Below, piece after piece: positions 1 through 64,000 of a DNA stretch of 64,000 nucleotides (position 1 is its first letter; every line of letters starts with the position of its first letter). Below the pieces are notes generated by a model, which worked only from the letters and a program-made list of their open reading frames with translations, searched no databases and was not told where the DNA came from. The stretch is from contig CM071568.1 in assembly GCA_036426205.1 (NCBI GenBank), positions 41,418,784-41,482,783 of the forward strand, written 5' to 3'. The translations under genes were made by a program, and so were the position numbers. This stretch comes from Ascaphus truei. Taxonomy: Eukaryota > Chordata > Amphibia > Anura > Ascaphidae.

Positions 1-777
1 CTCTGTGTTGAAGGGGTTGTGTACATAAGGGGATATGGTCCATATTTGGTGGACCTGCCCTGCTATCCAAAACTTCTGGCTTGCCATTCAAAATATGATT
101 ATATATATAACGGAACTTTCGATCCCTATAGACCATTTGATCTATCTGTTAGCCAAACCAGTGGAAGATATCAATCCCCACTCTTTCATTCTGACTGCGG
201 CCAGATGTGCGATTGTGGCCGCCTGGAAGAGGCAGGCTCTCCATCTAGACAAACAGTGGAAAACAGATTAAATTAAATAATGACAATGGAGAAGCTGACA
301 GCCTTTCTGAGATATTCCACAATTTTATAAAATTTGGGATCCTTGGTTCGAGATATGAGTTAAGTTCAGGATAATTATACTAGTCAGTGTAGGTTGACTG
401 GGCTGGAATTGGAAAAGTATTGTCGATCTCTGACCTGGCGGGTTCCTCTGGGGGATGGGAGGGACGGTGGCCTTTCCCCTCCCCCACCCTCCCTTCCCCC
501 CTCTCTTTCCTCCTCCCCTGTTAATTTTTACTATTTTAAACCTGTGTTCTTATATCACTGAGTAATTCCAAATATATTGTATCTACTTTATAAACTTGGC
601 CCAACCAAACTGACTTTGGAAGTCCATGCATATACAGTAAAATATGGCCAATTGCAAATTCCTGTGTCTGTATTGTATATCACTGCTACTCTGTTTGTGA
701 GATATAAGTAAACACAATTTCTTTTAATTTGTTTCATGGTATCCTGAAATATTCAATAAAAATGTATGTGAAAAAAA
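1..777 (+). mobile_element. L1-type LINE, 3' end fragment
   Basis: The stretch is the 3' end of an L1-like retrotransposon whose 5' part lies before the window. A reading frame at 35-271 gives the L1 ORF2 C-terminal signature HIWWTCPAIQNFW followed by ILTAARC and AAWK, which I recognise as the conserved tail of vertebrate L1 ORF2 proteins. The in-phase TAA at 26-28 and later frame changes show it is decayed. A CT-rich 3' UTR (about 470-520), an AATAAA at about 755 and a short A-run near 770 complete the end. Confidence 0.72.
29..271 (+). pseudogene. L1 ORF2 C-terminal fragment
   Basis: About 78 codons correspond to the extreme C-terminus of an L1 reverse-transcriptase polyprotein, downstream of the catalytic domain. 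Motifs seen are HIWWTCP near residue 3 and ILTAARC near residue 53. The protein stops at TAA 269-271, earlier than complete L1 ORF2 proteins, and the upstream part of the frame is interrupted. It cannot make an active enzyme. Confidence 0.65.
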
Positions 778-2487
778 ATGTGTTGGAGGGATGTAGGGTC
801 GAAAGGGCAAACAGACTTGTCTTAATTCCTGGAAGGTGTGCCAAGCTGCAGGGCCATCCAGTAAAGCTGCAGAGAAGGCCAGTCAGAATGCTGAGAAGGC
901 CAGTTACCATACACAGCATTCAAAGAAGCCCTGTGAAGCTCAAGGAAAATCCAATCCAATCTGAAGGGAAGCAAAAAAGTGGGGTGACCTCCAGCCAAAC
1001 ACTTTGTACATTCATCATGCCCACCATTATCTCCCTGAACATGTCATCTTCTAAAATGAGATTGGGGCATGTGGCATGCAGAACTCATCAAAGTAAGTCA
1101 TAATCTGTGTTTACGTGCCACCTGCCTACTTGTGATTTCTACAGGGGGAGGGGAAGCACAAAAAAAAAGTTTTTATTAAAGGGAAGCAATGTCAGTCTTA
1201 ATATCCTTTAAATGCAATTACCTGCTCCTCAGCTATTAACGTTAGCCATATTGGAGCTTTCAGGGCTTGTTCTAAGTATCATTTTGCAATGCATTTTTAA
1301 GACAGGGTGGTGATAGCCATGTCAGAACTTTGTACGTTGTGTATAATCCAGATGGTTATTACCAGAGAAATCTGGTGAAAATTCCCCCGTCCCGAGATGA
1401 TGGACATAGAAATGAAACCAAACTAAATTTTATAAACCAAAGTAAGGCGTGGTGTGTTGAATATTGAGCTCTAGGTTGTTTGTATCAGGATGTACGGAAT
1501 CTTCGGAGGTAACATGGAAACCCACAAGAGACCGAAATAAGTATATCTAATAGGGTTTGTTGTTACACTAAAGTAAATAAGACTGGGAAAGCAAAATGGA
1601 GCCTTCAAAGTGTGCAGATCTACAAGCAAAATAACAGAACATGCAAGGACAGCAGGCAAACAGTACTAAGTGAAATAACAGAACAAACTAATATGAGCTG
1701 CAAGCATTGCAGTACTACATGCAAAGAGCAACAGTAGCAGGGACGAATAATAAACAGGGGCAAATAGTGCAAAGGAAATACAAGCCAACAAAGAAGGTAC
1801 CAGTAGATGTGCAGAACTAGGAGCTTGACTAAAAAGGAACAGGGAAAGAAGCAACACTAGGGAGCAAGGAATAACTTGACTGATAACCAGTAAACAGAAA
1901 GTTTACAAGCAAAAAACTAGCTAACAGGGTGGGGTTTTGTACCCAAACTAAGATGGCAGCTGGCCTCATAGACTGTTCTAGTTCTTACCTGTTCTGGGCC
2001 CGAATTAGACTCTGCTCTGTGCCCCTACAGGTCTGCGAGGAGTACTGAGGCAGGGAATTATTACAGTTCTCTCTCTCTTAGTCCTCCCCATACTGTCATG
2101 TTTGTGCCCGAACTCTGCCCAAACCTCCAAATAAAATAATTTCCTCCCTATAATTAGAATACAGGATGTTCCGAACCTCATACTACAGACTAGTGTAGAG
2201 TCTAAAGCCTCAGGCTACATGGGGTATCTTTAGTTCTCTGAGGTTATCAGAACATATATCAAAATCCAACCTACTTTAGCCTTGCTCTTCTAATTGAATA
2301 TTATGTTCTTAGCAGCAGGAACATTGTGAGCATCAAAAATATGCACTACGATCTTGCTTTCTATTCTTAAATTCTCTGCTTGACCCGAAGTATTTTACCG
2401 CTGATAGCTTTTTCATCAAGTGCTAGTTCTGCTAATTCATGAGCCATCTTAAGATCCTCAAGTGCCTGCTCAAAATCTTTCAATCCA
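778..2487. other. Unassigned non-coding stretch
   Basis: No convincing coding frame, RNA gene or element boundary is visible. Short ORFs here are isolated and lack motifs. Local direct repetition of AAATAACAGAACA (near 1628 and 1672) hints at old repeat material. Confidence 0.6.
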
Positions 2488-2832
2488 ATGGCAATGAATG
2501 GAAAAGCTACAAATAAAAAAACAAGCACTGAATAAAATACATTACATTTAAATTAAAAAAAAAACATTAGCCAATAAACCAATTGATTGGCATAGTGGTA
2601 AACCATGCCCACAATGTGGGCATTGATTGGCACTATGGCAATAAATGGACAACCTAAAAAGAATACAAGCACCAAATAAAATACATGACATTTTAAAAAA
2701 AGCCAACATTTGCACCAAAATGTATTGATTGTCACTGTGCTTATCAATACCCAGAAAGGGGCATAGATAAACACATTGGCAATCAATGGGCAACCTAAAA
2801 TAAAATACATAATGAAATAAAATACTGTACAA
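2488..2832. repeat. Tandem repeat, ~145-bp unit
   Basis: A block with the core GGCAAT(G/A)AATGG followed by AATAAAATACAT recurs three times, starting near 2489, 2638 and 2779, a spacing of about 140-150 bp. The copies are diverged by substitutions and small indels. It sits directly upstream of a transposase remnant and may be part of that element. Confidence 0.6.
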
Positions 2833-2973
2833 TCAATGTGTTTCTTACCTTTGCCGAGATTCACCCTCCGAATCCTACTGTGACAAACTCTTGACCCTCA
2901 ATGCAATGCTCCTCAACAGACAATGCGCAGAAGTCCATGGTCCTCTGTTGATTGAAGACACGTCTTCGGTATG

Positions 2974-3029
2974 TTCTTTCTTTTTTTTCTTTCTTCTTCC
3001 TCTCTTCTTCTTCTTTCTTTTCTTCTTTA
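2974..3029. repeat. Polypyrimidine (TTC/CT) simple repeat
   Basis: Almost pure T/C tract on the + strand built of TTC and TTTCT words. Frames across it code only poly-Lys/Glu or poly-Phe and are not genes. Confidence 0.85.
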
Positions 3030-3248
3030 TAATCCAAGGGAGCCCAAGGATGTTGTTGCAATGTATTCTTGAGCTCAAATGAGATGGGACAGGCCTTATA
3101 TAAGGCCTGTGACATCGCATTTGAGTGTCAAATGGAACACCCCCAATCTGATTGGTTGGTGCACCATGTGACAGCTTCCATTTTTTTAGGGATGTGACAT
3201 CATCAAAAAGGGAGGTAATCCACATATTTTCCACTATGGCATTCCAGA

Positions 3249-3932
3249 TTTTTTTATCTCTGAAACTTCAGTCAAAGCATCCACTAAAGTTTCATGTGTG
3301 GGGAACAATCTCAAGACTTGGACCAGGAACCATAGTTATATATGTTCTGGTTTCCTGGTTTCAATAATGTAAAGACACATTGAACCTCAGAGGGAGCTTG
3401 CCTTCACATGAATGAGTAAAAAAGTGACTCTTTCCCTGGACCTGAATAACAGTATTACATTTCTTTATTCTCCAGGAATCATAGATAAAGTGTACTTTCA
3501 GGAGGTCATTATCTCCCAGGTAGTATCATACATTTTAGATTTCTTCCCTTTCAGGTCACCATTTCTTCTCAGATAAAGACCCCAAACATTGCATCTGTTA
3601 CATTTATTAAGGTCAGTGGAATCAACTGGGTCCGAACACCACTAGAGTATGTACTGTAACTGTTTTTAGCAGTAGTATACTATTAACTGTGCTGTACTAT
3701 GCTGTTGTGTATGCTTTTTCTTGGCAATAACCGTACTGTTATTGTCTCTATATTTACAGATCCCCTGATCTGAACCTGAACCCTATAGAATTGGTGTGGT
3801 ATGCACTGAAATATCACCAGAGAAAATAAGTGAAGCCAGCAAACATAGACTAGCTACAAAAGGGGATCCTGGACTACTGGAATGAGTGTCTAAGTGTGGA
3901 AACTTGCAATAATTACATAAATCATATAAATA
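3249..3932 (+). pseudogene. Intron-bearing Tc1/mariner-like transposase remnant
   Basis: Three exon-like segments resemble a Tc1/mariner-superfamily DDE transposase. The first (about 3249-3340) reads SKHPLKFHVWGTISRLGPG, close to the family pattern K-HPVKVHVWGGISRRG. The second (3476-3646) follows a good acceptor and contains GII-K--FQE and, in a shifted frame, DKDPKH, the second catalytic Asp region, then INWVRTPLE. A 113-bp intron (3647 GTATGT to 3759 AG) separates it from the third, SPDLNLNPIELVW with the catalytic Glu. Two stops (TAA, TAG) and frame shifts disable it. Its introns fall at the same codons as in the remnant at 49.1-49.5 kb. Confidence 0.7.
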
Positions 3933-4093
3933 CAGTAATGTTTTTCTGGTGGTTATTGAAAGATTAGGAATGGCGATTTTTGTTTCCACTTACTGTATCT
4001 TTTTTTTTTACTTTTCTAGATACAAGTTTTGGTTACAGCTGACAAGTATCAACCACTGATGGGGTGTGATCGTCTTTATCAGATTTAACCGTT

Positions 4094-4108
4094 GGTTAAC
4101 AAAAGGTC
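4094..4108. repeat. Left target-site duplication of PLE
   Basis: GGTTAACAAAAGGTC occurs here and again at 6076-6090, flanking the Penelope-like insertion. The 15-bp match is exact. Confidence 0.75.
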
Positions 4109-4110
4109 TC

Positions 4111-4192
4111 CAATAGCAAAAAACAAATGGCGCACAGCCAGGGAGCCAGGTGTGGAATAAAAAACTTTTCTTTTATTGCAGCATGGTAAGAG
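4111..4192. repeat. Inverted repeat, left arm (82 bp)
   Basis: By eye this is the exact reverse complement of 5758-5839 (82/82). It supplies the ATG used by the adjacent endonuclease frame, since GCAGCATGG lies within the arm. Confidence 0.85.
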
Positions 4193-4586
4193 CTTTAGGG
4201 GCCTAATATCTAATAAGGAATTCCCGATAAAATCATTCATTAACTGCAACACTCAATACGTGATTTACCTCCTAACCTGTGGGTGCGGGATTAACTATGT
4301 GGGTAGGACAATCAGACCACTTAAGAACAGAATCCTTGAACACATTAGATTAATCCGAAAAGGAGACACATCTCACCCGGTCTCAAAACACTTCACTCAA
4401 TGTCCCAAAGGTAGCCTTAATGGGCTTAAAGTTCAAGGAATTGAACAGATCCTTCTGAAAGAAAGAGGGGGTGACTTACTCAACCTTTTGGACCGCAGGG
4501 AGGCATATTGGATATTTATGCTTCAGACCAGAACCCCCTGCGGTCTAAATGTTGAGTGGAACCTGGGCCACTTTCTTAAAAAATAA
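4176..4586 (+). pseudogene. PLE GIY-YIG endonuclease domain
   Basis: The 136-codon frame is open and codes for the C-terminal endonuclease of a Penelope-like retroelement, which nicks target DNA for insertion. The GIY-YIG core appears as YVIYLLTC then NYVGRT about 10 residues later, followed by the conserved Arg in RPLKNRILEH and a Glu/Asn-rich C-terminal part ending WNLGHFLKK. The start codon comes from the inverted terminal segment, so this is a chimeric start on a truncated protein; the RT that normally precedes it is absent. I call it a pseudogene although the frame itself is intact. Confidence 0.75.
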
Positions 4587-5052
4587 AAAATAAATAATAA
4601 GAACAATGGCATAATGTGTTATAAGTAATAGCTTGGATTCATTTTACCACTATTTTTTGCTGTAATAATAACATGCTTCCTCAAATGTAAAGCATAAAAA
4701 GTTATAAGCTATATGATCTGACTTTTTGCTATAATATGATGTTGCTAAACACTGTTTTCTGTCAATTATCCTACCCTATTGTGTTTGCATCAGACCCTGA
4801 TATACTATTAGAGCCTTTATGATGTATTATCTATGTGGCTTTTGCCACTTGTTAGTATAGTAGCATTTTGCTGAGGGCAATGGTTATGATGGCTTTTAAA
4901 AATCATTGATTAAACAAATAGCCATAGAATATATATAACATACAATGTGTACAGTTGATTCCTCTTCACAACTGGAGACACAGAAAAACAAGACATAACA
5001 CACAAAGTCTTGTGGATTATTTTGAATTGTTTTTAATAAATTTTGTATATGT

Positions 5053-5182
5053 AGATAACTATGACAGCATTTTGTTAATATGGATTATAGATCCGATCTA
5101 TGTTTATGCTTAGGTATGCCAATATGTAACTATGACGGCATTTTTTTTGATATGGATCACAGATCCTATGTATGTATATTCT
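5053..5182. repeat. Tandem duplication, ~71-bp unit
   Basis: Two adjacent diverged copies share ACTATGAC(A/G)GCATTTT, ATATGGAT and AGATCC, offset by about 71 bp. They lie in the PLE 3' region. Confidence 0.6.
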
Positions 5183-5379
5183 TGTGTTTGTCAGTGTATA
5201 TGTGGGATCTGCATTGGGGACGGGCACCATTCTCAATAGGAGCATGTATTGATTCACTCTATTTTTCATTCAGTGTGCTCTTATTGAGTATGATAGACAA
5301 TTCATTCCTCTCTGTATTTTCTCCCTTCCTCTTCGTGTATGCACACGGGGCTCTGCGTGATTGGAGCTGCCTCGTCTGC

Positions 5380-5600
5380 CTCACACAGTCATTGGTGGTG
5401 CAGCGGTGCGGCTCAGCCAGTCAGAGATCGTGGTGACGTCACGGGGGGTCGGGACAGAGACAGAGGGTAAGGGAATGTCATTTCCCTTCACGGCTCACTG
5501 TGAGCATGCGCGAGTGACGCTAGGGGGCGGTTCTTACCCACAATCCTCAGGGTTGTTGGAGCGGCGCACCGGATGACGTCACACGCATGCGCAGTGGGCC
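5380..5600 (+). promoter_or_regulatory. CpG-rich PLE promoter-like region with CRE palindromes
   Basis: This GC- and CpG-rich segment contains two exact TGACGTCA palindromes (5434-5441 and 5574-5581), the cAMP-response-element consensus bound by CREB/ATF factors. It lies just before the hammerhead-like motif in the PLE terminal region. Promoter activity is an inference from composition and sites. Confidence 0.45.
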
Positions 5601-5685
5601 CGCGATATGATTTTACACAGATTTTTGTAATTTGCCTATTAAGTACTAGGTATTTAAGGTGCCCACCTTAAGCATACCCCATACT

Positions 5686-5726
5686 CCTTGATAAAGGACC
5701 CGTTGGTCCGAAACGCGTAGGAGGTC
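5686..5726 (+). ncRNA. Hammerhead-ribozyme-like motif (PLE)
   Basis: The segment reads CTTGATAA, a stem AGGACC-CGTT-GGTCC, then GAAA and CGCGTAGG. This is the hammerhead layout (CUGANGA, stem II, GAAA, stem III), with CUGA replaced by TTGA, so catalysis is doubtful. Confidence 0.55.
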
Positions 5727-5757
5727 TCTGTCTGTGTCCCCCAAGGGGTGATTTTGT

Positions 5758-5839
5758 CTCTTACCATGCTGCAATAAAAGAAAAGTTTTTTATTCCACAC
5801 CTGGCTCCCTGGCTGTGCGCCATTTGTTTTTTGCTATTG
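5758..5839. repeat. Inverted repeat, right arm (82 bp)
   Basis: Reverse complement of 4111-4192; it lies 32 bp downstream of the hammerhead-like motif. Confidence 0.85.
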
Positions 5840-6090
5840 GATGTCTCTGGATTCTGGATCCTTCTTGGCTTGCACGCCGGCAGAGGAACCCTGGAGATGA
5901 CGTGAGTGGGGTTTATTGGTTTAGACTACTATAGTTAAGTTTGACTGTTGTCACTGATACTTACAAGTCTTTAAATACCTACCCACTCCCACTGGTTTCT
6001 CCAGGGTCAATAATAATATTATTCATGTTATTGGATGGAGTTGCTGCGGGTTGGAGCACCCCTATTCTTTCACCTGGTTAACAAAAGGTC

Positions 6091-6730
6091 GACTGATCGG
6101 TGAGATAATCATTCTCGCTTTTAACAATGTATGCTATCACTTAGGCATTAGTGTTGAGCAGGAGCCACAGAGACTTAGGGGGAGGAGCGAGAACATTCAC
6201 ATGGATAATACATGAAGAATGTGAGTTATGCAAGTTTGATCAATCCCATTTTAACAAGCACTCAATAAATGTAAATATTATAATGACTTAAAGATACAGC
6301 GGCTTAAAGTAGAAAAGATTTCTAATTTATTATTCTAATCCTTTTGGTTATTATAGTAGAAAAGTAGAAAATAGTACACTAAGGCACAGTGTGACAAGGA
6401 TTTTCCCTGATTTAAAAAGGCAGCACACATAAAGCCTGTCTGTAGCTGATGAGTCCAGAAGGAAGCTAGTTAATTTCAGCTACAGTCAATTAGCCAGTCT
6501 CCACCTAGCTCATCAAGTAGGTTTAAAGGTATGCTGCACAAACTGCATGGGATTCTTTAGCAGAGAGGGATCTCTAGCACAGAGCGACTGTGCTGCAAGA
6601 GCAGGTGAACACTGAATATTTCCGCCAGCTACTGTAATGCTCCGGAATATGTAGAATGAATGGGTGCTCCAATAGTCCCGGAAATACAATTAATAGTAAT
6701 CCATAATGAATTTCATAAAGATAATGGCTT
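6091..6730. other. Unassigned stretch, possible LTR-like piece
   Basis: No coding frame. A TGTGACA at 6391, similar to the starts of the LTRs at 41644 and 61868, begins a segment with repetitive GCTGATGAGTCC and AGCTAGTTAATT words, but no matching end or duplication was found. Confidence 0.35.
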
Positions 6731-7115
6731 CTATTGTAGGAGTGGGTATGCTACTAGGTGAGAAATAATGGTTCAACTTGCCTTTTAATAACTCCTGAAG
6801 GTAACAAAAAATGATAGTAATCCCACTTCGCTGCACCTAATTGGAGACCACAATGTAATAAAATCCAGAAAATAACTCACCAAAGTTTGTAGCAAATAAT
6901 GTTTTCAATCAGATGATCTTCTTTGTATCTTACCCACTCCTTGAGCCAAGGGATCTTTCTTGATGGTGTGTCCAGCTGCCAGTAGAAGTCAACACGGCAG
7001 GAAAAATGCAAAACAATGCACACAGCAGCACACTGCCCCAAAAAATGGGACACAGGTGGTAAAAGTAAAAAATGTATTGCCCAATCAATATGACAAAAAA
7101 GGAGGTGTGGACCGT

Positions 7116-7152
7116 CCTACGCGTTTCACACGAAATGTGCTTTGTCGAGAGT
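7116..7152 (-). ncRNA. Hammerhead-ribozyme-like motif (PLE)
   Basis: On the minus strand: CTCGACAAA, a stem GCACATTTCGTGT, then GAAACGCGTAGG. The GAAAC box and stem II are clear; the CUGA box is degenerate (TCGA). Confidence 0.5.
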
Positions 7153-7179
7153 ACAAGGATACTGGAAAACTGCTCATTT

Positions 7180-8110
7180 GAGCTTATGCAATTATTAATA
7201 ATGCATAGGAGCAGATCGCTCAAACAGTTAGATGACCAAATCAAGGCGACCCAACAGAAATTAGAGGCTTTTTCAAATTTGAAGAATTCAAATATTGCGA
7301 GACAGAAATTGATGAGAGATTAGACAACATAGAGGACTTAACCATGGATTCAAAGAGGAAGAAATGCCTAAGAGACAAATTAGATTATGAAAACAAAAAG
7401 TATAGACATTGGAAAAATAATGAGAATGGCTCAAGGGATTTTCCCAAAAATGACCGGAGAGATAAAAATACTCCTGATAGGTGGCTTACAGGAGAATTCT
7501 TTAGGGAAAATCAGAAATCCTACACACAGAGACAATACCGATCTTCATCGTAATTATGGTGAGAATCAGAGAGTATATGCACACACATATAAGCATAATC
7601 TACATTATGATGGTAGAGCCCCCTATTAGGGTAAATATAAAAAATAAATGGGAATCTAAAAATACAGATAGGAAATACAGCAATGACCGTCACCATAAGG
7701 AACACAGAGAATATGAAGAAAGGAGACATGATAGGACATATTATGACCAGGGAACCTATGAATCTCCTTTTTTAGAGAGAGGGAGGGGGGAATATAAACA
7801 CAGAGGAAAACAACTGCTGTCTCCATTGAGGCAGAGGAAAGACTCCATTGAGATACCAAAAATAAGAAAGAAAAACGAGGACAACAAAGAGGATAAAGAG
7901 GAGGGAGGAAACGAATGGAAAGATCAGCCAAGTAAAACAAGTGACAGGAATTTTTAACCAGAGTAATCTAAAATTAGGAGAGCAAGAAATTTCGTTATTG
8001 AGTAAAGGTTTGAATTTCGCTCGATTGAATAAATCCAGTACATTTCAGACATTTATAGACACACAAAAATACATCAGAAGGCTTACATTGATACGGTATA
8101 TCTTGAAATC
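7180..8110 (+). pseudogene. PLE polyprotein N-terminal region, frameshifted
   Basis: Spread over at least three frames. The early part is a charged Lys/Arg/Glu/Asp-rich region (RKKCLRDKLDYENKKYRHW), typical of the coiled N-terminus of PLE proteins. The later part (7941-8110) has GIFNQSNLKLGEQEISLL then SKGLNFARLNKSSTFQTF, matching the conserved PLE motif pattern N-S---L---E--LLSKGL-F-P ahead of the RT domain. Stops and frame shifts interrupt it. No RT follows. Confidence 0.6.
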
Positions 8111-8265
8111 CAAGCACAAACGCAGAAAAACATATTTCACTTTATTTCTGTACGTACATATTTGACCACCATTTTTACCAATATACATTTTATCAAATTA
8201 CTACTCAATGAGAGGTCCTGCGCTCTCTTTCTTCTTTTTTTTTTTGCTCTGCTATATAAGCTTCA

Positions 8266-8656
8266 GAAATGATACTTTGGGATCTCTGTACTACAGTATG
8301 TAGGGTATTATCTGGTTTATAAATCAAAAGTCTCAGAGGAAAAAGCATTCTCACCATAATTAAGTGTAAAAGACAAACCTCCAAAACATGTATTTGTACA
8401 GTATACTAGAATTATTTCAACTGATCAATTGTATTTGTCAAAAAAGGACTGTACTGTATCTAAAAGTGATACATACTGAAATATCACTGTGAATGTATTT
8501 CTTTAAAAAAAAACACACACAAATGTGTTGGTTATACTATGGGCATAGGGTAATTCCATAACCACTCTCACAGATCACAAATACTGTACCATACAATACC
8601 ATACTAATATACATTCATTAACCAATCAGTCAAGAAAGATTTCCAAAGAATTTCTT
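8266..8656. other. Unassigned non-coding stretch
   Basis: AT-rich sequence without a supported feature. Confidence 0.6.
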
Positions 8657-8671
8657 TAAAATTGAGCCATT

Positions 8672-9228
8672 ATCGGTTATCCGCAGAGTTAAGGAGGTCA
8701 AAATGACAGAGCTCCTTTCAGCCCTCCTAAATCAGAAAACAGACCAGCATTATAAGGTCTGGGACGCATGGACTGAGAACTAGAAAAATAAAGTCCAGAA
8801 ATCTATCACAACCAAAAAGAAAGCCTAATATCAGAACAGTCGCTGGGGAGATTCCCTTGTCTTCCTTCCCTCCCCTCCCCTCCCCTCCTTCTTTATTACC
8901 CTTTCCTATCTCCCCCCTTCTTCTCTCTTCTTCTGTTCTTTTTCCCCTCTTTCAAGTGATAAAGAATTTAAAGACTTTGAAGGTTGCAATCTCCTGATTG
9001 GAAGTCCAGAAATATCTAAATAATCTAAAACTAATATAGAGGTTTGTGTTAGATTTAATGAAATATCTTAAGTCCTTATGTCTAGAATATGTGTTTAAAT
9101 ACCGAGAAAGAAAGTACTGTTGTTTAACAAGATATATATGTACATTGTTTCTTTCTGTTTCAAAGTCTTGATGTGATACCATAGAAATAATAAAAATATT
9201 TGAAATAATTTTTTTTTTAATAAATAAA
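8672..9228 (+). mobile_element. 5'-truncated L1 3' end with target duplication
   Basis: The left part codes EVKMTELLSALLNQKTDQHY then VWDAWTEN and a stop, the C-terminal pattern of an L1-type ORF2. A CT-rich 3' UTR and an A/T tail follow. TAAAATTGAGYCATT flanks it at 8657-8671 and 9229-9243 with one mismatch, a plausible L1 target-site duplication. Confidence 0.65.
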
Positions 9229-9306
9229 TAAAATTGAGTCATTCATAATAATTAAATACAGTCATAAATAAGGAAATGTGTCAGGGATCATATACAATTG
9301 TATGTA

Positions 9307-10053
9307 CACCGTGTTCAGGAAAATAGGAACCCCTTTCATCACATCTTATATATTTCTCGATCAATCCCCATTAAAATTGCAGGTCTGTTGTGTAGATTAA
9401 TGCGATAGACTGTAAGAAGCACAATGTAGACAATAAATTGATGTCACTGTATTATGTCAACAAGTACCAGATACACTGCGGTAGGTTCATCATGTTCATT
9501 AAACGAGAAATTGGAGTTTTTCCTTCGTAGATCGTAAATGTGTTAAACTGTTTTAATCTGATCTGAAACACAACATTTACTGTAAAGTTTGATTTGAAAA
9601 AATGGTTCAAAGTGTGTGTTCAAAATGCCCTCCTTCTGCTGAAAGGCATGCTCGAAGAGAACGCCACAATCTGATTGCATAATCCATTATGCATTGAATC
9701 TGATGCTATCACTCCAAAACTATACAAATAGTTTTTTCAGTCCTCCTAGTGACCATCCTTTATCAGGAAACATTTAATGTAAGCGTTTTGGATCATAACA
9801 CTCGCTCTATCACAAGCACTTTATAACATGTTTTTATCTAATTTCATCACTTAACATAATTTTGTAACTGCACCTGATGAGGTCATCATGCCGTCACCGA
9901 TTCCAAAGTATATTTATTAGATTATGAAATCATTCTTAAATGTAAAAATCTACTGTGACAGACCTATAATTGCTCATATTTTCATGAAAATGTCATAATT
10001 TTGCACAAGATAAGACAAAAAATAGAAAGGGTCCCTTTTTTCTGAACACAGTG
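9307..10053. mobile_element. Tc1/mariner-like DNA transposon remnant (747 bp)
   Basis: The ends are imperfect inverted repeats of about 30 bp (CACCGTGTTCAGGAAAATAG against CACTGTGTTCAGAAAAAAGG) flanked by TA at 9305-9306 and 10054-10055, the Tc1/mariner target. On the minus strand near 9600-9690 a short frame reads IRLWRSLRACLSAEGGHFEH, resembling a mariner-type transposase C-terminus. No longer frame survives. Confidence 0.72.
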
Positions 10054-10492
10054 TACAGTATATAAATATTAGGGTGGGCACTTTCACTCATGCTTTGGTT
10101 TTTGGTGTTTTTGTTTTGGACGTAGTGTTGGTTATAAAAAATCTATTTGTGTTATGGTTCTGTCTTTGCAAAAAACGCGATTTGCTTGGTTTTGGTCTTG
10201 GATTTTTATTAAAAATAAATAAAAAATAAGCAGAGAAATACAGTACTAAAGTAGCACAGTAAAGCATGACAATGAGTAAAATAAGTATACAATAATAAAA
10301 AATAATTCGGAAATGAAAATATTATAACGGAAAAATGTACAAAACGAAAAAAAAATATGCAAGAAACACCTAGAGTTGGGCACTTAAACTGGTGTTTGAT
10401 TTCGGTTTTGGTTCTAAATAATTTTTTTGGTTTTGTTTTTTGGATGTAAGGTTCTGGTATGTTCTGTTTTAAAATATCCAATTTTGTCCATC

Positions 10493-10735
10493 TTTAATAA
10501 ATATCAGACAAGACGGTCCAAGGATCCAAAATGGAGCACAGCTGTGTGAACAAAACGGGGGCTAAACACCAGCAAAAACTGTTAAAAAACCTTTAATCCA
10601 TGGTAAGTGAGGGGTACAAAGAACACTCTGACGCGTTTCGGGAAACAGTCCCTTTGTCAAAGAGTAATTGTCCATTTACTCACTGAGCCCTGATATTTGG
10701 GACTAGTTCCCTTCTACTCTGTTTAATAAATATCA
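10493..10735 (-). mobile_element. Solo PLE terminal unit with 14-bp target duplication
   Basis: A 215-bp segment (10507-10721) is flanked by exact copies of TTTAATAAATATCA (10493-10506 and 10722-10735). It carries a hammerhead-like motif on the minus strand and no coding sequence, so it behaves as a solo PLE terminal repeat. Confidence 0.68.
10629..10663 (-). ncRNA. Hammerhead-ribozyme-like motif (PLE)
   Basis: On the minus strand: CTTTGACAAAGGGACTG, TTTCCCGAAACGCGTC. Stem II GGGA-CTGT-TTCCC and the GAAAC box are well formed; the first box is TTGACAA instead of CTGANGA. Confidence 0.6.
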
Positions 10736-11004
10736 CTTTTGCAACATTACTCCATACAATAAAAATAATGGAAAATTGTAATTGATAAATTAGTTAACCA
10801 ACACAAGAAACAACATCCACTGTATGTAACCCTCTCCTTTTCCCCCTAGATTTATTAATGTGTGGCTACTAGGACAGAGACCTGCGTGTACCTTTCCTGT
10901 GTGAAAAAAAAGTCTAGTCAGCAAGCAAGGGACCAGGCTGGGGTCAGACAGCGCAGACTGAGAGACATATCTTTTGGATATCAATACTATAAATATAATG
11001 TGAT

Positions 11005-11036
11005 ATAGTGTGTGTGTATATATATATATATATATA
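11005..11036. repeat. (TG)n(TA)n microsatellite
   Basis: Alternating TG then TA dinucleotides immediately left of the solo LTR; the LTR apparently inserted into it. Confidence 0.85.
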
Positions 11037-11870
11037 TGTAACGGTATTTCTGTACCGGCCTGACCCACCCAATCTCACATTGGCCCCTGTGGTCTAACCG
11101 GTCCCCATTACAGTGTGGTAGTGTCTGGTGGTGCACCTCTTGGCAACAGGACTCCTGAGTCTCCCGCATGATGGTGTATGGGGAGGACCCGTCCAGACAG
11201 GCAGCTGAGGTAGTGTGCTGAGTCTCACCTAGTTCCAGTGCAGCGCCTCCACCTCATCAGGGTCCCTGCGTCCGCAAGGGGATGATCCTGTTGAGGAACT
11301 CCTCCGTGGTGCTCCCCTCTGTACTTTCACTCCACACATGTACACGAGAGGGTTTGTGAATGAGAACATCTTTATTGGTTGATGTGGGCTAGCTGCCCCT
11401 CGCAGTATATTCCTAGCCACTCATTCTGCAGTAAGTGCCTCCCTTTAAAAGGTGTATCTCTCCTTAGATAGGGATTCCCTATCCCCGCAGGGATCACTGC
11501 CCTGTGCCAGGTCCCTGGACACAGCTTCCTCTCAGTTACTATAACATAACTAGAACTCCTATTAACTCAGACTAGTGCTTGAACTTGAACTTCTTCCAGA
11601 CTGGATGCAGATCTCTGGCAGAACTCTGGCAGAACTCTGGCAGAACTAACTTTAGACTCAGTGCTGTGCCTTATGTATACTCTGGAAGCTGACACACCTC
11701 TGACATCACTAACCATGGAGTCAGAGCATGTGACTACTCCCATCCATACACAGGGCACCCCACCAGGGTGTGAGGGCAAACCTCCATAATTACTGCTGGC
11801 ATGCCCACAACTTACCAGGCCTTACTGTCAGCAGGAGAGATGACTGTAGCCATTTTACATGTCCGCTACA
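11037..11870 (-). mobile_element. Solo LTR, Ty3/gypsy type, 834 bp
   Basis: On the minus strand it begins TGTAGCGG and ends CCGTTACA, standard LTR termini, and is flanked by TATATA on both sides (11031-11036, 11871-11876); the flank is low complexity, so the duplication is weak. It contains GTGGAGGCGCTGCAC, shared with the LTRs at 14.2, 30.3 and 47.0 kb, so all four belong to one LTR superfamily. There are no internal genes. Confidence 0.75.
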
Positions 11871-11876
11871 TATATA

Positions 11877-12666
11877 ACACAGTGATTACAAAGAGGAGCC
11901 CTCAAACTTGGAGGTCCACACACAATACCCATGACAATTGTATGCACAATTGTCCCTCAGTGTCTCTTACTCAGTCCAGGTGGCCCAGATGTTAACAAGT
12001 GGACCACTGCTGGTGCTGGCACAGCGTTGGAGCTCATGTGAAATATAGGTGCAGGCCCGGTACTTTGAAAATAATGGTAGTCAATGTGTATGGTGAGAAG
12101 GACACTTAAGTGCTATAGTGCCGATCCATTGACTGTGTTTCCACTTGATATACTCACAGTTTTAGGACCCCCAGTTTACATGGGTCCCCTTTACTTGACA
12201 ATGTACTCTCCACTTGCTCGTTCCTGCTACCTCTGGTATGTGCTGCTCTGCTGGACTGGGAAGACTCTGCCACGGCACTGTATCTCTCACCAGGCTCCTC
12301 GGGACATTTCCTCTCGTCTCTCTCTCTCTGCATGCCTCCTCCCGCTCACTTGCTCCTCTCTTGCTACTGTATAACTCTCTCTTAACTTCTCCTTTCATGC
12401 AGTCATCCTTCTTGGTTATCCTATCATCGCATTCCTTTTCTTGGTTTATAGACATTGGCAGAGGGCAATGTCCATCATTATACTTATGTGTGTGCATAGG
12501 GGTATTAGTAGAATAGCTAGTGGATTTTAAACATGCATTTGATTCCCTCTTCACGAAGAAGACTTCCCTCTTCCTCTTCCATGACTTTGAAAAATATTCA
12601 TAATTAGAGAACTTACTCAACATTTCTATATACACATTTTCATCAAAGTGCATCTCTCTTTTGGTT
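11877..12666. other. Unassigned stretch
   Basis: CT-rich in places (12300-12400). ORFs on both strands lack any motif or codon signal. Nothing supported. Confidence 0.55.
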
Positions 12667-12774
12667 AAATTCTATAAACTCTGAAGCAGTTATTTGAACC
12701 ATTTAAAGCAGAAAATCCCTATATATTTCAATGGGGATTTTCAGTCAAAACCCATTGGGAGTTTTATAGAATTT
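12667..12774. repeat. Short MITE-like inverted repeat (108 bp)
   Basis: The ends AAATTCTATAAACTC and GAGTTTTATAGAATTT are reverse complements with one gap. The interior contains TTTCAATGGGGATTTTC, shared in form with the 41.1 kb repeat (TTCAATGGGAGTTTTC). Confidence 0.65.
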
Positions 12775-14183
12775 ATTGTACCCCTTTAAGGGGCTTATTG
12801 AATAAGTCCCCTGTCGCTTCCAATCTTAATGAATAAGACTCTAAGTCAATTGATTACAATCCCAAAGTAGTCTTTTTGGTAACAAAATCTATTGTGCATG
12901 ATAGTATACTTTACAGCTAGCTTTAACATTTACTCAGGATCGTAAAGGGCAACAAATGGTGATGTGTCAGCACTTATAGCAGGGGGCCTGCAAGGTACAG
13001 TAAATGCATTCAAGTATGATGACGAGAGACCCATTATTCACTAGTAGTGGGGGAATACAGCAGATTGGATTAACGTGAGAGGAAAGGCACAATTAGTTTT
13101 AGATCTGTTAAATAAGTCTTGAAAAAAATGTTGAATATAAAAAGCCAAATAAAATAACTAGAAGTCTTTAAGTAATAAGGTTCTAATGTAATTCCAGAGT
13201 TTACCAATGTACTGTTTATACTCTTTCTAAATCTCTTAACATTCCAATTAGCCTTTGCATTTTCTTAATTGATAAACTAACACAGATATCATCATACTTC
13301 TTGTTGTATATTTTTTTTCCTTTTTTTTAATCTTTCTGTTTCTCGTGATTACTCTGCTACATTTTGTTAGATTAAATGCATCCAGAGAAAAATATTAGGC
13401 TTGTTCATGCAAAAAAAAAGATAGTTGTGATATCTAAAAAAAAAAAATTCTTACTAAAAAATACAAGGTTTGGAGTGTTTCTAAAAACACCCACTCTAAT
13501 AAAATCTTCATGGGTTCAGACAAATAACAAAAATGAACAGAGGTGAAAAAGTGAGATCCTTTGAACAGTTCAATAAATCTCCTGGCACTGAAGTAATATT
13601 TATCTTTGATGTATTATCATTTTTTTTCTTTGAGGTGGGAAGGGCTTACAGTTAATAGTTCATTATCAGAGAGAATGATGCAGAAAATCCAAAATATTTA
13701 TGTTTGTCCATGGCACATGGACAAAAGACAGTTCTCAGCAAAAGGGTTTTCTGATTAAGTGATTGAAAACACTCTGGTGTATGTTAATGGCTTCTTCTGT
13801 CCAGTAGATAACATCATCTTCATCCTTATCGCTGTTCTTGAACTTATTTTAAACATTCTGCTGCACTCATGCAATTACAAACTGTGCTCTTTTGGCAATC
13901 TGTTTCCACAGAGCAACTCAAGTCATTTGTTTCCTTTATTTTTGTCAGTAGTAGGTTAGGTTTACAAATAGAGTAGGATGCAAGTTAAAGGTGAATTGGC
14001 AGCTGAAATTCTAATGTATATCTTTAGCCATGGAACTTTTATGTTACTATTACTGTAGGTGAAAATTAGAGTAGAAAAAGGAAGCATGTAAATCGTATAA
14101 TAACAAAGTTAGACGTGTAACTGTCAAAGTGTACATACAACCTGTACAATTGGCTTTACTAACATAAAATGTACGGTATTATA
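12775..14183. other. Unassigned AT-rich stretch
   Basis: No coding frame with recognisable features, only A- and T-runs (13315-13330, 13438-13450). Confidence 0.6.
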
Positions 14184-15127
14184 TGTAGCAGGTTAGACCT
14201 CTTCACCTCTATGGGGAGCTGATGCAGCTCTTCAGACTCCTATGCTGATGTGCGGCGGCCATGTTTGTGCTCCAAAAAGACTAGAGAGCGAGGATATACT
14301 TGCAGGGAACAGGATATCCTCTGGATAAAGGAAGGGCAAGGCCAAAGCTGCCTGAGACCGCGGAGGAGAAGGTTGTGTCCTGGGAGCCAGTCAGGAGGCC
14401 TAGAACCAGGCCAGAGAAAAACCTGTAGGCCCTAAGCCACCCTAGCGGAGAATTGTAGGGATGGCCATAACTCAGGGACTTGCCCATTAGTTTGATCGCC
14501 AGCAGAGCAGCGGAGCAGGAAAGTGTGTAGGGGAGGATTCCAGAAGCTTGGATGAATGACTGCATGGCTGCCAGAAGTGAGGAGAGAAGGGATATTGTTT
14601 GGAGGCCCTGCATCATGGGATCACGGATTCGGTTCCTCTATCTGATTAAGGATTCCCTGGTTGTCCAAAAGTAATCAGGAGAGTACCCACGTGAACCAAC
14701 AAACACACAAGGGAGGATAGCACTGCCCTCACAAATATATTTGGGGATTGCCTTGCCGGACATCTGTTGTTATAAGGTGCCCAAGGGATATGGTGCTTAC
14801 AGGACCCTTAGGGGTGTAATTGCTCTCTCGGAGATGAGGAAGGGATTGTATTACTCTGTGACTACACTGTATGATGTATGGGTATCTGGTGGGACCCTAC
14901 TGGTAACGCGTTATTGTTTATTACTACTGTGTGTCTGTTTATTGCTGTATATCAACATATGTTCCCGTGAGGAGTCATCCCGTCTATGCAGGTATCCCCA
15001 TGGGTGGAGGCGCTGCACCAGGCCCCAGAAGCTCACTATGAGCAGAGGCTCAGGCCTTCTGTGAGCCTGCAGGTTAGCACCATAACTCCTATGTATGCAA
15101 ATCTCCCTGGGGGGGAAGGGTGTTACA
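14184..15127 (+). mobile_element. 5' LTR of PNMA-type gypsy element (944 bp)
   Basis: Starts TGTAGCAG and ends GGTGTTACA. The 3' half contains TTCCCGTGAGGAGTCAT and GTGGAGGCGCTGCACC, which recur in the LTR at 30.3-31.2 kb. It is followed directly by a gag-like coding region in the same orientation. No 3' LTR is present because the element is cut off at 18930. Confidence 0.72.
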
Positions 15128-15184
15128 TTTGAAGGCGGTGCTGAGATTCAGTTGGGAGTGTGCAATAAATTTAGAGATATAACC

Positions 15185-15619
15185 ATGTCCTTACCATCCG
15201 GGCAGAGGGTACGCCAGTGGGCCCTGAACCACCATTTATCTCCTCACCACACTGTCGCCATCGCCCACATTCGGACCAAAACTCTATTGTATGATTTGCG
15301 CTTAGTGCTGAATCAGTTCCTGGGGTTATGTGGCACCCAGGTCCTAGACCGAGAACCGGATACTGATCCGGCATGGAGTACGGTCTTAGTCATGGCCGAC
15401 TGTGAATTACGGGAGGATGAAAGCCCTGGGGTCCTGTATCTTAATGGAGCCAGGCCTTGTATTCTTGGAAATAATAGTGTAGAGGAGCCCAGGCCCGTAC
15501 CCAGTGAAGGCGAAGTTAATCCAGAGTTAGCTAGGGGTCGTGGGCCAGATAGTCGAAGCGGCAGCCCATTGGGGGAACTGGCGCTCGCAGAAGTACTAAG
15601 CACCTGGCTGATAATCTAG
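15185..15619 (+). pseudogene. Gypsy gag N-terminal (PNMA-like) domain
   Basis: This frame starts at ATG 15185 in MSLPSGQRVRQWALNHHL and runs to TAG 15619. It matches the pattern of the PNMA-like N-terminal gag domain of vertebrate gypsy elements: short helical start, HHTVAIAHI, then a VLDRE...VLVMADCELRED segment. The rest of gag continues in other frames downstream, so the gene is broken. Gag forms the retrotransposon capsid. Confidence 0.55.
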
Positions 15620-16420
15620 CGCAGTCATCGCAGACTATCGGAAATTAAAGTCTTTCTCTGGGGTATTGTCAACACCCGCCGGGGAAGAAGAGTTTGGGGA
15701 CTGGAAAGACCATACCCTGCAAGTGCTGGGTGAATGATCTTGCTCCGAAGCTGTAAAGAGACAGCGGATAGTTGAATGCCTAAGGCCACCAGAAGCCAAT
15801 GTAGTAAGGATGTACCGTGAGCAGTATGCGGACGCCACCGTACAGGCTTTGGTCGAGGTATTAACTAAAACCTATGGTACTGAGGATACTGAAATTGAAC
15901 TCTTGACTCAATTCTATGCTATCCAACAGAAGGATGGGGAGGAAATGTCTGTTGTCTACCACTAGCATTGTGGACTCTACTTTCCAACAAAGACATTTAC
16001 CTAACCGCCATGGATGGATATCGGCTCAAACAGCTCCTGAGGGGATTGCTACCCTCTCATCGTATAGCCCTCATGCTTCGGTGCTCCCTCCCCAAAGGGG
16101 ATCCACCTAGCTTTGAGGACTTAATGAGCCGGTTGAAAGAGCATGAGACTCAAGCATGTCTTCATACCGATAAGAAATCACGGGATTCTCACAAGGGAGA
16201 GAATAAGGTAACTCCTTCCAAAAAGCCTTATAAAAAGGGGGACCCAGAGGAAAGCACTCCCAAGGCACCTCTGCGACATACCCCCAATGCGTCCTGAAGC
16301 CTGGCCCCTCAGTTCAGCATAGGCACGACCCAAGCCATTAGCTGCTTTAGATGTGGAGAAGAGGGTCATTTTGCAAGGGATTATAAGCAGTCGTCAAGTT
16401 CTAAATCTGCTGCCTTGATG
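15620..16420 (+). pseudogene. Gypsy gag capsid and zinc-knuckle region, broken
   Basis: Across several frames one reads SFSGVLSTPAGEEEFGDWKD and ATVQALVEVLTKTYGTEDTE, the PNMA/gypsy capsid pattern, then a helical C-terminal capsid part (ORF 15968-16297, MDGYRLKQLLRGLLP). The zinc knuckle at about 16343-16390 reads CFRCGEEGHFARDY: the last Cys of CX2CX4HX4C is Tyr, so metal binding is lost. Confidence 0.65.
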
Positions 16421-17265
16421 TTCGCCACTCACCTGGTGGAGCGGTCAACAGCCTCTAGGAAAAGCATCCCTATGGCTAGTCCAGAGAAGGAACGTCCTCA
16501 AGAGATCTGTAGTCGAGTGGGCCCTACCTCCTTAGTGCGGGTGCTAATCGAAGGGATCTATGCGTCCGCTTTGCTGAACACTGACTCTTAGGTAACGATA
16601 GTTTACCGGCCTTTCTATGACCTTTACTTACAACATCTGCCTCTGTAGTCGGTGGAGAAAATGATTTTATGGGGTCTCAGCAGTCAGGACTATCCCATAG
16701 ATGGAGTGATCCGAGTATGGATGGATATACCGCAGCTTAACACGAATATGACTCACCCCATGGAGGTAGAAGCACTGGTGTGTCCCGAACCTAGGGAACA
16801 CCTGAATTTTACCATCATATTGGGAACCAATGCAGATGTGGTCCAATCGCTGGCCAGGGCTTTTTTAAAGAAGCGGGAGAAATGCCTTTGTCTTCTCTGA
16901 GGATTCATCCTGGCTTCATGCCACTGGATTTCTGCCCAAGAGCTGTTTGGACTGTTCTTCAATGACAAGAAGGGGGTGACTGAGATTCCGCCAGGGGGAG
17001 TGCGGCATCTGATGGCCAAGCCCAGCTATTCTTCTGATGATGGAAGTGATTGGTACTTCTTATTGGATTGGTACTTCTCATTGGAGTCGACACATGAAGA
17101 GGATGAGAAAAGAGAATGGAAGTCTAAGTTTCCTCCTCGCTTTGCCGTGTCCATCCAGAATATTTTGCTTCACCCTGTCCAGCTTGACGTCAATCAAGAC
17201 CTGGGTAAAAAATGTCCCGCAACTGAAGTGAAACCTCTGGCTCATGTGAATGGAATGCTGCTTCA
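16421..17265 (+). pseudogene. Gypsy protease/RT-linker region, broken
   Basis: Frames at 16652-16900 and 16976-17395 carry gypsy-like text (WMDIPQLNTNMTHPMEVEAL; EIPPGGVRHLMAKP), the region between protease and RT of this element class. No intact protease D(S/T)G is visible; the likely equivalent near 16575 reads NTDS*. At least two frame changes occur. Confidence 0.5.
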
Positions 17266-18640
17266 GTGCCGGAAGTTTCTTCTGAACTACAATTCAATTT
17301 CGGAGAATCCTCCTTACCGGCAGAATGGAAGAAACGCTTCCACACTAAACTGGTTGAGCGGAAAGAAGTGTTCTCCACCAGTGAAATGGACGTGAGTTGT
17401 ATTAAAAGCACCCAACCCACCATTCGGTTGAGTGATTCCATCCCCTTCCATGAACGATCTAGGCGCATAGCTCTCAGGGACGTGGAAGATGCCCGGGATA
17501 TCCTGAAAGATATGAAGGACACCGGCATTATAGCGTAATCCCACAGTCCCTATGCATCACCCATCATGGTGGTGTGGAAGAAAAAAGGTTCTGTGTGTCT
17601 ATGTGTGGACTACTGCACCCTAAATCGCTGGACTGTCCCAGATCAATACACTCTACCCAGAATTGAGGAGATCCTTAGCCGCCTTGTCTGAAAGTGCATG
17701 GCTCAGTGTTTTGGATCTTCGGACTACCAGGTTCCCATGAGCCCCAAAGCAAGATAAAACGGCATTCATCTGTTCTCTAGGATTCTATCAGTTTACCCAG
17801 ATGCCCTAAGGCATCTGTGGAACCCCTGCCACTTTTCAACGACTGATGGAGAAGACCAACGGTGACATGAACCCAATAGAATGTCTAGTCAACTTGGATG
17901 ACACTATTGTTTTTGGGCGGATGTTGGAGGAGCATGAGGAACGTTTCCTGATGGTCCTGGACCGATTGCAGCAGGAAGGTTTGAAGTTGTCACTTGACAA
18001 GTGCAAATTCTGCCAAACCTCAGTCACTTACGTGGGCCATATTGTATCCGCGGAAGGGGTAGCGACTGACCCTATAAAGGACGAAGCTGTGCACAACTGG
18101 CCTCGCCCTGAGAACGTGGTGAAGCTCTGCTCCTTTTTAGGGTTCTGCGGCTACTACAGAAGATTTGTAGAAGGATATGCTTGTATCGCCAAAGCACTGA
18201 ATAGCTTGCTGAAGATCTACCCTGAGGATCACCGTCAGAAAGCTATATATCCCAAAATACCGTTTGGCGCAAAGTCGACTTCCACCTGCGAAGAGGCCTT
18301 CTTGAAATTGAAGAAAAGTCTCACCAAAGCCCGTGTTTTGACCTATGCCGATCAAGATCAACCGTATGTGTGGCATGTGGATGCCAGATTTGATGGACTG
18401 GGAGCGGTACTCCATCAGAAATATCCTACAGAGCTCCGGCCTGTTGCCTACGTGAGTCACAACCTGACTCTGAGCGAGAAGAATTACACGGTCCACAAAT
18501 TGGAGTATCTGGCACTGAAGTGGGCCATTGTTGATAAGCTACATGACTAACTCTATGGAGTATCCTTTGAAGTAAGGACGGACAATAATCCGCTAACATA
18601 TATCCTAACACACACCAAATTGGATGCCACTGGTTACAGG
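17266..18640 (+). pseudogene. Gypsy reverse transcriptase and RNase H, multiple stops
   Basis: The N-terminal RT pattern LPAEWKKRF, RLSDSIPFHERSRRIA and DMKDTGIIA ends at a TAA (17537). The core continues in shifted frames: SPYASPIMVVWKKKGS, TLNRWTVPDQYTLPRIEEIL. A long frame (17846-18550) has the active-site block NLDDTIVFG (normally YLDD), CKFCQTSVTYVGHIVSAEGV, FLGFCGYYRRF, and an RNase H start HVDARFDGLGAVLHQK with its first Asp. A TAA at 18548 interrupts RNase H; TDNNPLTYI follows. It is a decayed Ty3/gypsy pol without integrase. Confidence 0.85.
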
Positions 18641-18930
18641 TGGTTGGCCACCATATCAATTACAGCTTTACCTTAAAATACAAGCCTGGTCCCAAGAATA
18701 TTGGGGCCGATGCTCTGTCCAGAAGGCCCGGGTTGGACCCAGCACCTGAAGACGGAGAATGGGAAGAGATTCCTGGTCCAGGGATTCATGCCATGTGTTC
18801 CACGGCTGCCATTCTGGAAGGAAAAGTAGCCTTCTCTGAACTTCGAGTGGTGGATTCCCTGGGATATAAGTCAGAGGAACTTCAAGTTGAGTACTGTCAT
18901 CTTGAATCAATGTCCATAACTCAAGACTCT
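18641..18930 (+). pseudogene. Gypsy RNase H / connection remnant
   Basis: Contains NYSFTLKYKPGPKNIGADAL and SRRPG, the RNase H end of gypsy pol, then a divergent linker. It is truncated at 18930 by an unrelated repeat; the zinc-binding and catalytic core of integrase are missing. Confidence 0.7.
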
Positions 18931-19075
18931 GTAATACGGTGTAAAACAAGAAACAAAGAAGTCCAGAGCAACATCCAATGTGACAAAAATACACAGTGAA
19001 ATACCTATATATCTCTTGAAAAAGGGTAATTTATTTAACCCCTTGGCAAAAGCGTATAAGCCTGCGAGCCATTTT
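18931..19075 (+). repeat. Direct repeat copy 1 (flanks the antisense PLE)
   Basis: The ~145-bp segment from GTAAAACAAGAAACAAAGAA to AAAGCGTATAAGCCTGCGAG recurs at 21519-21665 with few differences. The CTTGAAAAAGGGT ... CAAAGCGTATAAG part resembles a degenerate hammerhead-bearing PLE terminus. Confidence 0.8.
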
Positions 19076-19345
19076 CAAGGCATGACCATAATATCGCAGG
19101 TCTTAACACTAACTGATTAAAATCCTTATTTACCTCTATAATTAGAGGAAGGATGGTCCTGGCATTGAACCTGTCGCAACCAGCTGCATGAAAAGAAAAC
19201 CTGCTTACTTGGACAGTGGGGAGGGGCGAGCTTTAAACCCTGGATGGGAGGAGCCACTAACTTCCAAAACAGCTGAGACCAGCTGGACAAAGTTAACAAA
19301 CACACAGATACCTAGCAAGCTCTTAGAAAGCCCCCAAAATTACCA

Positions 19346-19348
<3 letters not shown>

Positions 19349-19380
<32 letters not shown>
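19349..19380. repeat. (TA)16 microsatellite
   Basis: Uninterrupted TA dinucleotides directly at the left edge of the antisense PLE. Confidence 0.95.
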
Positions 19381-19385
<5 letters not shown>

Positions 19386-19483
19386 GAAAATAGCCGTGTT
19401 AGTCCAGTTGCGATAGTGCAGAATAAATGAGTTCTTCAGTATTAGGTGATACCTTTTTTATTGGACTAACAATTTATGTCATA

Positions 19484-19521
19484 GGACAAGCTTTCGAGAG
19501 TTATCCTCTCTTCTTCAGGTC
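19484..19521 (-). ncRNA. Hammerhead-ribozyme-like motif (PLE 3' terminus)
   Basis: On the minus strand: CCTGAAGAAG, stem II AGAGAG-GATAA-CTCTC, GAAA, then GCTTGTC. Stem II is perfectly paired and both core boxes are close to consensus (CTGAAGA for CTGATGA). This is the best-formed hammerhead candidate in the window. Confidence 0.68.
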
Positions 19522-19887
19522 AAGCAATACTGATATACAAAGGATTCAATGGCTAAAACAGTGTAGAGAGAGAAAGAAAAAACAAAAAAACAACAGATAT
19601 TTACTGTAGATAAGGTAGGGTGTTAAAAGTGTTTGAAACCAGGGGACAGTGTCAAAGAAAGGTGGGGAGGGGAAGGGATGCTGGGGGGGAGAGAAAGTGT
19701 GGATAAGAATTGAGGCAAGCAGGATAATTACAAACAATTTTGATAGGGTATGAGAAAACCCATGTCCGCATTAAGTCCTTTGGTTTTGGTGTCAAAGAGT
19801 CTTATCATTCTGAGTTCAAATGTTTTCTGTTTTTTTAAACATTCCATTGAGGATTTTGATTTTTAAATCATTTATGGAATGATCTGG

Positions 19888-20154
19888 TTATGAGAAATGA
19901 TGTCCCACAGGTGAGCAGTATTTTCCTTCTTCGTGATGGAGTATAGAGTGTCTGTGCATATTCATTCTTCCTTGTAGTTTTTGGCTGGTTTCCCCAATGT
20001 AGCAACCTTGGTCACATTTGTTGCACTGAATCATATACACTATATTCCTGGATGTGCAGCTGTATGATCCTTTAACATTGAATGTTCTATGGTTGTGACT
20101 GGCTGTGGGATCTTGCAAATATGTTTGCAGAGTTTGCAGCGTTTGTTGCTGCAC
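19888..20154 (-). pseudogene. PLE GIY-YIG endonuclease
   Basis: An 88-codon frame with a K/N-rich start and the core NIVYMIQCNKCDQGCYIGET, that is (G)IVY ... CYIGET of the GIY-YIG fold, followed by QKLQGRMNMHR with the catalytic-region Arg. In a complete PLE this domain is fused to the C-terminus of the RT; here a frame break separates it from the RT frame, and the end is short. Confidence 0.75.
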
Positions 20155-20356
20155 GGTTTTGTGCCATTATCCAGGTCTTTAAAATCGTTGTGAAGTTTTC
20201 TGCTGACTAATTTCTGTTTGAAGTTTGGTGGTTGCCGGAATGCAAGAATGGGAGGTTTGGGAAAGATTTATTTTAATGTTGCATCCTCTGTCAGCATGGG
20301 TTGCAGATCTTTGATTATTTTTCGTATACCCTCAAGGGTAGGGTTGTATGTGGTCA

Positions 20357-21106
20357 CTAGTGTATGCGTGTGGTAGGTTCTTTCTGTCTGTTTTGTAGCA
20401 GGTGTTCTCGTGGGGCTTTTAGTGCAGATGTAATAGTTTTGGCAATGGTCTTTGGTTTGTATCCCTTCTGTCTGAACGATTCGGTCAGGGTTGTGAGATG
20501 CCTGTTTCTGTCTTCAGTGTCAGAGCATATGCGGTGGTATCTTATAGCCTGGCTGTGTATGATACCTTGTTTTGTATGAGTGGGATGGAAGCTGGAGTTA
20601 TGGAGGTAACTGCATCTGTCAGTTGGTTTCTTGTATACAGATGAGTGTAGTTTGCCATCTTTCAGTGTTACTGTAGTATCTAGAAAGTTTATTAGGTTTG
20701 CCGAATAATCCATTTTGAGTTTAATTGATGAATGGAATGAGTTCAGGGACTCGTGGAATTGTTTTAGGTTTTCTTCACCCTCTGTCCATATTATAAACAG
20801 GTGATCAATGTATCTGTAGTATTTGTAGGGTTTGTGGAGGCATGTAGTTAGGAATCTTTGTTCAAGATTTGCCATGAAAAGATTGGCATATTGCGGTGCC
20901 ATCTTGGAACCCATTGCAGTCCCCATTAGTTGTAGGTACATTTCCTTGTTGAAGCTGAAGTAGTTGTGTGTGAGGATGTATTCTATCAGTTTGGTAATTA
21001 CATCAGCGCTGTATTTCTGATCCAGGGGAGATGTTGTAAGGAAATGCAGGCATGCCTCAATACCGTCCTTTTGGGGGATGTTGCTGTAAAGGGATTCTAC
21101 ATCCAT
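20357..21106 (-). pseudogene. PLE reverse transcriptase (partial)
   Basis: The 249-codon frame has PLE RT landmarks: DVESLYSNIPQKDGIEA (motif A, with catalytic Asp), MGTAMGSKMAPQYANLFM (motif B), RYIDHLFIIW (motif C) and NFLDTTVTL. Motif C reads YIDH where YIDD is expected, so the second catalytic Asp is lost. The frame begins inside the fingers-palm region, and the N-terminal third is missing. PLE RTs are related to telomerase and prime at nicked target DNA. Confidence 0.85.
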
Positions 21107-21218
21107 GGTAACTAGCAGTGTGTTGGACGGTAGTTGGTTGATGTTGTTAAGATTATTGAGAAAATTTGTGATATCTTGTAAAAGCTGTTGGTGCTTGACT
21201 AAAAGTTTGAGGATAGGC

Positions 21219-21254
21219 CCTGAGGAAGATCTCCATGTGGGACCAAAACGTCGG
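21219..21254 (+). ncRNA. Hammerhead-like motif, second PLE family
   Basis: Reads CCTGAGGAAGATCTCC, ATGT, GGGACC, AAAACGTCGG: a CTGANGA-like box, a short imperfect stem II and an AAAAC box in place of GAAAC. It lies in opposite orientation to the neighbouring PLE and differs in its stem III word (ACGTCGG), so it comes from a different PLE family. Confidence 0.45.
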
Positions 21255-21433
21255 CTTACGTGTGTCTATGTTTTGAACATAGTTTTTTTTTTTTTTGGAT
21301 TAACCCCGTGCAGTTTGCTGTCTCTTTACTGGTCCTTGGATTGGTTCGTATGCTATGTGTTTCTCTATGGGACTAGCATCTGCTTTTTTGCTTCATTACA
21401 GTGTGCTGACTGGCCTCTTGTGGATTATATATA

Positions 21434-21454
21434 TGTGTGTGCGTGCGTGCGTGC

Positions 21455-21488
<34 letters not shown>
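21434..21488. repeat. (TG)n / (TGCG)n microsatellite
   Basis: TGTG, a run of GTGC words, then an uninterrupted GT tract. Confidence 0.95.
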
Positions 21489-21489
<1 letters not shown>

Positions 21490-21518
21490 AAAAGGAGTGC
21501 TACTGAGCATGGCTAATT

Positions 21519-21665
21519 GTACAGTATAAAACAAGAAACAAAGAAGTCTAGAGCAACATCCAATGTGCCAAAAATACACAGTGAAATACCTATATATCTC
21601 TTGAAAAAGGGTCATTTAGTTAACTCTTTGGCCAAAGCGTATAAGCCTGCGAGCCACTTTCAAGA
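21519..21665 (+). repeat. Direct repeat copy 2
   Basis: Second copy of the 18931-19075 repeat. Downstream, words such as GGCACTAACAACATTGAACCT and CAGCTGCATG also recur after copy 1 in compressed form, so copy 1 looks like an internally deleted version of the same longer repeat. Confidence 0.75.
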
Positions 21666-21984
21666 CAAATAAGATAAGTTAATACAATACACAAGAAAAA
21701 GCTCATGCCCCAAAAACATATTGCCTTCATGCTATTGACTAGGCTGTTTAAAGCAATGACCATACACCTATAGTATATTGTAATTCTAAACAATAATACA
21801 AATGTTCACTGCATTATTCACCCCATTCCTCGAATTAGATACTCAAGAAATTTGGCACTAACAACATTGAACCTTACTGTAGTTGGCAGCTGCATGTATG
21901 TACAAACAATGTGCAACAAATCTTTACAAGTTTTTTATGCTACTGGTATAGGAAAAAGAATAAACTAATGTCGTGCAAGGAAAC

Positions 21985-22396
21985 ATGGCACTATACCGTC
22001 GCGGCCCCTTTTATTCTCCAACATCACCACATTTTTCCGGGATTTTTTTCGAATGCCGCGCACTTCACCGCGTTCATGCCGCATTCATACCGCATTCATG
22101 TTGCATTCACAGCCGCGGTTGATGCGCGGTTGATGTGTTTATTGAGAACGGTTCGGATTTAATAGTTGCAATTCTTCGCGTGTCCGCCAGATGGCAGATA
22201 TTCATGAATTGTAATGCGCATGCGCTTCAGTAATGTGTCGACTTGCAGGTTTTTCGTTTAATAATGATACCACAGTGGTCTATTGTAAATTGGCCTTGGG
22301 ACTGAAGGAAGAGGTTACAATAATGTATCAATTTAGGCTTTTCACATTAAAGAAAGACAAGCACCAGTTTCTGGTTATTGTCCAGAGAGTCCCACC
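21985..22396 (+). promoter_or_regulatory. Upstream region of forkhead gene, copy A
   Basis: Homologous, in reverse, to 55277-55690 upstream of copy B. Shared words include CGCCAGATGGCAGATATTCA, TGAATTGTAATGCGCATGCG and ATGCGCGGTTGATG. The start CACTATACCGTCGCGGCCCC with TTTTATTC may be a transposon end. No TATA box stands out. Confidence 0.5.
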
Positions 22397-22669
22397 ATGA
22401 GTGTACAAGTGCAGCCCGTGTTCCAAAAACCCGACAGAAAGTACACTTATTTAATATGGGCCGCGATTAATGCAACAGATGATAAGATGGCAACAGTTGT
22501 TCAAATTTATCAGTATTTTATCGAAAACTATGATTTTACAAATTTTCGCCAGCTTCTCATGTGTGGAAGCGTGCAATAAGGAAAAAGTTATGTAGCGATC
22601 CATGTTTTTTTCGTATTGATCCCGAATTTATTGGAGGGTATTGGTGTGTATCACCGGGTTTTTCCCGTA

Positions 22670-23063
22670 CTGCACCGACACACTTTATTCGAGCAAATAC
22701 CCAGTATGTACCTGGCAGATACCTGGAATGCGCCGCTCCTCACCTCTGACAAGCCCCGTTGCGTTTGCCTTCCCAGCCTGGGTTCATGCCTGGCTGACGG
22801 GCGGCTGATCTGTTAAATGATAATGATTAGGATTTAATAGGCTGCAATGCTTCGCGTGTCTACCAGATGGCATAAATTCATGAATTGTAATGCAGTTTAT
22901 ATATATACTGTGCAGTATTGCAGCCAGCGGGAATAAAATGCTTCAATCCCTGCCTGGAAAATAACCCAATGCACTCGGGCAGAAAACAGTCACAAACCTC
23001 AATACACCCGGGTATACCCGAATTCGTGGGACTAGCCGAGCTCGAATAAAGTGTGTCGCCAGT
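22670..23063. mobile_element. MITE inserted in forkhead gene copy A
   Basis: The 19-bp inverted repeats CGACACACTTTATTCGAGC (22676-22694) and its complement (23040-23058) are perfect. GTA flanks the insert (22667-22669, 23064-23066), and copy B shows the unoccupied site CTGTATCTATGAT. The inner sequence TTCGCGTGTCTACCAGATGG and ATTCATGAATTGTAATGC matches the forkhead-gene upstream region, so the MITE is related to the unit it disrupts. A TA or GTA target fits Tc1/mariner-like insertion, unproven. Confidence 0.75.
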
Positions 23064-23396
23064 GTATCTATGATGCAGACGGCAAAAGGCGAAAGGTCGT
23101 GTTAAAAGTAAGAAACGCCAGTCGCTGGCAAGCAATGCACCAGCACCAGCACAGGCTTCCAATAACGGTCCAACCGTCAGTGACAACCCTTTCTGTCTGT
23201 CCCCGCACGGATACCTGCAGCCTGAGACGGATTTCGCGTACAGTTTCGAGCAAGCTTGCATGTACCAAAGCGATTTCCAGCCTCATCAGCTGACTACAGG
23301 TGGACTAGTCCCACTGTCACCTGTCAACGTGTATGATCAAGAATACTGGACTGGCAGTGGCCCGGCGCCGGTGCCAGCTGAATGGGAAATTCTATG

Positions 23397-23723
23397 GTGA
23401 GTAATGTTGCTGTGTTTTATCTGTTTTTTTTATTTTGAAAATATCAATATCAGTGCGATTCAAAAGTCAAGAGATTCTCCTGTAAGCAATATCATTGGCT
23501 GAGCGGCTTCTACAGTACTGTAGATACTGAACAATTGGTGGAACGCTAGGCGCATGCGCATTGGAACCTTCTTGAAACGCATATGCGTGTCATCACATCG
23601 ACAGTAGGCGCATGCGCGTGTGAACAGGAGATGCCCCCCGAGAAAATTATTGGTGGGACTGGCTGGGAACTTCTTTAGGGGACTGACCATTACAGTAAAA
23701 CTTTTATTTTTGTTTTTCCTCAG
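23397..23723 (+). other. Conserved intron at the 3' end of the forkhead gene (copy A)
   Basis: Donor ATG|GTGAGT and acceptor TTTTTGTTTTTCCTCAG match in both copies (327 bp here, 330 bp in copy B). The intron contains several GCGCATGCGC-type alternating stretches and TTGAAACGCATATGCGTGTC. Confidence 0.6.
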
Positions 23724-24351
23724 AAAAGAAAACTTTGTCATCTCAACGGCAAATGGAGGGATTTCGATGGATAATATCGCTTTGTGTAACAATGCCTGCA
23801 CATTGCTGAATCGGATTTAAAAAAAACACGTACCGGAGTCTACAGTTTATATATATATACTTTATAATAATCCTGAGAAAAAAAAGGATGCATTTATTCT
23901 ACATGTATTCCAGTACATATGTGTATTCTATACCCGTACAGCATGTATTGTTTTAATATACTTTAGTATATTTAGTATACTTAATGTAGAGTACTGAGCA
24001 TGCCTACAGTATACAGTACAGTACAGTATGCCTGGACAGTACTATACATTCTAGAAACACTGTATTTCTTTACAGTATAAAAGGAGACAATGGAACAATT
24101 TAAAACAAATCAACATTTTCTTTTAATGCTGGAGTAAGTACAAAAACATTTATTTACAAATACTGTACAATATAAAAACATTTTAAGTGCACAGCAATTC
24201 AAAACATCAACAGGTGTATGGTTTACTGCTAGTGAAAACATTTATGTACAGAAAGTCAAAACATTTACAGTAGGATGGTGTACAGAACAGTCAGTCAGGC
24301 CTGCACAACTCCAGTCCTCGAGGGCCGCAAACAGGCCTGGTTTTCAGGATA

Positions 24352-24691
24352 CAACAAAAACAACTGTCCTGCGCTTCGGTGTGCAGCAATGGCACCTATG
24401 GTGTCAAATGGTCATGTTGTGCTGGGAGAGAGTGAGCTTGGGTATGACCACTATAGTGACTGGAGTAGGTGGGAAATGAAAACACCCTTACCTATATTGC
24501 GACTTCAGTCTGGGTCCTGCTCTCCTCTGCTCCACAGCTTCCTCTCGGAAGCCCTATTCTAGAGGGTGAAACGCGTAGAGGGGGAGACAGGGGTGAAGCC
24601 CTAGTGTGTTCGGTGCAATAAAGTTTTGTTGAAGTCATCCGGGAGTTGCTTGGAGTTTGTCATGCGCAGTTGCGCCGGAGCCCTTCCATTT
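24352..24691 (+). mobile_element. Solo PLE terminal unit inside a hairpin MITE, 16-bp target duplication
   Basis: The 340-bp insert is flanked by exact copies of CCTGGTTTTCAGGATA (24336-24351 and 24692-24707). It holds a hammerhead-like motif at 24541-24580 and an AATAAAG near 24618, and no coding region. It interrupts a hairpin repeat intact at 24968-25068. Confidence 0.75.
24541..24580 (+). ncRNA. Hammerhead-like motif in solo PLE unit
   Basis: CTCGGAAGCCCTATTCTAGA followed by GGGTGAAACGCGTAG: stem II GCCCT-ATTCTAG-AGGGT is well paired and the GAAAC box is intact, but CUGA has become TCGG. Confidence 0.5.
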
Positions 24692-25107
24692 CCTGGTTTT
24701 CAGGATAACCTGTTTGCGGCCCTCGGGGACTGGAATTGTGCAGGTCCTGTGTGTACAATATGTAAAAACATTTCTTTATTACTACAAGTTAAAACACGCA
24801 ATATCTCGTTTATTTAAGTACAGCAAGTCAAAACATGTACAGTACAGCACAACAGTATGGTGTTATTTAAAAAAAATCTTTATTCAGAAAATTGAAACAA
24901 CGCAACATCTCCTTTAATAAAGTACAGCAAGTCAAAAACATTTACAGTAGGATGGTGTACAGAACAGTCAGTCAGGCCTGCACAACTTCAGTCCTCGAGG
25001 GCCGCAAACAGGCCCGGTTTTCAGGATAACCTTTGAAAACCGGGCCTGTTGGTGGCTCTCGGGGACTGGAACAAAACATTTACAAAAAATAAACAACAGT
25101 TGAACAC

Positions 25108-26378
25108 TCACGCAAATGCGTACCCCACCAGATTGTCCTTCCAGGGCCGATGCCTTTTATGGCGCAAAATGCCATTAATGCAGTCTCGAACGCTTTTCAC
25201 TAAGGATGTGTAATTGAAAAAAAGCGCCGCAATTCCTCCACAATTGTCTTTCTTAAATTATCAGGAAGCGCCTTTTTTTCGCGACTTACTTCATAGTTCA
25301 CTTTGTAGGCCCACTCGCAGTACACCAAGTAGGACACATGGTGCTTAAAAATTAACAAGGCTCGCGCAGGATGATGTCGGGCACCGTATCGATGCAAGCG
25401 AATGTAGGTTGGGTTCTGTAAGAGGGTGTTCTTCCGTGAGCTGGTGTGCTTGGGGCGGCGGGCGAGGGTAGGTTGTCTGGGAGGAAGCTTTCCTCCTGTC
25501 TTGGTCGCCGTGTTGTCTCCTGGCGTGGTCTTGACGGGGTTGTCATGTTATCCTCCTCCTCAACGGCATACATGTACACAAAATCTTCTGGTGGAGGGGG
25601 TGCGCTTGCTGATGGAAGGTGGTGGAAGGTCCCATTCATCACATCCATGCCACCCTCCTGCTCCGACGTCGGGGATATAGGGGCATGAACACCGAGCAAA
25701 TGATGTATCCCCGCTATGTCAGTCTCTATCTTCTCCATCTTGATCCATCTTCTGCATCCATTGATCCATATTTAGCATGGTCTCCAGAAGCAGATCTATT
25801 TTTGCCAGCACAATAGAGTTCTCGGGGGTATCCACACTTATCCCATTCAGCATGCGGTCTAAAGAGCTGGTTCTTGTGCATGGCGTGCTGTGGACATCAT
25901 TGTGGATAGGTGCTACAGAGGATGAGATGGGGGTTCCATGTAGAGAAGCGGCAGCATCGCCGAAGAAGGGTGGAGGAGGTGACCTGTGGATTTCCGGGAG
26001 AGGAGAAGCGGCAGCGTCGTCGAAGAGGGATGTAGAAAGTGACCTGTGGATTTCCGGGCGAGAAGCGGCAGAGTCAACTAAGCGCAATGGAGAAAGTGAC
26101 CTGTGGATTTCAGGGGCACCAGCGGCAGCGGCGTGGAAGAGCAGTGGCGAAGATGGCCTGTGGGTTTCCGGGAGAGTGGCGGCAGCGCAGTGGACGAGTA
26201 GTGGAGAAGATGGGCTGTAGATTTCAGGGAGAGCGGCGGCAAAGTCGTCGAAGTGTATTGGAGGAAGTGGTCTGCGGGTTCGATGGGTTGGCTGCCATTT
26301 GTTTTGCGTTGAGTGTACATCACCGTATTTCTTCTTGACATAATAAGGCGTACGTGTGTAGCCACCTGTAAACAGCAC
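25108..26378 (-). pseudogene. BEN-like domain gene, copy A (frameshifted)
   Basis: Minus-strand gene in at least four frame segments (26378-25719, 25738-25352, 25397-25200, then to TGA 25110-25108). A CTGTTTACAG|GTGGC acceptor near 26367 suggests an upstream exon. Order: basic YVKKKYGDVH; six ~19-residue repeats (LPEIHRS, SPLLF, AAA); a predicted helix with METMLNMDQWMQKMD then GIHHLLGV; QEESFLPDNLPSP; and a C-terminal domain with RALLIFKHHVS, VNYEVSREKKALPDNLRKTI, VRDCINGILRHKRHRPW. Spacing of (A)R-LL-F, KK-L, L--I and RFF resembles the BEN DNA-binding domain; this is my inference. It faces the forkhead gene convergently. Confidence 0.5.
25918..26290 (-). repeat. In-gene tandem repeat, 57-60 bp unit, ~6 copies
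   Basis: CCTGTGGATTT(C) and variants recur near 25982, 26041, 26099, 26157, 26214 and 26271. In translation each unit is about 19-20 residues (PEIHRS-SPLLF--AAA). Spacing in multiples of three keeps the frame. Confidence 0.8.
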
Positions 26379-26399
26379 AGGCTATACCTATCTTCCTTC

Positions 26400-26925
26400 T
26401 GCTGTGGTAAGTCCTGTTAAGATCCGGCACCAGTAATCATCCTGGGTTTTCCCCCTTAATAGCCCTATCCTGAATGATAGACGCAGGCCTGGACTCTGCT
26501 GCAGGCGTGAGCACGAGGGGAGGTCCTGTTGACATATACTGTTATACGTCCCCGCTCCATTGACTCCATTGATGTACAGAAGTTTTTTTTTTCTAAGTGC
26601 CGTTGCGGCAGCCTTAGCGATCGTTCTCCCCTCCAAACTGCCAACTTTAGTTGGCGGGAGAAATTGGCCATAACATCTCAATTTCGTAGTGCCGATCAGG
26701 CCCGATAAGCTGTTTTTTTTTGTTGAATCCAGCCGATTTAAAAAAGTGGCGATCAGTGGCGAAAACAGGCTTATCGGCAGCCGACTGGCCATAACAAAAT
26801 AATCGGCTCCGAAACCTGGCGATATCAAGCACTTATCGGCGCTTACTGAATCTCAAACCCAATTTTGGCTATAAAATGGCGATAATTCCCTTATCAACGC
26901 TTACTGCATGAGGCCCTTAAACTCC
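26400..26925 (-). other. Region upstream of BEN-like gene with TTATCGCC-type repeats
   Basis: Repetitive words (GCCGATAAG, TTATCGCC, GGCGATAA) in both orientations and an end-like TTAAGGGCCTCATGCAGTAA (minus) near 26920 suggest another non-autonomous DNA element between the BEN-like gene and 26925. ORFs here show no domain. Confidence 0.4.
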
Positions 26926-27119
26926 TGAAATTGACACAGTAGCACAGTACTGTACACATTACAATTAATTTCATTGCATTTAATTGCACACAAACCATGA
27001 AATTCAAACAAAGCAACCGCGATAAACATGTGTGCCTGGGGCGATTGACCGCATTCATGCCGCGTGGAATACAGCAGCCGCGTACGAACACGGCGCAGTG
27101 ATTTGTTAAAATAATGGCC

Positions 27120-28200
27120 GCTGCATCTGTATATGCCTAATGTTGATATAAACTATAATATTGCAATAAATGTCCCTATTTCTCCAATGCCAAAAATATG
27201 CTTTCATTGTAAGTGAATAAGAGAGAAGCAGTATGAATATATGATACATTAGTAGGTGCTACACATCAAAGACTATACACAATATACAAAAAGGTCCTTA
27301 TTAGGACTAATTTAAAGGGGAACACTTTAACACATATAACACTTCTAAGGCAGGATCATACCTTTGGTAAGTGAATCTTTTTTTCACAAGAAAACATCTT
27401 TCTGTGTTGCACCCAGCATAAAGTAACAAAGTCCATAATATAATAAAAGCAAACTTTACTTGCTAACATTCAAAACATAAATCAGAATGTTAGTATCTCT
27501 GTGTAATTGACCATTTTTTACATGCATACATCATCAGGTGGATGTACTGTATAAAAGAGAATCACATTACAAGGTATTTATCATTTTACTCCTATAGCTA
27601 CAGGCTTGCAATGTCAATAAAATGCTGCAGTAGTTGAAAAAGTTCCCAGAGTTTTAGCTCTAGTAAATATAATCTTACTGTATGTAAAAACACACACTTT
27701 TTGTATTATGTGCTCATTTTTATTTCAAATCTCATGAATTTTAGAAAAAAGAAACTGAATAGTTTTACAATTTAAGGGTTGAATGAAGTTATATGTTGGC
27801 TTCCTTACTTCTTCAGTATATATTCTGGGTACATTAAACTTTCCTGATACCGATGCCCCAAAAAACAGTTTTTAAATAGTAAGTGTTGTTGAAATCCTTC
27901 TTAAATTGCTCATTTGACACTTATGCTGCAGCATAAGGGTTTGGTATGGCCGAGTCCCATACAACAACGGTATGTTAACCTTTATTTTATTATGACACAT
28001 GGACTATTGCCATTACACTGAGTGTCTTTTTGCTGCATTCATAAAGCACTGGGTCTCATTACTCTACCTGCTGGCTGATACAGTTTCCTGCTACCATGAT
28101 ATGTGGACTCATACTCATTATTGTCTAAAGGTTCAGATTTGGATTGAGCACTGTGATTGGGACTTATGCCCCAAACCACCGACTAGATCAGGTACACATG
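27120..28200. other. Unassigned stretch
   Basis: AT-rich, no supported feature. Confidence 0.6.
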
Positions 28201-28225
28201 TGGTGGTGCATCTGAGCAATCTTTA

Positions 28226-30337
28226 TTGTACTGGTGTGGTGGCTGCCCCGCAGAGCGGAGCCCCATGTACGATAATTGGTACGAGAGCGTGACAACCCAA
28301 GGAATGGAGGATCCGCGTGGTGCGGAGAGCCCAAAATGGCGACCAGAGGCTGATGGGGAAGGCACCCGTGGCGTGCGCCCCACTGAAGAGCAAACTGACG
28401 CTGAGCTGTCTTTAACCAATCTGCTCTGGAGTGGAGCGAAGGCCATGGCTGCCCCGTTTTTGTCCTGTCTGGGACACCTTGAAGAGTGTGAGGACATTGT
28501 GATAACTGGGGGGGAACCCAGTGAGAAGAGCAAACAAACTGACATTTCGGGCTTAAAAGCCAACCAAAATGGCGGTTCCCGCTTGCTAGGGAGACCGCAT
28601 GGGCCAGTCGCAGAGAAAATGGCTGATCCAGAACTTGCAAAAAGCTGGCCGGGAATGGCGCGAACAGCAGAGCCCCGCCCTGATGGGGGGCATGGCGCGA
28701 AAGCTATCACTGCGCCTTCATGGACAGTGACTCACTCGACCCCTGTGCTGAGTCAACCGCTTAGTCTATGGGACCCTCCCCTGATTTCCACCAGGGGGAG
28801 TAACTTTCAATTATGGCCTGTGGGAATGCACCCACTGGGCCCAGGGACTGATATCCAGACGGCGCCACTGCAAGAAGTAGTTCCGGCCGCGGAGGTAACG
28901 TGCAAAAAGGAGGGATATTTTGCACGGAAAGCAGCTGCCAGGAGAAGGCGGGAACTAGCCGCGGCCCAAGAATCCCACTCTGATGAGGAAATTGGCGCGA
29001 AAACGCAGACCGCGCCCACCAGGACTGAGAAAGGCGCGGCCTTAATTAAGGGGCATGCTATTCCCCTGTGGGATCTGCCCATAATTGCAACCCCTGGGGG
29101 CGGGTTCCAGCTATGCCAGCGGAAGGAGGAGCCGAAGCAGGAAGTGGCTGGTCCAGAAGCTTCTACCGGTCAGTTGCGAGGAACCACTGACCTGGAGAGA
29201 CCCATACTGAAAGTGGTCCCTACCAAAAGAATGGCCTGCTCCTCCACTGTGGGAACTATGGTCTCCACCCAGCCCTACTCGGTACCCGGCGGGGTACTGG
29301 TAGTCAGGGTGGCTAACACCGAGACGGTGGTCGGGCTCTGCCTGCAATGCGGGCTGCCCGGAGGCATTGTTAATACGGCGGCACGCTGCCCACAATGCGG
29401 GACATTATACTTGTGGCCAATGCCGACGTTCATTCCAATTCAATCTGCTGACCCCCCGGGGGATACGGCTAGGCGCTCCGCCGAGTCCCCTGGTGCACTG
29501 TGGATCAATCGTGCAAGTCCCGGAGAAAGGGGACTGGAGTCGATTAAATCGGCTGGGTCAGCAGCAACTGAGACGGTCGGGTCACCCCCCGACCGCGCTG
29601 AGAAAAGACTATCGCCCCGATCGGTGACCCCTAAATCGGGGAAGGCAGATTACTCGGATGAGGATCTCCGCGAGCTAGCGGAGGTGAAATCAAGGCCCAG
29701 GACAGAACCGGGGAGGACGACACCCCGTAGTGTGAGTAGCAGCCTGGAAAGCAGGGCGTCCCCCGCAGATCGGCGAGCCGAGAGACGGAGTCCCTCCGCT
29801 TCAGGACACGGTGGCGACGGGCGAGAGACGCCTACACCCCTGCGGAATGGTAAGAGAAAGCCACTCACTTAACTTGCTCCGGTAGACGGTGTGGCGGAAA
29901 CAAGGCCGTGCCAGGCCCAAGACGCACGTGCAGAGGAGATACCACTTCCGGTGGAGACGACAGCGGAGCTTCCGGATGTCGTCATTGAAGAAGAGATCCC
30001 GCATGGGGGTCCTACCCAAGATGGCGGAGCTTCCGGTTCCGGTGAGGACATCATTTCCGGTGGCAACGGCGGAACAGACGGGAAAGATGCAGAAACGCTT
30101 CGGCGATCGGGTGAAGGTCCCCGATCACCTCAAAGGCCCAGGAGTTGGATGGGAGACCCACAGACGGATGAGGGTGAGCTATCCTCCTTGGAGCAGTCCA
30201 TGGACAGCCGGGAACGGGTCGTAGTCCCGTGGCGTATCCCATCTTGCCCCTACGCCCAACCCCACGCCCTAGGTAAAACCCCTGCCCCCATCACATGTTC
30301 CCCGTTGCCGGTACCAGGTGTTGAAGTAGAATCGTGA
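28226..30337 (+). pseudogene. ~703-codon GC-rich frame of an LTR element, unrecognised
   Basis: One reading frame is open from 28226 to 30337 except for a single TAA at 29870-29872; the first 548 codons are uninterrupted. I do not recognise the protein. It is Pro/Ala/Gly/Arg-rich and probably disordered. A ~100-residue unit is repeated: GAKAITAP ... LSLWDPPLISTRGSNFQLW near residue 155-200 and GAKTQTAP ... IPLWDLPIIATPGGGFQLC near 252-297. A zinc-ribbon-like CLQCG ... CPQCGT pair lies near 373-392. The last codon abuts the LTR at about 30338. A TGG-starting PBS-like word (TGGTACGAGAGCGTGAC) lies at 28278 within the frame. No RT or integrase is present. Confidence 0.5.
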
Positions 30338-31210
30338 TTGTCACGCCAAGGTCAGGGAGCGGAGAGTGGAGGAAGGTCGAAGTCCAAGCCGTGTTCGAGG
30401 GAAGCCAGAGAGTGTGTAATCCGAGGAGTGCCAAGGTCGGGAGCCATAGGGGTAGTCGTACGAGCCGTGTCAGAACCTGTGAAATCACCAAGAGTAGACA
30501 GAGTATCATCCATGCAGAGACTATGTCGAGCGAAGACTGAGAGTACAGAGAAGCTAGATAAAGCAGGGAGGTCCAATCAGGAGCGGGGGCAGGTCAGGAG
30601 GAACTGCAGGAAGACTCTTCGGATTGGTGCAGCCATTACAAGCCAGGTGAATCTTAGTACTGCAGTGAGTATGCCCGCGCGGCATGCGGGGGGTGGAGCC
30701 TGAGGTCCGGAGGGCAGGAAGAAGAGTGTGCACTGCACGCGCTCCGCAAGTTGCGTGTGACCCGCGCCGGAGGAGACTGCACGCGTGCATGCGGGGAGAA
30801 GGGAACTCGCCCGGCGCTGAGGAGTGGGAATAGCAGCGGAATCGCCGAGGGGGGTGATCCCGCAACGGCGGCAGAGATGAGGAGCCGCATAGGCCGGTAA
30901 GGTAGGGCTGTGCCGTGCGTCCAGGGTTTCCCTGAAGGTAGAGAGTGTTCTGTGTGGGGGACGCAGGGGACGCCGATTCCTAACATGTATACCCTGTTGT
31001 GAGTGTGATTATTTGGGGTATACAGTATAAGTATACCGGTTCCCGTGAGGAGTCATTCTGGCTATGCTTGGATCCTAATGAGTGGAGGCGCTCCACCCAT
31101 TCATCCCAGGCTCCCAAGGAGTGGAGGCTTAGGCCTCCTGTACACCTAACCAGTATCACCATAGCGCATAACACCTGCAGTTTCCCTTAGGGGTAGGGAA
31201 GGGGTGTTAC
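30338..31210 (+). mobile_element. LTR of gypsy-type element (~870 bp)
   Basis: Ends GGGTGTTAC and contains TTCCCGTGAGGAGTCAT and GTGGAGGCGCTCCACCC, shared with the LTR at 14184-15127. The start near TGATTGTCACGCC is approximate. CpG-rich from 30660 to 30960. No flanking duplication was found. Confidence 0.6.
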
Positions 31211-31639
31211 CTATATTAATACAAATCTCACTCTCACTCGCTTCCTGCCTGCTTGCGCTTGTCTACACCCAGCTATCTGTCCTACTTCCTGCCCCCTTCT
31301 CTTTCCCTCTCCCAAACAACTCTGACAGGGTAGAGCTACTGCAGGGATGCTTTTTTATGTTTCAATCGAACTTTCCATCAAAAAGTTTGCCACTTCATAT
31401 AAACGAAATTAATCAATCAATCATTTTGATTAATTTTGACCATTTCAATAGAATGTTTGGCTGTAAAAGTTTGTTCAAAAGTTTGCAGATTTTTGAAATT
31501 TCTTTAAAAGTTTGAATGAAACAGCGGCAAAGCTAATTTTGGCAACTTCATACTGTACATCACTACACAGGAGAGTATCAACATTTGCCCAAACTTTCGC
31601 AAACAGGCAAAAAGCAAAAATGTCCTTCCCCTCAATACC

Positions 31640-31996
31640 CGACTAGCACCCTCTCTATCCTCCTTTAAGACCCACCTTAAGATACACTTTGCTTAAAGAA
31701 GCATATGAGTAGCACCGTAGATATTACTATACACATGATACATAGAGCTTGGCCCCTGCAGACGCGCTTTCCAAAATGCCCTCCTACTGTTTCTGTACGT
31801 TCCACCTACATACCAATTAGATTGTAAGCTCCTCGGGGCAGGGACTCCTCTTCCTAAATGTTACTTTTATGTCTGAAGCAATTATTCCCATGACCCGTTA
31901 TTTGTATTTGTTATTTATATGATTGTCACATGTATTACTACTGTGAAGCGCTATGTACATTAATGGCGCTATATAAATAAAGACATACAATACAAA
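31640..31996 (+). mobile_element. L2-like LINE 3' tail
   Basis: A frame fragment SFKTHLKIHFA plus stop precedes AGATTGTAAGCTCCTCGGGG, CAGGGACTCCTCTTCC and a terminal AAGCGCTATGTACATTAATG, GCGCTATATAAATAAA. These are recurrent 3'-end words of L2-like non-LTR elements. No RT core is present. Confidence 0.6.
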
Positions 31997-33830
31997 ATGT
32001 TCTTAATTTTTCATGAAGCGACCTGCACGAGATTCAGACCTCTCTATTCTGCACCACACTAATCCAACATTCACTTCTTGTGATGTCATTTATGACACTT
32101 CCTTTGAGAGGGACCATTTGGTGGGAGGGTTTCAAAGGAGTGTGACTTTAATGTGAAATGCCTCCAAGATTGAGTTTCTTTACAATGGTATATCATCAGT
32201 GTTTGAAGTATGTTGCTAGAAAATGTAGTTACATTGTATCTTCCTTTCATCTTGAGAGAGTTGAAAGTTATATGAAACTACCCAGATAATCAGAACTTCC
32301 ACTTCCATAAATTACATTACCAAAATGGCATGCTGATGACTCCCTGTTCTCCTACTTTTAAAACATGTCATTTCAAAATGTTAGAGGGGGAGGGGGGGGA
32401 GCTAGGATTAGCAATGTTAAGCATTTTCTAAAGTCCAAATAGCCTTTGGTTGTTTCCAAATGAAAACTACTGATTCTGTGAAGGTGTAAACTCTGAAAAA
32501 ATACAACTCCGCAAGGGTCTGCTATACTGCATGGTATCAATCATAAATGTAATCAGATCTTTAATCCACCCCTTTATCTAATTTTCTGTAAATATAACAT
32601 TTGTTCATTGGGAAACTATAACTGTTATGTAACTAAGTGTGGCCTCAGGCAATCGATGTATTGTTGGTTCATGTGACAAAAGCTAATATATAGCGATATC
32701 AACAATGCTGAGAGGTGAGACTGGGATTCTGAGAAGCACAGTATTGATTGAGCCATTTGAAATATGACAATGTACAAACCATATGTTTTTAAAATTAAAT
32801 ATACATTTAAAAATTCCATGAAACTAAATGAGTGTAACATTTAATTAATTTTAGAAAGGTATTCTACTATTTGCTCTCGTTTCTGTATTTGTCTTGTTGC
32901 TTTAACACATTGCATGTTATAATGCAATCTATGAGATAGAAACAATACCAGGGGACCTAATTAAATTAAAAGTAATTACCGGTTGTGTAGATACTGCATT
33001 CAATTGAGCAGTAGGAAGTTGATATTTTGTCATCCACAGTTTATCTCCGTGCAGAATGCACAATTCATCTGACCTATTATTAATGAGCTAACTTTGGTGG
33101 CCACGTAAAGTGCGGGCAGTTTTTGGGAGAAGACAAATTAAGGAAATTGAAAGATACAATGGTTTTTCTGCCTCTGGTACTGATTTTTTCATTTTTCTTT
33201 CTTTTGTAATCACTTTCTCACAAAGGGCTCTTATTCCCACATATTAACACTTTGGATTCTAGTGAGTCTAGAATACATTGCATTAAGGATTGGTTAAAAA
33301 TAGGTAGGTTAAAAATGTGAACTTTGTTGGTTCAACGTTCGATCTATACTCCAAATAAAATGTGGGTTGAATTTACTATTCCAAGTGAAATTCAAGGGCA
33401 AAAAAAGGCTCATCCTTGGATTCAATTTTTTGCTTGTTGTGTGTTAATTTGGGTGTTTTTTTTGTAAAATGTTCAAACTTTTTGCTCAAAATGTAAACAA
33501 TGGTGGAGTAAAATAAGTAAATGCAAGATTGTATGCAAAGTAAATAATCAGATTACATTATTTTTATTATCTTTTGGCCTGTGTCATTTTTTAGAAGCAA
33601 GGGAAATGAAAGTTGGTGCATTGCTAACTACTGTTTATACTGTATTAACAGTTTTGCATGTTACTCAAGATGGGTAATATTGTCAAAGTCTGTTTCCTAG
33701 AATTTCCCTAGCTTTCCATTAAAAATCCATTCTGCGGTGTAAATTCTGTAACGAATTGTTCCAGTTTCAATCCATGCGGTTCAATCAAAAACGGCCATAG
33801 GATACAATCTGTTGAGAGATTTGCAGAATT
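31997..33830. other. Unassigned AT-rich stretch
   Basis: No supported coding or structural feature. Simple A/T runs only. Confidence 0.6.
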
Positions 33831-33984
33831 CAATCTGCGGATTCCGCAATCCGATGGAGGATTTTGGCATACAATATGCGGATTCAGAAATCCATTGGAG
33901 GATTTTTAAGAATCCTCAAACGGATTGTGGAATCCGCGGATTGCATGCCAAAATCCTCCAATGGATTGCGGAATCCGCAGATTG
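33831..33984. repeat. 154-bp imperfect palindrome
   Basis: Starts CAATCTGCGGATTCCGCAAT and ends with its complement, centred near 33907. Both arms contain GGAGGATTTT(G) and ATCCGCGGATT-type words, so each arm is itself rich in short inverted repeats. It can fold into one long hairpin. Confidence 0.85.
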
Positions 33985-34599
33985 GATTTTCAATGATCCG
34001 GAAAAGGCGAATCGCCTTTTTGAGGCTGATTCATGGATATCAGCGGACCAAGGGAACCGGCCAATCCGAACCGGATCCAAATCTGCAAAAACAAACACCC
34101 ATATCTACATGTTACAAATTGTTATGTATGTTTGGGGAGTGGGAGACAAAGCTAGAACCCTAAGTATTAATGTACCCGTGGATTTATATATTTCCAAAAT
34201 AGTAAACTATACAACACATGTGATCACACCTGAGATACCTAGGAAATACTGTAGATATATGTGGGTTTAGATGAGTGTTTTGGGAGGTTCATTGATCAAT
34301 TAGTTCTCTACTAAATTGATTTCTCTCTCTGTCTGTTTCTTTCTCACACAATTGTTTTGTGAATTTTCTAACTCTTTTGAAAGTTTGAGCGAAACACAGG
34401 CACACAGAATTTGTGTAAATTTGCACAGCTCTACTTTAAAAGTAATTCTAACATGTTCTTAACTATCGTAGATCAGAGAATTATTCTAGTGATCTAAGGT
34501 ATTTTAAGAATTTGTTTTGATTTCTATTTAAATAACAGGGTTTTTTTCTTTTCCAATATTGTTGCAAATAATATCCATAGTATACTTAATGTGTATACA
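33985..34599. other. Unassigned stretch
   Basis: No supported feature. Confidence 0.55.
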
Positions 34600-34822
34600 T
34601 TAAGAGAGGGAGTGGCTCAGTGAGTAAAAGACACTGAGTGACACTGGTTCAATTCCCGGTGTCGGCTCCTTGTGACCTTGAGCGTGTCATATTATCTCCC
34701 TGTGCCTCAGGCACCAAAAACATAGATTGGCAGGGACCTGTGCCTGCAAAATGTCTCTGTAAAGCGCTACGTATAACTAGCAGCGCTATACAAAAACATA
34801 CTATTATTATTATTATCCAGAC
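34600..34822 (+). mobile_element. tRNA-derived CORE-SINE with L2-like tail
   Basis: Pol III promoter boxes are visible: A box GTGGCTCAGTGA (34612-34623) and B box GGTTCAATTCC (34646-34656). The body TTGTGACCTTGAGCGTGTCA and CTCCCTGTGCCTCAGGCACC matches the CORE/MIR pattern. The tail AAAGCGCTACGTATAACTAG, CAGCGCTATACAAA, followed by (ATT)n, resembles the LINE tail at 31955-31996, fitting mobilisation by that LINE. Confidence 0.78.
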
Positions 34823-35345
34823 GCAAAATGAATATTGCTTTATATGCGGCTTAAAATTCGTTCTATTCTTTTGAAAACCATAATTGATACTCTGAGGCCA
34901 AACCATAATAAGTAGAAACATTTCTGTAAGATTACTTATAATTCCATTATTTAGCAGAGTTTGATAATCCCACATTATTGGGTTCATGTTCTATTAATAA
35001 TTTTGTTCTTCATTGATTTTACCTTTGAGATCAACCAGTTTCAAGATATCAGATTGATTTATTGCTTTTCTTTCCTACTCTAAGATTGAAGTGTTAAGGC
35101 TTTAAATTAATTTATTCTGGGTTACATGCATAGTTCCTTTAAAAATAAATGATACTATATATCTAGGACTAAATTGGCTAACAAACTGCTTCTGGTTTGA
35201 TTATTTTATGGATGATAAATACATCTATTCTATTTCAATTCTGTAGAGGTTTACAAAGGGTATCAATTGTTAAAATAATGAATGCACTGCAAGTCTATTC
35301 ACAGGAAACAGGTGGGAGTTTTTTTTCCCTAGCTACTACACATGT
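34823..35345. other. Unassigned stretch
   Basis: No supported feature. Confidence 0.55.
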
Positions 35346-35763
35346 TGGGGGAGATGTACTGTATAAACATTAAAAAAAAGTGCAAGTAAAAGTTTTTTTT
35401 TTTAAACATTGCTATATTTTCTGCTCATGTTTGGGTCAAAATAATGCATTTGCTTCTTACATCTGGTGTAAATTGTTAGCCAAAACAGGTTATGTTGCCT
35501 CAGACCTGGCAGATTTTTTTTACACCAACAAAAGATTGGAAAATACCCACAGAGACGCAGAGTTTGCTAAATCTCATAATAATGTAAGTTTCATGTAACT
35601 CCTCCCTAACTACTCCTGTTGACCCTCCCCAAATCACAAGTAGAAACACATGGTACAAAACCTGGAGCAAAGAGCTTGAGCCATTGACGCAAAGCGACGC
35701 ATGATGAAAATGATGCAATTTGCATTAATTGTGCTCCAAATTTGCTATGATACATCTCCCCCA
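35346..35763. mobile_element. MITE-like element with 13-bp terminal inverted repeats (418 bp)
   Basis: TGGGGGAGATGTA at the left and TACATCTCCCCCA at the right are exact complements. No clear target duplication could be read, so the superfamily is open. The interior is non-coding. Confidence 0.65.
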
Positions 35764-36579
35764 TTGAGTCAAACAACGGAAAAAGAAATGTGACAATCAA
35801 TGGCCATCTCTCCACATTTGGCTGGCTTGACAACGATTCTAGAACAATATTATTGCCCCATAACATACATTTATGGTTGCATAATTTGTCATTTTTAATG
35901 CATCATAGTTTAAAGAGAAACACATGTACTGTCAATATATACAAACATTTATTCATACATGTAAATTTGGTGACTTGGGACCAATATTTGGTCAGTGTAA
36001 GATTTACCTCAGTTAAAAAAAAACACGGGCTTCATGTATCAAAGGGCAAATTCCAGTGCAAGGTCGTTATTTTGTCACAACTCACAAAATACCTGCGACA
36101 GGCAGCGCCTATGTATTAATCTGAGTCTATGACGAGATGAGGGATTTATGGAGCAATTGGGAGGAGTTAGGGCAGAGGTACATTTGCATGTTGGCGCAGG
36201 TCGTTGTATGAAGGAATGTGCGGCTCGCATTACTTTTCTCTGTCCCGTTAAAGGTGGCGGAAGTCGTTTTTCGTGCAGAACACCAGCACATCATGCTCCA
36301 AATGATAAGACAGTAAAAGTATATTTCATAAATATGTCACATCTCAGATAGAAAAAAATATGTTCTTTTTAAATGCAACTGCGTTAGAGCACATGTATTT
36401 ATTGATATACTGTATAGACTAGAGCCCAAAGGGTCATGATACATTGTTCATTTTTTAGCTAGTCTGGGTTTGATTTGCATTGTTTTGGGGCACATCTTCA
36501 CCAACTCAGAGGGATTGTTTGTTTTATGTAGTTAAACCGATGTACTAGGGCTCTATGTGGTATCTTTCTTTTTAACCAC
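35764..36579. other. Unassigned stretch
   Basis: No supported gene; GGCTTCATGTATCAAAGG at 36028 looks like another repeat end but has no partner. Confidence 0.5.
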
Positions 36580-36583
36580 TTAA

Positions 36584-36904
36584 AGCTGCAGTTCAGGCAA
36601 TATCCTGCACATGTGCTTTTTTTTAATAAATCAGTTCTGTAGTAAGAAAAAATACTTTTAGCATTTTCTGTTTTAAAAAACAACAACTTTGAAAGACCAA
36701 TTTTCTTGTATTCTATTTTAACAAGCATGCTTGTTCCTATGGCAACGATTTATATTCCCCATATTTAAAGATGTCGCCAAACTTTGCCGATCAATAGACG
36801 GAGAACGAATTAACCGGCAGCTATGCAGTTCTTTAGGTAATAAGAGATTGCCCACATGAAACTATTGAAGTAAAAAAATAAATTAAAAAGACTGAACTGC
36901 AGCT
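36584..36904. mobile_element. MITE with TTAA target duplication (321 bp)
   Basis: Perfect 13-bp inverted termini AGCTGCAGTTCAG / CTGAACTGCAGCT flanked by TTAA (36580-36583, 36905-36908). TTAA targets are used by piggyBac and Kolobok; the termini lack the C/G-rich piggyBac start, so I favour Kolobok, weakly. Non-coding. Confidence 0.8.
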
Positions 36905-37787
36905 TTAATAGGAATTACATAATTAAAATAGTATCAATATTTCTAACCCTATGTAACCCTGCTGCATTGATTGTACACATTGCTGTTTAAGATCACTATC
37001 AATTACTTGCCAATGTCTATTGTTTATTTTGTTTTTATTTCGGGTGTGCTTGGTTGTAGTTGGGAATTTTGTGGTCTTTTTTTATGTGGCTTGGAAATAA
37101 AGTGTAATCATTTTATATAGTTTCTATACATTCGAGTGCTGTATCATGGGCGCTCTTTTACCCTTAATCTTTGGAGTCTGTGATCAAGTGACAAAAAAAA
37201 TAGTCATTTATTAGGCTTTATGTTAGCACAATCTTTTTATTATACAAGTCTTCACTGAGTTTGCAGAAATACACCCCATTCCCGTGTGAAATTCCCATAT
37301 CTGTGTGGGGGAACTTACAATATAAATCACATAACCCCTCAGGATAAAAATATAAAATGCACAGAATATACAGAAAAAACACTACTAATTTATGTTATTT
37401 TGTGTCCTCTCCTTCTTCATGTTCAACATACGTTTTGTGTGAAGTCTGACGGATATCACTACTTTGCTTCATGAACTGATTGTATACAGTAGTAGTGTGG
37501 ATTGTTCCTAATGAACAAAGTAGCAAATAACTTATGGATCACACTGTGCTCTATTATAGTGTCCCAGCTGATCCGAGAATGAGGTGTTAGTTGTTGTCAG
37601 ACAGGCTTAAGTGATGGTAGTATAAGCCTAATGCATCTCTCTAAACCCTTGTTACTTGCTGTTATTTTAGTACAGTATGTTGTTTAACTTTTGATTTTTT
37701 ACCAAATAAGTTTAGGAATTGAACAACCTCCCAATTTTAAAGGAATCTTATATTGTTGTATTAATTCCAAAGATTATTGCCAAACTG

Positions 37788-37848
37788 ATTATATATATAT
37801 AATATATATATATATATGTGTGTGTGTATGTATGTATATATATATATC
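37788..37848. repeat. (TA)n(TG)n microsatellite
   Basis: Runs of TA, then TG, then TA dinucleotides. Confidence 0.9.
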
Positions 37849-39342
37849 TCAAACTCCTTTTACGCGGTGTATCCTCCTATATTTATGAATATTCTCAGAT
37901 TACTGCAATGGCATTGTATCATTGAGTACAAATGAATGCTTACAAGAATGTATGGTGTGTATGGAATAAATGTGGATTTTTCAGATATCACACACATTTA
38001 ATGGAAATAGGAAATAGAATTTTAATAGAAATTTTAACTAAACATCTTGAAACAAAACGAGACATATATTTTAATTGAATTCCTGACTTAAATTACAGTA
38101 AACCTTTATAAATCATTAGGAATCAGTTTGAAAACTGCTCTTGCTTTTACCCGTATTACAAATACAGAGGTAAGCTTTTACAGCTCCAGATAAGTGTTAA
38201 TAAATTACCCGAATTTCAAAATTAATGGCTGCCCGGCTGCTTAAGGGAGATATCATTGTGTTTCATGAATATTTTGATTTTGTGATTAGATCAAAATGCA
38301 TTGAATTCCTAAACAGCCATACCCAAGGTCTGCTGATCATAAACTGTTCTCTTTTAAATAAATTATATTCCTCACAAATCTGCTGATATGGAATAATTAG
38401 AAATTGGTTGCCTGCATTTACTACAATATTTGCATGACTTTAGATCTCCACCTACTGATCTGGAGGCTGGCAGCAAATGTACATTTTGTACATTTCTAAA
38501 TATACCTTGCCGGTAGAGATAATGGTTTATATTGTGATGGTAAGGAGGGTTTGTATTTGCAAGAAAAACAAAGAAGTGTCACTTGCCAGTTCTGGAAGAC
38601 ATTGATTAGCCTGGTTATGTCATTCCTATTCAGAACTTATTATTTACAGCTTCCCTGTTTCCTTTCCTTTGTGGGAGATAAAAATCTGTATCTTGTAAAC
38701 TGCAGAACGTGTGTCTATTTTCTCTCTCTCTCTCTTTTTTTTTTTTTCTTTTGGAGCTACATTTGAAGCATATTGAAATAATGTAGCCTTGGGTAGCACC
38801 ACAATATTAATCAGAATTGGTATTATGACGTATTCCGCTTATTTTAAGGGAAAGCGTTTAATACTGTGTATAGATGTATAATATATACTGAAAAGTCATG
38901 CCTTTGTTTATAAAAAAAATGTACAGTATCTTTTTTTGTGTGCACAAAAAACACAGCACATTCATATAAACAATATTAAAAAGCAGAAAAAACTTGGAGT
39001 CCTGGTGGTTTGCTTTGAGTGGTCGGCTTTTTTAATTCTGTTAGATTCTACAGTGTAAAGTACAAAATTCACTTAGTACATATTCTTTAGACACATACTG
39101 TTTGTAGCAAAAGTAGTGACATTTTAGGGTCCCCTGACCCATCCTCCTCAATCTTTTTTTTTTTTTTTTTTTTAATGTACAAATGATTATGTATTTTTCT
39201 ATGGAACCACTCTTCAACTACTAGTTTCAAACCCCAATATTGGCTGTGCCCTGTCACTATTTCTTTTAATATTTTGAGATTTACATGCAGTTACCTGCAT
39301 GTATTATGTAATGTTACTGCACCAGATATTAACAGGGTTTCT

Positions 39343-39344
39343 GT

Positions 39345-39394
<50 letters not shown>

Positions 39395-39404
39395 TATATA
39401 TATG
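39343..39404. repeat. A-run followed by (TA)n
   Basis: Poly-A of about 15 bases followed by AT dinucleotides with one CC interruption. Confidence 0.9.
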
Positions 39405-39473
39405 TGCTATTCCCTCCCATCTTGTTTTAAGTGCATGGTACTATACCACTTTTTGGACTATCTGTCCAACTTA

Positions 39474-40110
39474 AGGGCCTTATTCTATATGCTCTGAATC
39501 AGGCATGCTTGAACTGCAATTGGTCCAAAACGCGTATTGATTCAGTGGGTGTTTTCGCCTGATAACAGTCCAAACAGACACTTCGGACTATATTGAATAA
39601 TCCTCTAAATTACAAAATTACGACATTTATGTGGTACATAGTGATGTATATTCACCTGGCAATTAATTAAAAAAAACTGACTACAGCAATGAATAGTAAG
39701 TATTAATAAATAAAAAAACAGTGCTTCCACTGCAGCCACGGATTCTGGGTAATGACATGCAAATGAGCACAGTCACTCTTTACTTCTTATCCATATGTAC
39801 TGTATTAATAAATAATTTAATTGAGTACCAATATAATCCCAAGTGCCATTTTATCTGATTTTTTAGTAATGTACATTTTATTTTAAAGAAATATGTTCAC
39901 TGCAGTTTGCATAGTGTTTCCCACTTTCTAAATGTAATATTATTGCAAAATACCACTATAATCCTTAGAGTATGTAGTTAACAATAATGTAACAGTATGC
40001 TCTAATTTGAAGTGCTTTGTCTGTCAGACAAATAAAATAAAAGTATTACTAAGAAATATAGTGAAAAATAATATGTCTATTAATATATTCATGTGGCATT
40101 TTATGTGACT
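39474..40110 (+). repeat. Dispersed repeat, copy 1
   Basis: Shares with 41050-41455 the words TTGAACTGCAATTGGT, GTAATATTATTGC and ATATTCATGTGGCATT in the same order. The left part has inverted ends (TTATTCTATAT / ATATTGAATAA, 39480-39601), so a MITE-like unit begins it. Confidence 0.7.
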
Positions 40111-40148
40111 TTCTGTCAATATTTCCTCTCGCAATACTCCCCGTAGCC

Positions 40149-40592
40149 TGTAGAACACACAGAGGAGTCAAGTTCAGGCCATGGCTGGTAGTAAATTGAA
40201 TCTTCAAGGAGGACAGTTTCCATCTTAGTTTAAGATATATAAACCCCACTCAGCCTGCTAGTTGTTGCTTGTCAACTTGTTGTACCTGAGCAGCAGTCTC
40301 TTGTCACCTGCTCTTTTTCTTTCCCAGGCTACCATTATTTAGCATCTAGCTCGGTAGCCTTTACAGGTACCTTTTGTTTTGCCTTGTATTCCATTTGCAC
40401 TTCTTGCCTCGTGCCTCTTTGTTTTTCCCCGACTACCTCACCTTTTGCACCGGGGTCTGTAGACTTTATAGATCCAGTTTTGTTTGGCCTTATTCATTAA
40501 TTACCTTGGTGTGAGCATTGAACACTATCTATTGAACTTATTTCAGTTTCTTGTTGTTTTTGGGGTTTCGTGTTACCTCCGAGTGTTCTACA
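40149..40592 (+). mobile_element. 5' LTR of a gypsy-like element (444 bp)
   Basis: Starts TGTAGAACAC and ends GTGTTCTACA, a perfect 10-bp inverted pair. A TATATAAA lies at about 40237 and CTCAGCCTGCTAG follows, a likely U3/R transition. A gag-like remnant follows directly. Confidence 0.7.
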
Positions 40593-41047
40593 GTCCTGAT
40601 AGATTGACAAGTCCAAGTAATCGGTCACTCCTAGGTTCATGGGTCCCCACCGGCATATGGCTGCCTAATCTAGCCAAAACCTTACAAGACATTCAGGGAG
40701 ATTTGTCTGAAACCTTGCATGACATGCACAGAGAATTGTCAGCATGCAGAGTAGCTATAGTGGGTTAACTTCTAGATTGGATAGTTTGCAGGCTCAGGTA
40801 ACACCCTTAACTATTGGAAGGCTGTCACAAACCATTCCTTCTTCCCCCACGTTTACTCCATAGGGGCCTCCTGACCCTCAAGCACCCAGATGGACACCAC
40901 CCATTCTGCATTGCTGCCTCACTGCTATTCCTTTAGCTTAGCGTCATCAGAGCGGTATTTCAGGAATCCCCAGAAGTATCAGATTCTTTTGACCCAGTTT
41001 CAACTTCCTTTCTTAGTCAGGTTTATGGCTTTCCTGAACCCCAATCA
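40593..41047 (+). pseudogene. Gypsy gag remnant
   Basis: Frame pieces read NLAKTLQDIQGDLSETLHD (helical gag start) and later RYFRNPQKYQILLTQFQL, the gypsy gag pattern of -F-GDP--Y--FL-QC-L. Stops interrupt it and no further gag or pol follows. Confidence 0.55.
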
Positions 41048-41049
41048 AA

Positions 41050-41455
41050 TGTAGTGTTTATTATATCCTACAGGCCTGCTTGAACTGCAATTGGTTGAAA
41101 CCCCCTATTGACTTCAATGGGAGTTTTCCCCTCAAAACTGTCTGAACGGCCACTTTGGATCATATTGAATAATGATCTAAGTACTGTAATAAAACCACCA
41201 TGTTTATGTGGTATATAGAGATGTATGTTCAAAAATATATGTTAAATCCAGTTTGCACGGTGTTTCCCATTTTCTAAATGTAATATTATTGCCAACTACC
41301 ACTATGATTTTTACAGTATGTATTTAACAGTAACATAACAGTGTGCTCTAATTTGAACTGCTTTGTGTGTGAGACAAATGAAAAAAAAATATTAATGATA
41401 AATAAAGTGAAAAGTAATGTGTCTTAATATATTCATGTGGCATTGTATGTTACTT
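41050..41455 (+). repeat. Dispersed repeat, copy 2
   Basis: Second copy of the 39474-40110 repeat, shorter because of internal deletion. The two copies now flank the gypsy LTR-gag remnant. Confidence 0.7.
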
Positions 41456-41643
41456 TTGCTAATGTAGGTGGTATTTTGAGAGTAACGTTTTCCCTATTCC
41501 TAAAGCAATATGTTATACAATTACAGAAGTTATGTTCAGAACTTTAGCATTATCTAAATATACCAATTTTATATTGGTATTATTATTATTATTATTACTC
41601 TCAACCATTAGACCTTATAATTTAACTTTTATTAATTGGGACC

Positions 41644-42043
41644 TGTGACAGGGTGAATGGACGTCACCAGCCATATACCTGGCAGACCTATGTTTAGTTT
41701 TGCAGTGCAGCAGTGACGAGGTTAAGTTTCAGGTGAGAGGGCTGCTTAATTAGTCTGATACCAGCTGCCTCCTCAAGGTGTTTAAAAACCCCCAGGCTGT
41801 ACACACATGCACTCTAGCTGGTCAAGAGATAGGAGTGAAATGCTGAAGTAAAGATTACTACTACAAGGTCTGTCTTCAAAGTATATGTTTTGATGAACTG
41901 TCTGTGTTCTACATGCTGAAAAGAAGCTGTCTTGTTTTTGTATGCTGAAAAAGCTGTTTTGTTTTTGTGTGCTGTATTTTTAAAGGCTCAATAAATAAGC
42001 CTTATCAAGAGAACCCGCGTGTGGTTGCATGTACCCTGAAACA
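41644..42043 (+). mobile_element. 5' LTR of Gmr1-like gypsy element (400 bp)
   Basis: Starts TGTGACAGGG and ends CCTGAAACA. AATAAA lies at 41990-41995. A TGG-initial primer-binding-site candidate, TGGTGTCAGAAGTGGCGG, follows 2 bp after the end (42046). Internal near-repeats of ATGCTGAAAA and GCTGTTTTGTTTTTGT lie at 41910-41970. Confidence 0.75.
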
Positions 42044-42116
42044 TATGGTGTCAGAAGTGGCGGGATGTTAAGAGGCCCCTGCAGTTGAAGGGCCACACAC
42101 ACACAAAAAAATAATA

Positions 42117-42850
42117 ATGAGAAAAAGAAAAATGGAAGAATTTTTAAAAGAGTTTCTGTGCGAGCAGACAAGACAGCAGGGACTGTTAATGCAGGAGCAG
42201 ACCAAACAGCCGGGACAGTTAATGTAGGAGCAAGCCCAACTACTGTTGCAGCAGCAAACCCAGCTCCTAACCCAGCAGCAGGCAGCACCGGATGAGCGGA
42301 TGGCCAGGATGCTGACCCAATTCCAGGGGTCTGCCAGTCCAGAACTTGCAAACAAACCCCCGGTCCTCCTGAGGAAAATGGCTCCGAACAAGGATCCAGG
42401 GGCTTTTTTACTGACGTTTGAAAGGGTTGCCGAAGCTCAAGGCTGGTCTGCAGATCGCTGGGCAACTGCTTTGGCCCCGCTCCTCATAGGAGAAGCCCAG
42501 GCCTCATATCAGGGCCTCCCAGCAGATCAGGCAATGGACTACCAACAAGTAAAAGCCGCCATACTGGATCGCTTAGGTCTGACCCCAGAGACCTACCGGC
42601 AGCAGTTCAGGAACCTGAAGTACACCGCTAAGATGAGACACCGGGTCCTCGCTCAGCGGTTATTGGACATGTGAACTCGCTGGATACCCGAGGAGCGCAC
42701 TAAGGAGGCAATTCTTGAGCAAGTTGTTTTGGAACAATTCCTACAGATAATACCCCCTTCAGCACACTCGTGGCACACTCGTGGGTAAAACGTCATGCTG
42801 CTGAAACTTTAGCTTTGGCGGTTGAGAACTTCCTTGAGGCCGAGGATCAG
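42117..42850 (+). pseudogene. Gmr1-like gag with SCAN-type capsid domain, broken
   Basis: The frame opens at ATG 42117, with an in-frame TAG at 42225 and a TGA at 42672 where related elements have Cys. A Gln-rich start (LLQQQTQLLTQQQ) leads to the capsid part NKDPGAFLLTFERVAEAQGW and QASYQGL, then the SCAN-like block FRNLKYTAKMRHRVLAQRLL, EERTKEAILEQVVLEQFLQ, HSWVKRHAAETL, VENFLEAED. An 11-bp tandem duplication of GCACACTCGTG (42762-42783) causes a frame shift. SCAN domains of vertebrate zinc-finger proteins are thought to derive from Gmr1-like gag. Confidence 0.82.
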
Positions 42851-43700
42851 GCGAGTGCCCTGGACCTGACGGATCCAACTTCACCGGCACTTGCGGACAC
42901 CCAAAAAGGGAGATCGGAAAAACGGGGAAACTACGGCCCCTCCATACGCATCCGCCAAGTGCCACGAAACGAGCAGTCCTTCCAACAAAGAAGAAGTCAA
43001 AACGCCGGGCACCGCCGAGACCCTCATCCCCTTCCTGATGTCGGCTCATCGCCAAATAAGAGGAACTTCAGAGGATGTCGCACACAGGACCCATCGGAGG
43101 TCTGGTCTCCAGTATCCAGTCCCGCTGAGCGGTATCCACGGCACCCTCCGGCAAGGGAACCCTCTCCATGTTCAGCCTGCGGAGAACAAGGCTACCGTCA
43201 TGTGGACTGTCCACAGATGGAATGCTCCTTCAGCAGGACTGTCGCCTCTGCCTTCCCCAGAGAAAGTGGCAAGCCCTGGCTACTTCCAGTCCAGATTGGT
43301 GGTAAAACTGTCCAGGCCCTTATAGATTCAGGTTCTGGAAAAACGCTGGTCTTCCGGGAACTGTAACCGCCTGACGTGCTTTCCTTTGACTCCCCATGGA
43401 GTATAGAGTGTATACACGGCAATGTAAAAGGGTATCCGACGGCCAAAATCCTGCTACAGGTGAAAGGTCAGGAGGCCAGGATCGAAGTAGGAGTCGCTCT
43501 TTGGCTCCCTGCCCCCGTTTTGCTCGACCGTGACTGGCCTTTCTTTTCAAACCTAATGGCTCCAGTCTCTCAGGAGGAGCCTCATTCTCTGACTCAGGAG
43601 AAACCTGGTAAACTGTTCCCCTTTTTGGCCGACCTGTTCCCCAGGTTCCAAAGACTCGGAGGCAAAGACGCTGTGACAAACAGTACTGGTTGCAGAAATC
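42851..43700 (+). pseudogene. Gmr1-like zinc knuckle and aspartic protease
   Basis: The zinc knuckle reads CSACGEQGYRHVDC at about 43170-43212, with Tyr at the His position. The protease active site reads ALIDSGSGKTLVF near 43316-43357 (DSG), with a flap-like region HGNVKGYPTAKI and VLLDRDWPF farther on. A TAA at 43364 and a frame shift separate the two parts. Confidence 0.72.
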
Positions 43701-43862
43701 TGGGACTCAAGGTGGCCATACTAATAGGCATAAGTCACAAGTCATGACTGGGGATGGCCAGAAAGGGGAGAGATAGGCCCTGGAGATTTACCAGAGCTAT
43801 GTCTCCCTGATTTTCACCAGAGGCAGAGGGAAGACCCAGTCCTGGCCAAACAATATGATAAC

Positions 43863-45118
43863 GTGGTAAAGATTGATGACCAGATATTGAATGCACAAGG
43901 GGTAATGGTGTTCCCTCATTTTGAATTGAAGAATGATCTCCTGTATAGGGTGAACAAGCAGACACAAACAGGGGAGGTCACCAGAAAAATATTGGTTCCC
44001 AAGGCGTTTGTTAAAACTGTCTTCATCCTAGCCCATACTGTCCCTTGGTGTGGTCACCTGGGTAGAGATAAAACCTTGGACCGTATTTCGTTCCGCTTCT
44101 ATTGGCCAGGGATGCATAGTGACATTGCTAAGTTATGTGCGGCATGTCCTGAGTGCCAGCTAACTAGTCCGAAGGGAGAAAAACCAGCCCCCTTGGTTCC
44201 TCTACCCTTGGTGTCCGTTCCCTTTGAGAGGATTGGTGTAGACTTGGTAGGACCGCTGGAGCCTTCTGCGAAAGGACACAGGTTTATTCTCGTAATAGTC
44301 GACTATGCAACAAGATATCCTGAGGCGTTCCCCCTGAGGACAGCAACAGCGTTCCCCCTGAGTAGCCAACAAATTGTTGGAGCTGTTCTCATGGGTTTGA
44401 CTTCCCCAGGTTATGTTGACAGACCAAGGTACAAATCTTATGGCTAAACTGATGCAGGATGTCTTAAAATTACTAGAGGTCAAGTCTGTTCGGACATCTG
44501 TCTACCATCCACAAACTGACGGATTGGTGGAAAGATTTAACCGAACTCTAAAAAGTGTGCTGAGAAAATTTGTAGATTCAGAGAAGAGAGCCTTGGATGA
44601 TCTTCTCCCTTTTCTGCTGTTTGCAGTGCGGGAAGTTACCCAGGCCTCCACGGGATTCTCTCCATTTGAACTGCTGTATGGCCGCCAACCCCGGGTATCC
44701 TAGACCTCCTAAAGGAGTCCTGGGAGGAACAGCGGTCCCCTTCTAGGAATACCCTGCAACATGTACTAGACCTTAGGAAGCGCCTAGATGTGGTCGGCCA
44801 TTTTGCTAGGGAGAATCTTAGATCAGCCCAGGATAGTCAGGAGAGACATTACAATCAGAATGCTCGCATGAGAGTGTTTCACCCAGCAGACCAGGTGATG
44901 TTATTATTACCCAGTTGTGAGAGTAAACTCCTAGCCAAATGGCAGGGCCCATTTGAAGTACTCCGCCGCACAGGTGATGTGGATTACGAGATCGCTCAAC
45001 CAGTCCAGGAAGGGTAAACAAATTTACCATGTGAACTTGCTGAAACCCTGGAAGGTGCAGCGGTCTCTATTCATCCACCCGGTGGAGGAGGAAATGGACC
45101 TGGGTCCTCAGCCCCCAC
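43863..45118 (+). pseudogene. Gmr1-like integrase, frameshifted
   Basis: The integrase inserts element cDNA. The zinc-binding part has HTVPWCGHLGRDKT and CAACPECQ (HHCC). The core DDE residues are all visible: GVDLVGPL, LTDQGTNLM and GLVERFNRT. The C-terminal part has HPADQVMLLLPS, KLLAKWQGPFEV, YHVNLLKPW. A frame shift near 44405 and others near 44700 and 45016 break it. Integrase follows only ~160 bp after the protease region and no RT lies between, the domain order reported for Gmr1 elements. RT should come next but the element stops near 45130. Confidence 0.85.
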
Positions 45119-45147
45119 GGGAGAACATCATGGGTGAATAACCCCCC

Positions 45148-45322
45148 TTCTCCAATATACACACACACACATAATAACCACCCCCCATTACACACAAATA
45201 AATAACCCCACCTTCCCCAATATACACAACACCTTTCCCCCAATACACACACCCGCCACACTCAATTATCCACCCACACTCAATTATTCCCCTCCCACCC
45301 CCAACATTCAATTATCCCCCAG
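45148..45322. repeat. C/A-rich low-complexity tract
   Basis: Runs of ACACAC and CCCCC with AATAACCCCCC and AATTATCCCCC words; it replaces the expected RT part of the gypsy element. Confidence 0.75.
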
Positions 45323-45689
45323 AGAATTATCCAAACACGCACTTATAGCCCTTACTTCCAGCACTTGGAGTAGTTCTCAGAGTTCTTCCCTGGCATTCCT
45401 GAAAGACACTATTAGCCATGACTGAGCTCTCCGCTGGTGTGTTTGATGGACCAAGCAGAGAAGCCTGGCAGGCAGACATGTGTCTTTCAGGGGCACTCCT
45501 CTGCAAAGTCCGTTTTGGCCGTTACTGGTTTAGGCTGAAGTGCGTAAGGGATAGGAGGGTGAGATGGCTCAACTTCCAGCGCAGAATGGCAGTGCTGCAG
45601 GCAGATTCCCCAGGACCCAGGACTAGAGTTACGACGGGCTTCCCTCCCGTGTTGGCTGTCTTGCGAGCCCCTCCATTTCACACCTTGCA

Positions 45690-46165
45690 AGCCCCCTCTA
45701 TTTCCCCCTGTCTCACTCTTATCCCCTCACCACCTCTCTTACACCCCCTCTCTCCTCTCACTCTCACCATACCCATCAATTACCCCATTCTCACTCAATC
45801 CCCCTCCTCACACTCATTCCCCCCTTACTCCACACACACACACAAAATCCCACCCATAAAATACATACAACCCCCCCACCTCCCAAATATATTTAAAAAA
45901 AAACACCCCACAAATACATAAAAAATAATAACCCTAACCCCTAAATACAAACAACCCCCTCAAATACATACAAACCCCTCCACCTCCCAAATACATTCAG
46001 AAAAAAACCCACCCCCAAATACATACAAACCCACCAGTCCCCAAATACATACAAACCCCCCAGTCCCCAAATACATACAAACCCCCCACCCCCAAATACA
46101 TACAACACTCCACAACCCAAATACATACCAAAAAAAACCGCCACCCCCAAATACATACAAACTTA
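45690..46165. repeat. CA-rich minisatellite, 22-24 bp unit
   Basis: After a C-rich tract, AAATACATACAAACCCCCCA and variants (CAGTCCCC, CACCCCC) repeat about eight times between 45950 and 46160. Frames across it give only low-complexity peptides. Confidence 0.85.
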
Positions 46166-46542
46166 CCTACCTTGAGGATGGTTTCAAGCCTCAGGCTGGG
46201 CCTGGCTGTCCGTCGTCCTCTTGTTGCCTATACATCCCAGCTCTCCCCCAGCTGTGGGCCTACCGCACTGACATTAACACTGTCCCATGCCGAGCTTATG
46301 ATGTCTGTGTGCGCCGTGCCTCCATCTCATGACGGTGCCCGCCAGAAGCTGAGCCCAGCTTTCTTCCGGCGCGTGCCGACATCATAGAGGCCTGGTGCGT
46401 GCTGACATCAGAAGCTCGGCATGGGACCGTGTTAGTGTGGTGAGGCCTACAGCTGTTGAGGGCCGGGCCCGACAGCAATGAGCTGCTAGAAGTGGCTGAA
46501 TGAGCCGCATGTGGCTCAGGAGCCGCAGGTTGCCAACCCCTG
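46166..46542. mobile_element. hAT-like non-autonomous element, right end
   Basis: The end GTTGCCAACCCCTG, preceded by AGGAGCCGCA and GCCGCATGTGGCTC, matches the hAT/Charlie terminus form CAGGGGTTGGCAAC. An inner inverted pair (CCCATGCCGAGCTT / AAGCTCGGCATGGG) lies at 46284-46425. The left terminus was not found. Confidence 0.5.
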
Positions 46543-46989
46543 GTCTAGTGTTAAAAATATTGTGTTTATTGCAAACCTATTTATTTTTTGGGGCCATAAC
46601 AGTTGTGTCGTTCTCAAAGTTCAACAGGCACCTGTTGACTAGACCCAACTCATCACATTCTGCATGGATCTATCCGTCAATATATATCACAGTCAACAGA
46701 GCTAGTTAATAAATAAATATATATATATCATGTACATTTTCAAGGCAAAATTGTTAAAGAACCCAATAATCAAATACACATGCAGAAAGTATTTATAAAA
46801 ACATACCACACACCACAACTCTTTCCACAAAATGGTCCTTATCCTACCTCAAGGCAATTATGTTACTGCTTACATTTCCCAAGCTACATGAAGTTTTTTT
46901 TGTCTTCTAACATGGTATATACAAGTCCAAGGATTGCTAAAATACATGTATTATACTTGAAGTACTGTATAACATAGTTTAATTACTTA
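46543..46989. other. Unassigned AT-rich stretch
   Basis: No supported feature. Confidence 0.55.
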
Positions 46990-46993
46990 TAAG

Positions 46994-47899
46994 AGTAGCC
47001 CTCTTTCCCCCCGTGTCTGGGGAGGAACTACCAGTACTGCTACTACCTGTTGGCTACCAGGAGGCCTGAGTCTCCGCCACTGGGAGCCTGGGGTGATATC
47101 TTGTTTGTCTCGGTGCAGCGCCTCCACATGCGAGGGATCCCAATGTGGTGGGATAAGCCCTTCACAGGAACAATACCAGTAATACACACACTTGGGTATA
47201 TAATAACAACCTTTACTAAACACACAAGAAACAGTACCCAGTACCACACAGTATAATATGCCCAACCTAGTACCACCAGTGAGTGTCCCCAAAGTACATA
47301 GGGTGCTTGGCACCAATACACTGATGTCCTTTTCCCCTAATGTCAGTGCCTACCCAACAGTGTAGGAGATAACGATATCAGTGGAATGTTGGTACACTTG
47401 TTGAGGTACCTGCCCGGGGCTCCAGCACCCGGGTTCTGCAGATTTACAAAGGGGATCCGTCTGATCCAACATTGTCGTCGTCAGCAATGGCGTCCACCTC
47501 CACGTGGGGTGAACTCCCGCTGGATGGTATCACCATAAAAAAGTCTCTTATAATGAAGGTGGTGTGGTCCCAGATCATAGGCCACAATCACCGCGTGGTG
47601 TCTCACTGGTGCTATCACTGACTATAAGCAGCTACTGGGGAAAGAACCTAGCTATGGACTTGCCCTGTAGCAGCCACAGCCTGTTGTGAGTCGGGGCCTA
47701 TCTGGGGCCTAAGGGGGGAGATCTGGCCTAGTCCCGGAGACTACTGCTCCCTGGACACTATCTGCTCCATTGAAGCCCCCCTTCCGACTGACGTGGTCCC
47801 AGGTGCGCCAAAAGTATCAATCCCTTACTTCCTGCACAGCCGCAGTCTCCCCCCATTCCCCCAAACCACCGTAGGAGGTAAAACGAGGTCGGGGCTACA
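46994..47899 (-). mobile_element. Solo LTR, gypsy type, 906 bp, TAAG duplication
   Basis: On the minus strand it starts TGTAGCCC and ends GGGCTACT, an 8-bp inverted pair with one mismatch at the tip. TAAG flanks it exactly (46990-46993, 47900-47903). It contains GTGGAGGCGCTGCAC (complement at 47115-47129), as in the other LTRs of this superfamily. Confidence 0.8.
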
Positions 47900-47903
47900 T
47901 AAG

Positions 47904-48837
47904 GATGAATGGATAGATGATTTATCCTTTGTTAAAGGAGTAATACTGACATGTAGATGAGGATTCATATACTGTAGTTCATGCAGTCCATGGGGAATAT
48001 ACAGGAAGGAAATAATCTTTTAAAAATGTACATGCTGAGTGATTTAGTTTTGTAGCACAGGCCCAAATGAAGTTCAGAGTCTTATGAAATTGCCTTCTAG
48101 GAAGTGTATAGTTTTAAGATGTACATGTTAAAAGTAAAGCAATTGCATAATAAGGAAATATCATAATAATATCAGCCAGCAATGTTGTCATAATGAACAA
48201 AAATGATTGTTTAAAAGCGCAACCAGAAAGATGATGTAGTTGTATTTGAGTGAGTTTTCTGATTCTGTACATATTCTGTACATCCTAACCCTAGGTATTG
48301 CTGTATAATCTGTGTAAAATGTAAAGCATGTGAAATGGGCTTCTTTACTTTACTACTGTAGTTTACAGTACATATTTCATACATACAGTAAACCCCTCAG
48401 TGTTCATTTGCATTTCATCAACCAGAATCCTTGCCTGCCGTTTAACCACTGTATAACATAACTATATGAGAAGTAGATTTGGGGTACCCGCAGAAGACAT
48501 GCAAACACGTGAGTTCCTTATCTATTATGAGATTAAAAAATTATCGTGTTCTCACATAAAACAAGTCAAAGTAAACTTGGATTATATGATTGAGATAACT
48601 TTCTTGAACATCATCTTTGGCAATGAAAATAAGAAACTCAGGAAAATACCCCAGAATATATTAGAATATGTTTTTTTTGTTGCAGAATATAACATGTATG
48701 TGGGATTTTCTAATGAAATATTTAGAAGAAAATGCAAGAGGGAAGGAAGTGAGTTTAAAATGTAGCTAGCAAAGTGTAAAAAAAAAGGGTTAGAAGTCAA
48801 ACTAGTAGATATGAGACAGTCAAGATCTTGGAGTGAG
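47904..48837. other. Unassigned stretch
   Basis: No recognisable feature. The plus frame at 48466-48765 (99 codons) is open but shows no motif. Confidence 0.55.
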
Positions 48838-48838
48838 G

Positions 48839-48881
<43 letters not shown>

Positions 48882-49092
48882 GAGAGAGAGAGATGAGAGA
48901 GAGAGACGAGAGAGAGAGACGAGAGAGAGAGACGAGAGAGAGAGAGAGACGAGAGAGAGAGTGAGACAAGAGAGAGAGAGACGAGAGAGACGACAGAGAC
49001 GAGAGAGAGAGACGAGAGAGATGAGAGAGAGACGAGAGAGAGACGAGAGAGAGAGACGAGAGAGAGACAGAGAGAGAGACAGAGAGAGACAA
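48838..49092. repeat. GA-rich satellite, (GAGAGACGAGA)n
   Basis: About 250 bp of GAGAGA interrupted at intervals of 8-22 bp by ACGAGAG or ATGAGAG. Frames give Arg/Glu or Ser/Leu repeats and are not genes. Confidence 0.95.
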
Positions 49093-49095
49093 CGC

Positions 49096-49548
49096 GCGAT
49101 CACAATGGGCAACACAGTCGCAATGTGGTCTATATATTTATTGCAGCGTTCCATGGTGAGTACATCGTTCCAAAAAACTCATTATGCCTTTCGCCAACTA
49201 ATCCTTTTTGGAGGGTTTCACCACTTTCCGGATATGGTCCTTCAGCTGATGCCAGACCATTTCGATCGGATTGAAGTCTGGCGATCTGTCATTGGAAAAA
49301 AAGGGCAATTAGTTTAAGAGATACAGTACACAGTAAAAACAGTGGGGAAAAAATGAGACACGGTTACCGCACTTACTCCGTTGGCGTCTTCACCCAGTTG
49401 ATGCCGCGCTCAAGGATATGCGCTGTTGACGCTGTGTGCTTCGGATCGATGTCCTGGTAGAAACGGTGACCATCCGGGAACTCGCGTGTGATGTATTCCA
49501 CTATCTCAGGCACAATTTTATCTTGGAAGAAAGCTTTATTCATGATTC
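49096..49548 (-). pseudogene. Intron-bearing Tc1/mariner-like transposase, copy 2
   Basis: Exon 49548-49377 follows an acceptor (TTCTTGTTATAG) and codes [29 protein letters not shown] (second catalytic Asp; Ile replaces the usual Asn) and [10 protein letters not shown] 91-bp intron (49376-49286, GTAAGT...CAG) follows. The next exon (49285-49096) codes SPDFNPIEMVWHQLKDHIRK with the catalytic Glu, then a TAG after KPSKKD, an inserted T that shifts the frame, and MERCNKYIDHIATVLPIVIA. The N-terminal exons are missing, and a CR1 lies upstream. Both splice positions match those at 3.5-3.8 kb. Confidence 0.78.
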
Positions 49549-49587
49549 CTATAACAAGAAAAGAAAAGTGCTCAAAAAACTGCACAA

Positions 49588-49842
49588 TAGTACAGTACAG
49601 TGCATAAGGCTACACTAGTACAGTACAGTGCATAAGGCTACATTATATTTTATATATTTATTACAGTATTACAGCACAGTTCTACAGTATCAAAATGCAG
49701 CAATATAAAAATATATATACTGTTGTAATATAAATATAAAAAATATATTTACTGTTGTAATATAAATATAAAAAATATATATACTGTTGTAATATAAATA
49801 TAAAAAATATATACTGCTGTAATATAAACATAAAAAATATAT
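49588..49842. repeat. 31-bp duplication and AT-rich ~37-bp minisatellite
   Basis: TAGTACAGTACAGTGCATAA occurs twice, 31 bp apart (49589-49645). From 49706 the unit ATATATACTGTTGTAATATA then AATATAAAAA repeats about four times up to the CR1 3' end. Confidence 0.8.
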
Positions 49843-50073
49843 AGTTACATAGTTACATAGTTACATAGTAGATGAGGTTGAAAAAAACGTACGTCCTCAA
49901 GTTCAACCTATGCTACATTTAGACAACAGATACTTTATACTATATCTATACTTACTTATTGATCCAGAGGAAGGCAAACAAAAAACCCCATTAAGGGGAA
50001 AAATGAATTCCTTCCTGACTCCAAGAATTGGCAATCGGATTAATCCCTGGATCAAAATCCTTCCCATGTATAC

Positions 50074-52380
50074 TTATTTGGTATATCCCTGTATACCTTT
50101 CCCATCTAAAAAGATGTCCAACCTTTTTTTGAACAAATCTATTGTATCTGCCATCACAGTCTCTATGGGTAATGAATTCCACATTTTAACTGCCCTTACT
50201 GTAAAGAACCCTTTCCTTTGTTGCTGGTGAAATTTCCTTTCCTCCAACCTTAAGGGATGGCCCTGAGTCCTTAGTACTGCCCATGGGATGAATAGTTCTT
50301 TTGAAAGCTCCTTGTATTGTCCCTGAATATATTTGTATATAGTTATCATATCCCCTCTTAGACGCCTCTTTTCTAATGTAAATAAATCTAATTTAGCTAG
50401 CCTCTCCTCATAAGTTAGAATGTCCATACCCTTTATTAATTTGGTGGCTCTTCTCTGCACTCTCTCTAGTTCCATAATGTCTTTTCTTAGGATTGGTGCC
50501 CAAAATTGTACTCCATATTCAAGGTGTGGTCTTACTAATGCTTTGTAAAGGGGCATAATTATGTTTACTTCCCTTCCATCCATTGCCCGTTTGATGCAAG
50601 ATAAGATCTTGTTTGCCTTTGCAGCTACTGCATGACATTGGGCACAATTGCTAAGCCTGCTGTCTACAAGCACTCCTAAATCCTTCTCCGTCAAGGATTC
50701 CCCCAATATATCTCCATTTAATTTGTAAGTCGCCTTTTTATGCTTGTATCCCAAATGCATAACTTTACATTTATCTCTATTAAACCTCATCTGCCATTTA
50801 CCTGCCCACGTTTCCAGTCTCTCCAAGTCCTTCTGAAGAGAAATTACATCCTGCTCTGATTCTATTACCTTACACAATTTAGTATCATCAGCAAAGATGG
50901 AGACTTTGCTCTCGATCCCAACCTCAAGGTCATTAATAAACAAGTTAAAAAGCAGGGGTCCCAGTACCGATCCCTGAGGTACTCCACTCACGACTTTAGC
51001 CCAACCTGAAAAAGTTCCATTTATGACAACCCTCTGTTGTCTGTCCTTTAACCAGTTTTCAATCCAGGTGCATATATTATTACTGAGTCCAACTTTCTGT
51101 ATTTTGTACACCAACCTCTTGTGTGAAACCGTATCAAAAGCCTTTGCAAAATCTAAGTAGACTACATCAACGGCATTACCCTGGTCTAGATTCCTACTTA
51201 CCTCCTCAAAGAAACAAATAAGGTTAGTTTGGCAAGATCTATCCTTCATAAATCCATGCTGACTATTACTAATAATGTTATTTTCCATTAGGTATTCCTG
51301 AATATTATCCCATATTAAACCTTCAAGTAGTTTCCTTACTATTGAAGTCAGGCTTACAGGTCTGTAATTTCCCGGTTGTGATCTAGCTCCCTTTTTAAAT
51401 ATAGGCACCACATCTGCTTTACGCCAATCTTGTGGTACTGAGCCTGTGGAAATTGAGTCCTTGAATATTAAATATAATGGTTTTGCTATTACTAAGCTTA
51501 ACTCCTTGAGAACTCTTGGATGTATGCCATCGGGGCCAGGTGCCTTATTTACTGTAATTTTTTCAAGTCGCTTATGAACTTCTTCCTCAGTTAACCAATT
51601 GTTCATTAATATGGAGGTTGTGGCTTCCTCCTGCGGCACTACTATTGAACTTGATTCTTCCCTGGTAAACACAGAGGCAAAGAATTTGTTTAATACCTCA
51701 GCTTTTTCCTTATCTCCAATAATCTGCCCACCCATCTCACACTGAAAGGGTCCTATATTTTCTTTTCTCAATTTTTTGTTATTAAGGTACTTAATGAATT
51801 TTTTAGGGTTGACCTTACTTTCTATTGCAATCCTTTTTTCATTATCCATTTTTGCTAATTTGATTGCCCTTTTGCAATTTTTGTTACATTCCTTATCATT
51901 CTGATACGATGTCTCTGTCCCTTCTGACTTAAAGAATCTAAACGCCTTCCTCTTCTTGTCCATTTCCTCCCCTACCTGTTTATTTAGCCACATTGGTTGT
52001 GACTTATTTCTTTTATACTTATTACCCAAGGGTATACACTGATAAGTGTGCTTTTCTAACAATGTTTTAAAGACTGACCATTTATCTTCTACATTTTTCC
52101 CTGCAAAAACATCATCCCATTGTATTACTACTAGATTAGACTTCAGTTTATTAAAATCTGCCTTTCCAAAGTTGAAGGTCTTTGTTGAACCCAAGTAATC
52201 TGTTTGTTGATAATTTAATTCAAATGAGACCATGTTATGATCACTGTTACCCAAATGTTCCAGGACTTGAATATTTGTTATTACTTTAAGATTGTTTGAT
52301 ATGACCAAATCCAGAACTGCCCCTCTCCTGGTTGGTTCCTCAATAATTTGGGTCATATAATTGTCTTTAAGCACCCCCAA
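50074..52380 (-). CDS. CR1 ORF2: endonuclease C-end, reverse transcriptase
   Basis: A continuous 768-codon frame from ATG 52380. Residues ~1-70 are the end of the apurinic-like endonuclease (SDHNMVSFEL, catalytic Asp-His). The RT follows: NKAPGPDGIHPRVLKEL near 280, DVVPIFKKG, NYRPVSLTSI, VYLDFAKAFDTVSH (motif A), SGVPQGSVLGPLLF (motif B), SIFADDTKL (motif C, FADD intact), and the C-terminal LEYGVQFWAP ... ERVQRRATKLI. All RT catalytic residues are present. The true start lies upstream in 52718-52353; this ATG is internal. The enzyme copies CR1 RNA at a nicked target. Confidence 0.88.
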   Translation of the reverse strand: MGVLKDNYMTQIIEEPTRRGAVLDLVISNNLKVITNIQVLEHLGNSDHNMVSFELNYQQTDYLGSTKTFNFGKADFNKLKSNLVVIQWDDVFAGKNVEDKWSVFKTLLEKHTYQCIPLGNKYKRNKSQPMWLNKQVGEEMDKKRKAFRFFKSEGTETSYQNDKECNKNCKRAIKLAKMDNEKRIAIESKVNPKKFIKYLNNKKLRKENIGPFQCEMGGQIIGDKEKAEVLNKFFASVFTREESSSIVVPQEEATTSILMNNWLTEEEVHKRLEKITVNKAPGPDGIHPRVLKELSLVIAKPLYLIFKDSISTGSVPQDWRKADVVPIFKKGARSQPGNYRPVSLTSIVRKLLEGLIWDNIQEYLMENNIISNSQHGFMKDRSCQTNLICFFEEVSRNLDQGNAVDVVYLDFAKAFDTVSHKRLVYKIQKVGLSNNICTWIENWLKDRQQRVVINGTFSGWAKVVSGVPQGSVLGPLLFNLFINDLEVGIESKVSIFADDTKLCKVIESEQDVISLQKDLERLETWAGKWQMRFNRDKCKVMHLGYKHKKATYKLNGDILGESLTEKDLGVLVDSRLSNCAQCHAVAAKANKILSCIKRAMDGREVNIIMPLYKALVRPHLEYGVQFWAPILRKDIMELERVQRRATKLIKGMDILTYEERLAKLDLFTLEKRRLRGDMITIYKYIQGQYKELSKELFIPWAVLRTQGHPLRLEERKFHQQQRKGFFTVRAVKMWNSLPIETVMADTIDLFKKRLDIFLDGKGIQGYTK

Positions 52381-52718
52381 AAACCTGTTCCCTTTTGTTG
52401 TATTGCTAATCTCAAATTCCGAAAAAGAGAATAACCCTCTAAATTAACTGTCCAGTCATGAGTTTCATCCCACCATGTTTCAGTAATGCCTATTATATCA
52501 TACTGCTCCCTTGCAGCTATTAATTCAAGCTCCCCCATTTTATCTGTCAGGCTTCTTGCATTAGCAAGCATGCGTTTCAGTTTTTTTTCAGCCTGTACTA
52601 TTATCTTATCTGCTCCTTCCTTTTTGCTCCCACTTTGTTTAGTCTTTAGAAGTTTTCTAGTATTATCTGTATTTACTATGGGTGTCTCACTGCTTGTCAA
52701 ACTTGCACTTGCCCCCAT
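52353..52718 (-). pseudogene. CR1 ORF2 N-terminus (endonuclease start)
   Basis: Contains SGSKKEGAD, LKRMLANARSLTDKMGELEL, then AAREQYDIIGITETWWDETH, the endonuclease start with catalytic Glu (ITETW), and DWTVNLEGYSLFR. Immediately after, the sequence jumps to TTKGNRFLGVLKDN in another frame, so about 100 endonuclease residues are deleted near 52415-52425 and the frame shifts. The two ORF2 parts can no longer form one protein. Confidence 0.82.
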
Positions 52719-52795
52719 TCTACCTCCATACCACCTTGTATCCTCATCTATACCATTTAGTTCATTATCTGTTTCATTCCCCTCCCCCCTCCATC

Positions 52796-53330
52796 CTAGT
52801 TTAAAATCTCCTCCAACCTTTTTAGCATTCTCCCCCCTAGCACAGAAGATCCCTCTTCATTGAGGTGCAATCCGTCCCTAGAATATAGATGGCATCTCTC
52901 AGAAAAGGAGTCCCAGTGCACTAAAAACCCAAACCCCTCCTTCCTGCACCACTTTCTTAGCCATGCATTAACCTCCCTGATCTCTGACTGTCTCCCTGCG
53001 GTAGCGCATGGCACTGGTAGTATTTCAGAAAATACTACCTTGGAGGTCCTTGCCTTAAGCTTTTGGCCTAGATCCCTGTAATCATTTTTTAGGACCCTCC
53101 ATCTTTCTCTAACTTTGTCATTGGTGCCAACGTGTACCAAGACCACCGGGTCAATCCCAGCCCCCCCCAACAATCGGTCTACCCGATCCGCAATGTGCCA
53201 AACCCGAGCACCAGGGAGACAACAAACTGTTCGGTTCATGTGGTCCTGGCATCAGATTGCCCTATCTACCTTCCTAATAATGGAGTCCCCTACCACCACA
53301 ATCTTTCTTTGTATCTGAGCATCCTGAGTC
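52796..53330 (-). pseudogene. CR1 ORF1 esterase (SGNH hydrolase), one stop
   Basis: From 53239 the frame is open to 52796. Upstream in the same frame, KIVVVGDSIIRKVDRAI gives the GDS catalytic Ser block (about 53274-53290), interrupted by a TGA at 53254-53252. Later landmarks are VLVHVGTND (Gly and Asn of SGNH), VFSEILPVP and SRDGLHLNEEG (catalytic Asp-His pair). CR1 ORF1 proteins of vertebrates carry such an esterase domain; its role in retrotransposition is not settled. Confidence 0.82.
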
Positions 53331-53361
53331 CCCTCTGTGCTGGAGGAACTATTCCCCTGGC

Positions 53362-54000
53362 TGCTGTTGTGCTGAACTGTACTGTACATGTTTTGACTTT
53401 CTGTACTTAAATAAAGGAAATGTTGTTGTGTGTTTTTAACTTGTATTTATACCGAAATATTTTAACTTGCTGTGCACACACACATGACCTGCACAGTTCC
53501 AGTCCCCAAGGCCCGCAAACAGGCCCGGTTTTCAAAGGTTACCCCGAAATCCGGGCCTGTTTGCTGCCCTCGAGGACTGTAGTGGTGAAGGCCGGCCTGA
53601 CTGACTGTTCTGCACACCATCCCACTGTAAATGTTTTGATTTGCTGTTCTTTAATAAAGGAGATGTGGCATTTTGTATATTTTATAAATAAAGATTTTTT
53701 TTTTATAACATGTGACTGTAAACCATACTGACTGACTGTAAATGTTTTTACTTTCTGTAAATAAATGTTTTCACCAGCAGTAAACCATACACCTGTTGGT
53801 GTTTTGAATTGCTGTGCCCTTAATGTTTTTACATTGTACAGTATTTGTAAATAACTGTTTTTGTACTTACTCCACCAATAAAAGAACATGTTGACTTGTT
53901 TTAAATTGTTCCATTAGCTCCTTTGATAATGTAACAAAATACAGTGTCTCATTAGAATGTACACTACTGTCCAGGCATACTGTACTGTATACTGTAGGCA
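53362..54000 (+). repeat. AATAAA module array and hairpin, copy B
   Basis: Modules of the form TGTTTTGAYTTNCTGT followed by AATAAA recur near 53390, 53630 and 53740; a hairpin with CAAACAGGCCCGGTTTTCAA and its complement lies at 53490-53585. This is the reverse-orientation homologue of 24100-24960. The AATAAA signals face the forkhead gene, so they would serve a plus-strand gene formerly on the left, now displaced by CR1. Confidence 0.65.
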
Positions 54001-54282
54001 TGCTCAGTACTGCACATCACAAGAGTATTAAAAAAAATAGAAGACACATACTGTACTGTACAGTATGTACTGGTACTGTATAGAAGACACATACTGTATG
54101 TACTGTAATACATGTAGAATAAATGCATACTTTTAATTTTTTTCGGGTTTATTACACAGTATACTGTATATAAAAAAGTATTGTATACTGTACGGTCGGA
54201 AAACATCAGCATACTGTTTCAGGTATTCTATCCTAATCAATAACAACAGGCACTAAACTGTAGACTCCGGGACGTGTTTTTT

Positions 54283-54365
54283 TTAAATCCGATTCAGCAA
54301 TGTGCAGGCATTGTTACACAAAACGATATTATCCATCGAAATCCCTCCATTAGCCGTTTTCTTTT
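54283..54365 (-). other. Second exon of forkhead gene, copy B
   Basis: Follows the conserved TTTTTGTTTTTCCTCAG acceptor. About 16 bases present in copy A are deleted here. Spliced to the upstream donor, the junction would read CTA TG|A, a stop, so this exon is probably 3' UTR. Confidence 0.5.
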
Positions 54366-54691
54366 CTGAGGAAAAACAAAAAGAAAAGTTTTACTGTAAT
54401 GGTCAGTCCCCTAAAGAAGTTCTCAGCCAGTCCCACCAACAATTTTCTCGGGGGGCGTCTCCTGTTCACATGCGCATGCGCCTACCGTCGATGTAATGAC
54501 ACGCATATGCGTTTCAAGAAGGTTCCAATGCGCATGCGCCTAGCGTTCCACCAATTGTTCAGTATCTGCAGTACTGTAGAAGCCGCTCAGCCAATGATAT
54601 TGCTTACAGGAGAATCGCTTGACTTTTGAATCGCACCGATATTGATATTGTCAAAATAAAAAAAACACAGAAAACAATACGGCAACAATAC

Positions 54692-55276
54692 TCACCATAG
54701 AATTTCCCATTCAGCTGGCGCCGGTGCCGGGCCATTGCCAGTCCAGTATTCTTGATCATACACTTGATAGTTGGCAGCGGTCAGCTGATGAGGCTGGAAA
54801 TCACTTAGGTACATGCAAGCTTGCTCGAAACTGCACGCGAAATCCGGCTCAGGCTTGCTGGACAGACAGCAAGGGTTGTCACTGACGGTGGGACCGTTAT
54901 TGGAAGCTGGTGCTAGTGCTGGCGCATTGCTTGGCAGCGACTGTTGTTTCTTAGTTGGTTTTAACACGACCTTTCGCCTTTTGCCGTCTGCATGATCATA
55001 GATACAGGAAAAAGCCGGTGATGCACACCAATACCCTCCAATAAATTGTGGATCAATACGATAAAAATATGGATCGCTACATAACCTTTTCCTTATTGCA
55101 CGCTTCCACACATGAGGAGCTGGCAAAAATTTGTAAAAGTCATAGTTTTCGATAAAATACTGATAAATTTGAACAACTGTTGCCATCTTATCATCTGTTG
55201 CATTAATCGCGGCCCATATCAAATACGCGTACGTTCTGTCGGGTTTTTGGAAAACGATCTGCACTTGAACACTCAT
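54692..55276 (-). CDS. Forkhead-domain protein, copy B (intact 194 codons)
   Basis: The best-preserved copy. Residues 11-86 align with the forkhead domain: KPDRTYAYLIWAAI (helix 1), KMATVVQIYQYFIENYDFYK (helix 2), VWKRAIRKRL (helix 3, residues 56-65) and FIGGYWCASP (wing). In classical forkhead proteins helix 3 reads W-NSIRHNLS; here Asn and His, which contact bases, are Arg and Lys, so specificity should differ. A basic patch KRRKVVLKPTKK (99-110) may be a nuclear signal. The C-terminus SFEQACMY, QPHQL, YDQEYWTG, AEWEILW is shared with copy A. TGA 54694-54692 overlaps a GTGAGT donor. A captured transcription-factor domain in a repeat is my reading; no host Fox subfamily fits well. Confidence 0.72.
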   Translation of the reverse strand: MSVQVQIVFQKPDRTYAYLIWAAINATDDKMATVVQIYQYFIENYDFYKFLPAPHVWKRAIRKRLCSDPYFYRIDPQFIGGYWCASPAFSCIYDHADGKRRKVVLKPTKKQQSLPSNAPALAPASNNGPTVSDNPCCLSSKPEPDFACSFEQACMYLSDFQPHQLTAANYQVYDQEYWTGNGPAPAPAEWEILW

Positions 55277-55690
55277 GGCGGCGGGTCTCTGGAGAATAAC
55301 AGAAACTGGTCTTTGTCTTTCTTTAATATGAAAAGCCTAAATTGATACATTATTGTAACCTCTTCCTTCAGTCTCAAGGCCAATTTACAATAGGACACTG
55401 TGGTATCTTTTTTAAACAAAACACTTGCAAGTCCACACATTACGGAAGCGCATGCGCATTACAATTCATGAATATCTGCCATCTGGCGGACACACGAAGA
55501 ATTGCAACCTATAAAATCTGAACCATTCTCAATAAACGCATCAACCGCGCGTCAACCGCGCATGACCCGTGGCAGAGATCGCAAAATGAATGCGGCATGC
55601 TCCCGGTGAAGTGCGTCGCATTCGAGAAAAAAGACAGGAATAAAGCGGCGATGTTTTAGAATAAAATGAGCCGCAGCAGTAATGTATAAC
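55277..55690 (-). promoter_or_regulatory. Upstream region of forkhead gene, copy B
   Basis: Homologous to 21985-22396 in reverse. It holds GCATGCGC words, CGCCAGATGGCAGATATTCA, and CAACCGCGC repeats. Conservation between copies is as visible here as in the coding part. Confidence 0.5.
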
Positions 55691-55856
55691 CTTGTTCATT
55701 TAATGTAACATGTACTGTATTTATAACCTTGTATTTTTCATCATACCTCTGTGAAAGGACATACTTGAAAACGAGAAGTAAATCTCATTACTTTCTGGTA
55801 AAACATTTTTATAATTAAAATAAATAAATTAATTAAAGAAACCTTCTCTCGACTCT

Positions 55857-56448
55857 CTAGATCCTGATAACAATTGACCCATAATAAGTATTCCATTCCT
55901 CAAAAAAATAACCGAGAAAGCCTTTACTAACCAACTCCAAATCCCTGCTGGATTCTAGATATAGTTTCTTCAACAGGGATAAGTCTCTGTTACATACCTC
56001 CACTGTTTGTGGGAAGCTCTGGATTACCATAGCCAAAGCCCATCCTTCCACTCTCACTCGAGATATCTCGGCGGCTTGAATGAGAGGCGGAAGAGAACCA
56101 TTAGTCCCACAGGGATTGGAGTCCTTTCTCCAGGTCAGTAATGTCTCCTCATGAAGGTGCTTGAGATCAGCACTCTTAAGTCGTTCAACGAGGACTTTTT
56201 CCAAGTACAGTCTTTCTACTGATCGCATGGTCCTAAGATTTCCCCTGTTTCGGGCGATTGTAGGCAGACTGTATGGCGACAGTCGTAGAGCATTTACGCA
56301 AATAGCTTTCTCTCGCCATCTTTTCCATGAACTCAAATTTAGCACTAAATGTCCATTCCTTGTAACCCTTGCTCAGGTCTTGCCAAGCCTCTGCTAGCTT
56401 ACTTTTGAATCTATTGAATTCTAGAAATAAATTCCGAACATCAGACAA
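55857..56448 (-). pseudogene. Unrecognised minus-strand ORF between forkhead and BEN-like genes
   Basis: Two overlapping frames (56448-56233 and 56345-55857) may be one gene with a frame shift near 56300. Text such as FKSKLAEAWQDLSKGYKEW, RTMRSVERLYLEKVLVERLK and LLKKLYLESSRDLELVSKGF suggests a mostly helical, charged protein. I recognise no family. It has no counterpart in copy A. Confidence 0.3.
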
Positions 56449-56679
56449 AATTCAAAAGTATCAGAAGAAAATGTACCGCTCAATGGTCATTAGATGCGGG
56501 GACATGGCACGCTGGGTGCTCTCCCTCCCCCCGGCGGTGCTGCTGTGGCGGGACACAGCTGATCTCTATCTGAATGATCTCTTGTTCAGATACTGTATTA
56601 TGCATTCTTCCATCTGCTTCCATGTATCAACCCCGATTCTACGGACACCGAACCTGCTTTCTTCTGCTCTGCTGACCAC

Positions 56680-57960
56680 GAGAAAGCAAAAGGCGGAAGC
56701 TGTTTCCAAGCCAAAGCCAAAGGTGCTTAAATAAAAGGTACCAAAGGCTCCCAAGGTAAAGATCCCTGGCCCTTTGTATGTGAAGAAGTAAATAGCCAAA
56801 ATTGTTGATGATGAAGTTGTTTGGACGGGCCGCTCCAGTGCCCTTGCACCCACTGAAGTCGAATCGGATGTCCCAAACTTTTCACTGCTATCACCCAGCT
56901 CCACCTATTCCCAAACATCTTCCCGCTCTGACCCTTTGCCCACCGATACTTGTCCGGACACCCCCAGCTCAACTCCTCCAGCACCCAGTCACGCTAATGC
57001 TCCTCCAGACACCCCACTCACCTCCTCCAGCACCCAGCTACACCCAGCCACACCGTTGCTCATCCGGATGACAGCATCACTCCTTGCACCAGATCCAGCT
57101 CAATCGTCCGCATGCTGGATGTTTTTAGTGGTATCGAAATGACTGACAACACAACCGAGCAATACAGGCACAGAATGGAGACCAAGATGGATCGTCTTTT
57201 TGAGACAATGGAGAGAATGGATAGATGCATGTATGTTCGTCTGGAGAATATTGAGAGGAACACCGTGGGGCTCTATTCTTTGCTTGGAGTCCCTGCCCCT
57301 GTATGTCAGATGCAGGAGCAGGAGGGTGACATGGAGGCACCTTATTCTCCCATGGAGGAACTGCATACCTTCCCCCCCCCCCCGTGCACCCTCACAATCC
57401 CTTGATTTGACTTTCACGGTGCCAACACCAAGCATACCATAGAACCGCCCATGCTTACCCCCTCTCTCTTCAGGATATAGTCTTCTGTTGGAGACGATGA
57501 CAACCCTGGTAAGAGCTAGGCCACAACAGGAGGAAAACATCCTCCCAGATCATCTACCCCTGCCCGCTGCCAGAAGCTCACCTGGTCCAGCAACAAGGAT
57601 TGTACAGCTCCCAGACAAAATGCTGAACAACCTCCTGCAGAGCATCCAGGAGAAATACAAGACCTGATGCGGAGGATACCCGCACAAATTTTCCCAGTTT
57701 ATTTTAAACAGTTTTGAGATGTACAGCGAGTGGAGACAACATGTAAATTATGAAGGCAATAAGTACAAGAAGGGGCTTCCTGCAAATTTAAGAAGAGCTA
57801 TTATGGACAAAGTGAAGCGCTTTTTCACTAATAACGGTCTTCTTCTGAGAAACGTGAGAGACGGCATGAATTGGCTTTTGAGGCATAAAAGGGCTCTTCC
57901 CTGGAATCCATCAACTTGCTGGAAGACTACACGTGTTAAATTTATGTAAGGAATCCGTTC
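56680..57960 (+). pseudogene. BEN-like domain gene, copy B (frameshifted, split by LTR)
   Basis: Homologue of the minus-strand gene at 25.1-26.4 kb. Order: Lys/Pro-rich start (VSKPKPKVLK, KAPKVKIPGPLYVKK), a Ser/Thr/Pro-rich part, a predicted helix (METKMDRLFETMERMDRCM, LENIERNTVGLYSLLGVP), QEENILPDHLPLP, then the C-terminal domain with MYSEWRQHVNYEG, KKGLPANLRRAIMDKVKRFF and VRDGMNWLLRHKRALPW. Stops and at least three frame shifts are present. The last codons before the LTR insertion resume after it (58753) and reach a TGA within about 20 bp. Confidence 0.52.
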
Positions 57961-58752
57961 CTGGGTTTTGCTGGGGCTCAGTCTTGCAGAGTTGGTGAGC
58001 TCTCAGACAGATCTCTCCTTGGATTTGCAAGCACTATCACCTGTGCTTGCAATCACTGCAGCTCTGTTTCTCTGCTCTGTCATTGGAGGAATTCCCACAC
58101 ACCCCTGGCTATGGATTGGCTCCCTGCCCTTCTTATACTGGGTTTTCCCAGTTCCTCATTGCTGAGCATAAACCAAGATTCACTTGGATGTAACTGTGTT
58201 TGCCACAAGCTACACTGCCATAGCCTTGCCTTGTTCCTGAGACCTGCTGCATTCAACCCAGGCAGAAGTCTGCTTCCCGGTTCCTGTGCTGAAGCGCTGG
58301 ATTCCCAGTGCCAGCCTTACCCTGTTTTTGAGACCTGCTGCATTCACCCCAGGCAGAGGTCTGCTTCCTGGTTCCTGTGCTGAAGTGCTGGATCCCCAGT
58401 GCCAGCTTTGCCTTGTTCCTGAGACCTGCATTCTCCCCTTGCAGAGACCGTATCATGGGCCGCTCCCACTCCTCGCGCAGAGGCCATTCCCGCACTTCAG
58501 CTGCTACGCTGAAGCAGTGTGCACCTGAATTCCTATTGCCAAACTCCAGCCTGGACATCGACTACCCTACCGTCTCCAACCCTGACCCTGGTGGGTCTAT
58601 GGATTACCCAGGCATCTCCAACCCTGACCCTGCTACGATTGACTACGGACTGCGCAATCGTGAACCGGCTTCGTGGTCTAAGGTCGGTATATTCACATCC
58701 CCACCTAAGCCCCGCGGTCCTGTCCCAGTTTGTTGCGAGCACATCCGTTACA
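57945..58752. mobile_element. Solo LTR (808 bp) inserted in BEN-like gene copy B, ATTTA duplication
   Basis: Starts TGTAAGGAATCCG and ends CACATCCGTTACA, flanked by ATTTA (57940-57944, 58753-58757). It contains an internal ~90-bp tandem repeat. Removing it restores the last codons of the BEN-like gene, so the insertion postdates the gene copy. Confidence 0.85.
58220..58445. repeat. ~90-bp tandem repeat within solo LTR, 2.5 copies
   Basis: CCTGAGACCTGCTGCATTCA / TGAGACCTGCTGCATTCA then GGTTCCTGTGCTGAAG and CCCAGTGCCAGC recur with starts near 58228, 58320 and 58409. Confidence 0.85.
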
Positions 58753-58852
58753 ATTTACAAATAAAGATGCGGTGTGAATGTTTTTTAATATAATAAAAAA
58801 AGTCGACTATTTTAAAATTATTTAATTGTTTAATGCTTCTTTTCTATTTTGC

Positions 58853-59400
58853 ATGTCTGGAGCTGGGCAAAGATAACATGCAGGAAACTCTTCCAGCAAT
58901 ACTGCCAGGTAAGACACAGTGCTCAAATCCATGCATGCCATGTCTCTTCCCCCCAAACCCCCAAAAACCTAATGTAAACCTCTAGTTGTAAATGTAAAGT
59001 GTCTAGTAAAGTGTCTAGTGTCTAGTTGTAATGTAAAGTGCTGTACCCCATGCCATGCATGCTTTGTCACCCCCAACCCCCCAAAAAAAACAGAAGATAT
59101 AATAATGGACTGTACTGGCTTCATGGTTTTATAGTTTTTTCATGTGTAGGCACAATGTAGTCATAATGTCCTGTTCCCAACGTCATGCACTTTCTCCTCA
59201 AACCCCCCACAAATCTGGATTGCATAATGTACAGTGTGATTTTTAATATAGAATATTGTCTCTTTCTTTACAGACCAAGATATCCAAGAAGCACCAGCCA
59301 TTGCGAAAAAGAAAAAGACAAGATTGTACATTTTGAAGAAGAGGCGACGTTGTGTTTTTGTATTATCCTTTTTTCCTTTATTATCCTGAACAAATAAAAC
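58853..59400 (+). other. Two exon-like segments, unknown gene
   Basis: Segment 1 ends CTGCCAG|GTAAGA (donor 58911) and codes LGKDNMQETLPAILP. Segment 2 begins after TCTTTCTTTACAG (59273) and codes, in matching phase, QDIQEAPAIAKKKKTRLY then ILKKRRRC, a strongly basic stretch, followed by AATAAAA at 59394. It could be the 3' end of a gene of the same repeat unit. Identity unknown. Confidence 0.3.
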
Positions 59401-59511
59401 TTTTAATTCTTTAAATATATTCATAAAGTACTAAAGACATTTAAATATACTGTATATAAACATCTCGCTGACAAACAGTATTGTATACAGTATAATCATC
59501 TTGCAAATAAG

Positions 59512-59930
59512 GTGCATTCACTGTTTAGATACACTTACAGTAGCACAATACATACAGTAATGTAAAGTTTTAAGGCATTTAAATATATATAAATATTTAA
59601 TTGACATACTGTATATAAATCTTTAAATTAAGTTGCTTTTAGTGTTTATATGCACTTACAAAGTGCTATAAATAAAGTACTGATGTCATTTAAATATTCT
59701 AACTAACTAACAGACTAAATATATCTTTGACATACACTGTAAAAATCTTTAAAATATGTTGCATTTACTGTTTACATATACTTACAGTACATACTGTAAT
59801 GTAAAGTTCTAAAGCCATTTAACTATCTAAAAATGTCTCAAATGTCATTGACATACAGTATACCGTGTGTACAGTATACTATATAAATCTAGAAAATAAA
59901 AGTTGTTTTTACTATTTAGATACACATTTC
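59512..59930. repeat. ~125-bp tandem repeat, 3-4 diverged copies
   Basis: TTGCATTYACTGTTTAGATA followed by CACTTACAGTA recurs near 59512, 59631, 59757 and 59902, with TTTAAATAT and GACATACWGTA in each unit. Confidence 0.75.
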
Positions 59931-59984
59931 CGTGAGGAAACGCACTGTATATTTCTGTACAATAATTTTATTCTGAACAAGGTT

Positions 59985-60175
59985 CCATAATGATACGCAT
60001 GCGCAGAAATGTGATGACACACACATGTGTTTCAACAAGGTTCCATTTTGACATACACACATGCACGGAATAAATGTTTACCATTCGGAAGAAGAAGTGA
60101 CGTTATATTTTAGTTTTATTCATTTTATCTTTATTATCCTGTTCAAATAAAACATTTAATTCGTTCAAATACTTT
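59985..60175. repeat. Diverged forkhead-unit fragment
   Basis: GATGACACACACATGTGTTT, CAACAAGGTTCCATTTTG resembles the forkhead-gene intron (GATGACACGCATATGCGTTT ... AGGTTCCAATG). The following GAAGAAGAAGTGACGTT ... TTATCCTGTTCAAATAAAAC repeats the 59324-59400 segment. Probably a third, decayed copy of part of the unit. Confidence 0.5.
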
Positions 60176-61249
60176 TTGGTGAGTTCATATTTTTAATCTT
60201 CAAATTACAATTACACACTTGAAGTACTATACGGGAATAAAAGACAGGTTGCATTGCAATTAGATTTTTAAGACAATAACTCACGATCACCCACTTGAGT
60301 TTCTCAACAGTATTGCAGGCAACGCATCTGTTTTATAAAACGCATAGCCCGCAACAACCCCTCCCAATTAATTTGGCCTCAGAGACTGAGCATTTGTTTT
60401 TACTAATGTCTTTTAATGTGAGTCGGGGACCGTTACATTTGGCTCCCAATGTTGAGCTGGGCATTAAAAGTTGTTTTGGGACTTTTTGCTCATTTAGGAA
60501 CTTTTTAGAGCGAAGAAACAATTTTGCAGTTTTCCTCCCGAGAACTAATTTACTTGTATGGGCCATAAAGTGTCTTTTGGCTGAGTTTAACTCTGTACAT
60601 TATCAAACACCAACAATACTGTACAATAAACATTTTTTAGTTTAAAATGAAAGTCTGGTTTAGTCTGAAGTCTCGATGATTGTAAAACAAAAAAATAGGA
60701 AAAATCCCATAAAAACCAATGTTGTTTCACTCACTTTACTTAGTCACTTTGAGGTCAAAGAGGCTTGCAATATGTTACAATTCAATGTATTTGCTGGCAC
60801 AAAACTTTAGCACCTGCACAGTCCAATGATTTAAGGGAAAGTCTAAATCATGTATACGATAAGGGAAATGAGCAACTCTCTCTACACAATCAGACACTGC
60901 TTCAGGATTACAAAATGGGCTGCACTGCATATGCTACTATAGGGAGAGTGCTTTGGCATTTTGTAAACTGCCCGCCAATCATAAAATATATGCTAAAAAT
61001 TTCAGTTTTAATTAAAACGTTCTCAGTTATTTCTTTACCTTGAGAGAACTTCAAAAAGACACCAAAAAAAAAGTATTTTTATTCGATTATTTTGATCGCA
61101 AAAATGTCCACTTCAGTTTTCATCAAACTCAACAAGAATAATCCCTCAATATGCACTAAAACTGCAAAGGCAGGAGTTTATAGAGGCCCTCTAGGTGACA
61201 ATGTGGTAGCTGCCCAGGTGGGGCTATTTGTAGCTATCAAAATGTCAGT
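60176..61249. other. Unassigned stretch
   Basis: Open frames at 60295-60645 (plus) and 60566-60333 (minus) overlap on opposite strands; neither has a recognisable motif. Confidence 0.45.
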
Positions 61250-61340
61250 TTTAAATGTCCTGTGTTCTGCGGGCCAATAGGAAGCCATAACGTCATCTCT
61301 TGCGGCTTCTTATTGGCCCATGTGAAATGGGACATTTAAA
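61250..61340. repeat. 91-bp palindrome (hairpin repeat)
   Basis: TTTAAATGTCC ... GGGCCAATAGGAAGCC ... GGCTTCTTATTGGCCC ... GGACATTTAAA. The loop contains ATAACGTCATCTCTTGC. It is probably the core of a MITE. Confidence 0.75.
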
Positions 61341-61867
61341 CAGCAGAGATACCGACTCCCCTTCCAAGGTAAGTATCTCTGGAAGCAGGATGTCCCCGGA
61401 GCTGAAATTTGCATGGTTCAGCTCAGCAGACCATCTGCTTTAAACCCCAATAAAAAGAATTAGTAGTGCCTCTTTAAATAAAGCTTCAGACCCAACAGAC
61501 TCACAACGCAATAATAAATAGTGATCCTTTTGATATTCATCTACTTTTTTTTATTTTGCTTTCTCTCTGACTACAGTTTCCCCCTGTATCCTAATGATAG
61601 CAGCTAAATAATTAGGAATATGGTGATTTGGCCTTAATATTTACAGACTTCTAATGATTAAATAAATCATATACAATTCTCTATATTGAGGAGAAGTCAC
61701 TAATTCTCTATAACATAAATATAGATATAAGATTTAGGCACCTACAGTATTTACTAAATGGTGATACTGAATAAACAGTTGAGTTTAAGTTTTAAACCTT
61801 GCATTTAAAATCTCCAAAACACTGGTAACTTAAATTAAGCAGTGCTATAAAAATTATATGTATCCAG

Positions 61868-62494
61868 TGTGACAAACGGCTTACTCCGGGGCTCCGTCGT
61901 CTGTACGGGACTGTTAGAACACGGTCTTTTAGGGTAGGTTAAATGACGAGGCATAACGTGCTGTTCCTTAACACAGGCTATTGCCTGGTTTATTCAGTCC
62001 CAGGCACTGAGACTGCCACACGGAATTCAAAATAATACATAAGCAAACAAAAACCCTGCTCGTCTGAGCAATAACTTAACTAAGGTTTTCCCTGACTGGG
62101 GTTGGACTGGTTTATCCAGTTCCAACAACAAAAATAAGGAACTTTGCAGTTTTAGACAAAAGGAACAGAATGATTTAACCTGTTTGGTGAGAGGCGTTTC
62201 CCCTCTCTGCTTCCAGCAGCCTTCCTGCCTCCAGGCTCTTGGGGAGAGGGGAGAGGAACCAGGAAATCAGCCTTAAATACCTGATCTCTAACTATCAGGA
62301 CAGGTGACAGAAATCAGGCAGAACACAAACTCTGGTCTGGATCCCTCACCCCTCAGTTCCAGCATTTCCCAAACTGTGGGATGGAGTGCATGCATTCTGA
62401 GGCTGCAATTTCCAGCCTAAACAGGATAGAAACTGTTCAGTATCCTGGGAGCCCTATATATGGAATTTATCACCATACCCTGGTTTCTGTCACA
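61868..62494 (-). mobile_element. Solo LTR (627 bp), CCAG duplication
   Basis: Starts TGTGACA and ends TGTCACA (exact complements) with CCAG on both sides (61864-61867, 62495-62498). An AATAAA on the minus strand near 61995 supports minus orientation. Confidence 0.8.
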
Positions 62495-62498
62495 CCAG

Positions 62499-62885
62499 GT
62501 CCCGTCCGGTTCCCAGGGTTTTTGCTGTACTCCTCTTACCTCCGCTGACTCACGGGAGGTTGCGTGGGAATGAGACTGGCGACGGGATTGCCGGGGGCTC
62601 CAGCGGGCCTCTCCGAAGGGCGTCACCATCTTGGAGGTGCGCGCACAGCTGCGGTATGTTCGCGCATGCGCAGATGCGGTTGTCTACTTTGAAGGGTCAG
62701 GAGAGTAGCGGCGGCCATGACAGTGTTGCACACGCGCAGTAGAGTAAGCGCACGCGGTGCCAATAGTAAAGGGCTCCGCATGGGACTAAAACACCCAGCA
62801 GCCACTTGGCTGCTAACCATGTGACGCCAGGGGGCCAATAGCGCAGCTAGCTTCCTGAGACAGGAGATAAACTTTATCAGGCTGG
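62499..62885. other. CpG-rich segment
   Basis: GC-rich with GCGCATGCGCAG-type words; likely part of another LTR or promoter region. No coding support. Confidence 0.4.
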
Positions 62886-63536
62886 AAGAGGAGGACAGAA
62901 ACAAAAATAAAAACCGGGCGCTTCTTAAAGTAAAGTGAAAAAATATTTTGTCTATACAATACAAGTGACAGTGATGTGTAATTTACAATATATATCATAA
63001 AATATGATAAGTGACCTCCACCAATATGAAGTGAATATAATAGTGATGTGAAATACAAAAATGAAAAGCAGCTCTACACCCTTTAAACGGACTGTCCAGG
63101 TCCAGGTAGATCTTTTGTAGGTTTCCAATTTGAGCGGAGCGCTGTGTGTCTCGTGAACATGAAAGAAAGAATATATATAATAGTGCAGATGGTATAAACA
63201 AATGAAGTCTCAGAGTATATAAAGTCTCTGCAATGGTTGTACTCACAAATGACAATGTCAATAATAGACGTATCAGAGACACTTCTCTCTCTGATAGGAG
63301 CCCTTTAATGGATACCCCCTCAGAGTGGTGTCTTGATAGTATATCAGGAAGCTTGTTAGTGGTCAGGTTTTATCTCCCAAGGTGTTATAGAAGAAAAGAG
63401 AAAACGCACAATGGTACAGTATAGTCTAAAAAATGTATTAGCAGCAATGAACAAACATATGCATGATGCACTCACATTTCCAATATGCTATGCGTTCGAG
63501 GGAGAGGACAGCTGTAGTAGGAGAGTGCCGGTGTCT

Positions 63537-63726
63537 CCAGGAGCGGCGGAGCACTTCCGCATGCGTCACGTGTATCCGCGTCACGTCCTGTGACGTCTCG
63601 GGTCAGGGCGGAAGAGGCTGCCTTGTGTATCCGTCTCTGTGCCAGCACCTAGCTCCAAAGTTCTCCCCAGCTCAGTCACCTCCCACAGCAGATCGATTCT
63701 ACGCATTTCTCTGTGGCTTCTTCAGG
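63537..63726 (-). repeat. 190-bp inverted repeat, left arm
   Basis: Reverse complement of 63811-64000 with about four mismatches. One mismatch turns the GAAACGCGT core into GAAATGCGT. Confidence 0.9.
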
Positions 63727-63810
63727 AATCGGATTAATGAACCCCATGTGTCCTCCCTTATTGCAGGCTTTTCTCCCTCCAGAGTTTCAGCATGTGTTTC
63801 TCTGGTGCTG

Positions 63811-63840
63811 CCTGAAGAAGCCACAGAGAAACGCGTAGAA
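63811..63840 (+). ncRNA. Hammerhead-like motif in PLE terminus
   Basis: CCTGAAGAAGCCACAGAGAA followed by ACGCGTAG: CTGAAGA box and GAAAC box are present, but stem II (GCCACAG) is weakly paired. Confidence 0.4.
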
Positions 63841-64000
63841 TCGATCTGCTGTGGGAGTTGACTGAGCTGGGGAGAACTTTGGAGCTAGGTGCTGGCACGG
63901 AGACGGATACACAAGGCAGCCTCTTCCGCCCTGACCCGAGACGTCACAGGACGTGACGCGGATACACGTGACACATGCGGAAGTGCTCCGCCGCTCCTGG
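63811..64000 (+). repeat. 190-bp inverted repeat, right arm
   Basis: Pairs with 63537-63726 across an 84-bp loop; it may continue beyond the window. Confidence 0.9.

Follow-up and report, generated by a model that had tools for sequence, protein, structure and literature searches.

The window, the 64,000-nucleotide stretch of Ascaphus truei DNA analysed here, holds two copies (A and B) of a repeat that carries a forkhead gene, a partner gene and a transposase gene, each copy being damaged in its own way. The features are as follows.

53364..55679, minus strand: left portion of copy B, with promoter region, forkhead gene, 3' intron, AATAAA and subterminal repeats
55670..55681, minus strand: left end of copy B, TA at 55680-55681 and then CTGCTGCGGC (pattern match; shared by 28 of the first 30 loci)
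54692..55276, minus strand: intact forkhead ORF of copy B (Pfam PF00250, ORF check)
54695-54366, minus strand: 3' intron of copy B, its GTGAGT donor overlapping the stop codon and its CAG acceptor ending at 54366 (by eye)
54153-54148, minus strand: AATAAA of copy B
49862..53363, minus strand: retrotransposon interrupting copy B, presumably a LINE (ORFs between 53251 and 50074; limits approximate)
49376..49549, minus strand: transposase exon 4 of copy B, second catalytic region (tblastn, 86% to the transposase of locus L032)
49092..49284, minus strand: transposase exon 5 of copy B, with a stop and a frame change (tblastn, 64-76%)
21996..26355, plus strand: copy A, from its left end (TA at 21994-21995) to the partner gene
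22397..23400, plus strand: broken copy A forkhead gene (matched by tblastn at 22397-22765 and 23074-23400)
22670..23064, plus strand: MITE-like insertion, flanked by TA, within the copy A forkhead ORF (copy B has the empty site)
25114..26354, minus strand: copy A partner gene with a broken frame (68-77% to that of L032 by tblastn)
56561..57904, plus strand: diverged relative of the partner gene (tblastn, 35-58% by piece, with 56561-56824 a weak match at E 0.034)

A sequence-only reading of the window had described two copies about 32 kb apart on opposite strands, and this arrangement stands, with the extent of the copy A forkhead gene revised to 22397-23400 (+). The DNA of the two copies is 88% identical in two blocks around the forkhead gene and 81-84% identical in later blocks, and the copy A forkhead gene is broken by the 395-bp TA-flanked insertion together with frame changes. 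Copy B had been called intact, which is true of its forkhead ORF but not of the element around it: the alignment to the element stops at 53364, element-like repeats return near 49861 (by eye) on the far side of the LINE, and tblastn found neither the partner gene nor transposase exons 1-3. What is left upstream of this interruption is 88-92% identical to loci L031, L033 and L035. The upstream region, intron and partner gene that had been ascribed to the repeat all proved real, the partner lying on the minus strand of copy A. The partner-gene relative at 56561..57904 belongs to an older, second family of this kind.

Other repeats share the window. A still older, decayed relative of Tc1-type transposases lies at 3170-3940 (+), at 30% identity and in stretches spaced as if by introns. 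By eye, ORFs at 4161-4586 and 21265-20357 resemble endonuclease and reverse-transcriptase parts of Penelope-like elements, and those at 15900-19000 and 42228-44447 resemble gypsy-type gag and pol remains. A GC-rich region at 28187-30703 (+) contains long open frames of 561, 154 and 121 aa, the first of which gave no Pfam match at E<=1.

The forkhead ORF of copy B runs for 585 bases from ATG to TGA (55276-54692, minus strand) and encodes 194 residues without an internal stop. When this protein was searched against Pfam with hmmscan, Forkhead (PF00250) was the sole family returned, at 49.8 bits (E 3.7e-13) against a gathering score of 27 bits, with residues 10-86 aligned to profile positions 1-80 of 88. 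A PDB search with the single sequence reached forkhead chains at a best E of 3e-7, and a profile built from five element proteins reached FOXL2 at E 1.1e-11; going by name or alias, these hits are forkhead proteins, with one entry labelled eIF3B. Collectively, these profile matches confirm the forkhead domain that had been proposed from the residue pattern. An AlphaFold2 model made from three input sequences had a pLDDT of 37, too low to contribute. In the protein database, two of the 29 word-sharing candidates matched the forkhead query, both from Ascaphus truei; at the sensitivity of these searches the forkhead and partner proteins matched Ascaphus proteins only, and the phage records searched gave no match.

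Closer inspection of the recognition helix reveals WKRAIRKRL in the element protein, as opposed to WQNSIRHNL or WQNSIRHSL in the aligned FOX proteins. The element thus has R and K where FOX has N and H, and the absence of the usual residues was weighed against our preferred reading. The N and H of the FOX recognition helix contact bases in FOX-DNA complexes; their replacement by R and K has therefore probably altered the target sequence.

Searching the 2.82-Gb genome that holds the window for the forkhead protein returned 17,312 loose candidates, a figure that is not a copy count; all of the best 150, which lie on many contigs, are 84-100% identical to the protein over nearly its full length. 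When the query was P0001, an Ascaphus truei protein, the best 150 were scored from 14,264 loose candidates. On contigs C1-C5, 83 places from each of the two lists were compared and none coincided, so there are at least two forkhead subfamilies. Members of both have an open forkhead frame with in-frame length changes, only open copies having been picked. The many dispersed copies and the common TA-flanked left end found in the window's own genome bear out the claim of a dispersed repeat.

That left end consists of TA followed by CTGCTGCGGC, written in the alignment as CTGCTGCGGCTCATTTTATTC. Of the first 30 loci, 28 reach it when the region upstream of the ORF is aligned (L022 lacks the end and L008 matches in part only), with TA exactly before it in 27 of the 28 and one base off in L015. 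The right end, located by following two copies to where matching stops, reads GGCCACCACTG, also written GTTTTAGACTCAGGTCGGCCACCACTG, and then TA; both copies have TA outside both ends, and their flanks differ. The inverted ends are about 11 bp long and imperfect (CTGCTGCGGCC and CAGTGGTGGCC, matched by eye), and an automatic alignment of the element ends gave a weak result for one copy and a spurious one for the other. For a related MITE the empty site is also present, copy B reading TGTATC where copy A has TA, the MITE (22670-23064) and TA again. The repeat is a TA-flanked DNA transposon. MITEs flanked by TA and with ends like those of the element lie at 1631-1989 and 7928-8267 of L032 as well as at 22670-23064 of the window, the last matching the left region of the element at 75% identity over 171 bp, and they may be mobilised by the element's transposase.

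From one TA to the other, the order is left end, forkhead gene (+), partner gene (-), five-exon transposase gene (+) and right end. In L032 the element measures about 8.25 kb, counting a 340-bp MITE, and lacks a stretch between the forkhead and partner genes, about 1.3 kb long in L072 and 2.6 kb long in L071; the complete element, as pieced together from these three loci, would therefore be about 9 kb or more. The forkhead gene has a 3' intron, joined in copy B by an AATAAA signal, and the element contains tandem and subterminal repeats.

The five transposase exons and their splice signals were read by eye, and in L032 both the transposase and the partner frames carry stops. With the L032 exons joined by hand and one stop written as X, DDE_3 was the only significant family (E 4.1e-15, 56.3 bits vs 28.6), and the catalytic D, D and E are present. 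In a somewhat extended version, where X replaces two stops, 32 residues separate the second D from the E, a spacing that fits no named family (DD34E to DD38E and so on); the name 'DD32E' was not found in the papers listed by our narrow literature search. Two helix-turn-helix regions were seen by eye, and Pfam returned no helix-turn-helix or other DNA-binding domain in the N-terminal part of the L032 protein, which counts against the preferred reading. Searching with the two-stop version yielded 280 relatives at E<=0.001 among 667 candidates, and several relatives have helix-turn-helix domains according to precomputed Pfam accessions. Among the matches listed (120 of the 280) are three predicted Ascaphus proteins at 59-86% identity, a Latimeria protein at 47% and fish Tc1-type proteins. 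The element is a Tc1/mariner-like transposon with its own spliced transposase and with the partner gene antisense between forkhead and transposase.

The antisense partner gene encodes a protein of some 500 residues that has tandem repeats, a coiled-coil-like stretch (by eye) and a conserved C-terminal region. Neither Pfam nor PDB returned a significant family for the protein, and two predicted Ascaphus proteins were its only matches among the 7,993 candidates scored, those with the most words in common. A BEN identity had been suspected by eye for the C-terminus; Pfam gave no BEN match at E<=10, a search in which its filters drop weak matches, and PDB gave none either, so we do not call this region BEN. 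In a separate predicted protein, P0124 (Ascaphus truei LOC142465264), six tandem modules resembling the second helix-turn-helix-like region of the transposase are fused to the N-terminal part of the partner protein; P0124 may represent a variant of the element or a host gene derived from it.

We favour, at a probability of roughly 0.6, a composite Tc1/mariner-like transposon that has captured a FOX gene as a putative accessory DNA-binding protein. The forkhead domain normally belongs to animal transcription factors. Tc1/mariner-type transposons as a rule encode just a transposase, which makes a forkhead gene and a second accessory gene unusual cargo. The transposase would cut the element out and paste it at TA, an activity to which the TA flanks, the empty site of the related MITE and the DDE_3 match all point. 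The forkhead gene would derive from a host FOX gene and now be the element's own, consistent with its constant position and orientation in many copies. Its product would serve the element as an accessory DNA-binding protein, putatively occupying repeats in the non-coding and subterminal DNA, and this binding may aid expression, escape from silencing or transposase assembly. The protein would act in trans, as the Myb-like protein of Harbinger or the VANC protein of VANDAL does. If correct, this is a new route by which a simple cut-and-paste element can acquire a regulator, here a developmental transcription-factor domain retained next to the transposase of a high-copy family, and the role of accessory DNA-binding proteins in transposons becomes testable in a vertebrate.

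The best surviving rival, which we consider unlikely though far from negligible, treats the forkhead gene as a passive passenger that was captured once and has since been copied with the element, drifting without a role. Within subfamily 1, mean dN/dS is 0.50 over the whole protein and 0.43 over the forkhead part (17 intact ORFs, 136 pairs), these ORFs coming from the first 30 loci, which are the best-scoring hits and hence biased towards conservation. Variants scored against the majority codon stand at 99.5:50.5 (non-synonymous to synonymous) when single and 28:17 when shared, somewhat fewer non-synonymous changes than the 2.3-3.4 to 1 expected. Between the subfamilies (17 x 5 copies), dN/dS is 0.51 for the forkhead part and 0.78 for the tail; this lesser divergence of the forkhead part speaks against mere drift, as do the open frame in many scored copies of two subfamilies and the retention of the fold signature despite far divergence from FOX proteins. 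The near-fixed differences between subfamilies, at 13:4 in the forkhead part and 24:7 in the tail, are nonetheless compatible with neutrality, the expectation under no selection being about 2.7-3.8 to 1 for the forkhead part and 2.3-3.4 to 1 for the whole; because they show no synonymous excess, this test does not support protein constraint. A dN/dS of about 0.86 within the five subfamily-2 copies likewise suits a passenger. Given the best-hit sample and the failure of the near-fixed differences to repeat the signal, we do not claim purifying selection as proven, and the selection data are suggestive only of a function for the forkhead protein.

Candidate binding sites bear on the same question. 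The palindrome GCGCATGCGC, a word chosen after being noticed, occurs 2 and 3 times per TA-bounded unit against 0.00 and 0.01 expected; it is present in both the left and the right non-coding parts of the element, with three in the left part of copy B (55679-54000, minus strand). It equals the host NRF1 consensus and may thus mark a host promoter, possibly as a borrowed germ-line or housekeeping element, and not a target of the forkhead protein. Canonical FOX sites showed no clear enrichment in the element, which was weighed against the preferred reading.

The forkhead gene and the transposase could also belong to two independent elements, a forkhead-bearing repeat with a Tc1 insertion beside it. 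This view draws on the single ORF of the Tc1 elements described in PMC6875036 and on several copies that contain one part alone, but the positional data leave it very improbable. Querying with the last exon of the transposase yielded 13,273 loose candidates; of the best 150, a list biased as top hits, 149 are without a stop. When the two best-150 lists were compared on the contigs found in both (C6 omitted, its places being at least 14 Mb apart), seven forkhead-transposase pairs lay 2.2-10.1 kb apart, each with the transposase on the forkhead strand and downstream of the forkhead; another three pairs, separated by 29-31 kb and in one case on opposite strands, are too distant to count. From the transposase side, five loci were chosen non-randomly, all on the plus strand, and four have the forkhead gene upstream (L071/L069, L072/L070, L080, and L079 with L081). 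The copies at these four loci are partly decayed, and the partner gene falls within the stretch read in three, that of L080 ending before the partner position. At the fifth locus, L078, the stretch read is free of element sequence, which was weighed against a single composite element. This identical order and strand argues against nesting, as does L036, where one TA-bounded, internally deleted unit of 5.6 kb contains the forkhead side together with the transposase-side end; moreover, the forkhead-side and transposase-side ends are both TA-flanked in two copies.

Some forkhead copies might instead have been domesticated into a host gene family of transposon origin, given the intact ORFs at many places and the predicted Ascaphus proteins in NCBI; with copy B sitting in a decayed element beside a LINE and nothing seen that sets it apart, we regard this as highly improbable. 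Segmental duplication of an ordinary host FOX gene, suggested by the presence of two copies within one window, is refuted by the 150 scored copies across many contigs, their common TA-flanked left end and the transposase in the unit.

The composite transposon with a captured forkhead gene also invites a bolder extension, which we hold to be doubtful: the captured FOX factor and the partner would together bind repeats in the non-coding DNA of the element and act as its sequence-specific switch or anti-silencing shield in the germ line. If true, it would be a vertebrate parallel to the VANC anti-silencing proteins of plants, and host genes might have been rewired through hundreds to thousands of copies.

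Narrow searches of PubMed Central, with Repbase, preprints and most subscription papers outside their scope, found no transposon carrying a forkhead gene; the word 'forkhead' is absent from PMC12822217 and PMC7386202 and appears in PMC9341512 in the reference list only. Among known systems, the element resembles Tc1/mariner transposons, as described in PMC6875036, in its DDE_3 transposase of about 325 aa, its TA target duplication and its MITE relatives. That paper puts the superfamily at 1.3-2.4 kb and describes a single ORF in Incomer (DD36E), whereas our element has a five-exon transposase and two further genes in about 9 kb; its second D and E are 32 residues apart, as opposed to 34. Instead of a single ORF of 1.3-2.4 kb, L032 already holds three genes in about 8.25 kb. 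Further differences from Tc1/mariner are the short, imperfect inverted ends and the helix-turn-helix regions, recognised by eye only.

Harbinger elements use a 3-bp target, as opposed to TA in the element, which differs from them also in transposase superfamily, in having a forkhead and not a Myb/SANT protein, and in its third gene. The likeness lies in a second, faster-evolving DNA-binding protein encoded next to the transposase, Harbinger pairing its transposase with a Myb-like protein (PMC9179366). We considered and rejected Harbinger membership, DDE_3 being the sole significant transposase family and Pfam finding no Myb match in the partner or forkhead proteins. The VANDAL transposase differs from that of the element, and VANDALs are plant elements without a forkhead; an anti-silencing role for our element is putative. 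What the element shares with VANDAL/VANC is a transposon-encoded protein with non-coding tandem repeats as possible targets, tandem target repeats being a feature of VANC systems (PMC5735166). Like FOXL2, FOXA, FOXC, FOXK and FOXP, the element protein has a forkhead core (residues 10-86) followed by basic residues; unlike animal FOX proteins, it is encoded by a mobile element and carries the altered helix described above. Taken together, these comparisons suggest that the element would work most like a Tc1/mariner transposon to which Harbinger-style helpers have been added.
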